Shown one piece after another: positions 1 to 64,000 of a DNA stretch of 64,000 nt. The notes beneath the pieces were generated by a model. The model did not search any database, was not told the DNA's origin, and saw nothing but the letters and a program-made list of their open reading frames with translations. Both the position numbers and the translations under genes were made by a program. The stretch comes from Elusimicrobiota bacterium (lineage in GTDB: Bacteria; Elusimicrobiota; Elusimicrobia; Elusimicrobiales; UBA9959), in the NCBI GenBank assembly GCA_009773155.1, contig WOVA01000014.1, forward strand, positions 27,434-91,433, in the 5' to 3' direction. Numbering within the stretch: position 1 is the stretch's first letter; the number at the start of each line of letters is the position of its first letter.

Positions 1-1283
1 CCCGGCGTGGTCCGCTCCTTGAGGGAGTAGGTCACGCGCAGGGACGGTTTATTGAACTTCAGATGCGCCGCCAGGTCTATCGGCGTGCCCACCAGCACCA
101 GGTCCGCGGGTATCGCGTTGATGGTGTCCTTGAGCTCCTTCATCTGGTCGTCGCCGTAGCCCATCGCCGGCAGTATATCCTCTAGCTGGCGGAAGTTCTC
201 GTAGACCGTCTTGATGGTACCGATGGCGTAAGGCCGGGGGTCAACTATCTCTTTGGCCCCGTACTGCTTGGCGGCCACATATCCCGCGCCGTAATCCATG
301 TCGCCGTGGGTCAGCGTCGGGCCGTCCTCCACCACCAGCACCTTCTTGTTCTTGATCTTCTCGCCGCCTACCACGCCCACCGGGCTCTCGGCCTCGATGA
401 TCTTCGCCTTGGGGTTCATCAGCTTGATATTGTCCTTTACGTCCTCCACCGCGTCGGGCTCGGCGGTGTCCACCTTGTTGATGATGACCACGTCCGCCTG
501 GCGCAGGTTGACCGCGCCCGGGTGGAACGTCGCCTCGTGGCCGGCCCGCAGCGGGTCGGTCACCACCACGTGCAGGTCCGGGGCGTAGAACGGCAGGTCG
601 TTATTGCCGCCGTCCCAGAGTATCACGTCGGCCTCTTTCTCGGCCTCCGCCAGGATCACGCCGTAGTCCACGCCCGCGTAAACTATCACGCCCGCGGCTA
701 TGTGCGGCTCGTACTCCTCCATCTCCTCGATGGTGCACTTGTGCCTGGTCAGGTCTTCCAGCGTCGCGTAGCGCTGGCAGGTCTGGGCCGCCAGGTCGCC
801 GTAAGGCATGGGATGGCGTATCGCCACCACCTTCTTGCCCATCTTCTTGAGCATGCCGGCTATGGCGCGCGTGGTCTGGCTCTTGCCGCAGCCGGTGCGC
901 ACCGCGCAGACGGCTATGACCGGCTTCTTCGACTTTATATAGGTATGGTCGCCCGAGAGCAGCTTGAAGTCCGCCCCGCCGGCCAGGGCGATCGAACCCT
1001 TCGCCATGACGGTATCGAAGCTCACGTCGGAGTAGGCGAAGACCACCTCATCCACCTTGAACTTCCTGATAAGCTCCGGCATCTCCTTTTCTTCGAATAT
1101 CGGGATGCCGTTGGGGTAGAGTTTCCCGGAAAGTTCCCTGGGATACTTGCGCCCGGCGATATTGGGGATCTGGCAGGCGGTAAAGGCGACGACCTCGTAA
1201 TCGGGGTTCTCGCGGTAGTACACGTTGAAGTTATGGAAGTCGCGGCCCGCGGCTCCCATTATAAGCACTTTCTTCCTGGCCAT
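1..1283 (-). CDS. Cyclic 2,3-diphosphoglycerate synthase-like P-loop GTPase (partial)
   Basis: This gene is absent from the ORF track because it runs off the left edge; I read it directly. It opens MARKKVLIMGAAGRDFHNFN and stays open for about 427 codons. A Rossmann-like N-terminal part is followed at about residue 125 by a P-loop (TGCGKSQTT). The read matches the COG2403 family of predicted GTPases, often annotated as cyclic 2,3-diphosphoglycerate synthase, an ATP-dependent cytosolic enzyme best known from methanogens. The ATG at 1283 is preceded by AAGGAG at good spacing. It lies 22 nt after gap on the same strand, so the two are probably cotranscribed, which fits triose-phosphate metabolism. 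The biochemical activity in bacteria is not settled, so the product name is a family label. Confidence 0.8.
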   Translation of the reverse strand, partial: MARKKVLIMGAAGRDFHNFNVYYRENPDYEVVAFTACQIPNIAGRKYPRELSGKLYPNGIPIFEEKEMPELIRKFKVDEVVFAYSDVSFDTVMAKGSIALAGGADFKLLSGDHTYIKSKKPVIAVCAVRTGCGKSQTTRAIAGMLKKMGKKVVAIRHPMPYGDLAAQTCQRYATLEDLTRHKCTIEEMEEYEPHIAAGVIVYAGVDYGVILAEAEKEADVILWDGGNNDLPFYAPDLHVVVTDPLRAGHEATFHPGAVNLRQADVVIINKVDTAEPDAVEDVKDNIKLMNPKAKIIEAESPVGVVGGEKIKNKKVLVVEDGPTLTHGDMDYGAGYVAAKQYGAKEIVDPRPYAIGTIKTVYENFRQLEDILPAMGYGDDQMKELKDTINAIPADLVLVGTPIDLAAHLKFNKPSLRVTYSLKERTTP

Positions 1284-1305
1284 GGTTGCTCCTTGAATTT
1301 TTGGA

Positions 1306-2358
1306 TTACAGGCCTTTTTTGACCATATAGGCGATGAGATCGACCACGCGGCAGGAATAGCCCCACTCGTTGTCGTACCAGGCCAGGACCTTGGCGAAGT
1401 TGCCGCCTATGACCTTGGTGCTCCCGGCGTCCACGCTGGAGCTGTAGGGCGAGTGGTTGAAGTCTATGCTCACCAGCGGCTCCTCCACGTATTCCAGGAT
1501 GCCCTTCAGCGGGCCCTCGGCGGCCTTCTTGATCGCCGCGTTGATCTCCTCGGCCGTGGCCGGCTTGGCCAGCTGCACGGTCAGGTCCACCACGGAAACG
1601 TTGGGCGTGGGCACGCGGATGGCGAAGCCGTCCAGCCTGCCCTTAAGCTCGGGCATGACCAGCGAGATGGCCTTGGCCGCGCCCGTCGAGGTAGGGATCA
1701 TGCTGACCGCGGCCGCGCGGGCGCGCCGCATGTCGCTGTGCGCCATATCGTGGACCTTCTGGTCGTTGGTATAGGCGTGGATGGTGGTCATCAGGCCCTT
1801 CTCGATGCCCCAGTTGTCCTGCAGCACCTTGGCGAAAGGCGCCAGGCAGTTGGTGGTGCACGAGGCGTTGGAGACCACGTGGTGGTTCCTGGGGTCGTAC
1901 TTATCCTCGTTGACGCCCAGCACCACGGTCAGGTCCTCGCCCTGCGCGGGGGCCGAGATGATGACCTTCCTGGCGCCGCCCTTGGTGATGTGATTCTCGG
2001 CGCCTTCCACGGTCTTGCCCTTCTTGTTGACGCCGTCCTTCTTGATGGTGAACAGGCCGGTGGACTCCACCACTATGTCCACGCCCAGGCTCTTCCACGG
2101 TATGGCGCCCGGGGACTTCTCCTTGAAGACCTTTATCTTCCTGCCGTCCACGGAGAGCTCGTCGTCGGCCGTGGCCTTAACTTCCCCCTCCAGGCGGCCG
2201 TGCACCGAATCGTACTTAAGGAGATGCGCGTTGGTCTTGGAGTCGGTGAGGTCGTTGACCGCCACCAGCTCGATATCGCCGGCCTTGCGGGCCAGTATAG
2301 CGCGCGCCACCAGCCGGCCTATGCGCCCGAAACCGTTTATGCCAATTTTAACAGCCAT
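1306..2358 (-). CDS. gap: Glyceraldehyde-3-phosphate dehydrogenase, type I
   Basis: Glycolytic enzyme that oxidises glyceraldehyde 3-phosphate with NAD and phosphate in the cytosol. The N-terminal NAD motif [10 protein letters not shown] and the catalytic cysteine motif SNASCTTNC are intact, and the C-terminal WYDNEWGYS signature is present. The ORF track starts 32 codons too early. The real start is the ATG at 2358 (MAVKIGING), preceded by AAGGAG six to seven nt upstream. Length is 350 aa, slightly above the usual 330-340 because of a loop around residues 110-130. It is followed after 22 nt by the cDPG synthase-like gene. Confidence 0.97.
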
Positions 2359-2422
2359 TTGTATCTCCTTGTCACCGGGAATTGACCGCAAAATCCGCCG
2401 GAACCGCGTCTGCTTGAGTCTT

Positions 2423-2428
2423 ATTATA
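2423..2428 (-). promoter_or_regulatory. Extended -10 promoter of gap
   Basis: On the minus strand the sequence TGCTATAAT forms an extended -10 box about 65 nt before the gap start, at the very end of the upstream ATPase gene. No good -35 box is visible at 16-18 bp, which is usual for extended -10 promoters. The 14-mer CCTTTGCTATAATA is also found upstream of gmd near 23447. Confidence 0.5.
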
Positions 2429-3578
2429 GCAAAGGCAACAGCCTGTCCGCCCACATATCCGCGAGGAATTTACGCCACGGGTATATATTTATCCCGTCTA
2501 CGCAACGCGGTTCCGGATCCAGTGAAATAACGGCATAATCTCTCACAAGACCCTCCTCCCGAAGGGCTTTAAGACCGCGCAAGTGACGTTCTGTCACCAT
2601 ATCGCTCGACTTGAATTCCAGGGCCAGGAGGTCGCCCACCACGCAATCGACCTCAAAGCCGGCGGTGCTCCGCCAGTACTGCAACGCGGCGGCGCTGCGG
2701 CGGTAGCCCAGATACGCCCGCAGTTCCATAAAGAGAAAATGCTCGAAACATTTTACAAATAGCTCGCCGCGCGGGGCTATCACCCCCCGCTGCGCCATAG
2801 CGTTGACCACGCCCACATCGAAAAGGAAGAACTTGGAACGCGCTATCGCCTTGCGCTTTTTAGTGGCCCGGAAAGAATGCACCGGAAAGCCCACAAGCGT
2901 TTCCTCCAGTATCTGCACATAGTTGTGCAGGGTGCGGGCGGGAACGCCGCAATCCCCGGCTATCCCTTCGTAATTAAGTTCTTCCCCGTTCTGCAGCGCC
3001 ATAACATCCAGAAAGCGGGCGAATTGGGAAATGTTCCTCACCAGGGCCTCGGCGGTGATCTCTTCCCGCAGGTAGAGGTCGCAATAGCCGCGCAATTCGT
3101 CCGCGTAATCTTCGCGGGGCAGTATGCGCGGAATACCGCCGCGGTTAAGATAGGTTAAAAGATCGAAATCCGGGATCTCATTCGAACAAAGCGGATACAA
3201 CCGCGCCTGACGGGCCCTGCCGCCCAGCAGATTAACGCCGCCACGCCTCAACTTACGCGCGCTGCTGGCGGTCAGGAGGAAACGCGCGTTCTTAGTCTCT
3301 ATCAGCCTGTGAACCTCGTCCAGCAAAACGGGGAGTTTTTGGATTTCGTCAATCACCACTATCCGGCCAGGTTCGCCAAGCTCTTCCTCCAGTATTTTAG
3401 GGCGCCTGGCTAAACGGCTGAAGGTGTCTGAGTCCAGAAGGTCATACAGCTTCGCGTCAGGCAATTGTTGGTGTATAAGATACGTTTTGCCGATTGAACG
3501 GGGACCGAACAAGAAATGGCTGGATCTCCCAATCAGGTCCGGCAGAGAAAGGATTCGTGAATAGTTATTTTGTATCAT
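2424..3578 (-). CDS. AAA ATPase with DUF4143 domain
   Basis: About 384 aa. The N-terminal AAA_14-type ATPase has a Walker A (GPRSIGKT, about residue 27) and a Walker B (IVVIDEIQ). The C-terminal DUF4143 part carries a PD-(D/E)xK-like pattern (EVDC..LEFK). The biological role of the family is unknown; members are common in mobile and toxin-rich gene neighbourhoods. The track starts at 3587, but I prefer the ATG at 3578 (MIQNN), because the paralogue at the right end of the window also begins MIQ and both lack a ribosome binding site. One of four such ATPases in this window. Confidence 0.85.
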
Positions 3579-3654
3579 AATCCGCATATATTATGCCAAA
3601 TATCATAATAATCCGCAACAGCATCTCGCAAACACCCGCCCCCGACCCTTTTTG

Positions 3655-4272
3655 TCAGGGGCGGCGCAGTTCGGCAAGCCGCTTGAGCACATGAGCCCGG
3701 GCCATGGGGTTTTTCACGAAAGCGGCCCAGCCGGCCGCCTTCTTGCGGTCCAGCCCCGACAGATCCAACTCCGGGAAATAAGAGAAACGCTTTTTCCGAA
3801 AAGCCGAAATGTACAGGCAATCCACCAGCGCCTTCTCGGGCGAAGCCAGCGGAAAGCCGCGCCCCGCGTCCCACTCGAAGCCGCGGAACATCCCGGGCGC
3901 CAGGTGATGCAGGACGAAATTCCCGGCGCGCGTCGCCAGCGCGCGGCTGTGCGAAGTGGAAGCCAGCGTCACCACCTGGGGGATCTGCCCCACGACGCCG
4001 TGCAGATGCAGCGCGCTGGTGAACGACACGTAGACGCGCTGCTTAGGCAGCAGGTAAGGCACCACTTCATACTGGCCGGGAAGCCCGGCCCCGGCGGCCC
4101 ACAGCCCGTGGCCGATCTTTACCGCCTGCCCCTGGCGCGCCAGAAAAGCCAGCCCCTGGGACACCACCGACCCGGAGCGCCCGGATACCGCCGCCAGCTC
4201 CCGGGAGGTGAACACCTTCCGCCCAAGCGCGGCCATATGGCCGGCGAGGGTCCGCTCACCCGTTGGCCGCAT
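3655..4272 (-). CDS. AbiEi-like antitoxin / wHTH transcriptional regulator
   Basis: 205 aa. The N-terminal half looks like a winged helix (SRELAAVSGRSGSVVSQGL), followed by the AbiEi C-terminal region with SPEKALVDCLY. In type IV toxin-antitoxin systems AbiEi represses its own operon and counteracts the AbiEii nucleotidyltransferase. It overlaps the toxin gene by 17 bp and is second in the operon, the reverse of the usual abiEi-abiEii order. An alternative start is the ATG at 4236. A GC-rich hairpin overlaps its stop codon (about 3637-3663), without a T tract. Confidence 0.75.
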   Translation of the reverse strand: MRPTGERTLAGHMAALGRKVFTSRELAAVSGRSGSVVSQGLAFLARQGQAVKIGHGLWAAGAGLPGQYEVVPYLLPKQRVYVSFTSALHLHGVVGQIPQVVTLASTSHSRALATRAGNFVLHHLAPGMFRGFEWDAGRGFPLASPEKALVDCLYISAFRKKRFSYFPELDLSGLDRKKAAGWAAFVKNPMARAHVLKRLAELRRP

Positions 4273-5029
4273 AAAGTTCCTCCACGAAAGCGGACGCCTT
4301 CAGTTTCACCTCGTCCCACGCCTCCGGCGCGGAGTAAACAGCCCTGTCCGCGGGGGACAGGTACTCCGCCACGGCGTCCCGGAACGACTCGAAACCCGCG
4401 GCGAGCAGATTTTCCCGGACGCGGGCAAGCCCCCCCTCCGGCAGCGGCAGCCGCGCCTCTCCCGGCCTCACCTGTGAGGAAAGCAGATAGAGGTCGAAAA
4501 TATCCCTCGCCTGGGGCGTGGAGCGCGACAGCACCGCCCCGATCTTCTGCGCCGCCGCGGCTCCGGCCGGGTAATGCCGCACCAGGAGCGGCGCCATCGC
4601 GTACGGACGCAGCACGGAGGCCGGTACGCTTTCGGCCACGGCCTCCCCGGAAAAGCCCCGGCGGGAAAACTCCACCTTCGTAAAATAATCGCCCCCGTCC
4701 GCCGTCAGTATGTGCACCTTGAACCGCTGCGTGACGGACGTCTGCCTGGCCGCCGCCATATCCGGCGGGGTAACCCCGGTTATCCCGTAGGTCCTGAGGT
4801 TCTCCCGGAAAGAAGGGGAGGTCAGGATGCGCAGCACCCGCTTGCGCACGGAGTCCACCGGCAGGCCTTCTACGTCCAGGTCCATATCCTCGGAATACCG
4901 GACGCTCCTGAAAAAGAGCCGCAGATTCACCCCGCCCTTGAGCGCCCAGAACCGCGGCGGCATATCCGCGCCCAGGTAACGGAGGAACTCCAGGTGAAAT
5001 ATCTCCCGCAATTGAAGTTGCGTGTACAT
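4256..5029 (-). CDS. AbiEii/AbiGii-like nucleotidyltransferase toxin
   Basis: 257 aa. The nucleotidyltransferase core is visible as LKGGVNL followed by RYSEDMDLDVEG (the GG...DxD pattern), then TKVEFSR and the C-terminal QARDIFDLYLL. AbiEii proteins are type IV toxins that transfer nucleotides to cellular targets such as tRNA. It is the first gene of its operon. The ATG at 5029 lies six nt after a TATAAT box and has no Shine-Dalgarno sequence, so the mRNA is probably leaderless. A palindromic operator fills the promoter spacer. Confidence 0.8.
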   Translation of the reverse strand: MYTQLQLREIFHLEFLRYLGADMPPRFWALKGGVNLRLFFRSVRYSEDMDLDVEGLPVDSVRKRVLRILTSPSFRENLRTYGITGVTPPDMAAARQTSVTQRFKVHILTADGGDYFTKVEFSRRGFSGEAVAESVPASVLRPYAMAPLLVRHYPAGAAAAQKIGAVLSRSTPQARDIFDLYLLSSQVRPGEARLPLPEGGLARVRENLLAAGFESFRDAVAEYLSPADRAVYSAPEAWDEVKLKASAFVEELYAANG

Positions 5030-5035
5030 GTATGT

Positions 5036-5064
5036 ATTATAATTTAGTTACAACTAAATTTCAA
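5036..5064 (-). promoter_or_regulatory. AbiE-like operon promoter with palindromic operator
   Basis: On the minus strand: TTGAAA (5059-5064), a 17-bp spacer, TATAAT (5036-5041), then six nt to the ATG. The spacer is filled by a perfect 20-bp inverted repeat (AATTTAGTT-ac-AACTAAATT, 5041-5060), the expected place for autorepression by the winged-helix antitoxin. Confidence 0.75.
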
Positions 5065-5076
5065 TACTTATTATCT

Positions 5077-5096
5077 GCCGCCCCTGTGAGGGCGGC
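5077..5096. other. GC-rich hairpin
   Basis: GCCGCCC-ctgtga-GGGCGGC is a perfect 7-bp stem just upstream of the AbiE promoter. There is no T tract on either side, so it is not a convincing terminator. It could insulate the unit or be a short palindromic repeat. Confidence 0.35.
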
Positions 5097-5189
5097 GGCG
5101 GAGAACGCCTGTTTCACCGGGAGGGGGTTAATTTCTAAACCAGAAGATATTGTAGGCCCTGGCCGGAGCGGCCAATGCGGGTGACGGCT

Positions 5190-5348
5190 TTAGCGCTCAC
5201 TGATACCTATGTTGACCGGCCCGGTGAAATCGGCGGGGCTCTCCATCATGCGCAGCATCCCCTCGAGCAGGTCGTCCACGTACTGGAAACTCCGCGTCTG
5301 CGAGCCGTCGCCGTAAATGGTGATATCCTGCCCGCGCAGGGCCTGCAC
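5190..5348 (-). pseudogene. Fragment of UDP-glucuronate decarboxylase-like SDR gene
   Basis: The minus strand reads [20 protein letters not shown], then [11 protein letters not shown]..., ..GPVNIG, and then a TAA stop. This is the characteristic late middle of UXS-type UDP-glucuronic acid decarboxylases (extended SDR family). The N-terminal Rossmann part, the active-site YxxxK and the true C-terminus are all missing. It is a remnant of a nucleotide-sugar gene between the TA operon and the priming transferase. No start codon or ribosome binding site supports expression. The 5030-5445 gap holds otherwise only promoters and the hairpin. Confidence 0.75.
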
Positions 5349-5406
5349 TGCACTATAAAATTTTATCAAATACCGTCCCGCCGCGGGGGCGCGAGTTCCG
5401 CCCCGG

Positions 5407-5436
5407 TTACTGCTTAAATTTTACAAATTGTATAAT
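5407..5436 (+). promoter_or_regulatory. Promoter of the priming glycosyltransferase
   Basis: TATAAT at 5431-5436 with a weak TTACTG -35 candidate 18 bp upstream. The ATG follows nine nt after the -10 box, so transcription should start at or next to the start codon. No ribosome binding site is seen. Confidence 0.5.
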
Positions 5437-5445
5437 AACCCCACT

Positions 5446-6870
5446 ATGTTCTCCCCCACCAGGCTCAATAACCGCTTGGGCGTCCTGCTCCTGTTCCTGG
5501 CCGACGCCGCCGCCCTGGCGGGCGTCTTCTACCTCGCCCTGACCGTACGCATACACCTCCTTCCGAAATTCATAAAGGTCATCCCCGCCTTTTCCGAGGA
5601 CATCGGGGCCTACTGGTGGATATTCCTTTTCTGGCTGGCTTTCTTCGTCTACGAGGAGGGCTACTCCCGCCGCTTCGCCCTCTGGGACGAGGTCAAGTTC
5701 CTCTGGAAGTCCTCTTTCTTCGCGCTGGTGGCGATATTCACCGTCCTCTTCATCAGCAAAAAAGGCCCGGACTTCTCGCGCGCGCTGGTCCTTACGATGG
5801 GAGCGCTGTCCCTCGTCCTTCTCCCTTTAATACGCCCCCGGATAAAAAAGGCGCTATATAAACTCTCCATCCTTACCAGGAAAGTCCTCATCATCGGCTC
5901 CGGCGAGGCAGCCCTCAAAGCGCGCGAAGCGGTCCTTAACGAGCCCAACCTGGGTTACGAGGTCGTCGCCTTTGTGGACGATCAGGGCCCCAGGGAACTG
6001 GCCTGCTGCAAAGTGCACAGGGGAATAAAGAACATCGAGCGCTACATAAACGCCGGCGGCATACACGACGTCATAATCGCCAAGCCGGAACTACCCAAAG
6101 AACAACTCATCGACCTCATCAACCACGTGCAGCACAAGGCCGAGAACACCCTCTATATCCCCGATGTCAGCGGCATAGCGGTCTCCGGCACCGAGATACG
6201 CCACTTCTTCCGCGAACAGACCATGATGATAGAGGTCAAGAACAACCTGGCCAACCCTTTTATTTACGGGGCCAAGCGCGTCATCGACTACACGGCCGGG
6301 GTCTTTATTTCTATAGTATTTCTGCCACTAATGACCATCATCGCCATCCTGGTAAAAATGGACTCAAAAGGCCCGGCAATACTCTGCCAGAAGCGCCTGG
6401 GCAAGAACGCCCGCGAGTTCGGCTGTTACAAGTTCCGCACCATGCTACCGGACGCGGAAGAACAACTGCGGCGCATACTGGAAACCGACCCGGCGGCGAA
6501 AGAAGAATACGAAAAATACTGGAAACTGACCGACGACCCGCGGATAACCAAGGTCGGCAGAATACTGAGAAAGACCTCCCTGGACGAACTCCCGCAGATA
6601 TTAAATGTTCTGCTCGGCGAGATGAGCCTCATAGGCCCCCGCCCCTACCTCCCCCGCGAATGGGACCACATAAAAGAGGAAAGCCCGGTCATCCACGCCC
6701 TCCCACCCGGCATAACCGGGCTCTGGCAGGTCAGCGGCAGGAACAATCAGGATTACGCTTTCAGGATAACGATGGACACCTGGTATGTTAAGAACTGGAG
6801 CCTATGGCTGGATGTAATGATCTTGTTCAAGACGATCGGGGTCGTCATCAGCCGCGACGGGGCCCGCTAA
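5446..6870 (+). CDS. Polyprenyl-phosphate glycosylphosphotransferase (WcaJ/WbaP family)
   Basis: 474 aa from ATG 5446. Transfers a sugar-1-phosphate from a UDP-sugar to undecaprenyl phosphate at the inner membrane, the first step of repeat-unit assembly. Four to five N-terminal membrane segments are followed by a Rossmann-like CoA-binding domain (KVLIIGSGEAA, about residue 145) and the C-terminal bacterial sugar transferase domain (KRVIDYTAG, FRTMLPDAEEQL, RPYLPREW, PGITGLWQVSGRN). Length is normal for the PHPT family. The sugar specificity cannot be read from sequence. Its stop overlaps the stop of the convergent glycosyltransferase gene by 3 nt. Confidence 0.92.
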   Translation: MFSPTRLNNRLGVLLLFLADAAALAGVFYLALTVRIHLLPKFIKVIPAFSEDIGAYWWIFLFWLAFFVYEEGYSRRFALWDEVKFLWKSSFFALVAIFTVLFISKKGPDFSRALVLTMGALSLVLLPLIRPRIKKALYKLSILTRKVLIIGSGEAALKAREAVLNEPNLGYEVVAFVDDQGPRELACCKVHRGIKNIERYINAGGIHDVIIAKPELPKEQLIDLINHVQHKAENTLYIPDVSGIAVSGTEIRHFFREQTMMIEVKNNLANPFIYGAKRVIDYTAGVFISIVFLPLMTIIAILVKMDSKGPAILCQKRLGKNAREFGCYKFRTMLPDAEEQLRRILETDPAAKEEYEKYWKLTDDPRITKVGRILRKTSLDELPQILNVLLGEMSLIGPRPYLPREWDHIKEESPVIHALPPGITGLWQVSGRNNQDYAFRITMDTWYVKNWSLWLDVMILFKTIGVVISRDGAR

Positions 6871-7967
6871 CCCATAACTTCAGCGACTAGTTCCGACAAT
6901 TCCGTCCTGAATCTCTCGCTTGAAAATCTTTCCGCATTCCTGCGTATTTTAGCCACATCAAAGATTTTTCCGCCGGATTCAAACCGATTGACGGCGTCTA
7001 TAATAGATTCCACAGTCTGGTTTTCAAAATATAAGCCGGTTTCCCCTTCAATTATAGTCTCTTTAACAGCCCCCGCCCCATACGCGATCACCGGCGTACC
7101 GCAAGCCTGGGCTTCCAGCGGAGCAATGCCAAAATCCTCCTCGGCAGCGAAAACAAAAGCCCTGGCGCGCTGAAGATAATCCGTAAGCACATGATTTTCC
7201 TGGTAGCCCAGCAACTTAACATTAGGCCCGGCCTTTCCTTTTACCTTGGAGAATTCGGGCCCGTCGCCTATAATGAAGAGTTCTTTTTCGGGCATAGCAG
7301 AGAACGCCTCGGCAATAAGCGGAACCTTTTTGTAGGGGACCATTCTTGAAGCAGTCAGGTAAAAGTTTTCTTTTTTCTCTATCGGCGCGAATCTATCCAC
7401 ATATACCGGAGGATAAAGCACCGAATAATTACGCCCATAATTATTTTTTATTCTGCGGCCGATATACTCGGAAATAGCGGCGAAATGAGTCACCCTGGGG
7501 GTAACAGACAGATCCCAGGCTTTAATACGGTCGAGAAGAAAATTAGCCAAAACCCCTTTTAACCCCCTATCCAGTCCGGATTCTTCCAAATACTGTTGCC
7601 GCAAATCCCACGCGTACCGTATCGGCGAACAACAGAGACAGATATGACGCTGCCCGGGACAGGTACGAACACCTTTTGCCACGGCGTGCGAAACAGATAT
7701 CACAAGGTCATACTTGGAAACATCCAGACTCTCTATAGCCGCCGGCATGAAGGGGAGATAACTTCGGTACTTGGTGCGCACCAGTGGAAAATGCTGAAGA
7801 AAAGAGGTTTGAACCGGCTTATTCTTTATAAAAAAACGCCTGTCCGGAGGAAGAAAATCAATCAAGCTGAAAAGGTCGGCCTGCGGACAGACTTCCAGCA
7901 CCTGCTCCAGAAGACGTTCGGCCCCCGCGTAAGTTACAAGCCAATCGTGTATTAATGCAACTCTCAT
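6867..7967 (-). CDS. Glycosyltransferase family 4 (mannosyltransferase-like)
   Basis: 366 aa, complete GT-B glycosyltransferase. It starts MRVALIHDWLVTYAGAER, typical of WbaZ/RfbZ-type enzymes. The C-terminal nucleotide-sugar site is EDFGIAPLEAQACGTPVIAY. Cytosolic, adding one sugar to the lipid-linked repeat unit; a GDP-mannose donor is a guess from family resemblance and the nearby manC. Last gene of the assembly operon: its ATG directly abuts the stop of the Wzy-like gene. Confidence 0.9.
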   Translation of the reverse strand: MRVALIHDWLVTYAGAERLLEQVLEVCPQADLFSLIDFLPPDRRFFIKNKPVQTSFLQHFPLVRTKYRSYLPFMPAAIESLDVSKYDLVISVSHAVAKGVRTCPGQRHICLCCSPIRYAWDLRQQYLEESGLDRGLKGVLANFLLDRIKAWDLSVTPRVTHFAAISEYIGRRIKNNYGRNYSVLYPPVYVDRFAPIEKKENFYLTASRMVPYKKVPLIAEAFSAMPEKELFIIGDGPEFSKVKGKAGPNVKLLGYQENHVLTDYLQRARAFVFAAEEDFGIAPLEAQACGTPVIAYGAGAVKETIIEGETGLYFENQTVESIIDAVNRFESGGKIFDVAKIRRNAERFSSERFRTELSELVAEVMG

Positions 7968-9488
7968 TTACCGACCTCTGCCTTTTAAACCTCCCCCCCG
8001 CCTCTCAGAACTAAGAGCCCACACCTGTTGCCCAAGGCTAATAGCACAGGCGGGGCATAACATTAAACCCATAAGGATTGCCAACAGGTTCCATAAGAAT
8101 AGGGGGTTAAGGTCGGGAACGGAAATCATACCGACAAAGAGACTTGCGGCTATAGACACAGTTATACCACCAGTGAGATGATTTTCCTCGGTCGGGTAAA
8201 ACTTTAGACCCCCGCGTCTAAGACGCCTAATAATTGCATATCCCGTGTATATCGAGATAAGGAAGCCGGGGATCCCCAGATTCCCCAATATATTGGTCAA
8301 GAGACTTGAGGAGCGCGTACTCCCTATCCCTGCACCGAACCCATATGACTTAGGAAGAAGTCTTAAGGAATTCATGTCGGTTGAAAACCGGTCAGAGCCC
8401 GATTGACTTTTGCCTTTCTGGATTAACCCTGATACCATAAAATCACGAGAACCACTACCTTTTAAGTTCCCGGCCAATTCCTGTGCTTTTAAGTTCCCGG
8501 CCAATTCCTGTGCTTTTAAGTTCCCGGCCAATTCCTGTGCTCGAAAACCGAGGAAAGCCCCGAGGAACGCCAAGAGTACCGAAAAGAACACTTGTCTTAA
8601 AATCCTAACATGGAGCTTTGCCGCGACACAAAGCGCAAAAATCGACACCACAAAAAAACCGGCATATCCTGAGGCGGAAGTCGTTAGCAGTAAAATCATT
8701 CCAGAGAAAACGGATATATATATATATCCGAATTTCGCTGTCGACAAAAACGACCACAGACTAAACGCATAATACCCGGTGAGATAAAAAGCCAGCAAAG
8801 AAGGTTCGGTAAACGTAGCGTTGAGCCGCTTGATGTCGCCAAATGCTTGAAAAAAAAGCTGGGAATAGCCCAAGTTTGAATACAAAACCGTAACCGGATT
8901 ATAGACCTGGGTATGAGCGCTAAGCAATTGGAGCAACGCAGAGGCTAGCACTACCGCTCCACTAACCAGGTAGGCAATAATCATAAATCTAGCTAAGCGC
9001 GCGTTTTTTGAAATCTCCAGGGAAACAAAAAAAGCGAACACGATGTTGAAGCTCAAATACCCGGCCTGCGAAAGATTGGTAAGTGCCGGCCTTAAAAGAG
9101 CAAGATTTGTTGATGAGATTCCTCCCCTCGGAGGATTTACATACAGGTTATCCATAAAAATAAACGGGAAAGCCAGACTAAAGAGCGAGTATCCCCCAAA
9201 TATCAATAAGGGAGTATAGACGGAGACCGCCTCCTTGAAATACCGGGAGTAAAAACTGTTATCCAAGCGGGCCCTATAGATCAACAGTGGAAGAACCGCT
9301 AGGGCCAAGAAGTACCCGGGCTGTATCCCTATGTAATAACCGTCGGCTATTTTAATGTTGAACACCGCAGCTGCCTGAAAAACAGAAAAGAACGAACAGG
9401 TAGCGACAAAAAAGTTATGGCTCCGCGATAGGAACGCAAGGGAAAACGCCCCGGCAACAATGAAGGAAAATGGCGTAAATGCGAACAT
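7968..9488 (-). CDS. O-antigen polymerase/ligase-like membrane protein (Wzy-like)
   Basis: 506 aa with about ten to twelve hydrophobic segments and a large hydrophilic loop at about residues 315-375, the architecture of Wzy polymerases and WaaL-type ligases. The big loop, usually periplasmic and catalytic, carries three exact tandem copies of AQELAGNLK encoded by a 27-bp direct repeat. The position next to Wzx and glycosyltransferases favours Wzy. AT-rich relative to the window. Ends immediately at the start of the next gene. Confidence 0.8.
   Translation of the reverse strand: MFAFTPFSFIVAGAFSLAFLSRSHNFFVATCSFFSVFQAAAVFNIKIADGYYIGIQPGYFLALAVLPLLIYRARLDNSFYSRYFKEAVSVYTPLLIFGGYSLFSLAFPFIFMDNLYVNPPRGGISSTNLALLRPALTNLSQAGYLSFNIVFAFFVSLEISKNARLARFMIIAYLVSGAVVLASALLQLLSAHTQVYNPVTVLYSNLGYSQLFFQAFGDIKRLNATFTEPSLLAFYLTGYYAFSLWSFLSTAKFGYIYISVFSGMILLLTTSASGYAGFFVVSIFALCVAAKLHVRILRQVFFSVLLAFLGAFLGFRAQELAGNLKAQELAGNLKAQELAGNLKGSGSRDFMVSGLIQKGKSQSGSDRFSTDMNSLRLLPKSYGFGAGIGSTRSSSLLTNILGNLGIPGFLISIYTGYAIIRRLRRGGLKFYPTEENHLTGGITVSIAASLFVGMISVPDLNPLFLWNLLAILMGLMLCPACAISLGQQVWALSSERRGGGLKGRGR
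8460..8540. repeat. 27-bp tandem repeat, three exact copies, inside the Wzy-like gene
   Basis: Units at 8460-8486, 8487-8513 and 8514-8540 (ttttaagttcccggccaatt...). Each encodes nine residues in frame. Exact identity implies recent expansion or active slippage; copy number can change without frameshift. Confidence 0.97.
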
Positions 9489-9493
9489 TGCCG

Positions 9494-10573
9494 TCAGTTG
9501 ATCTTATCCAATGCCCGCAGCATCTCAGCCGCAGACCTATCCCAATTGAAGCGTTTACCGTTCTCAAACCCGTTCTCCACCAACCGGCCTCTTAACTGCT
9601 CGTTGCGAACAACTTCCCGGAACCCGTGCACTATGCTATCAATGCTGTATGGGTCGACATAATACGCTGCGTCTCCGCAGACCTCCGGGAGGCTGGCAAC
9701 ATCGGAAGTTATCACAGGACATCCACAAGCCATAGCCTCAAGAGGCGGCAGGCCAAACCCTTCATAAAAAGACGGGTACACAAAACAATGCGCATTAGAA
9801 TAGAGCGCGGGGAGGTCCTTGTCCGGCACGTACCCGAGAAAAACAACATCGTCCGTGGCGCGGCCCAGACTCTCCACTGCAAAATTAGTATTCCCCCCTC
9901 CAGCTATGACCAAGCGAAGCCCATTTTTGATATCCGCCGGCACCCGTCTCCAGGCTCTTATAACGGACCTGATATTCTTACGGGGATCACGGGAACCTAA
10001 TGAAAGGACATACCTCCCGTCCAGAACCGACTTTTCGTTAACACGGCAAAAACTGGAAGATATTGCGGCAGGCACCACGTCAACCTTGGCGGGAGGAACG
10101 CATAAATACTTTACAATCTCTCCCTTAGAAAAATCGCTGCAGGTGATTATGCGATTCGCAGAATATTTGTAACCGGCGAACACGGTCTTGTAGTATGCGC
10201 TAAACTTCCAGTCGAACCATTTCCTGTTATGATAGAGGGACCCGTCGAAGACTGTGATCACTTGCGGCTTTGAATGAAGAAGAGGCCCTATGTTGGCCGG
10301 GCTCCACAAAAAGTCAGCGCCTAGCCGTCCCCCCAGCAACGGAAAGCTCGCCTGCGTCCAAATAGCGGGATGGAGGACGGAGTTATCAAAATAGACATCC
10401 ATGCCACCAATTTCCTGGACAAGCTGACGCCTGCGCCCCGGCACAGCCAAAAGCCAATTATACCTATCCTGCCGGATGCGCACGAGCGCAGACAGCAATT
10501 CCGAGGCATAACGCTGCACCCCAGAAATTTGCTGTAGAAGGAAACAACCGTTTACAAGGACAGTCTTTGGCAT
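9494..10573 (-). CDS. Glycosyltransferase family 4
   Basis: 359 aa from ATG 10573 ([15 protein letters not shown]). GT-B enzyme with the family opening [12 protein letters not shown], the donor-site motif LGSRDPRKN, and [17 protein letters not shown] near the C-terminus. Cytosolic transferase of repeat-unit assembly. The track uses a GTG at 10609 that overlaps the previous stop (GTGA); the ATG fits the family N-terminus better and has a GGGGA just upstream, but the coupled GTG remains possible. Confidence 0.9.
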
Positions 10574-10605
10574 ATCCCCACGCTCCACCAGGTACTTCCG
10601 CAAAA

Positions 10606-11592
10606 TCACCCGGCGGTTTGCCGCATACGGAATACCGCATGATGTAGCACACGCTTAAGGCCGCTATAAAGTGAATGGAGAGGCACGATTAGCCAGCGGG
10701 GAGAACAGGCTATTAGCCACGCCACCGACCTCCATAGAGCTCCGGCATTCCTAACGCCGAAATATTTAGAATACGCCTGAAAATCGTACCCCCCCAGACT
10801 TCTATGAAAAACAAGGTTCTTAAAATTCCGCCATGGTTCCATTCGGGTAACACTATTCTTAGCTTCGTCAGAAACGCTTTTCAAAGACCATATTAACTTG
10901 GGCCACTTGAACATCCAGATATCGAAGGCACGAGGCATCCAATGGGAGTTCCCCAACCTGATAATTATATGGGTATCGGCAATAACGAGCACCGACTTAG
11001 GAAGGGATTCCTGAAATATAACTCCCATGTGTATAAATTCGGTACCATAGTAGGTCTTCCTATCACGCGCCAGCCAAAGACTACGACGTATCACAACAGC
11101 GCCGATAAAGGAAAGACAAATTGCTGCGTCCCTGAGAATAGCGTCCATACAGCCTGGCGGATAAACACGATCCGCTCTCATGTTCATCCGCTGATGCTGC
11201 GTGACAGAGCTAAGGTCTAAACCCCGGAGTTCGGCGTTCACTATCACCAGGTCATGGCCTTGCGCTACGGCTTTCTTTACTGCAGCGACCGCCCCAGGAC
11301 GTAGCAGGTCGTCATCAGTAAAAAACCAGCAGTACTCGCCGCGGGCCAATTCCACGGAATGGTCATAATCTTGATCAACTCCTCCCTTTACAGGGCGCCG
11401 TATATAGCGCACCCGAGCATCCTTAAGCGCGTACTCCCGCATCACGGCTTCGGTATTATCTGTTGAGGCCCCATCTACTACCACAATCTCGACATCCTCC
11501 TCCAACTGCGGAAGAATGCTATCCAAGGTCTCACCAATAAACCCGGCGCGGTTGTACGTAGCGATACAAATTGACAGCAATGGTTCCTTCAT
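10606..11592 (-). CDS. Glycosyltransferase family 2
   Basis: 328 aa GT-A transferase. It starts LLSICIATYNRAGFI, with the metal/nucleotide-binding YCWFFTDDD at about residue 90. It resembles enzymes annotated as abequosyl- or similar dideoxyhexose transferases, which would suit a locus with a 3-dehydratase, but donor specificity is inference. The C-terminal part has a basic amphipathic stretch likely to touch the membrane. Confidence 0.88.
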   Translation of the reverse strand: MKEPLLSICIATYNRAGFIGETLDSILPQLEEDVEIVVVDGASTDNTEAVMREYALKDARVRYIRRPVKGGVDQDYDHSVELARGEYCWFFTDDDLLRPGAVAAVKKAVAQGHDLVIVNAELRGLDLSSVTQHQRMNMRADRVYPPGCMDAILRDAAICLSFIGAVVIRRSLWLARDRKTYYGTEFIHMGVIFQESLPKSVLVIADTHIIIRLGNSHWMPRAFDIWMFKWPKLIWSLKSVSDEAKNSVTRMEPWRNFKNLVFHRSLGGYDFQAYSKYFGVRNAGALWRSVAWLIACSPRWLIVPLHSLYSGLKRVLHHAVFRMRQTAG

Positions 11593-11633
11593 TATTTCCC
11601 CATGTCAACCAGCCATAGCTTCGGCAAAGCTAA

Positions 11634-12863
11634 TTACACTATTTCGATCTCCGGCAACGGAAAGATAAATTTTCCGTCGTTCGCCATAAAATCCTTCTCC
11701 CGTTCCAGGATATTGTTCTTGAAATGCCAGGGCAACACAAAGAAATAATCGGGATTCATAGCCCTGGCATCCTTTTCGGAGACTATCGGGATATTGGTCC
11801 CTGGAGTAAAACACCCGAACTTATCCTTGTTTACTTCAGCGATATACGGAATATGCCGGCGCGTCAAACCACAAAACTGCAAGAGGACGTTTCCCTTCGT
11901 GCTCGCCCCATACCCGATTATCTTTTTACCGTCGTCCACCAGTGCCTGAATCAGCTCTATCAAGTTCTTGCGATGCTTAAAGACTCGCTCCTCGAAATCC
12001 CGATAAGGTTTAGGAGTGTCGAGTCCCATATCGTCCTCCTGCCTTAGCATCCAGTCGATTATAGGTGTATTGGACTCATACTTGGCTTTCCTCTTGCAGG
12101 CGGTAACGGCGAAACTACCGCCGTTTATAGCATTCATCTGAACATCTATCACCCGCATACCGTACTTCTCAAGGAGATTACGCACGACCCGGAAAGAATA
12201 GAACTCGAGGTGTTCATGACATATTGTATCGTAAGAGTTGGTACGCAGCATACTCGGCATATAGCTCTGCTCAAAATGCCACACGCCGTCATCCGCTAGG
12301 ACCGTCTCCACATCTCGCACAAAGCGGCCGGGATCCTCAAGATCGTAGAACATAGCTATCGAAGTTACGATTTTGGCCTTATCCTTGGGGAAAGCGGCCG
12401 CAAAAAGTTCAGCGGAGAAAAAGTCAGGCAGCAGGGCTATCCCTTCCGTGTAGAACTCTTTAAACTTCCTCCCAGTGGGGTCAATCCCCACCTTTCGGCA
12501 TTCCGCCGCATAGGCTTTAAGGGATGTGGCATCATTGCTGCCAATATCAATAACCAAGTCCTTAGCCGAGGGGCGGACCATCTTTTCTAGAAACTCTATT
12601 TTATGTGTTAAATGGCAAACCATCGACGCGTTCAACCCGGAACGATAGCCGTAATTGTCCCCGTACATCTCCCCCAGGTCGTAGGACTGCCGCATCTGCA
12701 ACAAGCCGCTGTCAGGACACCAGACGAGGTCAAGCGGCCCCTTGGTGACCTTTTCCTTGTCCGATTTTGGGAAAACCCCGGTAAGCGACTGCTCGCCCAA
12801 CGAAAGGACATTAATCAGATTCTTACTTCCGCTAATCCGGCATTTCGAAATTTCTGTATACAT
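11634..12863 (-). CDS. Class I SAM-dependent C-methyltransferase (NDP-hexose type)
   Basis: 409 aa from ATG 12863, with GGGAG upstream. Order: N-terminal putative zinc domain (residues 5-60), SAM-binding core (VIDIGSNDATSLKAYA), and a C-terminal Rossmann-like domain (IIGYGASTKGNVLLQFC) as in TylC3/NovU-type sugar C-methyltransferases. Unusually, both zinc-ligand pairs have lost their second cysteine (CRIS and CPDS instead of CxxC). Expected to methylate a nucleotide-linked sugar. The track start at 12893 is upstream of the ribosome binding site. Confidence 0.85.
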   Translation of the reverse strand: MYTEISKCRISGSKNLINVLSLGEQSLTGVFPKSDKEKVTKGPLDLVWCPDSGLLQMRQSYDLGEMYGDNYGYRSGLNASMVCHLTHKIEFLEKMVRPSAKDLVIDIGSNDATSLKAYAAECRKVGIDPTGRKFKEFYTEGIALLPDFFSAELFAAAFPKDKAKIVTSIAMFYDLEDPGRFVRDVETVLADDGVWHFEQSYMPSMLRTNSYDTICHEHLEFYSFRVVRNLLEKYGMRVIDVQMNAINGGSFAVTACKRKAKYESNTPIIDWMLRQEDDMGLDTPKPYRDFEERVFKHRKNLIELIQALVDDGKKIIGYGASTKGNVLLQFCGLTRRHIPYIAEVNKDKFGCFTPGTNIPIVSEKDARAMNPDYFFVLPWHFKNNILEREKDFMANDGKFIFPLPEIEIV

Positions 12864-12930
12864 TTTAGACACTCTCCCGTTATCTATATACAATCATCAA
12901 ACCTCAACAACATCTACACCCGTTAACCCG

Positions 12931-14820
12931 TTAGCTCCTCCCTAAAACGAAAAGATCGGGCACGTCAAGAAACAGGCGACTATTTCGCCCCCCGCACGGC
13001 AGTTTTTTTACGACAAAAGTCGCGAACGTATACCGATACTTATTCAGATAGCTAAAATCTGGACTCACACAATCCCAATTAGGCACATCTACGAGACTGC
13101 AGTTTGGCATTGCCGCCAACAACCGGACCTGCAAATCATGCTTGGTATAAAAACGCAAATTACACTCCGGCTTAGGATCCCCGGACCTCCAACCGTCCAG
13201 ATAATCACAAGTCAATATTGCCACTCCGCCGGGAGCCAATAAAGCATCGACACACTTAACAAAAGCTCCGTCATCGGGATCATGCTCGATTACCGAGGTA
13301 GAGAAGATTATGTCGTAGGAATTTTCCACCGTGGTTGGTTTAGTAAAATACTCCTGCAAGGAATAATTCAATACAGGGTCTATCTCTTCAAGTTTAATCC
13401 CCAACTTTCTCAAACTGATAGCTGCAGTATCCTCATAACTCCCCACACATAAGACTTTTGAGTTGGACCGGCCCTTTGCATATCGACAGACAGCATCAAG
13501 AACAAAAGCCTGCTGGACGTTTGCCTCGGGGATTTTCTTTGCGATAGTCTTAGGAGCGAGCTCGGCCAATTTAGCGATTGTGGCAGCATACAAAGCTCTC
13601 GCGCTATCATCCAGTATCCTGTTCAACGGGATTTCCCCCTCAAGCGGGGAGTACTGAACAGACGTGGAAGGGAGCACCTCGTCACCAACAGGAGTGTCGG
13701 AATCCCTAAGCCAAGAGAAATGTCTATTTGGTTTCGACAGAACCCGGTTCAGATTAAAATGCAATTTTCTCAAGCGGGATCCTTCAACGAGCGGCTCGCA
13801 CCTTCCACGCGCCAAGACTCCCGTCAATATCCTCTCATATTCCCACAACAGATTATCAGGCCCCCATGCCTCGTAATACTTGCTGAGTGGGGCAAACCCG
13901 TTTTTAACGATAGTAGTTAAAGCATTTTGAGATATGCGTACAGACGGCTCGACATTCATCAAGTGGCGAAACATCGAAGCATCGGAAATTGCAACTGGCC
14001 GCTGAACCGCCAAAGCGTTATCTAGTGCGCTGGAAATCCCCCGACCACCGCAATCCTCATATAAGAAAACATTGACCGTATTCTGAGCCAAAAAGTCTAA
14101 GACAGCCTCGTTACTCATATAATCGTGGGTTACGGTTAACCTAATCCCGGGTTTAAAATTGATTTCGCGGCATTTGTCTGCAATTCTTCGGGCCGAGACC
14201 CCATCTCTATCGCCATAATCCGCGGGAGGGATGTGAAATCTAATTAGCGCGTTATCAGACGCCTGCTGCACCACATTAACAATTCTTTCAAAACCCTTAT
14301 TGGGCATACCGAACCCATAACTTCCGACAGTCAAGATCTCCGGAACCGGGAAGTTGTTTCTATAGCGGGGAATAAGCCGGCCAGTTTTGTATACCAAAGG
14401 ATTCAAAAGACGCAACGTTGGATCCGGAGCGATGTAGTAATCGAAAATGGAACTCGCAAGTCTCCGCTCCCCTCCCGCCACAAAGAGATTACGATAAGCT
14501 ATTGCAGAATCCGCAACAGCCTGTGTGACTTCATGGATGATTCCAATTTGGAGAACAGGCATATCCGAAATATTATTTCGATACAAGCGAGGAGCCAATT
14601 TAGTCGTAAGCCATGGCATTACCGAAGGATAATAATTATATATGGCCACTGCAGGGGACTCTCTGGATATCGCCGCTTGGACTTCCTCAAGGGAGGAAAC
14701 CTCAGTCCACTGGAATTTAAACTTATTTGAGCGCTTTAAAACCTCAAAAACATTTTTTCCGAATTCATAAACACCACATTTAGAACTGCGGTGCGAGAAA
14801 AACAATACATTATGGGTCAT
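12931..14820 (-). CDS. Fused glycosyltransferase-methyltransferase
   Basis: 629 aa. The first ~400 residues resemble a GT-B glycosyltransferase (ILTVGSYGFGMPNKGFERI, then GRGISSALDNALAVQRPVAI). The last ~220 are a class I SAM methyltransferase (KVLCVGSYEDTA, DIIFSTSVIEHDPDDG). Such fusions would add and methylate a sugar with one polypeptide. The track uses a TTG at 14829; the ATG at 14820 sits nine nt after AGGAG and is preferred. AT-rich like its neighbours, suggesting the assembly block was acquired together. Confidence 0.8.
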   Translation of the reverse strand: MTHNVLFFSHRSSKCGVYEFGKNVFEVLKRSNKFKFQWTEVSSLEEVQAAISRESPAVAIYNYYPSVMPWLTTKLAPRLYRNNISDMPVLQIGIIHEVTQAVADSAIAYRNLFVAGGERRLASSIFDYYIAPDPTLRLLNPLVYKTGRLIPRYRNNFPVPEILTVGSYGFGMPNKGFERIVNVVQQASDNALIRFHIPPADYGDRDGVSARRIADKCREINFKPGIRLTVTHDYMSNEAVLDFLAQNTVNVFLYEDCGGRGISSALDNALAVQRPVAISDASMFRHLMNVEPSVRISQNALTTIVKNGFAPLSKYYEAWGPDNLLWEYERILTGVLARGRCEPLVEGSRLRKLHFNLNRVLSKPNRHFSWLRDSDTPVGDEVLPSTSVQYSPLEGEIPLNRILDDSARALYAATIAKLAELAPKTIAKKIPEANVQQAFVLDAVCRYAKGRSNSKVLCVGSYEDTAAISLRKLGIKLEEIDPVLNYSLQEYFTKPTTVENSYDIIFSTSVIEHDPDDGAFVKCVDALLAPGGVAILTCDYLDGWRSGDPKPECNLRFYTKHDLQVRLLAAMPNCSLVDVPNWDCVSPDFSYLNKYRYTFATFVVKKLPCGGRNSRLFLDVPDLFVLGRS

Positions 14821-14845
14821 TATGTTCAACTCCTGGAATAAGTCA

Positions 14846-16351
14846 CTAGCCGTATATCAACTTAACTCTGCTTAAGTACTTATAGGCCTCGCCTCTAATG
14901 CTTGGCGCTGCCATTACTACCCCTATGGCCGTCAAAAGGAAAATTGCCGCCAGATAAAAACCCACAAAAACCGTGGTCCCGGTTTGATTAAGCAACAATC
15001 GCCCCAAGCCAGCAACGACGAGGCTGACAAAAAACGGTCCACCCACATCCACAATATACCAATGCCACTTTTCGGTGCGCAACAGCTTAAAATGCATAAC
15101 AGGGATTTCAAACACAAGATATCCAAGGTTCAAAAGAAGCCATGCAAATGCAGCCCCAGTTGCCCCATAGCGGTCAGCCATAAGAATTATCCCTGGCACC
15201 ACAAGCACAACCGCCACGATGTTTTTAATCACCGACAACCGTGTCCACCCGAACGCCAATTGAAGCGCATAAGGCGGATTCATGAGCCCATTAAGCGCCG
15301 AACCGCAGACCAGAATGCTAACCAAAAGATATGTCTGAGCGGCCGTCGCATTGGAATGCGTCCAAAACAACATAACTTCATAGGAGAATAGTACTAAAAT
15401 AGCCGCAACCGGCAGAATCAAAACCGAAATAAATTGACAACTCTTGTGATAAATTCTAATAAGTTCCGGCATATCACTAATTGCAACAAGTTGTGTGAAC
15501 TTAGGATATATACTGTAAAAGACAGGAGTAAAAAGTTTAGCCAAACTCATCGAAACCATTGTCGCAAGAGTATAATATCCGAATGCCTCCAATGACAACA
15601 TCTTACTCAAAATCACTTTATCGATTTGAGTAAGAATTACCGTCAGTATCGAGACCCCACTCATGCCAGCCGTAAATCGCCACACTCCTGATAATATTTT
15701 CATGCGGAATGTCGCACGATTTAATGTTTTTGGGAGCCTTCTCCATAAAAAATATCCCAAAAAAGATACCGAAAAAATGCCTACCACAACTTGCCAAACA
15801 AAGTATGCTTGAATAGTAGGAGAAACCAACCAAAGCACTAGAAGCGCCCCCCCCGAGCGCAAAATGGCCATCACCCCATTGATTATGTTTACAAGGACCT
15901 GCTCCTGCAATCCCATTAGTCCACCAGAATAAAATCCAGCGGGCATCTGAAGAGCAATTATAAACCCCATCATAACGCAAGACTGCTCAATTGACAGTAG
16001 CGATAACTGTCCAGGCCTCACCCAGTTGTGAGAAATATACTGTGAGAGAATCAAAACTCCGAACGCAACAAATATCGCGACGCCCCAATAAACTATTTCC
16101 AATGTGCGCACTAAATCACGCATTTCATCTTCTCTCCCCTTCAATGCGGAAAGCCTGGCGGTTTCACGAGTTAAAGTAGCGCTCAATCCCAAGTCCAGCA
16201 AACTTAAAACACCCTGCAAAGTAAAAAAGAATCCTATCAGGCCCCAAGCCTCAATGCCGAGAATTCTGATATAAAACGGAATAAAGATTAAACTGACAAG
16301 CGTTTGCCACGCGCTCCCTAAAAAATTAGCGACAATATTACGTCTAACCAT
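14846..16351 (-). CDS. Wzx-type polysaccharide flippase
   Basis: 501 aa, highly hydrophobic, about 12-14 membrane segments. It begins RRNIVANFLGSAWQTLVSLI, the usual start of PST-family (MOP superfamily) O-antigen flippases. It would move the undecaprenyl-linked repeat unit across the inner membrane. First gene of the low-GC assembly block; AGGATT lies just upstream of the ATG. Confidence 0.88.
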   Translation of the reverse strand: MVRRNIVANFLGSAWQTLVSLIFIPFYIRILGIEAWGLIGFFFTLQGVLSLLDLGLSATLTRETARLSALKGREDEMRDLVRTLEIVYWGVAIFVAFGVLILSQYISHNWVRPGQLSLLSIEQSCVMMGFIIALQMPAGFYSGGLMGLQEQVLVNIINGVMAILRSGGALLVLWLVSPTIQAYFVWQVVVGIFSVSFLGYFLWRRLPKTLNRATFRMKILSGVWRFTAGMSGVSILTVILTQIDKVILSKMLSLEAFGYYTLATMVSMSLAKLFTPVFYSIYPKFTQLVAISDMPELIRIYHKSCQFISVLILPVAAILVLFSYEVMLFWTHSNATAAQTYLLVSILVCGSALNGLMNPPYALQLAFGWTRLSVIKNIVAVVLVVPGIILMADRYGATGAAFAWLLLNLGYLVFEIPVMHFKLLRTEKWHWYIVDVGGPFFVSLVVAGLGRLLLNQTGTTVFVGFYLAAIFLLTAIGVVMAAPSIRGEAYKYLSRVKLIYG

Positions 16352-16385
16352 CCATTAATCCTAAAATACCATAAAGGCCCATTGG

Positions 16386-17666
<1,281 letters not shown>

Positions 17667-17683
17667 TTTCTTCCTCGCGCAAG

Positions 17684-18961
17684 TTATTCTTCCAGCAGCC
17701 ATTCCCGGGCCGGCACGACCCTCACGGCGTTGCCGGCGGCTTTTTCCCGGCCGGAGGCGTCCATGGTCACTATGGTCATGGAAGAGGAGCCTAAACGCTC
17801 CGCCGCGCCCCGCAGGGCGCGCAGTTCGCGTTCCCGGGTCTCCGGCGCGGCCATCGAACTGCATACCTGTATAAGATCGGGAGCCCCGCCGCCCGGGGGG
17901 CGGCAGAGAAAATCCACCTCGTGCCCGCGCCTCGTATCGCTGTAATAGACCGGGGAGCGGCCGCGGCGCAGCAGTTCCAGGAAAACGAGATTTTCCAGCA
18001 GGCGGCCTTCGTTCCTGCCGCCGGAGACCGATATGGCGCGCAGCATGGCCGTATCTATGCCGTATATCTTGCGCGGCAGGCGCACGCGCTGCCTGGCCTT
18101 GTGCGAAAAAGCCTCCACGGCGAAAAAGAGGTACGCCTCCTCCATATAGGAGAGATAATTCTTGACGGTGTGGACGCTCCCGAGGGAATAGGCGTCCGCG
18201 ACGTTCTTATAGGAGAAACGCGAGGCGAAGTTATCGGCGGTATAAAGGGCTATATCCCTGAGGGTCCTTATATGCCGCACCCCGTGGCGGACGGCTATAT
18301 CCTGGACCAGGACCTTATCGTAGAGATCGCGCAGGTACGCCTTTTTGTCGGCGATAAGGGGCAGTTCCGGGAAGCCGCCCCGGTCGAAATAGCCGGCGAA
18401 GGCCGAGGCCAGGGCCGCCCTGGCGCGGGTGCCGGTCCCCTGACCGGCGGTCCCGCGCTCCTCCGAACGCAGGTATTCCCGGAAAGAATACGGGTATATC
18501 TCGAAAACCTTATGACGGCCGGTGAGATGCGTGGCCAGGTCGCGGCTCAGCAGATGCGCGTTGCTTCCCGTAACGACGACTTTGATGCCGCCGCGCTGCA
18601 GGCGGGAGGCGAAAAGCTCCCACCTGGCGATATTCTGTATTTCGTCGAGCAGGAGATACTCAAACCCGGGGCGCAGTTCATGGAGAGTCTCCAGGAGCAG
18701 GTCCAGGTCGCCCGTCTTGAGGTCCGCCAGTCTTTCGTCGTCGAAATTGACGTAGGCGTAAGGCAGGCCGCGCAGGACGCGATGGGCCAGGACGGATTTG
18801 CCGCAGCGGCGGACGCCGCTGATCACTTTTATCAGGCCGTCGGACAATGACCCGCGCAGTTCCTTTTCCAGGAGGCGCTCGACCCGGCACCTGGAGAGGA
18901 TGGCCGGAATATCCTCCGTCTGGTCCGCGATGACCCGCCTTAGTTTAGCTTTATCTGCCAT
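17684..18961 (-). CDS. AAA ATPase with DUF4143 domain
   Basis: 425 aa. Walker A GVRRCGKS (about residue 48) and Walker B YLLLDEIQN; C-terminal DUF4143. The nuclease-like pattern is degenerate here: HEVDF is present, but the expected ExK is replaced by QVC. A variable loop near residue 178 contains the short palindromic insert coding AGQGTG that is also found in rmlB. Controlled by two palindrome-like sites upstream. Sits between manC and tviB on the same strand and has no known link to sugar synthesis. Confidence 0.85.
   Translation of the reverse strand: MADKAKLRRVIADQTEDIPAILSRCRVERLLEKELRGSLSDGLIKVISGVRRCGKSVLAHRVLRGLPYAYVNFDDERLADLKTGDLDLLLETLHELRPGFEYLLLDEIQNIARWELFASRLQRGGIKVVVTGSNAHLLSRDLATHLTGRHKVFEIYPYSFREYLRSEERGTAGQGTGTRARAALASAFAGYFDRGGFPELPLIADKKAYLRDLYDKVLVQDIAVRHGVRHIRTLRDIALYTADNFASRFSYKNVADAYSLGSVHTVKNYLSYMEEAYLFFAVEAFSHKARQRVRLPRKIYGIDTAMLRAISVSGGRNEGRLLENLVFLELLRRGRSPVYYSDTRRGHEVDFLCRPPGGGAPDLIQVCSSMAAPETRERELRALRGAAERLGSSSMTIVTMDASGREKAAGNAVRVVPAREWLLEE
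18431..18448. repeat. In-frame palindrome GCCGGTC-n4-GACCGGC
   Basis: A 7-bp inverted repeat with a 4-nt loop inside the ATPase gene. The same core occurs twice in rmlB (43109-43150). In all cases it encodes a Gly/Ala/Ser-rich loop. Confidence 0.6.
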
Positions 18962-18977
18962 GTTCAGACTCTACCAT

Positions 18978-19031
18978 TTATTGCAGTATACTGCAATAAG
19001 TTGCCTATTTAGTGCATTACACTGCATTAAG
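18978..19031 (-). promoter_or_regulatory. Two palindromic operator-like sites upstream of the DUF4143 ATPase
   Basis: 18978-18999 is a perfect 22-bp palindrome (half-site TTATTGCAGTA). A second, imperfect copy follows at about 19011-19031 (TGCATTACACTGCATTAAG). The first includes TATACT, a plausible -10 box for the ATPase gene about 20 nt before its ATG. The arrangement suggests binding by a dimeric repressor whose gene is not identified. Confidence 0.6.
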
Positions 19032-19042
19032 TCCCCGCCCTG

Positions 19043-20446
19043 TCAGACTCCGGCGGCGCTTTTGCGGCCGTAAATGTCCCCGAAGCGGACGATATCGTCC
19101 TCGCCGGTATATTCCCCGTTCTGCACCTCTATCATCTCCAGCGGCACCCGGCCGGGATTCTCCAGGCGGTGGCTGGTGGACTTGGGCACGTAGGTGCTTT
19201 CGTTCTCATGCACCATCGAAACTTTCTTGCCTATCGTGACCTTGGCGGTGCCTTTCACTATTATCCAATGCTCGCTGCGGTGATAGTGCAGCTGATGGCT
19301 GAGCTTCTGGTTGGGCTTCACCACGATGCGTTTGATCTTGTAGCGCGGGCCCTCTTCGAGCACGGTATAAGAACCCCAGGGACGGTAGGTGGTGGTATGC
19401 TCCACCACCTCCTTGCGCTTGCGCTCCTTGAGCTGGTCCACCACTTCCTTGACCCGCTGGGCCTGGCCCTTTTTGACCACCAGCAGGGCGTCTTCCGTAT
19501 CGATTATTATCAGGTCCTTGACGCCAACGACTGAGATGAGGCGCTTGCCGCCGTAAACCGTGGTATTGCGGGTATCAAGGTCCAGCACGTCGCCGATATT
19601 GACGTTGCCCGAGGCGTCGGGCTTTACGACCTCGTGCAGCGAGTCCCAGGAGCCGACGTCGGACCAGAGTATGGTCATAGGGAGCACGGCGGCGCGTCTG
19701 GACTTCTCCATTACGGCGTAGTCGATGGAGATGGCCGGCATGGACTTGAATTCGGAAACCATTTTGGCGAAAGAGGCGCCCATCCGGCGGCTGATCTCGG
19801 GAGCGTAAGCCTTGAATTCGGAAAGCATCGTGCCGATGGTGAACGAGAACATCCCCGAATTCCAGTAATAATCCCCCGCCTTAAGATATCCACCGGCGGT
19901 CTTGAGGTCCGGCTTCTCGGCGAACCTGGCGACTTTGAAGACTCCCCCGCCCTGGGATGAACCCTTGCGGATATAGCCGTAACCGGTCTCGGGCCGGGAC
20001 GGTTTTATGCCGAAAGTCACTATGCCGCCCGCCTTGGCCGCGGTTTCGGCCTGCCCGGCGTAGGCGGCGAATTTTTCCACCGGCTCTATGATATGGTCCG
20101 AGGGGCAGATGAAGATGACCTCGTCCTTGCCGCATTTGAGCTTCTCCTGGCAGTATTTGATGACCAGCGCTATGGCCGGCGCGGTATTGCGGCCGACGGG
20201 CTCGAGGATGACATTGTCGGCTATGGAGGGCGAAACGGAGCGCAGGTCTTCCTGCACGTGGAAGCGGTAATCCTCGTTGGTGATGACGAAGATGTCCTTG
20301 AGCGGCACTACGGCCGCGAGGCGCTCCACCGTCTGGCAGAGCAGCGATTTCCCCCCGTTGAGCTTTATGAACTGCTTGGGCAGGCCGTAGCGCGAGACCG
20401 GCCAGAGCCTGGTGCCGGACCCGCCGGCGAGTATGACAGCCTTCAT
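19043..20446 (-). CDS. manC: Mannose-1-phosphate guanylyltransferase / mannose-6-phosphate isomerase
   Basis: 467 aa, full length for bifunctional ManC/AlgA. N-terminal nucleotidyltransferase ([21 protein letters not shown]) makes GDP-mannose. C-terminal cupin (HYHRSEHWIIVKGTAKV) isomerises fructose-6-P to mannose-6-P. Its ATG overlaps the stop of the upstream nucleotidyltransferase gene (ATGA), so translation is coupled. Supplies the substrate of the two Gmd proteins encoded upstream in the same operon. Confidence 0.96.
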   Translation of the reverse strand: MKAVILAGGSGTRLWPVSRYGLPKQFIKLNGGKSLLCQTVERLAAVVPLKDIFVITNEDYRFHVQEDLRSVSPSIADNVILEPVGRNTAPAIALVIKYCQEKLKCGKDEVIFICPSDHIIEPVEKFAAYAGQAETAAKAGGIVTFGIKPSRPETGYGYIRKGSSQGGGVFKVARFAEKPDLKTAGGYLKAGDYYWNSGMFSFTIGTMLSEFKAYAPEISRRMGASFAKMVSEFKSMPAISIDYAVMEKSRRAAVLPMTILWSDVGSWDSLHEVVKPDASGNVNIGDVLDLDTRNTTVYGGKRLISVVGVKDLIIIDTEDALLVVKKGQAQRVKEVVDQLKERKRKEVVEHTTTYRPWGSYTVLEEGPRYKIKRIVVKPNQKLSHQLHYHRSEHWIIVKGTAKVTIGKKVSMVHENESTYVPKSTSHRLENPGRVPLEMIEVQNGEYTGEDDIVRFGDIYGRKSAAGV

Positions 20447-21003
20447 AGTTTCCCCAGTATAGGCATTATTTTCCTCGGTATATCCTCTTCCGGTTTTATG
20501 GCGGCCAGGGGTTTAAGTCTTTCAAGTATGGTTTTTTTATCCAGGGCCGCGCCCTGACGCGCCACTATAGTGCGAAGGTCGGCCAGGTCTTTATCCCTGC
20601 AGGCGAAAGCTTTCATCACGGCCAGGTCCTCGGCCGAGCAGGTAAGCAGCCTTACCGACGGCGAAAAATCGAAGTAAGACGCCCTGTCGATTATCTCTTC
20701 CTCGAAGTCGAAAGCGGCGAGCGAGATATCGAACCTGGCGCCGTTGCCGGCTTCCACCGGCAAAACCCTGTTGTCGCGCGCGAAGGCCACGGCGTCGTTT
20801 ATCCGGGGCCGGTACGCGGCGATTATTTCGCGCGCCACTTCTTCTTCCCCGCCGAAACCGGTCAGCAGGGAGATATCCGCGTCCAGCGTAAGGCGCGGCT
20901 CGCCCCAGCGCTGAAGGGCTATGCCGCCTATAAAGCAGAATTTCCAGCGTTTGCCGGCCAGGAAGCGCTGCAGTTCGCCGGCGGCTTCAAAAAGAGTTTT
21001 CAT
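20443..21003 (-). CDS. Minimal nucleotidyltransferase (MNT/DUF6036-like)
   Basis: 186 aa from ATG 21003. Nucleotidyltransferase signature FIGGIALQRWGEPRLTLDAD (GG...DxD). It ends in a helical region with ECR-like SAEDLAVMKAF. The 244-aa track version is an over-extension into the previous gene. Overlaps both neighbours by 4 nt (ATGA). Related proteins are toxin-like enzymes or antitoxins of two-gene cassettes; here the partner would be the 70-aa protein just upstream. Not an obvious sugar enzyme. Confidence 0.75.
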   Translation of the reverse strand: MKTLFEAAGELQRFLAGKRWKFCFIGGIALQRWGEPRLTLDADISLLTGFGGEEEVAREIIAAYRPRINDAVAFARDNRVLPVEAGNGARFDISLAAFDFEEEIIDRASYFDFSPSVRLLTCSAEDLAVMKAFACRDKDLADLRTIVARQGAALDKKTILERLKPLAAIKPEEDIPRKIMPILGKL

Positions 21004-21212
21004 GGGCGCAGCCTCTTGAAATATTTCCGCATCTCCACCATCCCGGTCAAGGGCCGGTCGTAAGTTTTCATGGCGCACAGATACGCGTCTTCCAGCAGAA
21101 GAATGGCGTTGGCCGTGTCGCCGGAGGCTATTTCCGCCTGCCGCAGGGGTTCCATGGCCCGGGCGGAACGCAGCCATTGGCCGGCGCAGGCGCGCATGTC
21201 CCCGGCGGTCAT
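21000..21212 (-). CDS. Small helical protein paired with the nucleotidyltransferase
   Basis: 70 aa, predicted all-helical, rich in Ala/Arg/Leu. Not recognised. It overlaps gmd at its start and the nucleotidyltransferase at its end, both by 4 nt, which strongly supports translation. Likely the second half of a nucleotidyltransferase cassette (HEPN-like or antitoxin-like role is inference). Confidence 0.65.
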   Translation of the reverse strand: MTAGDMRACAGQWLRSARAMEPLRQAEIASGDTANAILLLEDAYLCAMKTYDRPLTGMVEMRKYFKRLRP

Positions 21213-22237
21213 AACCGCACCTTCTTTCCGTCGAGACGGTTAAGTTCCGCTTCTACCATGATACGGGCCAGTTCCTCGAACTTCGTCTTCGGCTCCCAGC
21301 CCAGGACCCTTTTCGCCTTGGCGGCGTCGCCGACCAGTTCTTTCACGTCGGCCGGGCGATAGAATTCTTTAGAGACCTCGACCCTGACCCTGCCGGTAGC
21401 GGCGTCGACGCCCTTTTCTTCCAGGCCCGCGCCCTTCCATTCCAGCCCGACGCCGGCGGCGGCAAAAACGGTGCCGATAAAATCGCGCACGGAGTGGACC
21501 TCGCCGGTGGCCAGGATATAATCGTCGGCCGCGGGCTGCTGGAGGACGCGCCACATGGCGTCGACATATTCCCGGGCGTAACCCCAGTCGCGCAGCGCGT
21601 CCAGGTTGCCGACGGCGACTTTCTCCTGGAGGCCCCTGCCGATGCGGGCCGCGGCGGAGGCGATCTTGCGGGTCACGAATTCCTCGCCGCGCAGGGGGCT
21701 TTCGTGGTTGAACAGTATGCCGTTGCAGGCGTATATATTCTGCGTCTGGCGGTAATTTACCGTGAGCCAATGGGCGTAGAGCTTGCTGACGGCGTACGGG
21801 CTCCTGGGATGAAAATCGGTGGTCTCGTTCTTCTGCGCGCTGCCCACGCTGCCGAAAAGTTCCGCCGTGCTGGCCTGGAAGAACCGGGCCTGCGGGCAGG
21901 TCTTGCGTACGCCTTCCAGCAGCCGGGCCACGCCCACCGCGTTCACCTCCGCGGTAAGGACCGGCCGGGTAAAGGAGGTCAGCACGAAACTCTGGGCGGC
22001 GAAGTTGTATATCTCGTCGGGCCGGACGCTTGCGAGCGCGGCGCATATGCCGGGCTCGTCCAGAAGGTCGAGCGCGACCTCCCTGACCCTGCCCTCTATC
22101 CCCAGCTCGCGCAGGCGCCAGGCCCCGGCGTCGCCGGGGATATCGGCGCCGCAGACCTCGTAGCCTTTTTCCAGCAGGAAACGGGACAGGTACGCCCCGT
22201 CCTGTCCGCGATAGCCGGTGATCAGCGCTTTCTTCAT
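21209..22237 (-). CDS. GDP-mannose 4,6-dehydratase family protein (second copy)
   Basis: 342 aa extended SDR. NADP motif GYRGQDGAYL (canonical Gmd has GITGQDG), TAELFG, catalytic YAVSK, and the Gmd hallmark [21 protein letters not shown]-terminal FYRPADVKELVGDAAKAK also matches Gmd. It lacks about 30 aa compared with the neighbouring copy. It may be a redundant dehydratase or may have drifted to act on another GDP-hexose. Start overlaps the previous stop (TGATG). Confidence 0.85.
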   Translation of the reverse strand: MKKALITGYRGQDGAYLSRFLLEKGYEVCGADIPGDAGAWRLRELGIEGRVREVALDLLDEPGICAALASVRPDEIYNFAAQSFVLTSFTRPVLTAEVNAVGVARLLEGVRKTCPQARFFQASTAELFGSVGSAQKNETTDFHPRSPYAVSKLYAHWLTVNYRQTQNIYACNGILFNHESPLRGEEFVTRKIASAAARIGRGLQEKVAVGNLDALRDWGYAREYVDAMWRVLQQPAADDYILATGEVHSVRDFIGTVFAAAGVGLEWKGAGLEEKGVDAATGRVRVEVSKEFYRPADVKELVGDAAKAKRVLGWEPKTKFEELARIMVEAELNRLDGKKVRL

Positions 22238-23364
22238 CAGCAGTTCTTTACCGCGGCGTAGCCGCCCCGCCTGAGGTGCAGTTCGCTCAGAGCCAGCTTG
22301 AGGTCGGAGGCGGCCATCTCGGCGGCCAGCATGCCGGCGGTGGTTTCGGGAGTCCAGCCCAGGACCCTTTTGGCCTTGGACGGATCGCCCAGCAGGGTCT
22401 CCACCTCGGCGGGCCTGTAGAAGCGGGGGTCCACCCGCACGATGGTATCGCCTTTTTTTATCTTGATATCATGGGGGTCCATACCCTCCGGCGCTTCCAC
22501 GGACTTCACGATCCCCGTTTCCTCTTCGGCCTTGCCCTTCCAGGCAAGCCTTATCCCCAGCTCCGCGGCGGCCATCTCTATGAAGCGGCGCACGGAATAC
22601 TGCTTGCCCGTGGCGATGACGAAATCCTCCGGCTTATTCTGCTGCAGGATGAGCCACATCGCGCGCACGTAATCCCGGGCGTGGCCCCAGTCGCGCAGGG
22701 AGTTCATATTGCCCATGTAAAGGCAGGGCTGCGTGCCCAGCAGTATCCGGCCCAGGGCGCGGGTTATCTTGCGGGTGACGAATTCCTCGCCGCGCAGCGG
22801 GCTCTCGTGGTTGAAGAGGATGCCGTTGCAGGCGAACATACCGTAGGACTCGCGGTAATTGACGGTTATCCAGTAGGCGTACATCTTGGCCACGCCGTAG
22901 GGACTGCGGGGATGGAAAGGGGTCTTCTCGCTCTGCGGTATCTCGCGGACCTTGCCGTAAAGCTCGGAGGTGGAGGCCTGGTAGATGCGCGTTTTTCTGG
23001 CAAGGCCCAGCAGCCGCACCGACTCCAGTATGCGCATCGTGCCCAGTCCGTCGCAGTCGGCGGTGTATTCCGGCGCGTCGAAGCTGACCGCCACATGGCT
23101 CTGGGCGCCCAGGTTGTATATCTCCTCGGGCTTTATCTCGGATATGACGCGGGTGAGGTTGGTGGAATCGGTCAGGTCGCCGTAATGCAGCCTGACCTTG
23201 GAGGCCGCGGGATTGGCCAGGTCGCAGATATGGTCTATGCGGGCGGTGTTATGGGAGGCGGAGCGGCGGCGCAGGCCGTGGACCTCGTAGCCTTTGCCGA
23301 GAAGGAGTTCCGCGAGATAGAAGCCGTCCTGTCCTGTTATGCCGGTGATGAGAGCTTTTTTCAT
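22237..23364 (-). CDS. gmd: GDP-mannose 4,6-dehydratase
   Basis: 375 aa, full length. Converts GDP-mannose to GDP-4-keto-6-deoxymannose with bound NADP. Motifs [20 protein letters not shown], catalytic [40 protein letters not shown]. The track start is 17 codons too early; ATG 23364 (MKKALITG) matches the family. First gene of the gmd-gmd2-small ORF-nucleotidyltransferase-manC operon, with a -10 box at 23442-23447. Confidence 0.96.
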
Positions 23365-23441
23365 GTCGTCTGGAAGTCCTCCGTAAAACTCCGCGCAATA
23401 TAAAAGCAAAATCACGGGAGGTGCCCCGTAGTGATATCTAT

Positions 23442-23447
23442 ATTATA
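23442..23447 (-). promoter_or_regulatory. Extended -10 promoter of the gmd operon
   Basis: Minus-strand TGCTATAAT about 78 nt before the gmd ATG. It shares the 14-mer CCTTTGCTATAATA with the gap promoter. No strong -35 box. Confidence 0.5.
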
Positions 23448-23498
23448 GCAAAGGAGGACCGGGCGGGAAAACCCGGCTAAAGCACCCGGCTAAAACGG

Positions 23499-24242
23499 CT
23501 AAAGCGCAACCTCAAGGCCGTCGCTGGCGGCCAGCGTATCGCGAAAGGTATTTTTCGCCATCCGGAGGGCCGTACCCCGCAGGCCGGGCTTATGGTAGCG
23601 CTCGGCGGAAAAATGGGTCAGTATCAGTTTTTTGGCGCCGGACTCCGCGGCCAGCCGCGCGGCCGTCTCCGGGTTGAAATGCGGCCAGAGCGGATTGGTC
23701 TCGCCCGGCAGGTGGGCGCATTCGGTTATGAGCGCGTCGGCGCCGCGGGCGAGTTCCAGCGCGTTGGGGCAGTAGCCGGTGTCGGTACAGTAGGTCACGA
23801 CTTTTCCCTCCAGCGCCAGCCGGAAGCCCAGGACCGGGTCGGCGTGGACCAGCGGCAGCGCCTTCACGCGGAACGGGAGCCGGGCGTTCTCCGACGGTAA
23901 TTCCAGTATTTTAACCGGATAGGGAAGTTTGGCCAGCGGCACGGTGAACGGCCTGCCGACGAACTTTTTAAGGATACGGCGCGTTCCTTTCTGGCCGCAG
24001 ATGGTAAGGCCCTTTTTGAACTTAAACTTGACCAGCGTGTGCAGACCGGCGATATGGTCGAGGTGAAAATGGCTGAGCAGGATGAAAACGGGCCTGGTCC
24101 CGTCGCAATATTTATCCAGTTTGTAGAGGCCGTTGCCCGCGTCCAGGACTATGTCCCAGCGGCGCGTCTTTATCAGCGCGCAGACGGTATTGCCCGTAGC
24201 GGTGTCATACCAGCCGTTGGTGCCCAGGAATACAAGGTTCAT
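23499..24242 (-). CDS. MBL-fold metallo-hydrolase (RNase Z-like)
   Basis: 247 aa. Metallo-beta-lactamase fold with the zinc motif SHFHLDHIAG, a later ligand in TDTGYCPN, and a histidine in LTHFSAE. The order resembles RNase Z / ElaC-type hydrolases, but the exosite is not evident and the substrate is unknown. The T of its ATG is the first base of the 27-bp terminal repeat of the MITE-like element, so the element fills the space where a ribosome binding site or promoter would be. Confidence 0.85.
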   Translation of the reverse strand: MNLVFLGTNGWYDTATGNTVCALIKTRRWDIVLDAGNGLYKLDKYCDGTRPVFILLSHFHLDHIAGLHTLVKFKFKKGLTICGQKGTRRILKKFVGRPFTVPLAKLPYPVKILELPSENARLPFRVKALPLVHADPVLGFRLALEGKVVTYCTDTGYCPNALELARGADALITECAHLPGETNPLWPHFNPETAARLAAESGAKKLILTHFSAERYHKPGLRGTALRMAKNTFRDTLAASDGLEVAL

Positions 24243-24435
24243 TATTGACCTACGCGTAAGTAATAGAAATGCTGGCCGGGCCGATTTTGGAGCGAGACAA
24301 GGAACGAGGAGCGCGCATAGCGGGGGCTATGTAAGCGACTCACTCACAGACCGCCGGTATGCTCGTTCGTCGCGCCTCGCATTCATCTCAAATCCAAGCC
24401 TCCAGAAATTCTATTACTTACGCGTAGGTCAATAA
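24242..24435. mobile_element. MITE-like element with 27-bp perfect terminal inverted repeats
   Basis: The ends (24242-24268 and 24409-24435) are perfect inverted repeats beginning TTATTGACCTACGCG. The inner part stays imperfectly palindromic almost to the centre, so the whole 194 bp can fold into one long hairpin. It has no coding capacity. It occupies the exact gap between two genes of one operon: its right end supplies the stop codon of the dehydratase gene and its left end touches the ATG of the hydrolase gene. I see no second copy in the window. Confidence 0.85.
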
Positions 24436-25643
24436 CGGCTCTTCAGCCCCTTCGACCGGAGGAACTCCGCCACGGTCTTTATGAAGTAGGCCACGTGGCG
24501 CGGGCCCAGGTCCTGGTGCACGCCGATGTGCAGGCCGTTGTCGCCCACATACTCGGCCTCGGGGAACTGCCCTTTCTTATAGCCGAGGAAGGCGAAGCCC
24601 GGGCACTGGGTGGGCATCGACGAGAAAAGGTGGCGGGTCTCAATGCCGGCCCGCTCCAGGTACACGCCCAGCTCGTTGCGGGTGAACGGGGCCTTTGGCG
24701 AACGGATGATGGCGAAGGCGTGCGGGCCTATCTTTTCGTGCTTCTCCTCTTTTATCGTGTAGAGCCAGGGCGAGAAGCGGTCGAACTTCTTTATCATCGA
24801 GAGGAGGTTGGAGCGGCGCCTGGCGATTATCCGGCGGTAATTATCCATGCTGCCTATGCCGACGGCGGCTTCCAGTTCGTTCATCTTGCAGGAATAGCCT
24901 ATGCGCTCGAAGACGAAGCGTATGTCGGAGCCCTCGCCGTGCCTGAAGCGCTTGTCGCAGAAGGCGCCGGCGGCGTTGACGACGCAGACCCTGCATTTGC
25001 AGGCCCGGCCGTGGCTGCGCAGCGAGCGCAGGACTTCGGCGAAGTCCCCGCGGTCGGTGGTGACGATGCCGCCCTCGATGGTGGTGATGATATGGGCGAT
25101 ATAGGTGCTGTAGGCGGCCATGTCGCCCAGCGTGCCCGCGTTGCGGCCCTTGTAAACCGCGCCGTGCGCCTCGGCGGCGTCCTCCACGACGTAGAGTCCG
25201 TGCTTTTTGGCTATGCGGTTGACCGCGTCCATGTCGGCCGGCTTGCCCATCAGGTGCACCGGCATGATGGCGCGGGTGCGTTTTGTTATGGCCCGCTCTA
25301 TCTTTTTCGGGTCGATATTGAGAGTGTGCCGCTCCACGTCCACGAAGACGGGCCTGAAGCCGGCGTGAAGCACGGCGTTGCCGGTGGCGACGAAGGACAG
25401 GGCGGGGACGATGACCTCGTCGCCCCGCTTCGCGCCGAAATCGTGCAGGACCGCCAGGGCGAGAATATCGGCGTCGGTGCCGGTGCTCACCGCCACGGCC
25501 TCCTTCGTCCCGGTCAGGGCGGCGAATTTGGACTCGAACTCGCGCACCAGGCGGCCGCTGGAGAGTTTAAGCGTGTCGAGCGCCTCGTTTATAAGGCGGC
25601 GGGACCCGGGGGTGACGGCTATCGTGCCGAAAGGGATCTTCAT
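24429..25643 (-). CDS. PLP-dependent NDP-4-keto-6-deoxyhexose 3-dehydratase (RfbH/ColD-like)
   Basis: 404 aa, DegT/StrS fold. The PLP-binding lysine is replaced by histidine (YIAHIITTIEGG, His184), the hallmark of ColD and RfbH/E1 3-dehydratases rather than aminotransferases. PLP Asp in VVEDAAEAHG (Asp155). A cysteine set C-x-C-x2-C-x8-C (residues 215-229, RACKCRVC...FCDKRF) lies where RfbH/E1 enzymes bind their [2Fe-2S] cluster. With Gmd in the next operon the likely substrate is GDP-4-keto-6-deoxymannose, on the way to a 3,6-dideoxyhexose such as colitose; this is inference. The stop codon lies inside the MITE-like repeat, so the C-terminus may have been altered. Confidence 0.8.
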   Translation of the reverse strand: MKIPFGTIAVTPGSRRLINEALDTLKLSSGRLVREFESKFAALTGTKEAVAVSTGTDADILALAVLHDFGAKRGDEVIVPALSFVATGNAVLHAGFRPVFVDVERHTLNIDPKKIERAITKRTRAIMPVHLMGKPADMDAVNRIAKKHGLYVVEDAAEAHGAVYKGRNAGTLGDMAAYSTYIAHIITTIEGGIVTTDRGDFAEVLRSLRSHGRACKCRVCVVNAAGAFCDKRFRHGEGSDIRFVFERIGYSCKMNELEAAVGIGSMDNYRRIIARRRSNLLSMIKKFDRFSPWLYTIKEEKHEKIGPHAFAIIRSPKAPFTRNELGVYLERAGIETRHLFSSMPTQCPGFAFLGYKKGQFPEAEYVGDNGLHIGVHQDLGPRHVAYFIKTVAEFLRSKGLKSRY

Positions 25644-26332
25644 TTTAGTTCCTCCAGCGCCCTGGCGTAGCCTTCGGGCGTGCCTATGTCCAGCAGAGGG
25701 GCGCCGGTCTCCCAGGCGCGCACCTGCCCGGCCGCGGCCAGCGCGGGCAGCAGGTCGCGTTCCATGGAGTACCTGACGCCCGGCGGGACTCTTTCCAGGA
25801 CGGTCTTCTCCAGCATGTATATCCCGGCGTTGACCAGGCCGGGGCCGGACGCGGACTTCTCCGCGAAAGCGAGCAGCCTGCCGTTCTCCCCGACGGAGAG
25901 GGCCCCGAAGGCGCCGGCGTCGTCGCGGCGGGAGGCGGCCAGCGAGACGGGCGAGCCGCCGGCCGCGTGGAACGAGGCGAAAGCCTCCAGGTCGGCGCGG
26001 CAGAAAGAATCGCCGTTGAGCAGCAGGAAGCGCGGCGTGCCGATCAGGCGCCCGGCGTTCTTCACCGCGCCGGCGGTATCGAGCGGCTCGGCCTCTATGG
26101 AGACCACTATCTCCAGGCCGGGCCGGCCGCCGTGAAAATGTTCCTCTATCATGCGGCCCATGTGGCCGGCGCAGAGGACGAAGCGGCGGAAGCCGAAGCC
26201 GGCCGCGTATTTCATCAGCAGGTCCAGGAAGGCGCCGCCGCCGACGGCGGCCAGCGGCTTGGGGCGGTCGGAGACCACGCTCCTGAGCCTGGTCCCCTTT
26301 CCGCCGCAGAGTATGACCGCGTCCATGCTCAT
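25640..26332 (-). CDS. hddC: D-glycero-D-manno-heptose 1-phosphate guanylyltransferase-like
   Basis: 230 aa NTP transferase: LCGGKGTRLRSVVSDRPKP, then LLLNGDSF. This is the HddC-type fold making GDP-heptose from heptose-1-P. The track ORF is over-extended; ATG 26332 overlaps the stop of the kinase gene (ATGA). Directly follows the HddA-like kinase, which strengthens the call. GmhA and GmhB are not in the window. Confidence 0.82.
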   Translation of the reverse strand: MSMDAVILCGGKGTRLRSVVSDRPKPLAAVGGGAFLDLLMKYAAGFGFRRFVLCAGHMGRMIEEHFHGGRPGLEIVVSIEAEPLDTAGAVKNAGRLIGTPRFLLLNGDSFCRADLEAFASFHAAGGSPVSLAASRRDDAGAFGALSVGENGRLLAFAEKSASGPGLVNAGIYMLEKTVLERVPPGVRYSMERDLLPALAAAGQVRAWETGAPLLDIGTPEGYARALEELK

Positions 26333-27312
26333 CGGTTGTAGAAGATCACCGAACTGCCGGAATCCTCGAATTTGAACGGCACGCGCAGCAGTTTGCGCAG
26401 CGCGCGCCGGATCGCCGCCTGCTTCCCGGGACCGGCGAAGAACAGCATGAAGCCGCCGCCGCCGGCGCCCAGCACCTTGCCTCCCAGCGCGCCCGCGCGG
26501 CGGGCCGAGGCGTAGATCTCGTCGAGGGCCGGCGTGGTGATGCGGTCGGTCAGCGAGCGCTTGAGCAGCCAGCTCTCGTGCAGCAGCCGGCCGAAGGCGG
26601 AGATATCCCCGCGTCCGTCTATTATCTCCACGGCGCGGTCCACCATGTCGCACATCCTGGAAAGCTCCCTGCCCTTGGCCGGGGTACATTTGACCTGCGC
26701 CGCGGCTATATCGGAGGCGGTGCGCTGTATGCCGGTGTAGAACAGCAGCAGGCGGTCCTGGAACTCCTTCATGCGCCCGGCGGAGGCGGTCAGCGGGCAG
26801 ACCTGCAGATGGCGCTTCGGGCCGAAACTTATAAGATTGCAGCCGCCGTAGGCGGCCGCCACCTGGTCCTGCGCGCCGACGTTCTCTTTGAGTATGTCCT
26901 GCTCGATCCGTATAGCGTCCAGGGCCAGCCTGTCCGCCGGCACCATCCGTCCCTTGAGAGCGTAGAGGGCTTTCAGCAGCCCGACGGTGAAAGAGGAGCT
27001 GGACCCTATGCCGGAGCGGGCCGGCAGGTCGCCGTCGTGATGTATCTCCACGCCGTCCTTTATCCGCATGAAGCGCAGGCAGGCGCGCACCGACGGGTGC
27101 TTTATCTCGGAGATCCTCATCACGTCCTCGGTGCGCGAATAGACGATGCGGTGCTTGTGGTCGTGGAAGGGCGGCAGCCAGCGGCAGGTGATATAGCAGT
27201 ATTTGTCTATGGTGGCCGAGAGCACCTGCCCTTTATTGCTGCGGTACCACGAGGGATAGTCGGTCCCGCCCCCGAAGAACGAGATCCTGTAGGGCGTCCT
27301 GCTGATTATCAT
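26329..27312 (-). CDS. hddA: D-glycero-D-manno-heptose 7-phosphate kinase-like (GHMP family)
   Basis: 327 aa GHMP kinase. It begins MIISRTPYRISFFGGGTDYP, has the ATP loop LPARSGIGSSSS and the C-terminal motif KVLGAGGGGFMLFF, the usual pattern of HddA. Phosphorylates C1 of heptose-7-P in the GDP-heptose route. Third gene from the end of the operon with epimerase, hddC and the 3-dehydratase, all overlapping or within 20 nt. Confidence 0.86.
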   Translation of the reverse strand: MIISRTPYRISFFGGGTDYPSWYRSNKGQVLSATIDKYCYITCRWLPPFHDHKHRIVYSRTEDVMRISEIKHPSVRACLRFMRIKDGVEIHHDGDLPARSGIGSSSSFTVGLLKALYALKGRMVPADRLALDAIRIEQDILKENVGAQDQVAAAYGGCNLISFGPKRHLQVCPLTASAGRMKEFQDRLLLFYTGIQRTASDIAAAQVKCTPAKGRELSRMCDMVDRAVEIIDGRGDISAFGRLLHESWLLKRSLTDRITTPALDEIYASARRAGALGGKVLGAGGGGFMLFFAGPGKQAAIRRALRKLLRVPFKFEDSGSSVIFYNR

Positions 27313-27331
27313 TCCTTATCTCCCGGCCGTC

Positions 27332-28285
27332 TCAGACATTGGAATACCGGTCCCGCCTGATGATGCGGAACGACTTGAGCAGCTCGGCTATTCCCCGGTC
27401 CAGGGAAAACTCCGGGCGGAAGCCGGTCGCCTCTATCTTGGCGTTGCTGACGATATAGTCGCGCTTGTCCGGGTCCTCTCCTATGGGCGACTCGTAGAAG
27501 TAGAACTCCGGCACGCGCTTCTTTATCGCGCGGCAGAGCTCCAGCTTGCTGAGGTTGGCGTCGCTCAGGCCCAGATTGTAGGTCTCGCCGCTCATCCGGC
27601 GCCAGTTCTTCATCGCGTGCCTGAAGGCCCGGGCCACGTCGCGCACGTGGATGAAGTTGCGCTTGAAATGCGCCTCGAAGAGCACCACGAAGCGGTCGTT
27701 GAAGGCCCTGAAGGCGAAGTCGTTGACCAGCAGGTCCAGCCGCATGCGCGGGCTCACGCCGAAAGCCGTGGCCAGGCGGAAGGTGGCGGAATTGCCCGCG
27801 GCCAGGAGCTTCTCCTCGGCGGCGTTCTTGAGCCGCCCGTAGAGGGAAACCGGCCGCAGGGGGGTCTTCTCCGTGCAGTAGCGCCCTTTCCGGCCTATGC
27901 CGTAGCCGCTGTTGGTGGTGGGGTAGAGCAGCGCCTGCGCGGGGGCCCTGTATTTCAGTATCACGTCGAGGGCGTCCAGGATCACGCCCTTCGCCTCGGC
28001 GGGGTTCCGGTCGCAGAGCGGCGCGCCGGTCAGGCAGGCCAGCGGGATTATCCAGTCGGCGTCCTTCAGCCCCTCCTTCACCAGCCTCTCGTCGCGGGCG
28101 TCGCCGCGTTCGACGGTGAAATCGGGGTGGGCGCAGCAGTCCAGCAGCGGGGCCTGGCCGTACATAAAATTATCCAGCACCTGGACCCTGAAGCCTTCCC
28201 GGAGCAGGGCCGGCACAAGGATGGACCCGATGTATCCGGCTCCGCCCGTGACCATGACCTTCTGTTTTTTAGCGGCTTTTTTCAT
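27332..28285 (-). CDS. NAD-dependent epimerase/dehydratase (extended SDR)
   Basis: 317 aa from ATG 28285 (MKKAAKKQKVMVTGGAGYIG). NAD motif GGAGYIGS, TTNSGYG, catalytic YGRLK, and a C-terminal substrate domain. Nucleotide-sugar epimerase, reductase or dehydratase; specificity not readable. The track start at 28342 falls two nt after the TATAAT box at 28345-28350 and is probably upstream of real translation. First gene of its operon. Confidence 0.83.
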   Translation of the reverse strand: MKKAAKKQKVMVTGGAGYIGSILVPALLREGFRVQVLDNFMYGQAPLLDCCAHPDFTVERGDARDERLVKEGLKDADWIIPLACLTGAPLCDRNPAEAKGVILDALDVILKYRAPAQALLYPTTNSGYGIGRKGRYCTEKTPLRPVSLYGRLKNAAEEKLLAAGNSATFRLATAFGVSPRMRLDLLVNDFAFRAFNDRFVVLFEAHFKRNFIHVRDVARAFRHAMKNWRRMSGETYNLGLSDANLSKLELCRAIKKRVPEFYFYESPIGEDPDKRDYIVSNAKIEATGFRPEFSLDRGIAELLKSFRIIRRDRYSNV

Positions 28286-28466
28286 ACCCTTATCACCTTG
28301 ACAGAACTGCGGGATCCGGCGCCTGTCCGCCGTTGTTCTCATATATTATAACTGAAACAGCGCCTCCCGGCTACCCGAAGGATCGCCCGAAGAATTGCCG
28401 GCTCCTCCCTGGAACAGAAAAGAGCCGGCGGCCGCGCCGCCCGCGCCGCGGGCAAATCCCTGGTTT

Positions 28467-28496
28467 TTGCCGAAGCGGAGCGTTAAACGCTATAAT
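28467..28496 (+). promoter_or_regulatory. Promoter of the first CgeB-like glycosyltransferase
   Basis: TTGCCG (28467-28472), 18-bp spacer, TATAAT (28491-28496), then AAAGGA and ATG at 28528. The opposite strand carries TATAAT (28345-28350) for the epimerase operon, so the region 28286-28527 is a divergent promoter region. Confidence 0.6.
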
Positions 28497-28527
28497 TTCA
28501 TTGACCGGACCCCAAAGGAACTTCACA

Positions 28528-29760
28528 ATGAGCGGAAAAGTGCTGTATTTGTCCCATAAGAACACCGGATCCCCGATCGACATGGGCGACGGGTATATAC
28601 GCGAATTTCTGAAAAATGGCGTCGCTTTCCTCGATTACAAAGAACTGTATCTGCAATACGGCCGCAGAAAAACTGAAGAGTTCATAACCAGATACATAAA
28701 ACAGAACGATATCGGCATTTTAGTTTTCTCGGCCGAGGGAGGCTCGTTCAATTTCAGCCGGGAGTTTTTTCTCGGACTCAGAAGCGGCGTTTTCGTGTCC
28801 ATGATGGTCGGCGACGCTGTATATTATTTCGAGACAAGGGACAAGTTTTACGCGCAGGTCATGGACCTGGTCGTAGTCTGGGATTCTTATCCGCTGGTGC
28901 GGTCGTTCGAGGCGCTTGGGGCCGGGTCATTTCTGCTCCCGTGCGCGTTCGACAGAAAAAACTATCACAAGATAAGCCCGGTCGAAAAAACCATGGACGT
29001 TTCATTTGTCGGATGCGTTTCCGGAAGAAAAGGACGGATGGAGTATATCGAGCACCTGACAAAGAACGGGGTCGAGGTCCGCGTCTTCGGCCAGGGCTCC
29101 TCCGGCGGCATGGTATCCATGGCGGAAATGACCGGGATCTTCAACAGGACCAGGATCAACCTTAATTTTTCCGACGCCGGAGGCACGACCTGCCTGACCG
29201 GAAGAACGAGGTTCGGGAACGAGGTAAAACAGTTAAAAGGGCGCATAGGGGAAGTAAGCCTTTGCGGGTCCTTTTTGCTGTCGGAAGACACCCCGGGGAT
29301 AGAGAACCTTTTACTGCCGGGCAAAGAGCTTGATATTTTCCGGACAAAAGAAGAGCTGCTGGAAAAAGTGCGGTTCTATCTGGCTGACGAAAAAGAGCGG
29401 GAGGCCATAGCCGACGGCGGCTACAGGAAGGCGGTGAAAGATTTCGACGTCAGCCGGATGATCCCAGCGTTCCTGGCCGAATTGGAGCGGTTGCGCGCGA
29501 GCAAGGTCTCCCGTTCTTTCCGCAGCATAGTTCCGGATGCCGTGTTTGAAAGAAATTTCGCCACCTACAGATTTTTATACGCGATAAAGTTCGTTAAACG
29601 GTTCAGATTATCATTGGCGCTGGAAGAATTAGTTCTGGCCTTTAAGATCGGAAAGATAGATCTTTACCAGCTATACACTTTTTTCATCGAGGAAGTTGTG
29701 GATAAGTTCCCGAGGATCAAAAATTTCATAAAAAGACTCTTTTTTTACAGAACCAGCTGA
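28528..29760 (+). CDS. CgeB-like glycosyltransferase
   Basis: 410 aa from ATG 28528, with AAGGA eight nt upstream; the track start at 28333 precedes the promoter. The middle reads DVSFVGCVSGRKGRMEYIEHL, then VEVRVFGQGSSGG, and later CGSFLLSEDTPGIENLL, the GT-B pattern of CgeB/Glyco_trans_1_2 enzymes. Homologous in layout to the gene at 31569, on the other side of the MurJ-like flippase. Acceptor and donor unknown. Confidence 0.8.
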   Translation: MSGKVLYLSHKNTGSPIDMGDGYIREFLKNGVAFLDYKELYLQYGRRKTEEFITRYIKQNDIGILVFSAEGGSFNFSREFFLGLRSGVFVSMMVGDAVYYFETRDKFYAQVMDLVVVWDSYPLVRSFEALGAGSFLLPCAFDRKNYHKISPVEKTMDVSFVGCVSGRKGRMEYIEHLTKNGVEVRVFGQGSSGGMVSMAEMTGIFNRTRINLNFSDAGGTTCLTGRTRFGNEVKQLKGRIGEVSLCGSFLLSEDTPGIENLLLPGKELDIFRTKEELLEKVRFYLADEKEREAIADGGYRKAVKDFDVSRMIPAFLAELERLRASKVSRSFRSIVPDAVFERNFATYRFLYAIKFVKRFRLSLALEELVLAFKIGKIDLYQLYTFFIEEVVDKFPRIKNFIKRLFFYRTS

Positions 29761-29818
29761 CTCCGGCCGCAGGACCGGGCGCGCGGAGCCTCCCCGCCCG
29801 GCGAGACGCGGTCAGCTG
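29754..29818. terminator. Candidate bidirectional terminator
   Basis: CAGCTGAC (29754-29761) pairs with GTCAGCTG (29811-29818), enclosing an inner CCGGGCG/CGCCCGG-type stem. Both convergent genes have their TGA stop inside the outer arms. T-rich sequence follows on the plus strand. Confidence 0.5.
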
Positions 29819-31362
29819 AATTTTGTTTTAAAAAGAAGATAAGTCTTTTGAAACTCTTCCAGCCGGAAGGCGGCTGAAATGAGAAGAAAGACCGCCAGCC
29901 CCGCGGAGGAAGCCGCCGCGAGGTTCATTATCTGGTACGGAATAGTGACATAGGCCGCGTCGTACAGGCCCCGGTAGGCAAGGAAGACCGCCAACCCGGC
30001 CACGAGAGAGATCGCCGTAATTCTGGCCAGGGATTTAAGGATGGCCAGCCCGTGAAGGTTTTGAACGCGTTTTTTCAGGGTTATAAAATACATGATAGCC
30101 GCGAGAAAAGAGACCACCGAGGTCGAAAGCGCGATGCCGCACGCCGGCGGGTCGAGCAGCTTCATGAAAATTAAATTAAAGACCAGGTTCAGGACCACGG
30201 TGACCGCGGTTATTTTGAAGATACTCTTGAGGCAGTGGAACGCGAACAATACCCGCTGCAGTATCACTATCACGTAGATGGAAAAAAGCTGGAGGGTGTA
30301 AAACACGAATATACTGGACGTCAGGTCGGTCGCGGCCGCGTCGAAGGCTCCCCTCTGGAACACAAGCTGTATGGCCGGCCTGGCCAGGATCATCATTATA
30401 ACGGCCATGGGGATGAAGATAAAGCCCGCCATTCTTATGCTGGTGGAAACGGTGTCTTTCAGTTCCGGGAGCTGGTCCCCCGCGGCCTGCGCGGCTACGA
30501 ACGGGTAGATGGCCGACGCGATGGAGCCGGAAAAGATGATCAGCGGGACCTGCACCAGTTTGTCCGCGTAGGCGAGACCGGCTATGCTTCCGCCCGGCAG
30601 CCAGGAGGCCATGAACCTGTTCGTCACCCCCGTGAGGCCCGCCACGAGCCCTATTAGAGAAAGGATAAAGGCCAGGTTCAGGAACCTCTGTATATCGGGG
30701 TGACCGAGCTCCAGCGCTTTATGGTACCTGAAACCGTGCTTCCGCGCGACGGGGACCAGGAACAGCGCCTGCAGGGCGGTCCCGATAAGCAGGCCCCACC
30801 CCACGACGAACACGCCCCATTCATTCGCGAAGCCCAAAATGAGAAAAATAGTGCTCAGGGTTATGAACATACCGGAGACCGCCGGCCAGAAAAAATGTTC
30901 GAAAGCGTTAAGTATCCCGGTCAGCAGGTTCGCGACCCCGGCGAAGAACATGCTGAAGCTTATTATCCTGAGCACCGTCGCCGCGCTGGCGGCGGTCTGG
31001 GCGTCCAGCCCGGGTGAAGCGAATTTTATGACAGTCCCGGCTAACGCGAAAATAACCAGGGACGCTCCGAACAGCACAAGCAAAGTAAGGTTGGAAACTA
31101 TGCTCACGAGCCTGTTCGCGGCTTCTTTGTCCGCCAGCTTGTGTTTTATGAATATAGGGACGAATATCAGAACGAAAGGAGAGAGGACGATGGCGCTGAC
31201 CAGATTAGGGATGGTCAAAGCAGCGTAATAGGAATCCATGACCTTTGAAACGCCGAAATAACCGGCGATCAGCATTTCCTTGACCATGCTCAGACCATGG
31301 CCGAGGATACTCGCGGCGACAAGTACAAGATACGCTTTGGCAATCTTTGTCTTCGTGCTCAT
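29812..31362 (-). CDS. MurJ/MviN-like lipid-linked saccharide flippase
   Basis: 516 aa from ATG 31362, about 14 membrane segments. Opening ILGHGLSMVKEMLIAGYFG and DSYYAALTIPNLV are typical of MurJ, the lipid II flippase of the MOP superfamily. Its place between two CgeB-like glycosyltransferases suggests a dedicated glycan-lipid substrate rather than housekeeping lipid II, but this cannot be decided from sequence. The track start at 31404 is probably upstream of the true one. Confidence 0.82.
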   Translation of the reverse strand: MSTKTKIAKAYLVLVAASILGHGLSMVKEMLIAGYFGVSKVMDSYYAALTIPNLVSAIVLSPFVLIFVPIFIKHKLADKEAANRLVSIVSNLTLLVLFGASLVIFALAGTVIKFASPGLDAQTAASAATVLRIISFSMFFAGVANLLTGILNAFEHFFWPAVSGMFITLSTIFLILGFANEWGVFVVGWGLLIGTALQALFLVPVARKHGFRYHKALELGHPDIQRFLNLAFILSLIGLVAGLTGVTNRFMASWLPGGSIAGLAYADKLVQVPLIIFSGSIASAIYPFVAAQAAGDQLPELKDTVSTSIRMAGFIFIPMAVIMMILARPAIQLVFQRGAFDAAATDLTSSIFVFYTLQLFSIYVIVILQRVLFAFHCLKSIFKITAVTVVLNLVFNLIFMKLLDPPACGIALSTSVVSFLAAIMYFITLKKRVQNLHGLAILKSLARITAISLVAGLAVFLAYRGLYDAAYVTIPYQIMNLAAASSAGLAVFLLISAAFRLEEFQKTYLLFKTKFS

Positions 31363-31568
31363 ACCCGGGTCACAATGTAGCATTTTTCTCAATGCCGGGC
31401 GCACGGCGCGCGCGCGCGCGATCCGCCCGGAAGAGCACGCGGCCCGCAGTCGTCATTGGACCTTCAAATAAAAAGTTGTATCATGGGTCTGGGATTCAAA
31501 TCGTCGGATCCGGCGGGTGGCGGCGGGACCTGTTTTGAACGGAGAAAACGCGCGCAACGCGCCGCTTC

Positions 31569-32792
31569 ATGGAAAACAATAAACCTTTTTCGGACAAGAA
31601 CCTGCTGCTGCTGGTGACCCTCAGGGAGCACCAATATATCGACTACCTGGCCGGGGACCTGGAAAAGTATTTCAAAAGAACGCACGTTTTCAATTTTATC
31701 GGCTACTCCCGGGAACACGGGCTCTCCGCCACGGAAGACCGCATCCGGGAACTCATCAGGGAAAATGACATCTACCTCGTGCTGGTGATCCAGCTGGCCA
31801 CCGATTTCGAGCTCTCCCCGGAATACTACGCTTCGCTGCGGGGGCCCGCTAAGCTGGTATTCTGGTTCTTCGACGACGACATGTATTTCAGCGCCGTGTC
31901 TAAATATTACGCCGCGGCCGCGGACGCCGTGATGACGCACGATTATTTCCCCTCGCTGGCATATAAACAACTCGGCATCCCCTCCATCTATGCCACGCCC
32001 ATATATGACCCGGAGATATTCCACCCGGTCCCGGCCGCAAAGGATATCGACGTTTGCTGTGTCTGCGACTGCACCAAAGCCGACAGGATGGAATACATCG
32101 ATTTCCTGACCGCCGGCGGGATAAAAGTGGAGACGTACGGACACGGCTCGAAGAACGGGTTCCTGCCGGAAGAACGCGACATCTCGGCGATCTACTCCAG
32201 GTCCAGGATCGTGATAACGTTCTCGAGGCTGGATAAACCCAGGTGGCCGGTCTCCGACGACCCGCTGCTGGAGCGGGTAAGACAGAACAAGGGACATTTC
32301 GCCCAGATCGCCCTGACACGGTCGTTCTGTCTTTCGGAATACGCCCCGGCCCTGAACCTCATCGCCGGGATCGGCTCGGAGGTCGCGGTATTCAACGACA
32401 AGAATGAACTGCTGAGCCAGGTCCGGTATTACCTGGCGCACGACAAAGAACGGGAAGAAATGGCGGACCGGGCTTACGAAACGGCTAAGAGGACCTTTGT
32501 CGGCGCCGTCGCCTTTCCAAAACTGCTGCATGAACTCCGGAAAACACTGGACGACCAGGCCCCCGTAGAGCCGGGGGCCTCCCCCCCGGCGCTCAGCGCC
32601 GCTTTCAGGTCGAACATCGTGAACGGTCTGACGTTCTCGTTCTTTATTTTGCTCGGCGAGGGAAGATTTTCAAACGCGGGCGAACTTTTAACCAGACTTT
32701 TCCGCTGCGGCCCCCGGGCCTTCCTGTCGGGCTTCCCCGCGGGGACCATAAGAGCGCTTACGGTCTTTTTCCACAAACTTACGGGCGGCTAG
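31569..32792 (+). CDS. CgeB-like glycosyltransferase
   Basis: 407 aa. Like the gene at 28528: a Rossmann-like half with KLVFWFFDDDMYFSAVSKYY, then DVCCVCDCTKADRMEYIDFL, a donor-site half with RSFCLSEYAPALNLI, and a helical tail. Predicted cytosolic GT-B enzyme. It ends tail-to-tail 44 nt from the SDR gene. Confidence 0.78.
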   Translation: MENNKPFSDKNLLLLVTLREHQYIDYLAGDLEKYFKRTHVFNFIGYSREHGLSATEDRIRELIRENDIYLVLVIQLATDFELSPEYYASLRGPAKLVFWFFDDDMYFSAVSKYYAAAADAVMTHDYFPSLAYKQLGIPSIYATPIYDPEIFHPVPAAKDIDVCCVCDCTKADRMEYIDFLTAGGIKVETYGHGSKNGFLPEERDISAIYSRSRIVITFSRLDKPRWPVSDDPLLERVRQNKGHFAQIALTRSFCLSEYAPALNLIAGIGSEVAVFNDKNELLSQVRYYLAHDKEREEMADRAYETAKRTFVGAVAFPKLLHELRKTLDDQAPVEPGASPPALSAAFRSNIVNGLTFSFFILLGEGRFSNAGELLTRLFRCGPRAFLSGFPAGTIRALTVFFHKLTGG

Positions 32793-32836
32793 AAGGCGCG
32801 GTCACGCCGGCGCCGCCGGTCACGAACACAACGCGC

Positions 32837-33802
32837 TCAGAGGCGCAATTCCCCCCGGTGCGCGGCGTACCAGCGCAGCGTCCGCCTTATGCCCTCTTCC
32901 AGTCCGACGCGGCTCTTCCAGCCCAGCCGGGCCGCGGCGCGCGAGGAGTCCAGGCAGAGCCGGGTCCTGATGGACGGCCCGGAGCGGTCGAAAACTATCC
33001 GGAGGTCGCGGCCCGAGGCGGCGATGATCCGGCGCACCAGGTCCTTCACCGCCACGGCGCGCCCCGCGCCCGCGTTGAAAAGGCCGAAGGGCGCGCGCTG
33101 GCGGACCAGCGCCTTCTCCACGAAAGAGACGAGGTCCGAAACATAGAGCAGGTCCCGGGCCTCGCCGCCGTCGCCCCAGACCTTTATCTCGCCGCCGGGC
33201 GGCGCCGTCATAACCTTGGTGACGGTGGCGCCGAAGACATGCGAGCGCCTGAGGTCGAATTTATCGTGGGGACCGTAGACGTTGGAATGCCTGACCACGG
33301 TGTAGCGGGTGCGGCCCAGGCCGGCGTAGAATTGGCACATCCGCTCCAGGTAGACCTTGGTCCAGCCGGCGCCGAAATAGGCGGGGTGAAGCGGCGCGTT
33401 CGCGTCCAGGTCGTCCTCTTTCACCGGCCGGCGCGAGGAACCGTACATGATGGAGCAGCTGAAGAAGAGGAGCTGCCCCACGCCGTGCTCGTGCGCGGCG
33501 CGGAAGAGCAGCGAGTTCATGACGGCGTTGTCGGTCACGTGCAGCCAGGGGCTGTTGACTATGTCGCCGGCGCCGGAGGTGACCGCAGCGGCCTGCACAA
33601 TTATGTCCACGCCCTTCACCGCCCTGGAGACCGCCGCGCGGTCGGTGAGGTCGCACTTGAAGATCCTGACGCCGGGGAGGCGGGGAGCCGGGGAGTGCAG
33701 CCGCGTGCCGCTGACCTCGTATTTCCCCCCGCGGGCCAGCGCCTCCGCTATATTGCGGCCGATGAAGCCGGTGGCGCCGCAGACCAGCACCTTCTTCTTC
33801 AC
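32837..33802 (-). CDS. GDP-fucose synthase-like NAD-dependent SDR
   Basis: 321 aa. Start is the GTG at 33802, overlapping the previous stop (GTGA); the 458-aa track version is spurious. NADP motif CGATGFIGRNIAEAL, FFSCSIMYG, and FGAGWTKVYLERM. The catalytic tyrosine-lysine spacing is unusual: Y-x6-K instead of Y-x3-K. HSNVYGPHDKFDLRRSHVFG resembles Fcl/WcaG-like reductases. It could be the 3,5-epimerase/4-reductase partner of the gmd or 3-dehydratase pathway. Confidence 0.78.
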   Translation of the reverse strand: MKKKVLVCGATGFIGRNIAEALARGGKYEVSGTRLHSPAPRLPGVRIFKCDLTDRAAVSRAVKGVDIIVQAAAVTSGAGDIVNSPWLHVTDNAVMNSLLFRAAHEHGVGQLLFFSCSIMYGSSRRPVKEDDLDANAPLHPAYFGAGWTKVYLERMCQFYAGLGRTRYTVVRHSNVYGPHDKFDLRRSHVFGATVTKVMTAPPGGEIKVWGDGGEARDLLYVSDLVSFVEKALVRQRAPFGLFNAGAGRAVAVKDLVRRIIAASGRDLRIVFDRSGPSIRTRLCLDSSRAAARLGWKSRVGLEEGIRRTLRWYAAHRGELRL

Positions 33803-34515
33803 CGGGCCCTCCCGCGCGGCCTGCCGTCGAGCACCAGCCTCTCCCCGCGGGAGCGGCTGAAAAAAGAATAGATCCGGCGGGCGGTCTCGTCGGCGCGCTG
33901 GCCGTGGGTGAATTCGGGCCTGGTCATGACGCGCGAGAGATAGACGTCCGCGATACGCACGCCCGTCCCCTCCGCCTCGCGGCGCAGCGCCGCCGAGAAG
34001 CCGCGCAGTCCCCACTTGGCGGCCGAATACACGGCGCGCCGGGGATGGGCCTCCAGCGCGCAGACCGAATTGATGTTTATGATGGCGCCCCTGCCGCGCG
34101 CGGCGAACGCCGCGTAGGCGCGGGCCGCCAGTTTGACGGGGGCGGCGAAGTCGACCTGTATCAGCTCGTCGACGGCGGGGCCGGAGACTTTCTCCAGCGG
34201 CAGGCCGGGGCAATGGATGCCGGCGTTATTGACCAGCACCGACAGGCCCGGCCGCCGGAAGAGGCGGAAAAGTTTCGCAAGACCGGCGCGCGAGCGCAGG
34301 TCGGCCCGGCGGACCTCGCAGCGCGCGCCAAGGGCGGTCACCGCGCGGGCCGCGCGCGCCAGGGCGGCGCGGTCCCTGCCGTGCAGGATCACGCCGTACC
34401 CGCCGGCGGCGAAGGCGAGAGCCAGCTCCAGCCCCAGGCCCCTGCCCGAACCGGTGATGAGGACGTCCCCCGGGGAAACCGCCCCGCCGGGAACGTTTTT
34501 TAGCGCCTTCAGCAT
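33799..34515 (-). CDS. Classical SDR oxidoreductase
   Basis: 238 aa. Cofactor motif TGSGRGLG, VNNAG, catalytic Ser and YSAAK. Looks like a 3-oxoacyl-ACP reductase-type or sugar-modifying dehydrogenase. The ATG at 34515 lies seven nt after TATAAT with no ribosome binding site, so it is probably leaderless. Translationally coupled to the downstream SDR. Confidence 0.82.
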   Translation of the reverse strand: MLKALKNVPGGAVSPGDVLITGSGRGLGLELALAFAAGGYGVILHGRDRAALARAARAVTALGARCEVRRADLRSRAGLAKLFRLFRRPGLSVLVNNAGIHCPGLPLEKVSGPAVDELIQVDFAAPVKLAARAYAAFAARGRGAIININSVCALEAHPRRAVYSAAKWGLRGFSAALRREAEGTGVRIADVYLSRVMTRPEFTHGQRADETARRIYSFFSRSRGERLVLDGRPRGRAR

Positions 34516-34522
34516 TGAGACT

Positions 34523-34528
34523 ATTATA
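34523..34528 (-). promoter_or_regulatory. -10 box of the SDR pair (leaderless)
   Basis: Minus-strand TATAAT seven nt before the ATG at 34515. Part of a divergent promoter region with the radical SAM gene. Confidence 0.55.
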
Positions 34529-34539
34529 ATATTTTTAAT

Positions 34540-34568
34540 TTGAACGCGCGGCGCAAAATTGATAGATT
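34540..34568 (+). promoter_or_regulatory. Promoter of the radical SAM gene
   Basis: TTGAAC (34540-34545), 17-bp spacer, TAGATT (34563-34568), then a leader with GAGGAG directly before the ATG at 34622. Confidence 0.55.
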
Positions 34569-34621
34569 AGCGTTGCGCCCGCGACCGCCGGAGGCGCGGC
34601 GGCGGCCCGGCACCGAGGAGA

Positions 34622-36586
34622 ATGATGCCCACTGACGGCAAAGACGGCCAGCTGACGATAGGCTTCGTCCAGATAAACTACGAGTTCTCAGGCCAGCATT
34701 ACCTGCCGCTCTCGGTGGGCATGCTGAAGGCCTATCTCAGGAAGAACGCGGACCGCCCGGCCCGCTACCGTTTTCTGCCCGTCCTTTTCAGGCGCGAGAA
34801 GATCGAGGAGGCGGCCCGGCTCCTCGCCGGGGCCGACATCGCCGCTTTCAGCGTCTACAGCTGGAACATCAACCTCTCGCTGGCCATAGCCCGCCGCCTC
34901 AGGGAGCTCAACCCCTCGGTCCTCACGGTCTTCGGCGGCCCGCAGGTCCCGTCGCGGGCGGGAGACTTCCTGCGCGATAACCCCTTCATAGATATAGTCT
35001 GCCACGGCGAGGGCGAGGAGGTCTTCAAGGCCGTGGCCGACCGCGCCGCCTCCCGCGACTGGTCCGGCGTGCCGTCGGTCAGCTACCTGCGCCCCGACGG
35101 CTCCTGCGTCAGTGCGGCCCGCGCCTGCCGCGTCGCCGACCTCGACAGCCTGCCCTCCCCCTTCCTCGACGGCACTTTCGACGAGCTGGCCGCGGAGAAT
35201 CCCGGCGTGAAGTGGCTGGGCCTGCTGGAGACCAACCGCGGCTGCCCCTTCGCCTGCGCCTTCTGCGAGTGGGGCGACAAGGGGATGAACCGCGTCTACG
35301 CCTTCGGCCTGGAGCGCGTGCGCGCCGAGATAGACTGGCTGGCCCGGCACGCCGTCGAGTTCGTCTTCTGCTGCGACGCCAATTTCGGCCTGCTGCCGCG
35401 CGACGTGGAGATAGCCGGCTTCGTGGCCGACGCCAGGAAGCGGACCGGCTACCCGCACACCTTCTCGCTGCAGGCCAGCAAGAACGCGCCGGAGCGGGTC
35501 TACAGGATACAGAAGCTCCTGGCCGACAGCGGCCTCAACAAGGGCGCCCTCTTCGCCCTGCAGTCGGTGCACCCGGAGACGCTGGAGCTCATACACCGGC
35601 GGAACATCTCGCTGAACTCCTTCGACGAGCTGCAGCGCCTTTTCAAGCGCGACGGCATCCCCACTTTCACCGACGTCATCGTGGGCCTGCCCGGCGAGAC
35701 CTACGACTCCTTCGCCGACGGCGTGGACGGCATCATCTCCAAGGGCCAGCACAACCGCGTACAGTTCAACATCCTCTCCATACTCCAGAACTCCGCCATG
35801 GGCGACCCCGCCTACCGCGCGCGCCACGGCCTGGTCACCGTCCGCTCCGAGCTGGCCAACAGGTACGGCCGGCACTCCCGCGACGCGGAGGAAGTGCTGG
35901 AATACCAGGACCTGGTGGTCGCCACGGCCGCCATGCCGGCGGAGGACTGGGTCAGGGCGATGACCTTCGCCTGGCTGGCCTCTTTCCTCCATTTCGACAA
36001 GCTGCTGCAGCTGCCGTCGGTGCTGCTCAACGCGGAGGCCGGCGTGCGCTACCGCGCTATCTTCGAGGCTTTCGCCGCCTGTCCGGCGGGGGAGTTCCCG
36101 GTGACGGCCGGCGTGCGCTCCTTCTTCGAGGAGAAGGCGCGCGCCATAAGGCGCGGCGAGCCCGAGTACTGCCACGCGCCGGACTGGCTGGACATCTGGT
36201 GGATGACCGACGAGCACGCCTATATCGGCCTCTGCCGCGGCGGAAAACTGGACGACTTCTACGCGGAGGCCGGCCGCCTGCTGCGCGGCCTGGCGGCGGA
36301 GCGCGGCGCCGGCGTGCCCTGGCTGGACGACGCGCTGCGGCTGAACCGCGAGCTCATAAAGCTCCCTTTCCTCTACGGGAAGAAGGAAGTGGCGCTCGGC
36401 TTCAATGTCCGCGAGAGCCACGCCGCCGCGCTGGCCGGCGCCCGGCTGCCGCTGCGCGGGGCCGCCGGCTCCTGTGCGGTGGACAGAAGTTCCCCCCGCT
36501 GGGACAACTGGGAGGACTGGATGAAGGAAGTCGTCTGGTTCGGCAACAAGACCAGGAATTATCTCTACGCCTGCGGGGACCGGTGA
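34622..36586 (+). CDS. B12-binding-type radical SAM protein
   Basis: 654 aa. An N-terminal cobalamin-binding-like domain (FGGPQVPSR; CHGEGEEVF) precedes the radical SAM core with CPFACAFC (CxxxCxxC, [4Fe-4S] ligands, about residue 210) and GLPGETYDSF. Probably methylates or rearranges a sugar or lipid intermediate. The dedicated cobalamin ligand motif DxHxxG is not evident, so B12 use is uncertain. Its stop overlaps the GTG of the aldo/keto reductase (GTGA). Confidence 0.85.
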   Translation: MMPTDGKDGQLTIGFVQINYEFSGQHYLPLSVGMLKAYLRKNADRPARYRFLPVLFRREKIEEAARLLAGADIAAFSVYSWNINLSLAIARRLRELNPSVLTVFGGPQVPSRAGDFLRDNPFIDIVCHGEGEEVFKAVADRAASRDWSGVPSVSYLRPDGSCVSAARACRVADLDSLPSPFLDGTFDELAAENPGVKWLGLLETNRGCPFACAFCEWGDKGMNRVYAFGLERVRAEIDWLARHAVEFVFCCDANFGLLPRDVEIAGFVADARKRTGYPHTFSLQASKNAPERVYRIQKLLADSGLNKGALFALQSVHPETLELIHRRNISLNSFDELQRLFKRDGIPTFTDVIVGLPGETYDSFADGVDGIISKGQHNRVQFNILSILQNSAMGDPAYRARHGLVTVRSELANRYGRHSRDAEEVLEYQDLVVATAAMPAEDWVRAMTFAWLASFLHFDKLLQLPSVLLNAEAGVRYRAIFEAFAACPAGEFPVTAGVRSFFEEKARAIRRGEPEYCHAPDWLDIWWMTDEHAYIGLCRGGKLDDFYAEAGRLLRGLAAERGAGVPWLDDALRLNRELIKLPFLYGKKEVALGFNVRESHAAALAGARLPLRGAAGSCAVDRSSPRWDNWEDWMKEVVWFGNKTRNYLYACGDR

Positions 36587-37563
36587 AATACAGACAACTG
36601 GGCGGGACCGGCCTCTCGGTCTCCGAGATAGGCTTCGGCGCCTGGGGGCTGGGCGGCGACAAGGGCGGCTCGCGGGCCTACGGCCCCGTCGACGACGCCG
36701 AATCCTCCCGCGCGCTGCGCCGGGCACTGGACCTGGGCGTTAATTTCTTCGACACTTCCGATTTCTACGGCTTCGGCCACAGCGAGGAGATCATAGGCCG
36801 CGCCTTTCGCGGCGACCGCGACAGGGTGATCATCGCCAGCAAGGCCGGCATGCTCGACGCCGAAGGGCGGCAGGATTTCTCCCCCGCCCGCCTGCGCTCG
36901 TCGCTGGAGGCCACGCTGCGCCGGCTGGGCACCGACCGGCTGGACCTTTACCAGCTGCACAGCCCGCCGGTCGGGCTGCTGCTGGAAAAACCCGAGATAC
37001 TGGGCACGCTCAGGGACCTGGCCCGCGAAGGCAAGATACGCGCCTGCGGGGTCTCGCTGCGCTCGCCCGACGAAGGACTTAAGCTCCTGGGGGCGGCCGT
37101 GACCGGCTGCGTGCAGGTGAATTTCAACCTGGCCGACCAGCGGGCCCGCGTCAACGGCCTGCTGGACCTGTGCCGCTCGAAGGGGACGGGCGTAATAGCC
37201 CGCACGCCGCTCTGCTTCGGTTTCCTGACCGGCCTCTACACCGAAACCTCTTCGCTGCCCGGGAGCGACCACAGGCGCCGCTGGTCCCCGGCGCAGGTGG
37301 AGCGCTGGAACCAGGCCGCCGGGCTCTTCGCCGCCGCGCTGGGCCTGCCCGGCGCGCAGACCCCCGCCCAGGCCGCGCTGCGCTTCTGCCTCTCCTACCC
37401 GGGGATAACCTCGTCCATACCGGGCATGCTGACCGCCGCCCAGGTGGAGGAAAACGCGGCGGCCAGCGGCCTGGGGCCGCTGACCGACGAGGCTCTCATC
37501 AAAGTGCAGGAACTTTACGGCAACGGCGATTTCATGGAAGGCCCGGTCAGAACGGGCCCTTGA
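36583..37563 (+). CDS. Aldo/keto reductase
   Basis: 326 aa, hidden inside a spurious 783-aa track ORF. Start is the GTG at 36583 (coupled, GTGA). Family pattern: YRQLGGTGLSVSEIGFGAWG, DTSDFYGFGHSEEIIG (catalytic Tyr), DLYQLHSPP, and SSIPGMLTAAQVEEN. NADPH-dependent reductase, likely acting on a keto-sugar made by neighbouring enzymes. Its 3' end overlaps the convergent E1 beta gene by 17 bp. Confidence 0.88.
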   Translation: MKYRQLGGTGLSVSEIGFGAWGLGGDKGGSRAYGPVDDAESSRALRRALDLGVNFFDTSDFYGFGHSEEIIGRAFRGDRDRVIIASKAGMLDAEGRQDFSPARLRSSLEATLRRLGTDRLDLYQLHSPPVGLLLEKPEILGTLRDLAREGKIRACGVSLRSPDEGLKLLGAAVTGCVQVNFNLADQRARVNGLLDLCRSKGTGVIARTPLCFGFLTGLYTETSSLPGSDHRRRWSPAQVERWNQAAGLFAAALGLPGAQTPAQAALRFCLSYPGITSSIPGMLTAAQVEENAAASGLGPLTDEALIKVQELYGNGDFMEGPVRTGP

Positions 37564-38605
37564 ATTCCTTGCGGAGCTTCCTCTTGAATTCTTCCGACGG
37601 CAGCGGGCGCCCGTGCCCGGGGCCCAGCGCCAGCGAATAACACTTGTCCACCACCGTCCCCATATCGGGGTAGAAGGAGTTCTCCAGCGCCTTGGCCGTA
37701 GGGCAGGGCGCGTGGGCCGGCGCGGCCTCGGCCACCGGCGCCTTGAGCGCGCCCGGGTCCGAGACGGCGACGGCGCGGCAGATCTCGGCGCAGACGCCGT
37801 AGGACGCCCAGCCGGTGTCGGCCACCAGCAGCCTGCCGGTCTTGCGCACGCTTGAAAGGACCAGGCCCAGGTCGCGGGCGGTGAGGCAGTGCAGGTCTAT
37901 GACCTCGGCCTCGATCCCCGCCTCCCTGCTCATATAATCGGCGGCGTGCAGCGCGTCTATCACCATCGAGGAGACGGCCACCACGGTCACGTCGCGGCCC
38001 GCGCGCGCCAGCCTCGGGGCGAAGGGGTCCGCCGGCGGCGGCGCGTCGGGCAGATTGAACGAATAGTCGTAGAGCAGCCGGTGCTCCAGCGAGATGACCG
38101 GCCCCTTGAATTTCTTCACCGCGTGGGCGTAGGTGTCCAGGACGGAGGCGGCCGAGGCCGGCATCACCACGGTCAGGCCCGGCACGTGCGCGAACAGGGC
38201 CTGCAGGCTCTGCGAATGCTGCGCGCCCTGCCCCCAGCTGCGCCCCACCACCGACCGTATCAGCAGCGGCAGCTGGAAAAGCCCGCCGTACATATAGCGG
38301 TACTTGGCGATGGAATTGACCACCTGGTTCATCGTCAGCAGCGTGAAGTCGTTGCGGATGTGTATGTGTATCGGGTAGAGACCGTTGAGCGCCGCGCCCA
38401 CGGCCAGCCCGGTCATGGCGTCCTCGGAGAGCGGGGTGTCGAAGACCCTGCCCGGTCCGAATTCCTTCTCGAGACCCAGCGTGGTGCCGAAGATGCCGGT
38501 GAAATCGGTCACGCCCAGGCCGTATATGAGGCAGCCCGGGTCGGAGACCATGGCGTCGCGCATGCTGAGCTTGAGCGCCTCGCGGTAGGTCATCGTCGCG
38601 GTCAT
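37547..38605 (-). CDS. TPP-dependent dehydrogenase E1 beta-like subunit
   Basis: 352 aa from ATG 38605, overlapping the alpha stop (ATGA). Transketolase-like pyrimidine domain (RVFDTPLSEDAMTGLAVGAA, AQHSQSLQALFAHVPGL) and C-terminal transketolase domain (GRLLVADTGWASYG). The canonical GEEV stretch, whose Glu activates TPP in pyruvate dehydrogenase E1 beta, is GLGV here. No E2 or E3 gene is nearby. Such pairs occur in glycan loci, where the reaction is unclear. Confidence 0.82.
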   Translation of the reverse strand: MTATMTYREALKLSMRDAMVSDPGCLIYGLGVTDFTGIFGTTLGLEKEFGPGRVFDTPLSEDAMTGLAVGAALNGLYPIHIHIRNDFTLLTMNQVVNSIAKYRYMYGGLFQLPLLIRSVVGRSWGQGAQHSQSLQALFAHVPGLTVVMPASAASVLDTYAHAVKKFKGPVISLEHRLLYDYSFNLPDAPPPADPFAPRLARAGRDVTVVAVSSMVIDALHAADYMSREAGIEAEVIDLHCLTARDLGLVLSSVRKTGRLLVADTGWASYGVCAEICRAVAVSDPGALKAPVAEAAPAHAPCPTAKALENSFYPDMGTVVDKCYSLALGPGHGRPLPSEEFKRKLRKEFKGPF

Positions 38606-39528
38606 ATCACGTCCTTGAAAGTATCGGAGGCCGGCGGCACCGGGCTGGCCTCGGCGAAAGCGACGGCCTCGTCTATCTCGCGTTCTATCTCCGGCCGCAG
38701 TTCGTCTGCCAGCGCCGCGTCCGTTTCCAGCGGGTCGCGGCAGCGCCAGTCGCCCACTTCCCGCGGGCAGCGGTAGCCTTTGTCCAGGTCGCCGTCCACT
38801 CCCACATGCTGCAGGTAACGGCAGGTCTTTATCTCGAACACCGCCGGCCCCTCCCCCGCCCGCGACGCGGCCAGCACGGGGGCGAAGGCCGCCGCCACGC
38901 CTTCCAGGTCGAAGCCGTCGGGCGCCATGGCGTACCGGATGCCGTAGGCGCCGGCCAGAGCCTCCAGGCGGTAGGCCTGCCTGTTCTCTATGCGCGCGTG
39001 TATGGCCAGGCCGTTGTTCTCCACCACGAAGACCACCGGCAGCTTCTTCAGCGAGGAGAAGTTGAGGCACTCGGAGAAGACGCCCTCCTCGGTGGAGCCG
39101 TCGCCGGTGACCGAGACTGCTACCCGGGGCTCGTTCTTAAGTTTGAAAGCGTAGGCGGCCCCCATCGCGTGCGGCAGCGTGGCCCCCACTATGGCCGAAG
39201 AGCCCATCAGCCCCGCCTCGGGGGCGCAGAGATGCATGGAGCCGGCCTTGCCGCCGGAGATCCCGCCGGCGCGGCCGTAGAGCTCGGCGAACATTTTCTT
39301 CATATCGCCGCCCTGCGCCAGGTAGAGGGCGTGGCTGCGGTAGGTGGTATAGACCTGGTCGCCGGGCAGCAGCGAGGCCGCCAGCGCGGCGGCGTGATGC
39401 TCCTGGCCCAGCGACAGGTGCACGGGGCTCTGTATCTTGTCGCTGGGATAGATCTCGGCCACCTTCAGCTCGGCCAGGCGCACGCGCAGGGCCTGGCGGA
39501 ACAGCTCCCGGTAAGAAGGCGCGGTCAC
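38602..39528 (-). CDS. TPP-dependent dehydrogenase E1 alpha-like subunit
   Basis: 308 aa from GTG 39528, which overlaps the rmd stop (GTGA); the track start at 39555 lies inside rmd. TPP motif GDGSTEEGVFSECLNFSSL and KLPVVFVVENN, substrate-channel motif YRSHALYLAQGGD. Forms an alpha2beta2 enzyme with the next gene. Expected to decarboxylate or transfer a two-carbon unit; its presence with Rmd, Rml and radical SAM genes suggests sugar modification. Confidence 0.86.
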   Translation of the reverse strand: MTAPSYRELFRQALRVRLAELKVAEIYPSDKIQSPVHLSLGQEHHAAALAASLLPGDQVYTTYRSHALYLAQGGDMKKMFAELYGRAGGISGGKAGSMHLCAPEAGLMGSSAIVGATLPHAMGAAYAFKLKNEPRVAVSVTGDGSTEEGVFSECLNFSSLKKLPVVFVVENNGLAIHARIENRQAYRLEALAGAYGIRYAMAPDGFDLEGVAAAFAPVLAASRAGEGPAVFEIKTCRYLQHVGVDGDLDKGYRCPREVGDWRCRDPLETDAALADELRPEIEREIDEAVAFAEASPVPPASDTFKDVI

Positions 39529-40517
39529 GCCGGCACCCCCGCGGCCCGCCTGCATTCCTCCAGCAGGAAGGCCACGCTCCCGGCGAAAGAGCGGCGCGGC
39601 CTCCAGCCGGTGGCGCGGCGGAACTTGGAGGTATCGGGCACCTGCAGCGTCACGTCGGTGGGGCGGAACAGGGCGGGATCTGGTTTTGACGGAATAGGCC
39701 GCCGGGCCAGCCGCTTGAGCTCCTTAAGGAAATCGGCCACGGTTATCACCGTCTCGCCGCCTATATTGTAGGCCTCGCCAAAAGCGCACTTCTCCGCCGC
39801 GACCCAGTAGGATTCCATGGCGTCGCGCACGTCGATGATGGTCCGCACGGAATCCAGGTTGCCGTGCAGCAGCGTCTTCTGCAGGCCGGCCTCTATCCGG
39901 GCCACCTGCATGGCGAAAGAGGTGGCGAAGAGGTCGGAGCGGCGCGGGTTGATGTAGGAGAACATCCGCGTCCGGATTATCTTCATCCCGTAGTTCAGGA
40001 AATAGGTGCGCCCCAGCAGGTCCTGCGCGGTCTTGGAGACGGCGTAGGGACTGGCCGGGTTCAGCGGGCAGTCCTCTTTGATGGGAACATCGCGCGGGGC
40101 CACCTGGCCGTACACCTCGGAGGTGCTGCAGAGCTGTATGACCGGGTCCAGGCCGGAGAGCCTGGCCGCCTCCAGGAGATTAGCCGTGCCCATGATGTTA
40201 TTGTTGAGGACGGCCAGGGGCGTGATGAAGGAAGCGCGCACATTGGCGTGCGAGGCCACGTGGAAGACGGCGTCGGGCCGTGAGGCCTTGAGCGCCGTGA
40301 GCACCGACGAAAAGTCGGTCAGGTCGCATTCGTGCACCCGCGCGGCGGCGGAGCGGCGGCGCGGGCCGGCCGACGGGGGCGCGGCGTGCCAGCGCGAAAT
40401 GCCGTGGATCTCCACGCCCGGCCTGTTCTCCGCTATATAGTCGGCCAGGTAACTGCCGCCCGAGCCGGTTATACCGGTTATCAGGACTCGCTTGATCTTT
40501 CTGGCTTTCGCGGGCAT
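39525..40517 (-). CDS. rmd: GDP-6-deoxy-D-mannose reductase
   Basis: 330 aa from ATG 40517, with GGGGAGAAGAG upstream. Extended SDR: GITGSGGSYLADYI, SEVYGQVAP, SPYAVSKTAQDLLG, IDVRDAMESYW, RPTDVTLQVPDTSKFRRATGW. These match Rmd, which reduces GDP-4-keto-6-deoxymannose to GDP-D-rhamnose, downstream of Gmd. The family's usual RPFNHIGPRQ is RMFSYINPRR here, so the substrate could differ. Confidence 0.82.
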   Translation of the reverse strand: MPAKARKIKRVLITGITGSGGSYLADYIAENRPGVEIHGISRWHAAPPSAGPRRRSAAARVHECDLTDFSSVLTALKASRPDAVFHVASHANVRASFITPLAVLNNNIMGTANLLEAARLSGLDPVIQLCSTSEVYGQVAPRDVPIKEDCPLNPASPYAVSKTAQDLLGRTYFLNYGMKIIRTRMFSYINPRRSDLFATSFAMQVARIEAGLQKTLLHGNLDSVRTIIDVRDAMESYWVAAEKCAFGEAYNIGGETVITVADFLKELKRLARRPIPSKPDPALFRPTDVTLQVPDTSKFRRATGWRPRRSFAGSVAFLLEECRRAAGVPA

Positions 40518-40557
40518 CTCTTCTCCCCTTGCGTTCCCCCCGGGAGAACGCGACAAT

Positions 40558-40585
40558 TGTATAATTTCGCCGCGGCCGCTTTCAA
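40558..40585 (-). promoter_or_regulatory. Candidate internal promoter before rmd
   Basis: Minus-strand TTGAAA (40580-40585), 16-bp spacer, TATACA (40558-40563), about 40 nt before the rmd ATG. Confidence 0.4.
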
Positions 40586-40596
40586 CGGTTCCGCGG

Positions 40597-42321
40597 CTAT
40601 CTGCCGCCCCGCAGAATATGCGTGTAGGTCTCGTCGGGCCTGGGCGGCAGCGCTATAGTCGCGTTCACTTTGCGCAACGGTTCGCGGACAAGACCGAAAA
40701 ACGGCTTTTTCTTTACGGATATCATGCGGTAAACCGCCCTCAGCGTTGCGCGCGGCCCGCAGGATGCCAGCATCATCATATATTTCAGGAGAAAGCGCCT
40801 GACGCCCGCCGGCAAGAGCATGTAGATCGCCGCGTATCTGTACCGGTTGACCTTTTTGCGCTTTAAGGTCCGGAAGAGCCCGTGCTTCTTCATGTAGGCG
40901 ACGATCAATTCCAGAAAAACGTAGTTCTTCCAGTAGACGACCTCTTCTTTTTCGTAGTCGGTGAAATTCAGGTAATGCCTGATATCGTTCGCGTTGACGC
41001 CGTAGAGGTTCTCAATGTACCGCTCTTCGTCGTCCAGCGAGCGGCCGATCAGCCCCACGTTACGCGCATATTCATACCCCGGCGTTCCCGGAACGGCCTG
41101 GAAATAGTTGATGCAGATCTCGTAGGGCGTATCGATGTCGTCCGGTATCGCCAGGGCGAGGTTGCGGATCGTCTCGCCGATGGTCTCCTCCGTCTCTCCG
41201 GGCATCCCGATGAGGAGCAGCACCGTCGTGTGTACCCCGTTCCTGAACGCTCCGTTCAGGGCTTCCAAGTTTTGCGCTACCGTGGTCCTTTTCTCCATTA
41301 CATCCAGCATTTTCCGGGAACAGGACTCTATCCCGAAACTTATCAGCACGCAGCCGGCTTCTTTCCATTCCCGGATGGTGCTCTCGCTGATGGTGTCCGT
41401 CCTGGTGCCCCCGACGGTCCAGTTCAACCGGCGGGATCTCAGATAAGCGACCAGCTCCGCCGTCTTCCTTTTATCGGCGCCGAAATGTTCGTCCTGGAAC
41501 TGGATCAGCCCGATATCCCGCGTTCTTATCAATTCCTCGATGTGGGCTATCACGGACAGCGGGGCTAGGGTGCTGTGCCCCCTGAAAAATCTATGGCAGA
41601 ACGAGCACCTCCCCACGCAGCCCTTGCAGGACACGACGTTCGCCAGCCTCTTGTGGACGTTTTCCGGAAAGAACATCCCGTAAAAGCCGCCGATCTCATG
41701 GCGGTTGATCCAGTTCTTATACGGCCCGTCGGTGACCTTCGGGAAGAATTCGATACCGGTAAATTCGGCCATCCTGCCGTAATTCATCTGGAGCAATCCG
41801 TTCTTCCCCGGCTCCGCGTAGCCGGTAAAAAAGGGGATACCGCCGGACATGAAAGCCAGTCCTTTGATATCCGAGAATCTCCGGGGGTCCGACAGGTCGA
41901 AACCGGCTTCCGCCAGCCTGGAGATGAGGCCGCTGAACGCCGGCTCCGATTCGCCGGTGACGCAGAAATCGATCTTCGTCCTTTGCAGAAGGATGTTAGC
42001 CATCACCGACATCTGTCCCCCGAGAACCTGGACGACGCCGGGAAAATGCTCCTTGAGGCGCGAAGACAGGTCTTTCAAGTACGCGTACGCGTGGGTAAGT
42101 ATGGCGCTGAAGCCGAAAATGTGGGGCGGCGCTTGGGCGAGCCTGTCCCTGAGCTCTTCGAAACTAAGCGGGGCGTTGGCGAGATCTATGAAATCCACCT
42201 CGCATTCCAGGGCCGGGTCCAGGCCGTCGATCACCCTGGAAATGCCTATCGGGTAGGTTCTATCCGGGAAACCGCTGGGGAGGGTGAAGAGGGTTATTCT
42301 GGGACGGCAACGCTTATTCAT
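40597..42321 (-). CDS. B12-binding-type radical SAM protein
   Basis: 574 aa. N-terminal cobalamin-binding-like Rossmann domain (HIFGFSAILTHAY, VLGGQMSVM), then the radical SAM core with CKGCVGRCSFCHR, IQFQDEHFG, GIESCSRKMLD and GMPGETEETI. The C-terminal 150 aa are basic and may contact membrane lipid. Possible sugar or lipid methylation or rearrangement. GGTGA lies six nt before the ATG. Confidence 0.83.
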   Translation of the reverse strand: MNKRCRPRITLFTLPSGFPDRTYPIGISRVIDGLDPALECEVDFIDLANAPLSFEELRDRLAQAPPHIFGFSAILTHAYAYLKDLSSRLKEHFPGVVQVLGGQMSVMANILLQRTKIDFCVTGESEPAFSGLISRLAEAGFDLSDPRRFSDIKGLAFMSGGIPFFTGYAEPGKNGLLQMNYGRMAEFTGIEFFPKVTDGPYKNWINRHEIGGFYGMFFPENVHKRLANVVSCKGCVGRCSFCHRFFRGHSTLAPLSVIAHIEELIRTRDIGLIQFQDEHFGADKRKTAELVAYLRSRRLNWTVGGTRTDTISESTIREWKEAGCVLISFGIESCSRKMLDVMEKRTTVAQNLEALNGAFRNGVHTTVLLLIGMPGETEETIGETIRNLALAIPDDIDTPYEICINYFQAVPGTPGYEYARNVGLIGRSLDDEERYIENLYGVNANDIRHYLNFTDYEKEEVVYWKNYVFLELIVAYMKKHGLFRTLKRKKVNRYRYAAIYMLLPAGVRRFLLKYMMMLASCGPRATLRAVYRMISVKKKPFFGLVREPLRKVNATIALPPRPDETYTHILRGGR

Positions 42322-42378
42322 AGGTTCACCAGACCGCTCCCGCGCCGCGGCGCGGGCCGCCGGACCCTTCCGGGCCGG

Positions 42379-43509
42379 TCAGGCGCGACTGCGACGGTAG
42401 TTTTTGTCCAGCCATTTACGGTAAGCCCCGGTCTTGACGTTCTTCACCCAGCCTGGATTGTCCAGGTACCAGCGCACGGTGCGCAGTATGCCGCCGGTGA
42501 AGTCTGCCGACGGGCGCCAGCCCAGTTCGCGCTTCAGTTTGGAAAAATCTATGGCGTAGCGCCGGTCATGGCCGGGGCGGTCTTTGACGAAGGTTATGAG
42601 GTCCTCGTAATTCTTGCCTTTGAGGGCGGGATTCTCCGGCGAGGGGAGCAGTTCTTCAAGCGCGGCGCAGACATTCTTCACCACGTCGATATTCTTCATC
42701 TCGCAGTCGCCGCCCACATTGTAGGTCTCGCCGGGGCGGCCTTTAAGCAGGATGCGCCAGACGGCGGCGCAATGGTCCTCCACGTAAAGCCAGTCGCGGA
42801 CGTTCCTGCCGTCGCCGTAAACGGGCAGCGGTTTCCCCTCCATCGCGTTGAGTATGACCAGCGGGATGAGTTTCTCGGGGAAGTGCCAGGGCCCGTAATT
42901 ATTGGAGCAGTTGGAGATGGTCACCGGCAGGCCGTAGGTGTGATGGTAGGCGCGGACCAGGTGGTCGGACGCGGCCTTGGAGGCGGAATACGGGCTGCGC
43001 GGGTCGTAGGGAGTGGTCTCTTTGAACTTGCCCGTGGCGCCCAGCGAGCCGTAAACCTCGTCGGTGCTGACATGGTGGAAGCGGACGTCCCTGCGGCCGG
43101 CGGAGGCGCCGGTCCCCTGACCGGCGGAGGCGCCGGTCCCATGACCGGCCCAGGCCGAGCGGGCGGATTCCAGCAGCGCGAAGGTGCCGTGGATATTGGT
43201 CTCCACGAAATCCCTGGGGCCGAAGATGGAGCGGTCCACGTGCGATTCGGCGGCGAAGTGGGCCACGGCGTCGAACTTGTGCTTTTTGAACAGCCGGCCC
43301 AGCAGAGCGAAATCGCAGATATCGCCTTTGACGAAAACATAGCGGTCTTTGTACTTGCGGCCGATATCGGCGAGATTCTCCGGATTACCGGCGTAGGTCA
43401 GCTTGTCGAGGTTGACGATAAGGCCTTTAAATCCGGACCGCTCCAGGACATAGCGCACGAAATTAGAACCGATAAATCCGGCTCCGCCGGTGACAAGTAT
43501 CGTCTTCAT
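42379..43509 (-). CDS. rmlB: dTDP-glucose 4,6-dehydratase
   Basis: 376 aa from ATG 43509 ([20 protein letters not shown]). NAD motif, [19 protein letters not shown], catalytic YSASK, and [15 protein letters not shown] are intact. Second step of dTDP-rhamnose synthesis. The variable loop before the STDEVYG strand carries two tandem copies of an 8-residue insert (SAGQGTGA), encoded by palindromic DNA. ATGA overlap with rmlD. Confidence 0.95.
43097..43144. repeat. 24-bp tandem repeat with palindromic core in rmlB
   Basis: Two near-identical units (43097-43120 and 43121-43144; one base differs) containing GCCGGTCcc(c/a)tGACCGGC. They encode (A/S)GQGTGA-type loops. The same palindrome lies in the ATPase gene at 18431. 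Confidence 0.85.
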
Positions 43510-44345
43510 TTGTTCTCCCCGATGAATTTCTCCATGGAATCCCGCCAATGCGGGAGCTTAATACCGATCTGGCCGCATAGCGCCGCGTTGGACATGGCCG
43601 AATAGCCCGGCCGGCGGGCGGCGAGACCAAAATCGGCCATTTTGGCCGGGACCATTTCCTTCTCCACGCCGTACGCCCTGAGGGCCGCCCGCGCCCAGTC
43701 ATAGCGCGAGCACGGCTCTCCTCCGGAAAGATGCCAGCGGCCGGTGAGGCCGGCCTTAAGCGCCTCCATGACGGCCGCGACGGCGTCGGAGGCGCGGGTA
43801 GGGACGGAAACCTCGTCGTCGGCCACGCGCAGCGGGCCGGGCTTCTCCGCCCAGCCCAGCAGCTTATGCATGAAGTTCTGTGTGCCCCGGCCGTATACCC
43901 AGCTCAGCCGCAGTACCAGCGAGCCGGGGCAGTCCAGGGCGTATTCCTCGCCCTTGAGTTTGGACCGGCCGTATTCATTGAGAGGGTTGACGGCGTCCGT
44001 CTCGACATAAGGGACGCGCTTCTCACCGTCGAAGACATAATCGGTGCCGAAGTGGAGCAGCTTGGATTCCAGCTGCCGGGCGGCGAAGGCCAGGTTGCGC
44101 ACGCCCCCGGCATTGACGGCGGCGGCGGCGGCGGGCTCGGCCTCGGCCTTGTCCACCAGGTTATAGGCCGCGCAGTTTATGATGAGGCCGGGGCGGTACG
44201 GCATGACGGCCTTCAGGACGGCGTCGCCGTCGGCGATATCCAGCGTATCCAGGTCGGCGGCGGCGTATTCCCAGCCGTTCCCCTCGAAAAGACGGACGAA
44301 CTCCGCTCCCAACTGGCCTTTTGAACCGGCGATGAAAACGCGCAT
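43506..44345 (-). CDS. rmlD: dTDP-4-dehydrorhamnose reductase
   Basis: 279 aa from ATG 44345 ([17 protein letters not shown]). Final step to dTDP-L-rhamnose. GTDYVFDG, catalytic [13 protein letters not shown], and [15 protein letters not shown] all fit RmlD. Its start overlaps the rmlC stop (TGATG). The track start is 24 codons upstream inside rmlC. Confidence 0.94.
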
Positions 44346-44887
44346 CAGAATTTTGCGTCCTTGAGAAAGGGCAGGGCGGCGTCCCTGGGCGAGAGCAGGG
44401 GCGAGGGATTCCCCCACCTCACTCCGACCTCCGGGTCGTCCCAGCGTATCCCCCCCTCGTCGGGCGGCGAATACTCAGCGGTGCATTTATACATAAACTC
44501 GGCCGTTTCGCTGAGGGTAAGGAAACCGTGCGCGAAGCCGGGAGGGAAATACAGCATGAAAGCGTTCTCGGCACTCAGTTCCACCGCCAGCCACCGGCCG
44601 AATGTAGGCGAATCCCGGCGTATATCCACGCCCACGTCGAGGACAGCGCCGCCCACGCAGCGCACCAGCTTTCCCTGGGCGGCCGCTCCGCGCTGAAAAT
44701 GCAGGCCGCGCAGCACGCCCTTGGCTGACCTGGAATGATTATCCTGGACGAAATCGCCGGGGACGCCGGCCTGGATGAAATCGCTCCGCTTGAAAGACTC
44801 CATCGCGAAGCCGCGGGGATCGGGAAAGACGCGCGGCTTCACCAGGACGCAGCCTTCGAGGGAGAGTTTCTCGAATTCGAAAGGCAT
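44345..44887 (-). CDS. rmlC: dTDP-4-dehydrorhamnose 3,5-epimerase
   Basis: 180 aa cupin, normal length. FPDPRGFAMESF, QDNHSRSAKGVLRGLHFQ (catalytic His region), YFPPGFAHGFLTLSE. Third step of dTDP-rhamnose synthesis, one nt downstream of rmlA. Confidence 0.95.
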   Translation of the reverse strand: MPFEFEKLSLEGCVLVKPRVFPDPRGFAMESFKRSDFIQAGVPGDFVQDNHSRSAKGVLRGLHFQRGAAAQGKLVRCVGGAVLDVGVDIRRDSPTFGRWLAVELSAENAFMLYFPPGFAHGFLTLSETAEFMYKCTAEYSPPDEGGIRWDDPEVGVRWGNPSPLLSPRDAALPFLKDAKF

Positions 44888-44888
44888 A

Positions 44889-45764
44889 TTACTCCCCGCC
44901 GGCCACTTTGCGCAGGTAGGCGCCGTAGCTGTTCTTGCTCAGGCCGTCGGCCAGTTTTAGCAGCGCGGCCCGGTCTATCCAGCCCTGCGAGTAGGCGATC
45001 TCCTCTATGCAGGCGATCATCAGGCCCTGCCGCTTCTCGACGGTGGCGATAAAGTCCCCCGCCTCCAGCAGGCTGTCGAAAGTGCCGGTATCCAGCCAGG
45101 CGTAACCGCGGCCCAGCAGCTCCACTTTAAGCGTGCCCTCCGCAAGATAGACCTTGTTGAGGTCGGTTATCTCCAGCTCGCCGCGCGCGCTGGGCTTTAT
45201 ACCGCGCGCCGCGCCGGCGACGCCACGGGGATAAAAATAAAGGCCGGTGACGGCGTAATTGCTCTTGGGCTTGGCGGGCTTCTCCTCTATGGAGAGCGCA
45301 CGACCGGACTTGTCGAAATAGACCACGCCGTAGCGCTCGGGGTCGTTGACATAATAGCCGAAGACGGTGGCCTGGCCGGCGGAGGCGGCGTGGACCGCCT
45401 TGCGGAAGGCCTCGGGCAGGCCGTGGCCGTAGAAGATATTGTCGCCCAGCACCAGGCAGGCGGTATCGTCGCCGATGAACTTCTCGCCGATGATAAGCGC
45501 CTGGGCCAGGCCTTCGGGCCGGGGCTGTTCGGCGTAGGAGAGCTTGAGACCCCAGCGCGAGCCGTCGGCGAAGATGGCCTTGAAGCGCGGCAGGTCAGCC
45601 GGCGTGGAGATGATGAGTATCTCCCGTATGCCGGCCAGCATCAGCGCCGACAACGGGTAATAGATCATCGGCTTGTCGTATACCGGCAGCAATTGCTTGC
45701 AGACCGGCATGGTGACCGGGTAAAGCCTTGTGCCGGACCCTCCGGCCAGTATGATCCCTTTCAT
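44889..45764 (-). CDS. rmlA: Glucose-1-phosphate thymidylyltransferase
   Basis: 291 aa. [33 protein letters not shown] core, [12 protein letters not shown], and the C-terminal [14 protein letters not shown]. First enzyme of the dTDP-rhamnose route; converts glucose-1-P and dTTP to dTDP-glucose. Order rmlA-C-D-B, tightly packed. A perfect REP-like hairpin lies 17 nt upstream of its ATG. Confidence 0.96.
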
Positions 45765-45780
45765 TTTGACTCCTGTTAAC

Positions 45781-45841
45781 GGGGACGTTGTTTAGTTCTT
45801 TAGTTTTATCCCGCAAAACTAAAGAACTAAACAACGTCCCC
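45781..45841. repeat. REP-like perfect hairpin (27-bp stem, 7-nt loop)
   Basis: 45781-45807 and 45815-45841 are perfectly complementary; the arm begins GGGGACGTTGTTTAG. The GGGGAC termini are shared with the other REP-like elements here. The shape fits REP elements moved by RAYT (Y1 tyrosine) transposases, none of which is encoded in the window. No T tract follows. May modulate readthrough from the glycosyltransferase gene into rmlA. Confidence 0.85.
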
Positions 45842-45847
45842 CTAAAA

Positions 45848-46624
45848 TCACCAGCGCGTTTCCAGCACCCGGTCGTCGGCCTTGGGCTTGCGGAAGAACT
45901 GCGGCAGCTTGGCCAGGTTGCGCATCAGCACGGTAACCACGCCGCCCAGGCCGTATTCCTTGAGCACGCGGTAATCCTCGCGGCTGCGCGCCATCAGCCA
46001 GCCCAGCGACTTCTTCTTGTCGTCGTAACGCATCTTCACCAGCACCTCGGGCATATACCAGGTGGTGGCGTAGTTCTTGTAAAGGAACCGCGCTATCAGC
46101 TCGTAGTCGGCGCGCAGCTTGTAATCGGTGGCGAAATAGCCGAATCGCCTGAACAGGTCGCGGTGGATGAAGAACACCGGCAGCGGCGGCATCCAGCCGT
46201 TCTCGAAATTGTAGCGGTCGTACTCGCCGGCCTTATAGTAGCGCAGCGCGCGCTGCGAGTCGGTGGCGATATAGACCATGTCGCCGTAGAGGCAGTCGCG
46301 GCGCTTGGCGGCCATGGTGCGCAGCACATTGGCGACGGTATTGCGGTCGGTGTAGAAGCTGTCGGGCGGCAGCACGGCGATGATGTCGCCGGTCGAGGCC
46401 GAGAGGCATTTATTCAAAGCCGTGTAGTAGTCGTCTCCCCTGAGCTGCAGGAACTTGGTGAAGCGGTTCTGGTAGCGCTTTATCACGTCCAGCGTGCCGT
46501 CGGTGGAGCCGCGGTCGGCCAGAATATACTCCAGTTCGGTCCAGTTCTGGCCGAGCGCGCTCTGCATGCAGTCCTCGACAGTCTTCTTGGCGTTGAGGGC
46601 TACGGTAACTATGGTGATCTTCAT
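45848..46624 (-). CDS. Glycosyltransferase family 2 (WcaA-like)
   Basis: 258 aa GT-A enzyme: ITIVTVALNAKKTVEDCMQS, YILADRGSTDGTLDVI, PPDSFYTD at the DxD position, and ADYELIARFL as the acceptor region. It resembles colanic-acid-type WcaA/WcaE transferases. ATGA overlap with the carbamoyltransferase gene. Confidence 0.88.
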   Translation of the reverse strand: MKITIVTVALNAKKTVEDCMQSALGQNWTELEYILADRGSTDGTLDVIKRYQNRFTKFLQLRGDDYYTALNKCLSASTGDIIAVLPPDSFYTDRNTVANVLRTMAAKRRDCLYGDMVYIATDSQRALRYYKAGEYDRYNFENGWMPPLPVFFIHRDLFRRFGYFATDYKLRADYELIARFLYKNYATTWYMPEVLVKMRYDDKKKSLGWLMARSREDYRVLKEYGLGGVVTVLMRNLAKLPQFFRKPKADDRVLETRW

Positions 46625-48324
46625 CGTTTATCCTTAAGCGGGGTGACCAGGAAGTTGTTTATGGCCAGCAGGGCCGCGCCGGAGCTTTCAAAGCATTCCA
46701 GCGCCTGCTCGGGCGTGACCGGCAGCGGCTCGCCCGACAACAACGGGGCGCTGACCAGCATGGGTACGCCCACGCGCCTGTCGAAGGCCTCCAGCAGCGC
46801 GTAGAAACGGTGGTTGAACTCCCAGGTGACGGTCTGCACGCGCGGCAGGTCGCCGCCCGGCAGGCCGGGTACCTGGTCGCGGCGCGCGGAGCGCACTAAC
46901 AGGGCTTTGGCCATGAACGGCGACGGGTGGACGGTGTCGAACCACTCGCCCGCCTTCTCGGCCATCACGGCCGCGCCGCCGCCTTCCAGCTCGCGGCTGA
47001 CGGGGATGCGCGGATCGGAGAGCAGGCAGCGGCCGCCCAGCGGCCAGGCGCCCCACGGCGAGCGGCCCTGGAACCAGCCTACTCGTCCCCCGCCGGCCAG
47101 CGTGCCGGCGACGGTCTCGTACATCTCTTTCTCCCCGACTTTACCGTACGACATACCGCGTGACTTAAGCAGCGCCTCGACATAAGAATCGTCGTAATGC
47201 GGGCCGATGTAGGGATTTTCCAGCTGGTAGCTGCGGCGGTAGCCCTTGGCCTGGTTCCAGATCCAGTAGGCCGCGCCGATGGCCGTGCCCCCGGCGTGCG
47301 GCGCCGGCGGAACATAGACTTCGCGGAAGCGGGTCTTCTCGTATATTTTACCGACGGCCAGCGCGTTGCGCGCGCAGCCGCCCGAGAGGCAGAGCTTGTC
47401 GTTGCGGAACTTTTCGTAGGCGGAATTGAGCACGTGGAAGAAGATCTCCTCAAAGACCGCCTGCGTCGAGGCCGCGATATCGGCGTGGCGCTGCTCCAGC
47501 GGCTCATTGGCCTCGCGCGGCTTGCCGATGAGGCCCTCCAGCCTGGCCGAGAACAGCCGCGGCAGCGCGGGCGCGCGGTCGCGCCAGAACATGGCCGCCG
47601 CCTCGGGCCCGTGCGCGAAGTACGACTCGTCCACCCGGTAGAAACCGTCGGGCGAGGGCTTTATCAGCTGGCGCAGCTCGGTCTCGAACTCCGGGCGGCC
47701 GGTCCTGGAGAGCTCCATGAGCCGCCCCTCGCCGCCCCAGGCCCCGAAGCCAAGGAACTGCGCCATCGCCGCGTAGAACATCCCCAGCGAATGCGGATAA
47801 TAGCAGCGGTCGCGCTCGTAAATTTTATTATCGACGCCAGAGGCCCGCATGCCGCTGACATAGTCGCCGAAGCCGTCCAGCGAAACGCAGACGGCCGAAT
47901 CGTGCGGCGACACCAGGTAGGCGCCGGCTAGGTGGGCCTTGTGATGCTCCACATAGCGCACGCGCGCCTTCACGGCGCCCGGGTCGCGCTCCAGCGCGGC
48001 GCAGAGGTCCTTCTTGATATCGCCCAGCCTGGTGCCGAAGCCGAGGCGGTCCTTAAGAAGCCCCAGCGTTATCTTCTCCCCCCGGAGCGTGGCCACTTTC
48101 AGCCGCATATTGGCGTGCGGGTCGCGGCCGACGGCGATAAGGTCCACGTCCTTGAGGTCGAAATGGCAGTAGGCCAGGCAGGCTTTGACGGCCTCTACGG
48201 GCAGCCCCGCCCAGCCGGCGCTGCGGCGCACGCGCGCCTCTTCCAGCGCGCACATCAGCTTGCCGTTTATGACCAGGCAGGCGGAAGAATTCTCATCGTA
48301 GGCACTGATACCTAAAATTATCAT
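46621..48324 (-). CDS. Carbamoyltransferase of the NodU/CmcH family, divergent
   Basis: 567 aa. N-terminal half is recognisable (MIILGISAYDENSSACLV, VEHHKAHLAGAY, SLDGFGDY, LSGGCARNALAVGKI). C-terminal YrdC-like half is altered at family hallmarks: GRxEFGPRALGxRS is GRSPWGAWPLGGRC, and the LNTSFN stretch is VSAPLLS. The family transfers carbamoyl from carbamoyl-phosphate to sugar hydroxyls. Activity here is doubtful or specialised. The ATG is six nt after TATAAT (leaderless). First gene of the large minus-strand operon. Confidence 0.82.
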   Translation of the reverse strand: MIILGISAYDENSSACLVINGKLMCALEEARVRRSAGWAGLPVEAVKACLAYCHFDLKDVDLIAVGRDPHANMRLKVATLRGEKITLGLLKDRLGFGTRLGDIKKDLCAALERDPGAVKARVRYVEHHKAHLAGAYLVSPHDSAVCVSLDGFGDYVSGMRASGVDNKIYERDRCYYPHSLGMFYAAMAQFLGFGAWGGEGRLMELSRTGRPEFETELRQLIKPSPDGFYRVDESYFAHGPEAAAMFWRDRAPALPRLFSARLEGLIGKPREANEPLEQRHADIAASTQAVFEEIFFHVLNSAYEKFRNDKLCLSGGCARNALAVGKIYEKTRFREVYVPPAPHAGGTAIGAAYWIWNQAKGYRRSYQLENPYIGPHYDDSYVEALLKSRGMSYGKVGEKEMYETVAGTLAGGGRVGWFQGRSPWGAWPLGGRCLLSDPRIPVSRELEGGGAAVMAEKAGEWFDTVHPSPFMAKALLVRSARRDQVPGLPGGDLPRVQTVTWEFNHRFYALLEAFDRRVGVPMLVSAPLLSGEPLPVTPEQALECFESSGAALLAINNFLVTPLKDKR

Positions 48325-48330
48325 GCGTAT

Positions 48331-48336
48331 ATTATA
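48331..48336 (-). promoter_or_regulatory. -10 box of the carbamoyltransferase operon (leaderless)
   Basis: Minus-strand TATAAT six nt before the ATG at 48324. The left arm of the adjacent REP-like element would supply the -35 region (TTAAGT at 18 bp), weak. Confidence 0.55.
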
Positions 48337-48343
48337 TTAATTC

Positions 48344-48423
48344 GGGGACATAATACTTAACTCCCTTGAACCGAATTCCGCGGAACTCCCCCGGAGGAGC
48401 CGGGAATTAAGTATTGTGTCCCC
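48344..48423. repeat. REP-like element (GGGGACATAATACTTAA arms)
   Basis: Left arm 48344-48365 and right arm 48401-48423 are inverted copies with two mismatches, ending in GGGGAC/GTCCCC. The core contains further short inverted repeats. Related single arms occur at 52718-52740, 52789-52805 and 56506-56530. Confidence 0.75.
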
Positions 48424-48436
48424 AAAACTCCCAGAA

Positions 48437-48994
48437 TTACTTGACGGCTATGAAGGCGGGGTAATAGCCCTGGCCCGAAGAGCACCCCTCCAGGGCCTCC
48501 GCGCCGGGCCGGCATTTCAGGAAGCGGGCCCTGAACCCGCGCTTACGCAGAAGGGCCGGGACCTCGCCGGCGGAAAACAAACCGCACCTGAACCGGTCGG
48601 TCTCCACACTGAACCCGCCCTTGCGGCGTATCAGGAAGACGAAGCGGGTCTCATAGTGACTGTCGCTCGGATCGGGGTCGTAGAGATTCTCGATGAAGGC
48701 GATCTTCACGCCCTTCCCCCGCCCGATATAGCCGTCCACGGCGCCCTGCCGGAACTGCGCCCGGTCGGTATCGAGCAGGAAAAAGAAGACCCCGCCTTTT
48801 TCCAGGTGGCGGTAGGCCGTCGCGAACACCTTCTCCAGGTCCGCCGGCCCGGTCATGTGGTTGAGGGAATCCCAGGCCACCACCGCGTCGTAGGTCCGGC
48901 CCAGCCGCAGCGTCCGCATATCCCCGACGGCGTAGGCGACATCCGGGTTTAGCCGGCGCGCCAGCCGCCCGTAGAGTTTCCCAGTCGTCTTCAT
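48437..48994 (-). CDS. Truncated SAM-dependent methyltransferase, motif I missing
   Basis: 185 aa. The N-terminus MKTTGKLYGRLAR looks like a genuine methyltransferase start, but it runs straight into PDVAYAVGDMRTL and YDAVVAWDSLNHM (motifs II-IV). The glycine-rich SAM loop (motif I) and some 60 residues are absent, so SAM binding is unlikely. Its ATG overlaps the stop of a decayed antitoxin gene (ATGA), which places it under a HigBA-type promoter. Read as an internally deleted gene, perhaps a pseudogene. Confidence 0.7.
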   Translation of the reverse strand: MKTTGKLYGRLARRLNPDVAYAVGDMRTLRLGRTYDAVVAWDSLNHMTGPADLEKVFATAYRHLEKGGVFFFLLDTDRAQFRQGAVDGYIGRGKGVKIAFIENLYDPDPSDSHYETRFVFLIRRKGGFSVETDRFRCGLFSAGEVPALLRKRGFRARFLKCRPGAEALEGCSSGQGYYPAFIAVK

Positions 48995-49083
48995 AGGCGC
49001 GCCTGGCGGGACGAGGACTGGCGCGCGGCCGGATCGGCCATGTACTTGCGCATGAACGACGCATGCGAAACCGTCCTTTTCAT
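48991..49083 (-). pseudogene. Internally deleted HigA-like antitoxin remnant (30 codons)
   Basis: Reads MKRTVSHASFMRKYMADPAA then RQSSSRQARL and stop. Both ends match the intact antitoxin at 52034-52378 (start MRRYITHDSYMKECMADPA, end RSSSRQAHL), but the entire HTH middle is gone and the frame is kept. The ATGA overlaps with the toxin remnant and with the methyltransferase are also preserved. Confidence 0.85.
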
Positions 49084-49103
49084 TTCAGCCTCCGCACCTG
49101 CAT
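49080..49103 (-). pseudogene. Internally deleted HigB-like toxin remnant (7 codons)
   Basis: Minus strand: ATG CAG GTG CGG AGG CTG AAA TGA (MQVRRLK). The intact toxin at 52375-52611 starts MQS and ends YRRLK with the same ATGA overlap. Only the two ends of the toxin gene remain. Confidence 0.8.
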
Positions 49104-49118
49104 ACGGGTCTCCTTAAT

Positions 49119-49146
49119 AGTGTATCCCAAAGATACAGACTGTCAA
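49119..49146 (-). promoter_or_regulatory. Surviving HigBA-type promoter and operator
   Basis: TTGACA (49141-49146), 16-bp spacer, TACACT (49119-49124), with the inverted repeat TGTATC-n5-GATACA (49121-49137) across it, then TAAGGAG before the remnant ATG. Closely matches the intact HigBA promoter at 52626-52654. It now drives the truncated methyltransferase. The rest of 48995-49296 holds a copy of the sequence ACGTCGTGTCGC..GTCAAGGG, also found near 52697. Confidence 0.8.
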
Positions 49147-49202
49147 CCCCTCCGACGAACCACGTCGTGTCGCGCGTCAAGGGCTAAAGATATAGGATTT
49201 TC

Positions 49203-49220
49203 AGCGCTGCCGATGCGGGG
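49203..49220. repeat. 18-bp direct repeat, copy 1
   Basis: AGCGCTGCCGATGCGGGG. The identical sequence is at 50888-50905 in the same orientation. The two copies bracket the AbiE-like pair. Confidence 0.85.
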
Positions 49221-49296
49221 AGGGCGCGGAGCCGGCCTTTTTTTGTCGTTACGCAGCTCTCCCTGGGGCCAAGCCACGGGAGGTTCGGCCCATTTC

Positions 49297-50100
49297 TTAA
49301 CCGGCTGAATTAATAGCGGCGGTGAGCGTATCTTTGCTGAAAAGCCTCAGCTCGGATTTATTCTCTAAAAATCTTTCGACATCTTTCTTCGCCGCGCCCA
49401 GGTCGATGCGCTCAGCCCTTTCCAGCATGAAGTCCTTAAAGTTCCCGGCGTTCACTCCGGGCGCCGTCCCCTGGCTTTGAGCCACGGCATTGTTGAGCAG
49501 TTCAAAATTCGGCTGCACCTTCCTGGCTAAATACCAGAAGAGATCATAAATATCGCGCCCCTTAGTATAGCGCCTGTAAAAAGAGGCGTGCAGCTTCCCC
49601 GCGAACAGTGACGGCAGGTCATAATGCGCCAGACTGAACAAATAGGTTTTATTAAGCACGGTGGTCTGCATTTTCCACCCGGCCGGCGGATTAGTGTCGA
49701 TCTCAAGTTTGATAGACAACTTTTCCCGTTTATGCCCCGACAAACCCAAAGCGTGCGGCAGTCCCGGGAAAGTCAAAAAAGCGGAATTCACGGTTTTATC
49801 CCTGTCCTTGTCCAGAACAGCGTTAAGACCGTTCAGCCGGAAATTTTTCTCAAGCCCGCCACAGAGCCCGCCGAAGTCATACCCGGCGGCGTTAAAAACA
49901 GAAAAGTCCAGATCCTCCGAAAACCGCCGCAGCCCGAAAACAACGCGCAACGCCGTGCCGCCGATAAAAGCGAGCCGGGAAAACGCGTCCTGGTCTGACA
50001 AAGATTTAAGCGCCAGTATCTGAAGGAACTCCCTGGCCTTATTGAGTTTATCTTCAACTGAGACTCCGCCCGCCAGTTCCTGCTTTAAAGCCTCGATCAT
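49297..50100 (-). CDS. AbiEii/AbiGii-like nucleotidyltransferase toxin
   Basis: 267 aa. FIGGTALRVVFGLRRFSEDLDFSV gives the GG...DxD core; later KLSIKLEID and SLFAGKLHASFYRRYTKGRDIYDLFWYL, the classic C-terminal K...D motif. Complete. Second gene, ATGA-coupled to the antitoxin in the usual order. Type IV toxin by family. Confidence 0.87.
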   Translation of the reverse strand: MIEALKQELAGGVSVEDKLNKAREFLQILALKSLSDQDAFSRLAFIGGTALRVVFGLRRFSEDLDFSVFNAAGYDFGGLCGGLEKNFRLNGLNAVLDKDRDKTVNSAFLTFPGLPHALGLSGHKREKLSIKLEIDTNPPAGWKMQTTVLNKTYLFSLAHYDLPSLFAGKLHASFYRRYTKGRDIYDLFWYLARKVQPNFELLNNAVAQSQGTAPGVNAGNFKDFMLERAERIDLGAAKKDVERFLENKSELRLFSKDTLTAAINSAG

Positions 50101-50726
50101 ACCTTTCCCCCCATGCCCCTCAAAACAGCGCCGATCTCACGCATCTTAGTGTTATTGAACAAGCCGAAATAGGCCGTAACTTTATTTTTATTCAACGAGT
50201 CCAGGTGCTGAAAACGAAACGATTCCAACAGCGTTTTTTCAACCAGGCCCGCGGGGATCTTCCCGAGATTAAGATAGATGAAATCAGCCACGGCTTTCTC
50301 CGGTTCGGCGATAAAATACGGCAGCCCGGCCTCATCTTTGACCGAGATAAACCCCCTGAAGGCGGAAGATTTCACCGTCTGGTAGCTGAACGTACCGAAA
50401 TCATTGGAAAACCTCGCGGTTTTTTTTGTGGAAACCGAGGTCACATCCGCCACCCTCTCCGGAATAAGGCTGTACCGGCTAAGGGCGTATTCCAAACTCA
50501 CATAGGAAGGCTGATAAAGCTGCCCCGCAAGGTAAAGTCTGCTCGGCTCAATTTTCCGGTCATCCTTTCCAAGGATATACAAGCCGCGCCGCAGTTGCAG
50601 CAAAAGCCCCTGTTTACACCAGCGCCCAAGCTGATTAAGGTCCTCCCCGCTGACCTTGCCAAAGACAACCCTAGTAGGCAGCAGAGGCAAATTTCTGAAC
50701 TTAACTTTAAAATCCCCAAATTTCAT
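50097..50726 (-). CDS. AbiEi-like antitoxin
   Basis: 209 aa. N-terminal winged-helix part (LNQLGRWCKQGLLLQLRRGLYIL), then PSYVSLEYALSRYSLIPE and PEKAVADFIYL, the pattern of AbiEi-type regulators. First gene of the pair. The ATG is five nt after TATAGA, with an inverted repeat ATAAG-n4-CTTAT at 50735-50748 over the promoter. Confidence 0.83.
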   Translation of the reverse strand: MKFGDFKVKFRNLPLLPTRVVFGKVSGEDLNQLGRWCKQGLLLQLRRGLYILGKDDRKIEPSRLYLAGQLYQPSYVSLEYALSRYSLIPERVADVTSVSTKKTARFSNDFGTFSYQTVKSSAFRGFISVKDEAGLPYFIAEPEKAVADFIYLNLGKIPAGLVEKTLLESFRFQHLDSLNKNKVTAYFGLFNNTKMREIGAVLRGMGGKV

Positions 50727-50731
50727 ATATT

Positions 50732-50748
50732 TCTATAAGTAACCTTAT
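50732..50748 (-). promoter_or_regulatory. AbiE-like promoter and putative operator
   Basis: -10 TATAGA (50732-50737), five nt before the ATG, overlapped by the inverted repeat ATAAG-taac-CTTAT. The -35 box is weak. Confidence 0.45.
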
Positions 50749-50887
50749 TTGATTATCTACAGAAACAGTATAACAGGGCGCGCCCCTTCTGTCAAGTAAT
50801 CGACAGCACAGTGTCTACAGCATAGCAGACCAACCTGTGTGGCCTATGGTCCTGCAGCATCAAGCGCTTTGAATCCACGAGATTTCT

Positions 50888-50905
50888 AGCGCTGCCGATG
50901 CGGGG
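50888..50905. repeat. 18-bp direct repeat, copy 2
   Basis: Identical to 49203-49220. Spacing between copies is about 1.7 kb and covers exactly one toxin-antitoxin pair. Confidence 0.85.
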
Positions 50906-50914
50906 CCGGACGCA

Positions 50915-51988
50915 TCACGGACGCCTCAAAAACGCCGTGAGCTCCTGCGGCAGCCAGTGCGCGACCGCGCGGAGACGCGCGTTTATCCGGGACCTGGGCT
51001 TAGAGCTTCCTTCATAAAACCACTCCAGCCGGACGCAGTCCCGGACGCCCCACTCCGCGGGAAACGATTGCCAGGCGTAGGAAACATCCTCATCCCGGGG
51101 AATGATCCCCACCCAGTCCTGGTCCAGCAGACGGTCGATATAAGACCTTGCGTCATCGACGATGAACGGCAGGCCGGCCCGCGCCAGCGCCGCCGCGATC
51201 CTGCAGGTCTCGATCATGCGGGTGCTGGAGAGCGCGCGCAGATGGATTTCCCAGCCTCCGGGCCGGATATCGCGGCGCACGACGTACATATCGATGTGGG
51301 TACTGTTGCCGCCGCGGTAGATCTCCCAGGGATGACCGCCGCGGGATCCGCGCTTATACCAGCGCGCGAAGGCTTCGGCCGAACGGGGCGCGATATCCAG
51401 CAGCCCGTCATGGCGGCCGTCGGCGTATCGTTTATAGTATTCCCGCCCTGAAAGGCCCGGACGGAAGCCCGTCCGCTTGAAAGTGGAGGGATTGGCCTGG
51501 TAGGCGACCCTGCAGTATTCGAGAAACCTGTCCAGCGTCATCGCGCGGCCGGACTCCGGGGCGGGCTTGCGCAAAATTTCCAGGATATCCTTCAACTCTT
51601 TTTTGGACAATTCCGACGCTATCGGCATCCACCCGGGCAGCAAAAGCCGGACATTTTTCCGCGCGATAACGCCTTCACGGAGCCCGAGCGGCAGGGCCCT
51701 GAAAAGCCGCGCCTGTGCTTCGACCGGATCACCGGCCACGGCCCGCCGCCAGCGCGAGATTTCTCCGGCCCAGGCCGGAAAACGGTCCACGGGTCCGGTG
51801 TCGCCGGCCGTCCGGCCCGGGCAGCTGAAAGCGTCGAAGCCTGAGCCCGAAAAATAATAGACGCCGTCGTACCGGGTAACGCTGAGCCTGAGCCAGCGGC
51901 GTTTTTCTTTGAGGAAAAAAGTCCATCGCTCGTCCCGGCCGTCCCGGAACGGCTCGAATTCCTCAATGAGCCCGATCAGTTTTTTCAT
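50915..51988 (-). CDS. Hypothetical protein, unrecognised
   Basis: 357 aa, soluble, Trp- and Arg-rich, no signal peptide or membrane segment. I recognise no family. Visible pieces: a beta-rich N-terminus (WLRLSVTRYDGVYYFSG), a central helical part (ELSKKELKDILEIL), a segment GGHPWEIYRGGNSTHIDMY with conserved-looking His and Asp, and a C-terminal RLEWFYEGSSKPRSRINARL. ATG 51988 is preceded by GGGGAA. It stands alone between the AbiE-like and HigBA-like pairs, so a defence or mobile-element role is possible but unproven. Confidence 0.6.
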   Translation of the reverse strand: MKKLIGLIEEFEPFRDGRDERWTFFLKEKRRWLRLSVTRYDGVYYFSGSGFDAFSCPGRTAGDTGPVDRFPAWAGEISRWRRAVAGDPVEAQARLFRALPLGLREGVIARKNVRLLLPGWMPIASELSKKELKDILEILRKPAPESGRAMTLDRFLEYCRVAYQANPSTFKRTGFRPGLSGREYYKRYADGRHDGLLDIAPRSAEAFARWYKRGSRGGHPWEIYRGGNSTHIDMYVVRRDIRPGGWEIHLRALSSTRMIETCRIAAALARAGLPFIVDDARSYIDRLLDQDWVGIIPRDEDVSYAWQSFPAEWGVRDCVRLEWFYEGSSKPRSRINARLRAVAHWLPQELTAFLRRP

Positions 51989-52033
51989 AGCCGTTTCCCC
52001 TACCTGTGTGCATTATCCCCAGAACTCCGGGCC

Positions 52034-52378
52034 TCACAAATGCGCCTGGCGGGAGGAAGAACGATGCGCGGACGGCCGCGGACCCTTAGCTATAGGGAAG
52101 AACCCCAGCCTCACGCCGTAAACGGCAAGGATGGCCTCCAGCGTGTGTATGCCCGGATTACCGGTGGGCGAAAGCGCCTTGTAGAGACTGGTACGGCTCA
52201 TCCCCACCGCCTTGGCGAGCTTCCCCATCCCCCCCTGCGCGCCGGCCACCGTGCGTATGGCCTTGAGCAGGAAAGGGATATCCCCGTCCTCCAGAACGAC
52301 ATTGAGATAGGTCGCGGCCTCAGCCGGGTCGGCCATGCATTCTTTCATGTACGAATCATGCGTTATATAGCGTCTCAT
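52034..52378 (-). CDS. HigA-like antitoxin (addiction module antidote, COG3636 type)
   Basis: 114 aa from ATG 52378; the track start is 21 codons early. It begins MRRYITHDSYMKECMADPA and has an HTH (MGKLAKAVGMSRTSLYKALS) followed by PGIHTLEAILAVYGVRLGF, the pattern of antidotes paired with phage-derived Gp49-like/HigB toxins. Second gene, ATGA-coupled to the toxin, the usual higBA order. Presumed repressor of the TGTATCC operator. A gutted paralogue is at 48991-49103. Confidence 0.9.
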   Translation of the reverse strand: MRRYITHDSYMKECMADPAEAATYLNVVLEDGDIPFLLKAIRTVAGAQGGMGKLAKAVGMSRTSLYKALSPTGNPGIHTLEAILAVYGVRLGFFPIAKGPRPSAHRSSSRQAHL

Positions 52379-52611
52379 TTCAGCCTCCGATAACTTTCCC
52401 AAAAAACATGCGCTTTGGCATAGTGAACACGCAACTCCCAAAGGCCAGCCCCAAGACTATGGTGATCACCGAGGTTCCCCTCCTTAAGCCGGGAGATCCG
52501 CTTCCGCAGCACAGCACGCCCGACCGGATCTTGAAGCGACTTAACCCAATCCCCGAAAATATCCTTTCCACCCACGACATAATGCAGCACCGTACGCTTT
52601 TGTGACTGCAT
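52375..52611 (-). CDS. HigB/RelE-like toxin (Gp49-like)
   Basis: 78 aa. VLRKRISRLKEGNLGDHHSL, WELRVHYAKAHVFWESYRRLK. RelE/ParE superfamily fold with the basic residues expected of a ribosome-dependent mRNase. Somewhat shorter than typical (about 95-110 aa), but with the full core. AAGGAG lies before ATG 52611. Confidence 0.87.
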   Translation of the reverse strand: MQSQKRTVLHYVVGGKDIFGDWVKSLQDPVGRAVLRKRISRLKEGNLGDHHSLGAGLWELRVHYAKAHVFWESYRRLK

Positions 52612-52625
52612 ACAGGTCTCCTTAG

Positions 52626-52654
52626 AGTGTATCCCACAGGATACAGATTGTCAA
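52626..52654 (-). promoter_or_regulatory. HigBA promoter with TGTATCC-n4-GGATACA operator
   Basis: TTGACA (52649-52654), exactly 17 bp, TACACT (52626-52631). The perfect inverted repeat at 52628-52645 covers the spacer and -10 box, ideal for autorepression by the antitoxin. Confidence 0.85.
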
Positions 52655-52717
52655 CCCCTCGCAAGCACCTTTAATAGCGTAAACTACCGGTGCGACAACG
52701 TCGTGTCGCACGTCAAG

Positions 52718-52805
52718 GGATGTATTGTGTCCCCGAATTAAACGGGATCGTCGCTGGAGGGAAGCCGGGGCGGGACGCCCCGGGAAATAGGTATTGTGTC
52801 CCCGG
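52718..52805. repeat. Two direct REP-like arms (GTATTGTGTCCCC)
   Basis: Copies at 52718-52740 and 52789-52805 in the same orientation, matching the right arm of the element at 48401-48423. The element overlaps the 3' end of capD and encodes its last ~20 residues (SGDTIPIS...). Confidence 0.75.
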
Positions 52806-54666
52806 ATTTGGGCCCGGAGGACCGCGGCCAGCCGGTATAAGCCGGCACCAGCCGCTTTATCAGGTCCATGACGGGGCCGTGGCCGGCGGAAGCGGCGGCG
52901 GACTTAAGCTCCAGCACATGCGCCTCGGTCAGCGCGGCGCCGGCCTCGCCGGGCACCGCCGCGAAAATATCGGAGTGGCCGGTATCGCGGCGCACGTCCT
53001 CGGCGCGGAACATCTCCTCGTACATCTTCTCGCCGGCCTTGAGCCCGGTATACGAGATCTCGATATCCCTGCCCGGCTCCAGGCCGTTCATCACTATCAT
53101 GTTGCGCGCCAGGTCGGCTATCCTGACCGGCTCGCCCATGTTCAGGACGAAGATCTCCCCCCCGTCGCCCATCGAGCAGGCTTTCAGCACCAGCGTGACG
53201 GCCTCTTCGGTGGTCATGAAGTAGCGGATGACGTCCGGATGGGTCACGGTGACGGGCCCGCCGGCGGCTATCTGCTCCTGGAAGATCTTTACCACGCTGC
53301 CGGAACTCCCCAGCACATTGCCGAAGCGCACCGACATGAAGCGCGTCGTCCCGCCGGCGAAGGCGCGCGCGGCCATCTCGGCCAGGCGCTTGGTGGCGCC
53401 CATCACGCTCGACGGCCGCACCGCCTTGTCCGTGGAGATCAATAAGAACCGCTCCGCGTTATAAGCCGCGGCCGCGCGCGCCAGCATATAGGTCCCCAGC
53501 GTATTGTTCTTGACCGCCTCCTGCGGGTTGCCCTCCATCAGCGCCACGTGCTTATGCGCCGCCGCGTGCAGCACCCAGGCCGGCTTATAGGCCTCGAAAA
53601 CGTTCTTGAGCAGGCTCTCGTCGCGTATATCGCCCGCGACGGGGACCACCACGCCGCCGTAGCCGGCCGCGCGCAGCTCCTTGTCGATATAGAACAGCGC
53701 CGTATTGTGGGTCTCCAGCAGCGCCAGGCGCGACGGGCCGAAGGCCGCTATCTGCCGGGCCAGCTCGGCGCCGATGGTGCCGCCAGCGCCGGTGACCAGC
53801 ATCGACCTGCCCGCCACGGCGCGCTTCACCGGGCTCATGTCTATGTCCACCACGCGGCGGTGCATCAGGTCGGAGACGTCTATGCGGCGGATATCGGTCG
53901 CCAGGCGGCGCTTGTTTATCAGCTCGTCCATGCCGGGCACGGTCTTGAATTCCACCTTGCGCCCGCAGCCCGAGGCGGCGTAGAGAGTCATCAGGTCCAG
54001 TATCAGCTTGCCGCGCGCGTGGGCCACGGCCACCACCACCTCGTCGACATTTTTGCGGGCGATGATCCCGCCGATCATCCCGCGACCGCCCAGCACCGGC
54101 ACGCCGTGGATGCTGCGGCCGTGCTTAAGGGCGTTGTCGTCGAGGAAAGCCACCACCTTGCGGCCGGTGTCGTGGCTGCGCTGCAGGTCGCGCACGATGG
54201 TCTCGCCCAGGTCGCCCGCGCCGAATATAAGAACCCTGGAGACCGGACCTTTCCCGACGCCGTAGCGCCGGTTGCGCGTAAGCCGGATGGCGAAGCGTAT
54301 GCCGCCGACGAAGAACAGCGTCAGCACCGGCCCGATGACCAGCACCGACCGCGGGAAGCCGCCGCGCCAGAAGAAAAGCATCACCGCCATCAGCAGCATC
54401 TGGCTGACGACGACGGCCTTGAAGACGGAAAGAAGGTCGTGTATGCTGGCGTAGCGCCAGAGCCCGCGGTAGAGGCCGAAGAAGTAGAAAGCCGCCAGCA
54501 GCAGGGCCAGCACCAGCGGCAGCGTGCGGGTAAAGTTGTACCACTCATTGCCCGGCCACTGGAAATCGAAGCGCAGCATGAAGGCCAGCCAATAAGCCAG
54601 CGCCACCGCCGCGGCGTCTGCCAGGGCGACGAACCATCTGGAATGCTTTTTAATGATAGTCCCCAC
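52738..54666 (-). CDS. CapD/WbpM-like nucleotide-sugar 4,6-dehydratase, membrane form
   Basis: 642 aa from GTG 54666, which lies six nt after TATAAT. Four N-terminal membrane segments, a first Rossmann domain (VLIFGAGDLGETIVRDL) and a catalytic SDR domain (LVTGAGGTIGAELARQI; HAAAHKHVALMEGNPQEAVKNN; MGATKRLAEM). In WbpM-type enzymes the catalytic YxxxK tyrosine is replaced by Met, as here. Makes UDP-4-keto-6-deoxy-GlcNAc. The C-terminal ~20 residues come from REP-like DNA. The first 87 residues of the track ORF are spurious. Confidence 0.9.
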   Translation of the reverse strand: MGTIIKKHSRWFVALADAAAVALAYWLAFMLRFDFQWPGNEWYNFTRTLPLVLALLLAAFYFFGLYRGLWRYASIHDLLSVFKAVVVSQMLLMAVMLFFWRGGFPRSVLVIGPVLTLFFVGGIRFAIRLTRNRRYGVGKGPVSRVLIFGAGDLGETIVRDLQRSHDTGRKVVAFLDDNALKHGRSIHGVPVLGGRGMIGGIIARKNVDEVVVAVAHARGKLILDLMTLYAASGCGRKVEFKTVPGMDELINKRRLATDIRRIDVSDLMHRRVVDIDMSPVKRAVAGRSMLVTGAGGTIGAELARQIAAFGPSRLALLETHNTALFYIDKELRAAGYGGVVVPVAGDIRDESLLKNVFEAYKPAWVLHAAAHKHVALMEGNPQEAVKNNTLGTYMLARAAAAYNAERFLLISTDKAVRPSSVMGATKRLAEMAARAFAGGTTRFMSVRFGNVLGSSGSVVKIFQEQIAAGGPVTVTHPDVIRYFMTTEEAVTLVLKACSMGDGGEIFVLNMGEPVRIADLARNMIVMNGLEPGRDIEISYTGLKAGEKMYEEMFRAEDVRRDTGHSDIFAAVPGEAGAALTEAHVLELKSAAASAGHGPVMDLIKRLVPAYTGWPRSSGPKSGDTIPISRGVPPRLPSSDDPV

Positions 54667-54672
54667 GATGTG

Positions 54673-54678
54673 ATTATA
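54673..54678 (-). promoter_or_regulatory. -10 box of the capD-like gene (leaderless GTG)
   Basis: Minus-strand TATAAT, CACATC, GTG: six nt between -10 box and start codon, no ribosome binding site. Confidence 0.55.
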
Positions 54679-54712
54679 TAACTTAAGCAGGCGTCCCCGC
54701 CTGTAACAGTGG

Positions 54713-55138
54713 TTACACGGCCGCCAGCCGGCGGCAGGCCTCGTCGATGGCCGCGTCCCGCTTGGCGTAGCAGAAGCGCAGGAGATTGTCGGCCTCGGGC
54801 GCGCCGTCACGGTAGAACGACTCGCCCGGCACGGCGCCCACGCCGCAGCGGGACAGCAGCCCCATGGCCTTATCCTTGCCGGTGCGGCCCAGCAGGCCCG
54901 AAGCGTCGGCCAGCACATAATAGGCACCGGCGGGCACCCACGGCTTCATCCCCGCCTTGGACAAAGCCGCGCAGAACTTGTCGCGCTTGGCCTTATAGGC
55001 CGCGGCCACCACTTCCGGGATATCGGTATCGCAGACCCCCTGGGCCAGGTTTATCCCGCCCACCCGGTCGCATTCCACCGACATATTGCGTATCTCGGCC
55101 TTCTCTATGAAAGCCGAACGCGGACTTAATTTTGTCAT
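54713..55138 (-). pseudogene. Internally deleted class I aminotransferase
   Basis: 141 codons, open and in frame. Residues 1-48 are an aminotransferase N-terminus (AEIRNMSVECDRVGGINLAQ, GVCDTDIPEVVAAA). Residues 49-141 are the far C-terminal domain (PAGAYYVLADASGLL, GVGAVPGESFY, LLRFCYAKRDAAIDEACRRL). The whole large PLP domain with the catalytic lysine, about 240 residues, is missing. It cannot be an active transaminase. Start still overlaps the upstream ATPase stop (ATGA). Confidence 0.82.
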
Positions 55139-56295
55139 GCGCCAGCCTCCGGGTCCGGACTGTCCCCGGCGGGATGGATAAACCCGGGATAATTCCCCCT
55201 GTTTATACCGGCATATACCGCGCCGGGATAGGCGTCAGAAAAAGCTTTTGGCGGCCGGGAACGGACCTTGCCCCATTTGATCTCGAAAGCGCGTATCGCC
55301 TCCCCCTCCACCTCCAGCAGGTCTATCTCCTGCTTCTGCTGTGTCCTCCAGAAGTAAAGCCGGCGGTCTATCCCGTGATTGGCCAGCCCTTTCAGGCGCT
55401 CGGCGACCAGAAAATTCTCCCACAGGGCGCCGGTATCCTGGCGCAGCGCCATTGGATTGAGATTATTGATCAGCGCGTTGCGCAGCCCCGTATCGTAAAA
55501 ATATATCTTCCTGAGCTTTTTCAGCTCATTGCGCAGATTCCGGCTGAACGGCCCCAGCCGGAACACGATGAACGCTTTCTCGAGTATCTGTATATACGAG
55601 GCCGCGGTATTTTTATCCACGCCGAGCAGCGAGGCGAGTTCGTTATAGGAGACCTCGCTGCCGATTTGCAGCGCCAGGGCCTGCAGGAGTTTCTCCAGCA
55701 CCTCGTGGTTCTTGATCTTGTGATGCGTCAGGACATCTTTGTAAGCGTAGCTCCTGGCCAGACTCTTGAGCTCGCCGGAAGGGTCGCCGCTTTTGAGAGC
55801 GATCTCCGGATACATCCCGTAGATCAGCCGGCGCTCCAGCAGCCGCCCGGCCTCAGGGCCGGGATAGCGGCTTTCCAGCTCTTCCATGGAGAACGGGTAA
55901 AGAGTGAACTCCGTTTTGCGCCCGGTCAGCGGCTCGGAAACCTTGTCCGAAAGCTCGAAAGAGGAGGAACCCGTGGCAAGCAGCTGTATATCCGGAAAAC
56001 TATCATGGAAAAGCTTGAGGGCCCTGCCGATATTGGGGACCCGCTGCGCCTCGTCCAGGATCAAAAGCTTCCGCCCTCCGGCGAAAGCCTTCATCTGGGT
56101 AGAAGTCTTTTCAGTAAAAGCTTCGCGCACATCCGGCTCGTCACAGTTAAAGTACGCCGCTTCATCCTTATAAAGGGACTGTATCTCCCGGGCCAGAGTG
56201 GTTTTCCCCACCTGCCTGGCGCCATAAAGGATGACGACTTTTCCCTTGAAAAGGCTGCGGATAATGGCCGGTTTAATGGTTCTTTTGATCGGCAT
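55135..56295 (-). CDS. AAA ATPase with DUF4143 domain
   Basis: 386 aa. Walker A YGARQVGKTTLA, Walker B LLILDEAQR, sensor-like LLATGSSSFELS, and C-terminal DUF4143 with an intact PD-(D/E)xK-like pattern (QEIDLLEVEG..FEIKWGK). Complete. Strong promoter upstream. Followed by the deleted aminotransferase. Confidence 0.87.
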   Translation of the reverse strand: MPIKRTIKPAIIRSLFKGKVVILYGARQVGKTTLAREIQSLYKDEAAYFNCDEPDVREAFTEKTSTQMKAFAGGRKLLILDEAQRVPNIGRALKLFHDSFPDIQLLATGSSSFELSDKVSEPLTGRKTEFTLYPFSMEELESRYPGPEAGRLLERRLIYGMYPEIALKSGDPSGELKSLARSYAYKDVLTHHKIKNHEVLEKLLQALALQIGSEVSYNELASLLGVDKNTAASYIQILEKAFIVFRLGPFSRNLRNELKKLRKIYFYDTGLRNALINNLNPMALRQDTGALWENFLVAERLKGLANHGIDRRLYFWRTQQKQEIDLLEVEGEAIRAFEIKWGKVRSRPPKAFSDAYPGAVYAGINRGNYPGFIHPAGDSPDPEAGA

Positions 56296-56315
56296 AATTC
56301 ACCGAAATAACATAT

Positions 56316-56344
56316 ATTTTAGCGAACGGATTCACCAAAGTCAA
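56316..56344 (-). promoter_or_regulatory. Promoter of the DUF4143 ATPase with repeated GGTGAAT sites
   Basis: TTGACT (56339-56344), 17-bp spacer, TAAAAT (56316-56321). GGTGAAT occurs twice (in the spacer and just before the ATG), and an ACCT-aaa-AGGT inverted repeat lies just upstream of the -35 box; these are possible repressor sites. Confidence 0.6.
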
Positions 56345-56394
56345 TACCTTTTAGGTGATTTAGCCAGCCCGATATCCGCTGACAGGATAGTGTA

Positions 56395-56502
56395 GGGGCC
56401 GCTGAAAAAGTCCGGCCGCGGGTTTTACGCAAAAAAACCGTCTCCGGAAAGTGCTACCCCTTTGTTTTTCCCCCGGTTTTTGACTTCTTACGCAGCGGCC
56501 CC
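56395..56502. repeat. MITE/REP-like 108-bp inverted-repeat element
   Basis: GGGGCCGCTG (56395-56404) and CAGCGGCCCC (56493-56502) are perfect inverted ends; the adjacent bases are partly complementary (AAAAAGTC near the left end, GACTTCTTA near the right). Noncoding. A degenerate REP arm (GAATTAAGTCTCGTGTCACC) follows directly at about 56503-56522. Fills the intergenic 56296-56536. Confidence 0.6.
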
Positions 56503-56536
56503 GAATTAAGTCTCGTGTCACCGAAACTTCCGAAAC

Positions 56537-57484
56537 TTAAAACCGGGGAGAATACTCCCGCAATCTTTCGATAACCTCTTTGAAGGAGGACCCCGGGGCG
56601 AGCAGCAGGCTGTTCAGCGCTTTAAATTCTTTTTCAAACAGGCTGTAAGCCCCGGCATCCGGAAGCGTAAAGGCGCTGCGCGCCGCGAACTCCTCCGCGT
56701 CCGCTCCCTTTATCTTTTCCGCCTTGTACGCTTCATACTCCGGAGTTCCCATAAACCGCTTAACCCTGTCTACGGCGAGCAGCATATAAAGATCGTAATA
56801 ATGCCGGCTGAACTGCCGCGGCCTGTCCTGCAACGGGTCATTGCGGTCCCGCCATTGCCGGAAGCGCCTGCAGATGGTCTGGAGTTTGTCGACAAAGGTA
56901 TATTCGGGATTAAAACACCTGATCCCGACGGCGCGGTTGTCCGCCACTTCAAACCCGGCGGCCAGGGCCTTCTCCAGCGCCCAGCTGCTGAAATCCCTGG
57001 GCTCATTGGGGGCGGTCCGGGCAAAGCCCGCCTCCAGCAGAACCTCGGGCTTCAGCCCGAGTTCAGGCCCCGGCGTAAAAAAGGAATCATACTTCAGCCC
57101 TATCCCCCCGTTCTGCGCTTTCTCGTCGTCATAGGCGCGGTTCCTGCCCGCGACAACCCCGGGGATCTTTATGCCCGCGGCAAGCGCGTCATAGAACCCG
57201 AAGCGGGCCGCGATCTGCGCCGGTTTGTCGCCCTTAACGCTTAATCCGGACGGAGGCTCGAAGCGGATATCGATGTCCTCGGAAAATCTCTCTATGACCC
57301 GCCAGCCTTTGGACAGGGAAGTGCCGCCTTTCATCTCAAAAGACAAGCCCAGCTGCCTGAGTCCCCACAGGCAGTGCATGACCCAGTAATCCTTTTCGAC
57401 CACGGCCGGAGGCAGGCCTTTCTGGGCGGCCAGCGTCTCGAAAAGTTCTTTGGCGTCGGGCCTGGAGTGAAAAAATTCAGGCAT
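56537..57484 (-). CDS. AbiEii/AbiGii-like nucleotidyltransferase toxin
   Basis: 315 aa from ATG 57484. VVEKDYWVMHCLWGL, FEMKGGTSLSKGWRVIERFSEDIDIRF (GG...DxD core), FVDKLQTICRRF and HYYDLYMLLAVD (C-terminal K...D). Larger than the other toxins in the window and of a different subfamily. Overlaps the antitoxin gene by 8 bp. Confidence 0.88.
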   Translation of the reverse strand: MPEFFHSRPDAKELFETLAAQKGLPPAVVEKDYWVMHCLWGLRQLGLSFEMKGGTSLSKGWRVIERFSEDIDIRFEPPSGLSVKGDKPAQIAARFGFYDALAAGIKIPGVVAGRNRAYDDEKAQNGGIGLKYDSFFTPGPELGLKPEVLLEAGFARTAPNEPRDFSSWALEKALAAGFEVADNRAVGIRCFNPEYTFVDKLQTICRRFRQWRDRNDPLQDRPRQFSRHYYDLYMLLAVDRVKRFMGTPEYEAYKAEKIKGADAEEFAARSAFTLPDAGAYSLFEKEFKALNSLLLAPGSSFKEVIERLREYSPRF

Positions 57485-58049
57485 AAATTTCGCGGAAAGC
57501 TTTCCTGGCCCCGGGCCTGCCATACCGCCTCAGGCAGGCGGCCAGCAAGTCGCCGTCGAATTCATTTAAACGGCTTTTCAGATTTTTCAGGACACCCGCG
57601 GTATTGTCGGGCAGGCGCCTGAGATTATTCAGCAGGTCCACCAGCAGGAATTCCCTGCTTAGTTTGTCCGGATACGCCGGCACCAGACGGAATTCGAACC
57701 TCTTCCCCCCCAGCGAAAACTCACCCGCCCGCTTATGGTTATAAACCAGGGTGGTGCCGTAAACCTGCGTAAGACCCAGACCGAACTGGTTGAAATAATT
57801 ATACGAAGTCAGCAGGAAATCGTCCGTTTTGAGGAAGGCCCTCACAAACTCCCGCTCTTCAGGCATGGTAACGCCAAAGGCATTTTTGCCCGGGCGATAA
57901 TAAAGCCCGCCGGCCAGTTTCCGCACCTCGCCGCTCGCCGCAAGAGTATGCAGGTCCCGGTCCACGGCAGTCGAGTATCCCTCCAGGTCCTGGCGCCTAT
58001 AAACCCGGCCCGGTTCCATAGAATTCCTGAGTTTTTCCGCGTTCTTCAT
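57477..58049 (-). CDS. AbiEi-like antitoxin (DUF6088-type)
   Basis: 190 aa from ATG 58049. YRRQDLEGYSTAVDRDLHTLAASGEVRKLAGGLYYRP is a winged-helix region; then FLLTSYNYFNQFGLGLTQVY and LLVDLLNNLR. Typical partner of the large AbiEii toxin. The track start (13 codons earlier) lies within the promoter. AGAGG precedes the ATG. Confidence 0.83.
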   Translation of the reverse strand: MKNAEKLRNSMEPGRVYRRQDLEGYSTAVDRDLHTLAASGEVRKLAGGLYYRPGKNAFGVTMPEEREFVRAFLKTDDFLLTSYNYFNQFGLGLTQVYGTTLVYNHKRAGEFSLGGKRFEFRLVPAYPDKLSREFLLVDLLNNLRRLPDNTAGVLKNLKSRLNEFDGDLLAACLRRYGRPGARKAFREIYA

Positions 58050-58066
58050 AATGCCTCTGTACTTAT

Positions 58067-58095
58067 AGTATACAACACTTTTCCGCATTATGCAA
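58067..58095 (-). promoter_or_regulatory. Promoter of the DUF6088/AbiEii operon
   Basis: TTGCAT (58090-58095), 17 bp, TATACT (58067-58072), 17 nt before the ATG. The -35 box lies within the small palindrome GCAT-t-ATGC. Confidence 0.7.
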
Positions 58096-58174
58096 GTTTT
58101 TTTTATTAAATTTCATGCACTTTCCCATGCCCGCGGCGCCCCTCCCCCGGAAAGGTCATCACCGCCGGAAGAAG

Positions 58175-59296
58175 TTACTTGCCGTAGAAGGCCCGGGCAG
58201 TGGCGATTATATACTCCACTTCCTCGTCGGTAAGCTCGGCGCACATGGGCAGCGAGCAGACCTCGCGCGAGAGGGCCTCGGTCTCCGGGAAGCCGGTATC
58301 CTTCAGCCCCAGCCCGGCGTGCTTATAATACGGCTTGCGGAACTGGGTCAGCACCTCCACGCCGTGCTCGCGCATCCAGGCGGAGAACTTCTCCCCCTCC
58401 CGGGCGCGCAGCGTGTAGTTCTGATAGACATGGTCGAAACCGGGCCGGTCATAATGCGGCAGCGTCAGGTTGGGCAGCTCGCCCAGCGCCGCCTTATACC
58501 GCGCGGCTATGGCCTTGCGCCGCGCTATCCACCCGGGCAGATGGCGCAGTTTTATGTCCAGCCAGGCCGCCTGTATATTGTCGAGCAGGCAGGTGTAGCC
58601 GTGGGCGTGGTATTCGCCGGTCTCGCGGTCCTCGCCGTTATAGCGCAGGCGGCGGGCCCAGGCGGCGAACTCCTCGTCATCGGTGGTTATGCCGCCGCCG
58701 TCGCCGTAGCCGCCCAGTATCTTGAAAGGGTAGAAACTCCAGCAGCCGGCGTCGCCCCAGCCGCCCGCGCCGCGGCCATCGATAGAAGAGCCCAGGCTCT
58801 GGCAGGCGTCCTCCACCACCCACAGGTCGTGCTTCTCAGCGATCTCCATCACCCGCGGCATATCGGCCATCCAGCCGCTCAGGTGCACGGGCATAATGCC
58901 GCGCGTACGGGGCGTTATCGCCGCCTTTATCTTTGAGCAGTCGATATTAAAATCAGCGCCGACATCCACCAGGACGGGCTTGGCCCCGGCGTTCACGACA
59001 GCCGAGCAGCTGGCCACAAAGGTATGCGCCGGCACTATGACCTCGTCGGCGGGCGACTTCACCCGGTATTTCACCGACAGCATCAGCGCGTCATAGCCGG
59101 AATTTACGCCCACGGCGTATTTTGTGCCCACGAATTTAGCCAAATTAGCCTCGAAATCGCGCAGCTCCCGCTGGTTTATCAGCGCCCCGCGCTCCATCAC
59201 GCTGAAATAAGCCGCGTCCAGCTCCGGCTTCAACATCCCGTAAAGCCTTCTCGGCGAAACGAATTTAACCTTTTTAACGGCGGTTTTCTCTGTCAT
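58175..59296 (-). CDS. DegT/DnrJ/EryC1/StrS sugar aminotransferase
   Basis: 373 aa. PLP lysine present (SFYPFKILGGYGDGGG), PLP Asp in VVEDACQSLG, and NSGYDALMLS. Transaminates a keto-nucleotide sugar, plausibly the CapD product. Complete. Its first ~29 codons are closely similar at DNA level to the start of the chimeric fragment at 61217-61423, showing a former second copy of this gene. Confidence 0.9.
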   Translation of the reverse strand: MTEKTAVKKVKFVSPRRLYGMLKPELDAAYFSVMERGALINQRELRDFEANLAKFVGTKYAVGVNSGYDALMLSVKYRVKSPADEVIVPAHTFVASCSAVVNAGAKPVLVDVGADFNIDCSKIKAAITPRTRGIMPVHLSGWMADMPRVMEIAEKHDLWVVEDACQSLGSSIDGRGAGGWGDAGCWSFYPFKILGGYGDGGGITTDDEEFAAWARRLRYNGEDRETGEYHAHGYTCLLDNIQAAWLDIKLRHLPGWIARRKAIAARYKAALGELPNLTLPHYDRPGFDHVYQNYTLRAREGEKFSAWMREHGVEVLTQFRKPYYKHAGLGLKDTGFPETEALSREVCSLPMCAELTDEEVEYIIATARAFYGK

Positions 59297-59319
59297 GGCA
59301 GTTCCTGATCAAAAAGATT

Positions 59320-61209
59320 TTACCCGGCTTTCTTTGTACGATAAGCCTGATTCGGATGGTTCGCGACGCCCGGATATTTTTGCTCTATCAAACCCTCTTC
59401 AAGCATCGGCGCCAGGTATCGCTCACGGAGCGCTTTCGGGTCACGTTCCAGAACGGAAGAAAGCGTCCCGGCAGTCAGATGTTCCCCATCGCAAAGCTTT
59501 AAAATAACCTCCCGCATAAGCTGAGGTTTTAACTTTCCGGGCATCCTATCAAAGCCGAGCGCGGCTAATATTTTCAGCAATTTGTCGGGCAAATGTGGGG
59601 AGTTCCCGGGCAAATGTGGGGAGTTCCCGGGCAAATGTGGGGAGTTCACATTCACATCCTGGGGGGTCTCTCCGAATGGCGGGGTCTGAAAAGCAGGCAA
59701 ATCCTCTTGTAACGTTTTCCCGGGCACATAATACGTGCTTCCACGAGTTTCGCCCTGCTTAACCAGCATCTTCTCCTGGACAAGGCTGGCCAGGGCCGCG
59801 GAAATATCTTTTGGATGATCCGCGACCATTTCCTTGATACGCGCATGATTGACCCGATCTTCAGCCGCCGCTGAGATAAGGATTATCCTCTCCAGTTCCG
59901 GCAGGGCCCTGAACTTTTCGCCAAAAAGAGCATCAAGAACTTTCACACTTTCCTCAGGGAAAAGACTTATCATGCGCAACTCAAGCAGCGTCTGCTCATG
60001 AACCGGGTCCTCGTAGAGCAATGGCAAGCGCCAGTGTTGCTCTTTCCAGTTGCGGTAAATCTTGGGAATCCCGGACCCGGCATGGTCACCGAAGCCCACA
60101 TAGCGGAACATATGCTGGATACGGCGATTACGGCAGTCACTCACTCCTCCCTGAACGGCCTGTCCCACTGAAACACGCATAAGCCCCGGATTCCTGAACC
60201 CGAACATATCCGGCCGCTTCAGCGCCAATACCGAAGTACGGCCGGTAAAATCCGCGTGAATGATAGTATTGGTCAAAGCCTCGCGGATGGACTCATGCAG
60301 CGGGGTATCCTCGACCCTGGCCCCTTCTTTCAGCTTGAAGGGGATCTTCACGTCCGAAGCAAGCTTTCTATACGCCTTCTGAAAATAATCATATAGGTTT
60401 CCCGACCATGTCCCGTCCGGAACGACCCGGTCTATCCAGCGGACGGCTGCCCTGTCCGCTGAGCGCTCCTGATAGTCGACCATATAATTCGGGAAAACTT
60501 CCCTTATGGATTCGAACTTCCCGAACATCAGCAGGCCGGCGGCACGAATGCCGAGCCGGCCTGTCGCGCGATCCCTGGTGAGAGCGCCTATCTTAACCAA
60601 AAATTCCTCAGCGGGCAGCTCTATCCAGGGGCTACCCGGCTTTACCGCGGAAAAGCGGTTGCGATATGATGAGATGGTTTCCTTTTCAAGGTCGTCTATG
60701 GTGAAATCCTCAAGCACCCGGTCGTCGCGGGAATCCTCCACGCTTTCCGCCAGCATCCGGCGCACGGTCTCTTCGGAAGCCTTATAATCCCCCTCGTGAC
60801 GCCGCAAATACGTATTGCCTATCGGATTGCCATGAAGATAGACCGGCCGGTCCTGTCGGCGGGCGCGGGGAATGACGACGCGCAATACCGGCAGACCGTC
60901 CACCTGCACCTCCTGAACGCCCGTCTCAGGAAGGATATTGCGGCTCACTTTGGTATTAGAGTGCAGAGTATCCCAGAGGGCTTTCTTAAGTCTGGCGGTA
61001 TCGGCAATGCCTTTTACCTGGAAATTCCCAGCGGAGGGCTCCTCAATGCCGAGGTAGATCTCGCCGCCTTCGGTATTAGCCATTGCGGAGTATGTTTCCC
61101 AGAAATTGTTAGGCAATTCCCCTTTGCCGTCACGGCCCTGGGCTGCCTTGAATTCAAGGTCCACAGCTTCACCAAGGGCTATTATTTCGGAAAGCGTCAG
61201 CGATTCCAT
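59320..61209 (-). CDS. AlbA_2/Schlafen-type ATP-binding protein (COG2865)
   Basis: 629 aa. N-terminal AlbA_2 DNA-binding domain (DLEFKAAQGRDGKGELPNNF, EGGEIYLGIEE), central HATPase_c_4-like region (HESIREALTNTIIHADF; HAGSGIPKIYRNW), winged-helix C-terminus. A Pro-rich linker holds three NSPHLPG repeats. Proteins of this type are regulators or defence-associated; function unknown. Ends just upstream of the DegT gene, probably inserted between that gene and its partial copy. Confidence 0.84.
   Translation of the reverse strand: MESLTLSEIIALGEAVDLEFKAAQGRDGKGELPNNFWETYSAMANTEGGEIYLGIEEPSAGNFQVKGIADTARLKKALWDTLHSNTKVSRNILPETGVQEVQVDGLPVLRVVIPRARRQDRPVYLHGNPIGNTYLRRHEGDYKASEETVRRMLAESVEDSRDDRVLEDFTIDDLEKETISSYRNRFSAVKPGSPWIELPAEEFLVKIGALTRDRATGRLGIRAAGLLMFGKFESIREVFPNYMVDYQERSADRAAVRWIDRVVPDGTWSGNLYDYFQKAYRKLASDVKIPFKLKEGARVEDTPLHESIREALTNTIIHADFTGRTSVLALKRPDMFGFRNPGLMRVSVGQAVQGGVSDCRNRRIQHMFRYVGFGDHAGSGIPKIYRNWKEQHWRLPLLYEDPVHEQTLLELRMISLFPEESVKVLDALFGEKFRALPELERIILISAAAEDRVNHARIKEMVADHPKDISAALASLVQEKMLVKQGETRGSTYYVPGKTLQEDLPAFQTPPFGETPQDVNVNSPHLPGNSPHLPGNSPHLPDKLLKILAALGFDRMPGKLKPQLMREVILKLCDGEHLTAGTLSSVLERDPKALRERYLAPMLEEGLIEQKYPGVANHPNQAYRTKKAG
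59587..59649. repeat. 21-bp tandem repeat, three copies, in the AlbA_2 gene
   Basis: Units 59587-59607, 59608-59628 and 59629-59649 (gggcaaatgtggggagttcc); the last differs by one base. They encode NSPHLPG in frame. Confidence 0.95.
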
Positions 61210-61216
61210 AGAGCGC

Positions 61217-61423
61217 TCAGCCGCCCCCTACCAGTTTCCGGGCGGCTTTGACGATATCGGCGGCGTGCTTGTAATACACCTTCTCCAGCGGCACGCTGGC
61301 GGGGGCGGGGCAGTCGGGCAGGGCCAGGCGCATCGGCGCCGCGTCCAGCTCGGGCTTCAACATCCCGTAAAGCCGCCCGGGGCTCACAAATTCAACTTTT
61401 TTAATAGTGGTATTTTCGCTCAT
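61217..61423 (-). pseudogene. Chimeric remnant: DegT start fused to an E1 beta end
   Basis: 68 codons, in frame. Residues 1-29 (KKVEFVSPGRLYGMLKPELD) equal the start of the DegT gene at 59296. Residues 30-68 (DCPAPASVPLEKVYYKHAAD, IVKAARKLV) look like the C-terminus of a TPP-dependent E1 beta subunit. A deletion removing most of DegT and the genes in between would give this junction. No function expected. Confidence 0.7.
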
Positions 61424-61499
61424 ATGGTCCTCATGGCGTCTTCTCTTATTGGTATTGCAGCAGCCACTTCAACTGTTCAAGAAGGTGTTTATCAAGCAT

Positions 61500-62042
61500 T
61501 TAGGCCCCGGTTAACGGGCAATAGCACAAAGTATGTATATCTTGTGCACTTAACTGCACACAGTATAATACCAGCACCGACTCGCCGTGCTCGAAAAGCG
61601 GTATTATCCCGGTCTTATACCCGCGGCAGAACGAAATATCCCTGTATACTTCCAGTTTGAGAAAAAGCAGGTCCGCTTCCGGCCGCGCCGCCAGCCCCAG
61701 GTCAAAAAGCACGGGAAACTTCAGCAACACGCGGAACTTCTGTATTTTTGTCCCGACCCGAAGGCCGTGCCTGGCCAAAAAATAACTCTTCAGGCCGGCG
61801 GCCAGCGCCGGCAGGGAAACCTCGCCGCGCGCGTCTACGAAATCCAGGTCCTCGGACAGGCGCGGCAGCCCGTGACAATGCTTCAACGCCGAGCCGCCGT
61901 AAAAGATAAGACCGGAATATTCCTTGCGCGAGTAAATAAAAGCCAGGCCCAGCGTCTGCAGGTACTCTTTTACCAGGTTGCGCCGAAAAACCCCGGACAG
62001 GCCGCTGTTTGCGGCCAGCAGGTTTTTAATGTCTTCGAGCAT
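61500..62042 (-). pseudogene. C-terminally truncated AbiEii-like nucleotidyltransferase
   Basis: 180 codons. The nucleotidyltransferase core is intact (IFYGGSALKHCHGLPRLSED), but after GIIPLFEHGESVLV the sequence turns into an unrelated tail, and the C-terminal helical half with the K...D motif is missing (relatives are 250-290 aa). Probably inactive. Overlaps its antitoxin by 17 bp. The stretch 61424-61499 downstream holds only a 17-codon ORF (MLDKHLLEQLKWLLQYQ) that I cannot place. Confidence 0.7.
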
Positions 62043-62673
62043 TCTTTATCCAGACCGCCGCCGCGGTCATTTTAGCCGTTTTTGAGACGACCGCGTATTT
62101 CCGGAATTCGGCCAGGTCCGCGCGGTTCAAATGTTCCAGGTTCAGGCGCAGCGCCTTAAAAGCGTCCTCCCCGGCGAGCAGGTTGCGCCTTAAGTAAAGG
62201 AAATCAAAGAGCGCCTTCGCTTTGGAGGCCCTGTACACGGGGAACCCGCCCTCCTCCGCGGTTTTATAGCCGCAAAAAAGCGGTCCTTTCACTTTATGAT
62301 AACTGAAAAGGCCCAGCGCGTTCCTATAGACCGCCGTTTTATTGGCGGTGACCAGCGTAAAATTAACCGGCACCTCGGTAAGCAGGTTGTGCTTATAAAG
62401 CACGTAATCAAGACTGAGGTAGGCGGGGCTGTAGAGTCTGGCGGCGATAAATTCCAGATACTGCGTCCATTTCCCTCTGGCTTTTATGGAGTCGCAGTAC
62501 GCCCGGCTGACATAAAAACCCCTCTTGAGGCGCAAGATCCCGCCGCGCTCCTCCAGCCGCGAAAGAAACACGCGCAGGTAAGCGGTTTTAAAACCAAAAA
62601 CATTAAGCCCGCCGATAACAAAATACGGCAGGCGCGCAAGCCGCGAAAGTATTTCCCGGGGTTTTAAGTCCAT
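62026..62673 (-). CDS. AbiEi-like antitoxin
   Basis: 215 aa from ATG 62673; the 270-aa track version starts upstream of the promoter. YFVIGGLNVFGFKTAYLRVFLSRLEERGGILRLKRGFYV is the winged-helix region; SPAYLSLDYVLYKHNLL and KAKALFDFLYL follow, as in AbiEi proteins. Intact although its toxin is truncated. The ATG is seven nt after TATATT (leaderless). Confidence 0.83.
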   Translation of the reverse strand: MDLKPREILSRLARLPYFVIGGLNVFGFKTAYLRVFLSRLEERGGILRLKRGFYVSRAYCDSIKARGKWTQYLEFIAARLYSPAYLSLDYVLYKHNLLTEVPVNFTLVTANKTAVYRNALGLFSYHKVKGPLFCGYKTAEEGGFPVYRASKAKALFDFLYLRRNLLAGEDAFKALRLNLEHLNRADLAEFRKYAVVSKTAKMTAAAVWIKNARRH

Positions 62674-62680
62674 TTCTGAT

Positions 62681-62686
62681 AATATA
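62681..62686 (-). promoter_or_regulatory. -10 box of the AbiE-like pair (leaderless)
   Basis: Minus-strand TATATT seven nt before ATG 62673, with a weak TTTCCA -35 at 17 bp. Confidence 0.45.
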
Positions 62687-62743
62687 CAAAATATGATTAG
62701 TTTTGGAAACGTATGCTCTTGACGCCCCGCTGTGGCCGACGGC

Positions 62744-63877
62744 TCACCGAAAGCCGCCCGGGGCCGCTTCCGGCGGCCGCACTGACAGCTCAAAATCACC
62801 CACACGTTTTTTATACCCGGCGGACACCGGGCAGACAAGGTAATTATCGCCTTTAGGGTAGGCGGCGCGGAAAACCTTCAGCGCGTCCGGAGAAAAATCG
62901 GACGGACTCCATTTGCATTCGTAAACATCAACGCTGTCGCGCCCCCGGGGCAGCACAAAATCAAGTTCATGGCCGGCTTTATCGCGCCAGTACAGGACAG
63001 GGGTCTCCGGGTTGCGCGCGGCAAGCCAGTCCAGCGCCAGGTGCTCCCAGAGCGTTCCGTTATCTGAAGGGCGCAACTGGTCCCAGCCGCGGAAAAAACT
63101 GACGAACCCGGTGTCAAAACCATAGATCCGCGGCACCTTCACCAGTTCTTTGCGCCCGCCGCCGAAAAACGGCCGTACCGCCCTGACGGCCCCGGTAATT
63201 TCCATGGCCACAAGGTGGGATTCCACGGTAGGCCGGCTGATCCCCAGCGCTGATGCTGCCTTAGCCGCCTCCAACAGGCCGCCGCTCTGGCGCATCAAAT
63301 ACTCGAACAACAGGTTGAATTTAGCGAAGTCCCTGAAACCAAACAAGGCCTGAATATCCCGCGAAAAGAAGGAATCCGCCCATTCGCGAAAAAAAGAAGG
63401 GTCTTTTTCCGGGGCCAGCAAGGCCGGCGGCAGACCGCCGTGCAGCAGCCGGCGTCCCAAGGGGACCTTAAAAGCCTTCAATTCGGAATACAGGACCGGG
63501 GAAAGACGCACTTCCCGTTTTCTGCCGGACAGCGTATCCCTGAATTTTTTCCCGGCCGCCAGCGTGGATGAACCGGTGGCCAGTATCTTCAACTCCGGGA
63601 ACATATCGGCGCCTATCTTAAGCAACCGGCTGGGGTCTTTAAGCTGGTGTATCTCGTCAAAGACCAATACCGGCTTATCGCAATTACGAAAGAATAATTC
63701 CGGGTCCGCCACCCTGTCGGCCACGGAGGGCAGGTCGCAATTCAGATACAGCGCCTCCCCGCCCAGCATTTTCGCCAGCGTGGTTTTACCGCAGCGTCGC
63801 GCCCCGGACAGCCAGATTATGGAAGTCTTGCTCCACGCCGCCTGAATACGCCCCGCCCAGAAAGGCCTTTGTATCAT
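62744..63877 (-). CDS. AAA ATPase with DUF4143 domain
   Basis: 377 aa from ATG 63877 (MIQRPFW). Walker A SGARRCGKTTLA, Walker B PVLVFDEIHQL, sensor LATGSSTLAAG, and C-terminal DUF4143 with HELDFVLPRG..YECKWSP. The start at 63883 in the track (MVMIQ) is also possible; a TAAAGT box lies six nt before the inner ATG. Nothing is seen in the remaining 123 bp to the right edge. Confidence 0.86.
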   Translation of the reverse strand: MIQRPFWAGRIQAAWSKTSIIWLSGARRCGKTTLAKMLGGEALYLNCDLPSVADRVADPELFFRNCDKPVLVFDEIHQLKDPSRLLKIGADMFPELKILATGSSTLAAGKKFRDTLSGRKREVRLSPVLYSELKAFKVPLGRRLLHGGLPPALLAPEKDPSFFREWADSFFSRDIQALFGFRDFAKFNLLFEYLMRQSGGLLEAAKAASALGISRPTVESHLVAMEITGAVRAVRPFFGGGRKELVKVPRIYGFDTGFVSFFRGWDQLRPSDNGTLWEHLALDWLAARNPETPVLYWRDKAGHELDFVLPRGRDSVDVYECKWSPSDFSPDALKVFRAAYPKGDNYLVCPVSAGYKKRVGDFELSVRPPEAAPGGFR

Positions 63878-64000
63878 AACCATACTTTACAAATAGTCTG
63901 ACCCACATTCCGCTTATCGCGGATAGGCCTTTCCTGAATTTCCTCCGACGGTGAGGCGTACGTCCCGCAATCGAATTTGCACCCGCAGTAACGCCATTTC

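Follow-up and report, generated by a model that had tools for sequence, protein, structure and literature searches.

The window analysed here, a 64,000-nucleotide stretch of an Elusimicrobiota genome, encodes on its minus strand a pair of genes for a predicted ThDP-dependent enzyme of the E1 type. The first gene of the pair (P0002, 38602..39528) has a GTG start and encodes an E1alpha-like subunit of 308 aa with a Pfam E1_dh domain (158 bits). The next gene (P0001, 37547..38605) encodes an E1beta-like subunit of 352 aa with Transket_pyr (86.8 bits) and Transketolase_C (71.5 bits) domains, and is one of three Transket_pyr genes in the genome. These domains confirm the E1 alpha/beta pair that an earlier sequence-only reading had placed at 37547-39528. 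The E1alpha and E1beta genes overlap at an ATGA, and the start of E1alpha in turn overlaps, at a GTGA, the preceding gene on the same strand, SDR39 (39525..40556). The AlphaFold model of E1beta has a pLDDT of 89.9 and a pTM of 0.91, and its top match in a Foldseek search of the PDB is 1ni4_B, the beta chain of human E1p (TM 0.87/0.92). E1beta is about 33% identical to the human and Geobacillus E1beta chains, and both subunits score under the cut-offs of the NCBIfam pyruvate dehydrogenase (PDH) E1 models (beta 246.6 against 321, alpha 235.1 against 393.85).

The SDR39 gene product is GDP-heptose-4,6-dehydratase-like, with PDB entry 7us5 as its best phmmer match (180 bits). The pair had been described as translationally coupled to rmd; the coupling to an SDR gene stands, but its identity as the C4-reductase rmd is less likely, as the SDR39 profile scores 352 bits with 7us5 and only 291 with the reductase 2pk3. 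A further minus-strand block (28342-24429) begins with SDR27 (27332..28342), a Cj1427-like GDP-heptose C4-dehydrogenase for which phmmer gave 6vo6/6vo8 as best match at 397 bits, the next family scoring 75. These two entries, named only as putative epimerase/dehydratase in the match table, are presumably Cj1427, the GDP-heptose C4-dehydrogenase of C. jejuni. The next gene (26329..27312) encodes an HddA-like GHMP kinase of the heptose-7-phosphate 1-kinase family, with the D-glycero-D-manno-heptose kinases 3k85 and 4n3o as best PDB matches and an NCBIfam HddA score of 136.9 bits, under the cut-off of 600. It is followed by an HddC-like nucleotidyltransferase (25640..26335), predicted to be a sugar-1-phosphate guanylyltransferase, whose best PDB matches 6jq8/5xhw are entered as "6-deoxy-D-mannoheptose pathway protein"; its NCBIfam HddC score of 131 bits is under the cut-off, and the mannose-1-P guanylyltransferase model gave 148. 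For four of the cassette partners the best PDB match is thus a heptose-pathway protein. The last gene of the block (24429..25643) encodes a DegT-family protein that has His184 at the PLP lysine position together with a CxCx2C...C motif, a probable PMP/[2Fe-2S] sugar C3-dehydratase (RfbH-like). The same His-for-Lys exchange is known from the sugar C3-dehydratases ColD and RfbH. Among homologues, His replaces the PLP Lys in about 36 glycan loci, and those that have Lys belong mostly to basal E1 clades. An aminotransferase acting on a sugar branch was considered for the DegT protein and rejected on account of this His, which is found in the window protein and, with few exceptions, across the loci of its wider group.

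Convergent with the pair is an aldo-keto reductase gene (36583..37563, plus strand; PF00248, 195.7 bits), a candidate branch-ketone reductase, whose 3' end overlaps the end of the E1beta gene. It is coupled through a GTGA to an upstream gene for a B12-binding radical SAM protein (34622..36586, plus strand) that is KedN5-like, of a C-methyltransferase family (NF033712, 284 bits, under the cut-off of 700). A second B12-binding radical SAM protein, BchE/HpnJ-like, is encoded at 40597..42321 on the minus strand and is not conserved with E1. The two radical SAM genes noted beside the pair are indeed present. The rmlABCD genes (42379-45764, minus strand) belong to the same minus-strand gene run as the pair.

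The ThDP-binding and ThDP-activating residues are, as judged from the alignments, intact in both subunits. Proton transfer via N1' in Geobacillus E1p is set off by an invariant glutamate, beta-E59 (PMC2663715). By residue count in the Geobacillus chain, E59 lies inside DTPLAE and E28 inside GEDV, the DTP[IL][AS]E motif standing about 30 residues downstream of GE[ED]V. The E1beta of the window retains the activating residue as Glu61 in DTPLSE, aligned with beta-Glu59, and this column is E in 164/164 aligned homologues. Its GLGV aligns with the GE[ED]V of PDH, so that beta-Glu28 is the residue replaced. The sequence-only reading was therefore correct that GLGV stands where pyruvate dehydrogenase has GEEV, and mistaken in taking this as replacement of the activating glutamate region; its argument from GLGV to altered TPP chemistry fails because every aligned chain, that of the window included, retains the N1' glutamate. 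It had held that an acidic residue at the N1' position, along with E2 homologues in the operon, would speak against it; the acidic residue is found in the alignment, and no E2 homologue was found in the operon. Position 28 of the glycan-type homologues is usually L, I, Q, V or M and seldom E, a few members reading GEGV. GxGV is accordingly, on the aligned chains, a family trait and no anomaly of this locus, since the activating Glu sits in DTP[IL][AS]E, and position 28 has no diagnostic value by itself. Beta Glu28, Glu88 and Asp91 reportedly line an acidic tunnel that joins the two active sites. The corresponding columns of the window E1beta hold Leu, Leu and Asn, none of them acidic, while in E1alpha the Asp180 column is Val (Gln in human) and Glu183 is kept. 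E1alpha has an intact ThDP/Mg motif, GDG...NN, and retains the YR-motif Arg; 150/150 glycan-type alpha subunits have GDG and, in NN, the second Asn.

An E2 partner is missing, as had been claimed earlier. The Pfam 2-oxoacid_dh profile (PF00198) has no match in the whole genome of the window, listed as 100% complete with 1.63% contamination, and as a positive control it gave a match in 10/14 known genomes. With an annotated plasmid-borne E2 as query, an E2 gene was found near E1 in 12 of 14 PDH-type loci, and none was found near E1 in the glycan-type loci or in the window.

A genome scan for E1 relatives returned at least 547. In a quick tree of 148 beta chains, calculated without bootstrap, the window falls inside a clade of 47 chains (clade A; SH-aLRT 100, branch 0.88), and the human, Geobacillus and local PDH-type beta chains fall in another clade (SH-aLRT 100). 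Clade A spans about 11 phyla: Elusimicrobiota, Nitrospirota, Pseudomonadota, Myxococcota, Thermodesulfobacteriota, Bacteroidota, Verrucomicrobiota, Kiritimatiellota, Lentisphaerota, Omnitrophota and Fidelibacterota. Nine residues (H82, R84, D86, F87, W124, G125, H130, E174 and R176) were invariant in 18, and then in 42, glycan-type beta chains, and the PDH chains compared mostly lack this set except for F87 and H130. The window E1beta carries the family signature as HxRxDF and GRSWGQGAQHS (GRxWGQ in the family), and its C-terminal tail ends in GPF. A Gly-Pro-Phe end following an extension of about 25 residues is present in 127/143 chains without Glu28 and in none of the GED-type PDH chains; it is also found in three GEGV chains.

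Synteny was examined by tblastn of the window proteins against about 100 loci, "near" meaning within 9 kb of E1. These loci comprise the best 79 of the at least 547 relatives and 20 chosen phylum regions; they are not independent and many lie on short contigs, so the counts are not unbiased frequencies. Homologues of SDR39 are near E1 in 40/47 clade A loci, of the GHMP kinase in 34, of the nucleotidyltransferase in 31, of the aldo-keto reductase in 18 and of a split transketolase in 14, and all five are near E1 in 0/14 PDH-type loci. A GDP-fucose-synthase-like SDR encoded in the window (32837..33808, minus strand) has homologues near E1 in 29/47 clade A loci, and the radical SAM and aldo-keto reductase pair also recurs in this clade. 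In the nearest relatives of the window (L113, L114 and L115), the kinase, nucleotidyltransferase, DegT, SDR27, SDR39, E1alpha and E1beta genes form one run; the window holds the same cassette genes in two blocks, 28342-24429 and 40556-37547. Carriers that can be cultured include Marinomonas aquimarina CECT 5080 (L073) and Catenovulum maritimum (L060). The E1 pair is thus genomically linked to GDP-heptose genes. The rml genes show no such conservation beside the pair across the compared loci, and a link to dTDP-rhamnose genes was rejected as a family trait on the same comparison.

Several characterized systems resemble this locus in part. The alphaKADH2 enzymes of antibiotic biosynthesis (KbDH-alpha/beta, AviB1/AviB2, Pau11/Pau12, EvdU5/EvdS3 and the aldgamycin enzyme) likewise consist of an E1alpha/E1beta pair without E2 in a sugar locus, and keto-sugar makers are present in the window locus too, in the form of its C4-dehydrogenase-like and 4,6-dehydratase-like SDRs. 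For these enzymes, to which the window pair is likened by gene context and published descriptions, C2 transfer from pyruvate to a ketone has been proposed or shown (PMC12247030, PMC4425429, PMC10338323). KbDH-alpha/beta coupled pyruvate with ketones in vitro (PMC12247030), and AviB1/B2 of avilamycin and Pau11/12 of paulomycin have been assigned the same C2-transfer step (PMC4425429, PMC4753412). Reduction of the acetyl branch in paulomycin falls to the aldo-keto reductase Pau7 (PMC4425429, PMC4753412), and known branched products carry the branch ketone in reduced, methylated, oxidised or transaminated form (PMC12247030). The alphaKADH2 enzymes belong to actinobacterial secondary metabolism and act on hexoses and pentoses that are either nucleotide-activated or attached already, whereas the window family is found in GDP-heptose surface-glycan loci of many Gram-negative and uncultured phyla. 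YerE, which makes yersiniose A of an O-antigen, transfers acetyl from pyruvate to CDP-3,6-dideoxy-4-keto-glucose (PMC12247030) and so also modifies a nucleotide-activated 3,6-dideoxy-4-keto sugar for a surface polysaccharide; it is, however, a single-chain ALS-type decarboxylase acting on a CDP-hexose, while the window encodes an E1-type alpha/beta enzyme with a putative GDP-heptose substrate. The GDP-heptose pathways of C. jejuni share the enzyme set (HddA/HddC, Cj1427, 4,6-dehydratase, C3-dehydratase) up to GDP-4-keto-(3-deoxy/6-deoxy)-heptose (PMC10680097, PMC10440746): GDP-4-keto-heptose is formed via Cj1427 (PMC10680097), and GDP-6-deoxy-4-keto- and GDP-3,6-dideoxy-4-keto-heptose via a 4,6-dehydratase and a PLP C3-dehydratase, with [M-H]- values of 616.08 and 600.08 respectively (PMC10440746). 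There the 4-keto sugar is epimerised and reduced, whereas the window has the E1 pair in the role of the C4-reductase; the account of Cj1427 makes no mention of thiamin or branching (PMC10680097). Compared with the human and Geobacillus PDH E1, the window pair has the same fold, ThDP site, N1' glutamate and alpha/beta architecture, and differs in lacking both an E2 and any acidic residue at beta-28, beta-88 and beta-91, and in having the HxRxDF and GRxWGQ motifs and the GPF extension.

The pair is probably an E2-independent ThDP carboligase that would take acetyl from pyruvate and add it to the ketone at C4 of a GDP-4-keto-(deoxy)heptose, with donor, acceptor and product all suggested by context and precedent. 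A carboligase is the simplest reading because a ThDP E1 enzyme without E2 is tied here to enzymes that make C4-keto sugars. In the proposed pathway, the HddA-like kinase, the HddC-like guanylyltransferase and the C4-dehydrogenase and/or 4,6-dehydratase would produce GDP-4-keto-heptose, and the His-type DegT enzyme may carry out 3-deoxygenation, often ahead of acetyl transfer at C4. The E1 pair would then decarboxylate pyruvate and add the acetyl anion equivalent to the C4 ketone, giving, by analogy with the published enzymes, a 4-C-acetyl branched GDP-heptose. The aldo-keto reductase may convert the acetyl branch to hydroxyethyl and a radical SAM enzyme may C-methylate the sugar before its transfer to a surface glycan. 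Of the uncharacterised sugar modifications suggested earlier, C2-unit transfer is best supported, by synteny with the GDP-4-keto-heptose pathway, the C3-dehydratase and the ketoreductase and by the E1-type antibiotic precedents; sugar decarboxylation found no support. C2 transfer is favoured because of the family-wide synteny and the published keto-sugar-branching enzymes, and not because of GLGV. As for the exact acceptor, it is ambiguous, with a C4-dehydrogenase and a 4,6-dehydratase both encoded in the window.

Other assignments of the pair were weighed against this carboligase. A ThDP enzyme working upstream of or beside the sugar would also have intact ThDP machinery. It would be a 2-oxoacid decarboxylase or an acyloin synthase whose product, be it an acyl group, an aldehyde or a carbon skeleton, goes into another decoration, and E1 enzymes alone are reported to perform carboligation with simple acceptors (PMC7696235). 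The tight coupling to enzymes that make C4 ketones, like the known precedents, speaks instead for transfer straight onto the sugar and leaves such a supply role unlikely. Slightly less likely still is a carboligase acting on dTDP-4-keto-6-deoxyglucose, the product expected of the adjacent RmlA/RmlB, or on another non-heptose keto sugar. The position of rmlABCD in the same minus-strand run and the use of deoxy-keto-hexose derivatives by the antibiotic alphaKADH2 enzymes (PMC12247030) suit a dTDP acceptor, but it is the heptose genes and not the rml genes that are conserved with the pair, which in the nearest relatives is contiguous with the heptose operon.

An ordinary pyruvate or branched-chain 2-oxoacid dehydrogenase E1 making acetyl-CoA is very improbable despite the shared fold and the identity to human and Geobacillus E1beta, given the separate clade, the NCBIfam PDH scores far under cut-off, the glycan synteny and a genome without E2; a PDH complex as such was ruled out by the genome-wide E2 search. 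Hardly any weight is left for a lost activating glutamate with ThDP chemistry altered as in glyoxylate carboligase: GLGV does replace GE[ED]V, but that motif carries beta-Glu28, and the N1' glutamate is beta-Glu59, kept as Glu61.

A search of 5.39 million papers, a collection that includes only a minority of subscription journals, found no report of an E1 pair in a GDP-heptose glycan locus. According to a 2025 review, ketone-branching enzymes of the E1 type belong mainly to antibiotic biosynthesis and those of the YerE type to LPS (PMC12247030). None of the plasmid regions examined for antibiotic relatives held a branched-sugar antibiotic cluster, and a Streptomyces plasmid homologue (L135) lies outside any sugar cluster. 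If the carboligase assignment is correct, E1-type carboligases acting on GDP-heptoses would be common in surface-glycan loci across the bacterial tree, the branched sugars would be ones so far absent from reports of glycan chemistry, and the family would form a large group of biocatalysts that form tertiary alcohols; automatic "pyruvate dehydrogenase" annotations of such genes would also be corrected. A direct assay is feasible because the acceptors can be obtained enzymatically by published routes.

Besides the E1 type, ALS-like enzymes and split transketolases are ThDP families that accept ketones (PMC12247030), and L049, L062, L099 and L115 additionally hold ALS-like and split-transketolase genes. 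It is tentatively suggested, at somewhat less than even confidence, that a widespread and so far undescribed pathway across at least 11 phyla makes C4-branched heptoses via GDP-4-keto-(3-deoxy/6-deoxy)heptose with a dedicated E1-type carboligase family that has its own active-site signature and GPF tail, and that some loci add ALS-type and split-transketolase enzymes to give multiply branched sugars. The split transketolase might instead supply sedoheptulose 7-phosphate. The genome of the window has a SIS/GmhA-like protein at 94.6 bits, above the Pfam cut-off, and also encodes a GmhB-like HAD protein at 95.8 bits, under the cut-off of 149.6.

The E1beta chain of the window ends in a Gly-Pro-Phe tripeptide (approximately 37547-37558) that is strongly conserved among its homologues. 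The extension preceding this tripeptide in the window protein and its homologues is absent from the E1beta of pyruvate dehydrogenase, and the C-terminal region is of low confidence in the single-chain model.

The DegT-family gene at 24429-25643 encodes a His in place of the PLP lysine and carries a CxCx2C...C motif; judging from its sequence, the product is probably an RfbH-like C3-dehydratase. Of the 42 compared loci outside the window's E1beta clade, 23 have a DegT gene immediately next to their E1 pair. At 34622-37563, an aldo-keto reductase gene is translationally coupled to a KedN5-like B12 radical SAM gene, and this pair again adjoins E1 cassettes in Reyranella/Rhodospirillales loci.

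Several compared glycan loci encode more than one ThDP enzyme. Four (L049, L062, L099 and L115) combine an E1 pair with a split transketolase and an ALS-like enzyme, giving three ketone-accepting ThDP types per locus. Two diverged E1alpha/E1beta pairs from different clades are found within a single glycan locus in L035, L039, L049, L051, L063, L068, L069, L071 and L072, which suggests two branching steps, either successive or alternative. A homologous E1 pair with GQSV is encoded on Streptomyces griseofuscus plasmid pSGRIFU1 (L135, 13983-16029), where the surrounding cluster holds condensation-domain and ketosynthase/ACP genes and is not a sugar cluster.

Four gene pairs in the 64 kb window (3655-5029, 49297-50726, 56537-58088 and 61500-62838) resemble type IV toxin-antitoxin systems of the AbiEi/AbiEii kind, with AbiEii called by Pfam and PADLOC and AbiEi by PADLOC. 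AAA_14/DUF4143 ATPases are encoded at 2424-3587 and 55135-56295, and two further ORFs (17684-18961 and 62744-63883) resemble these ATPases by eye.
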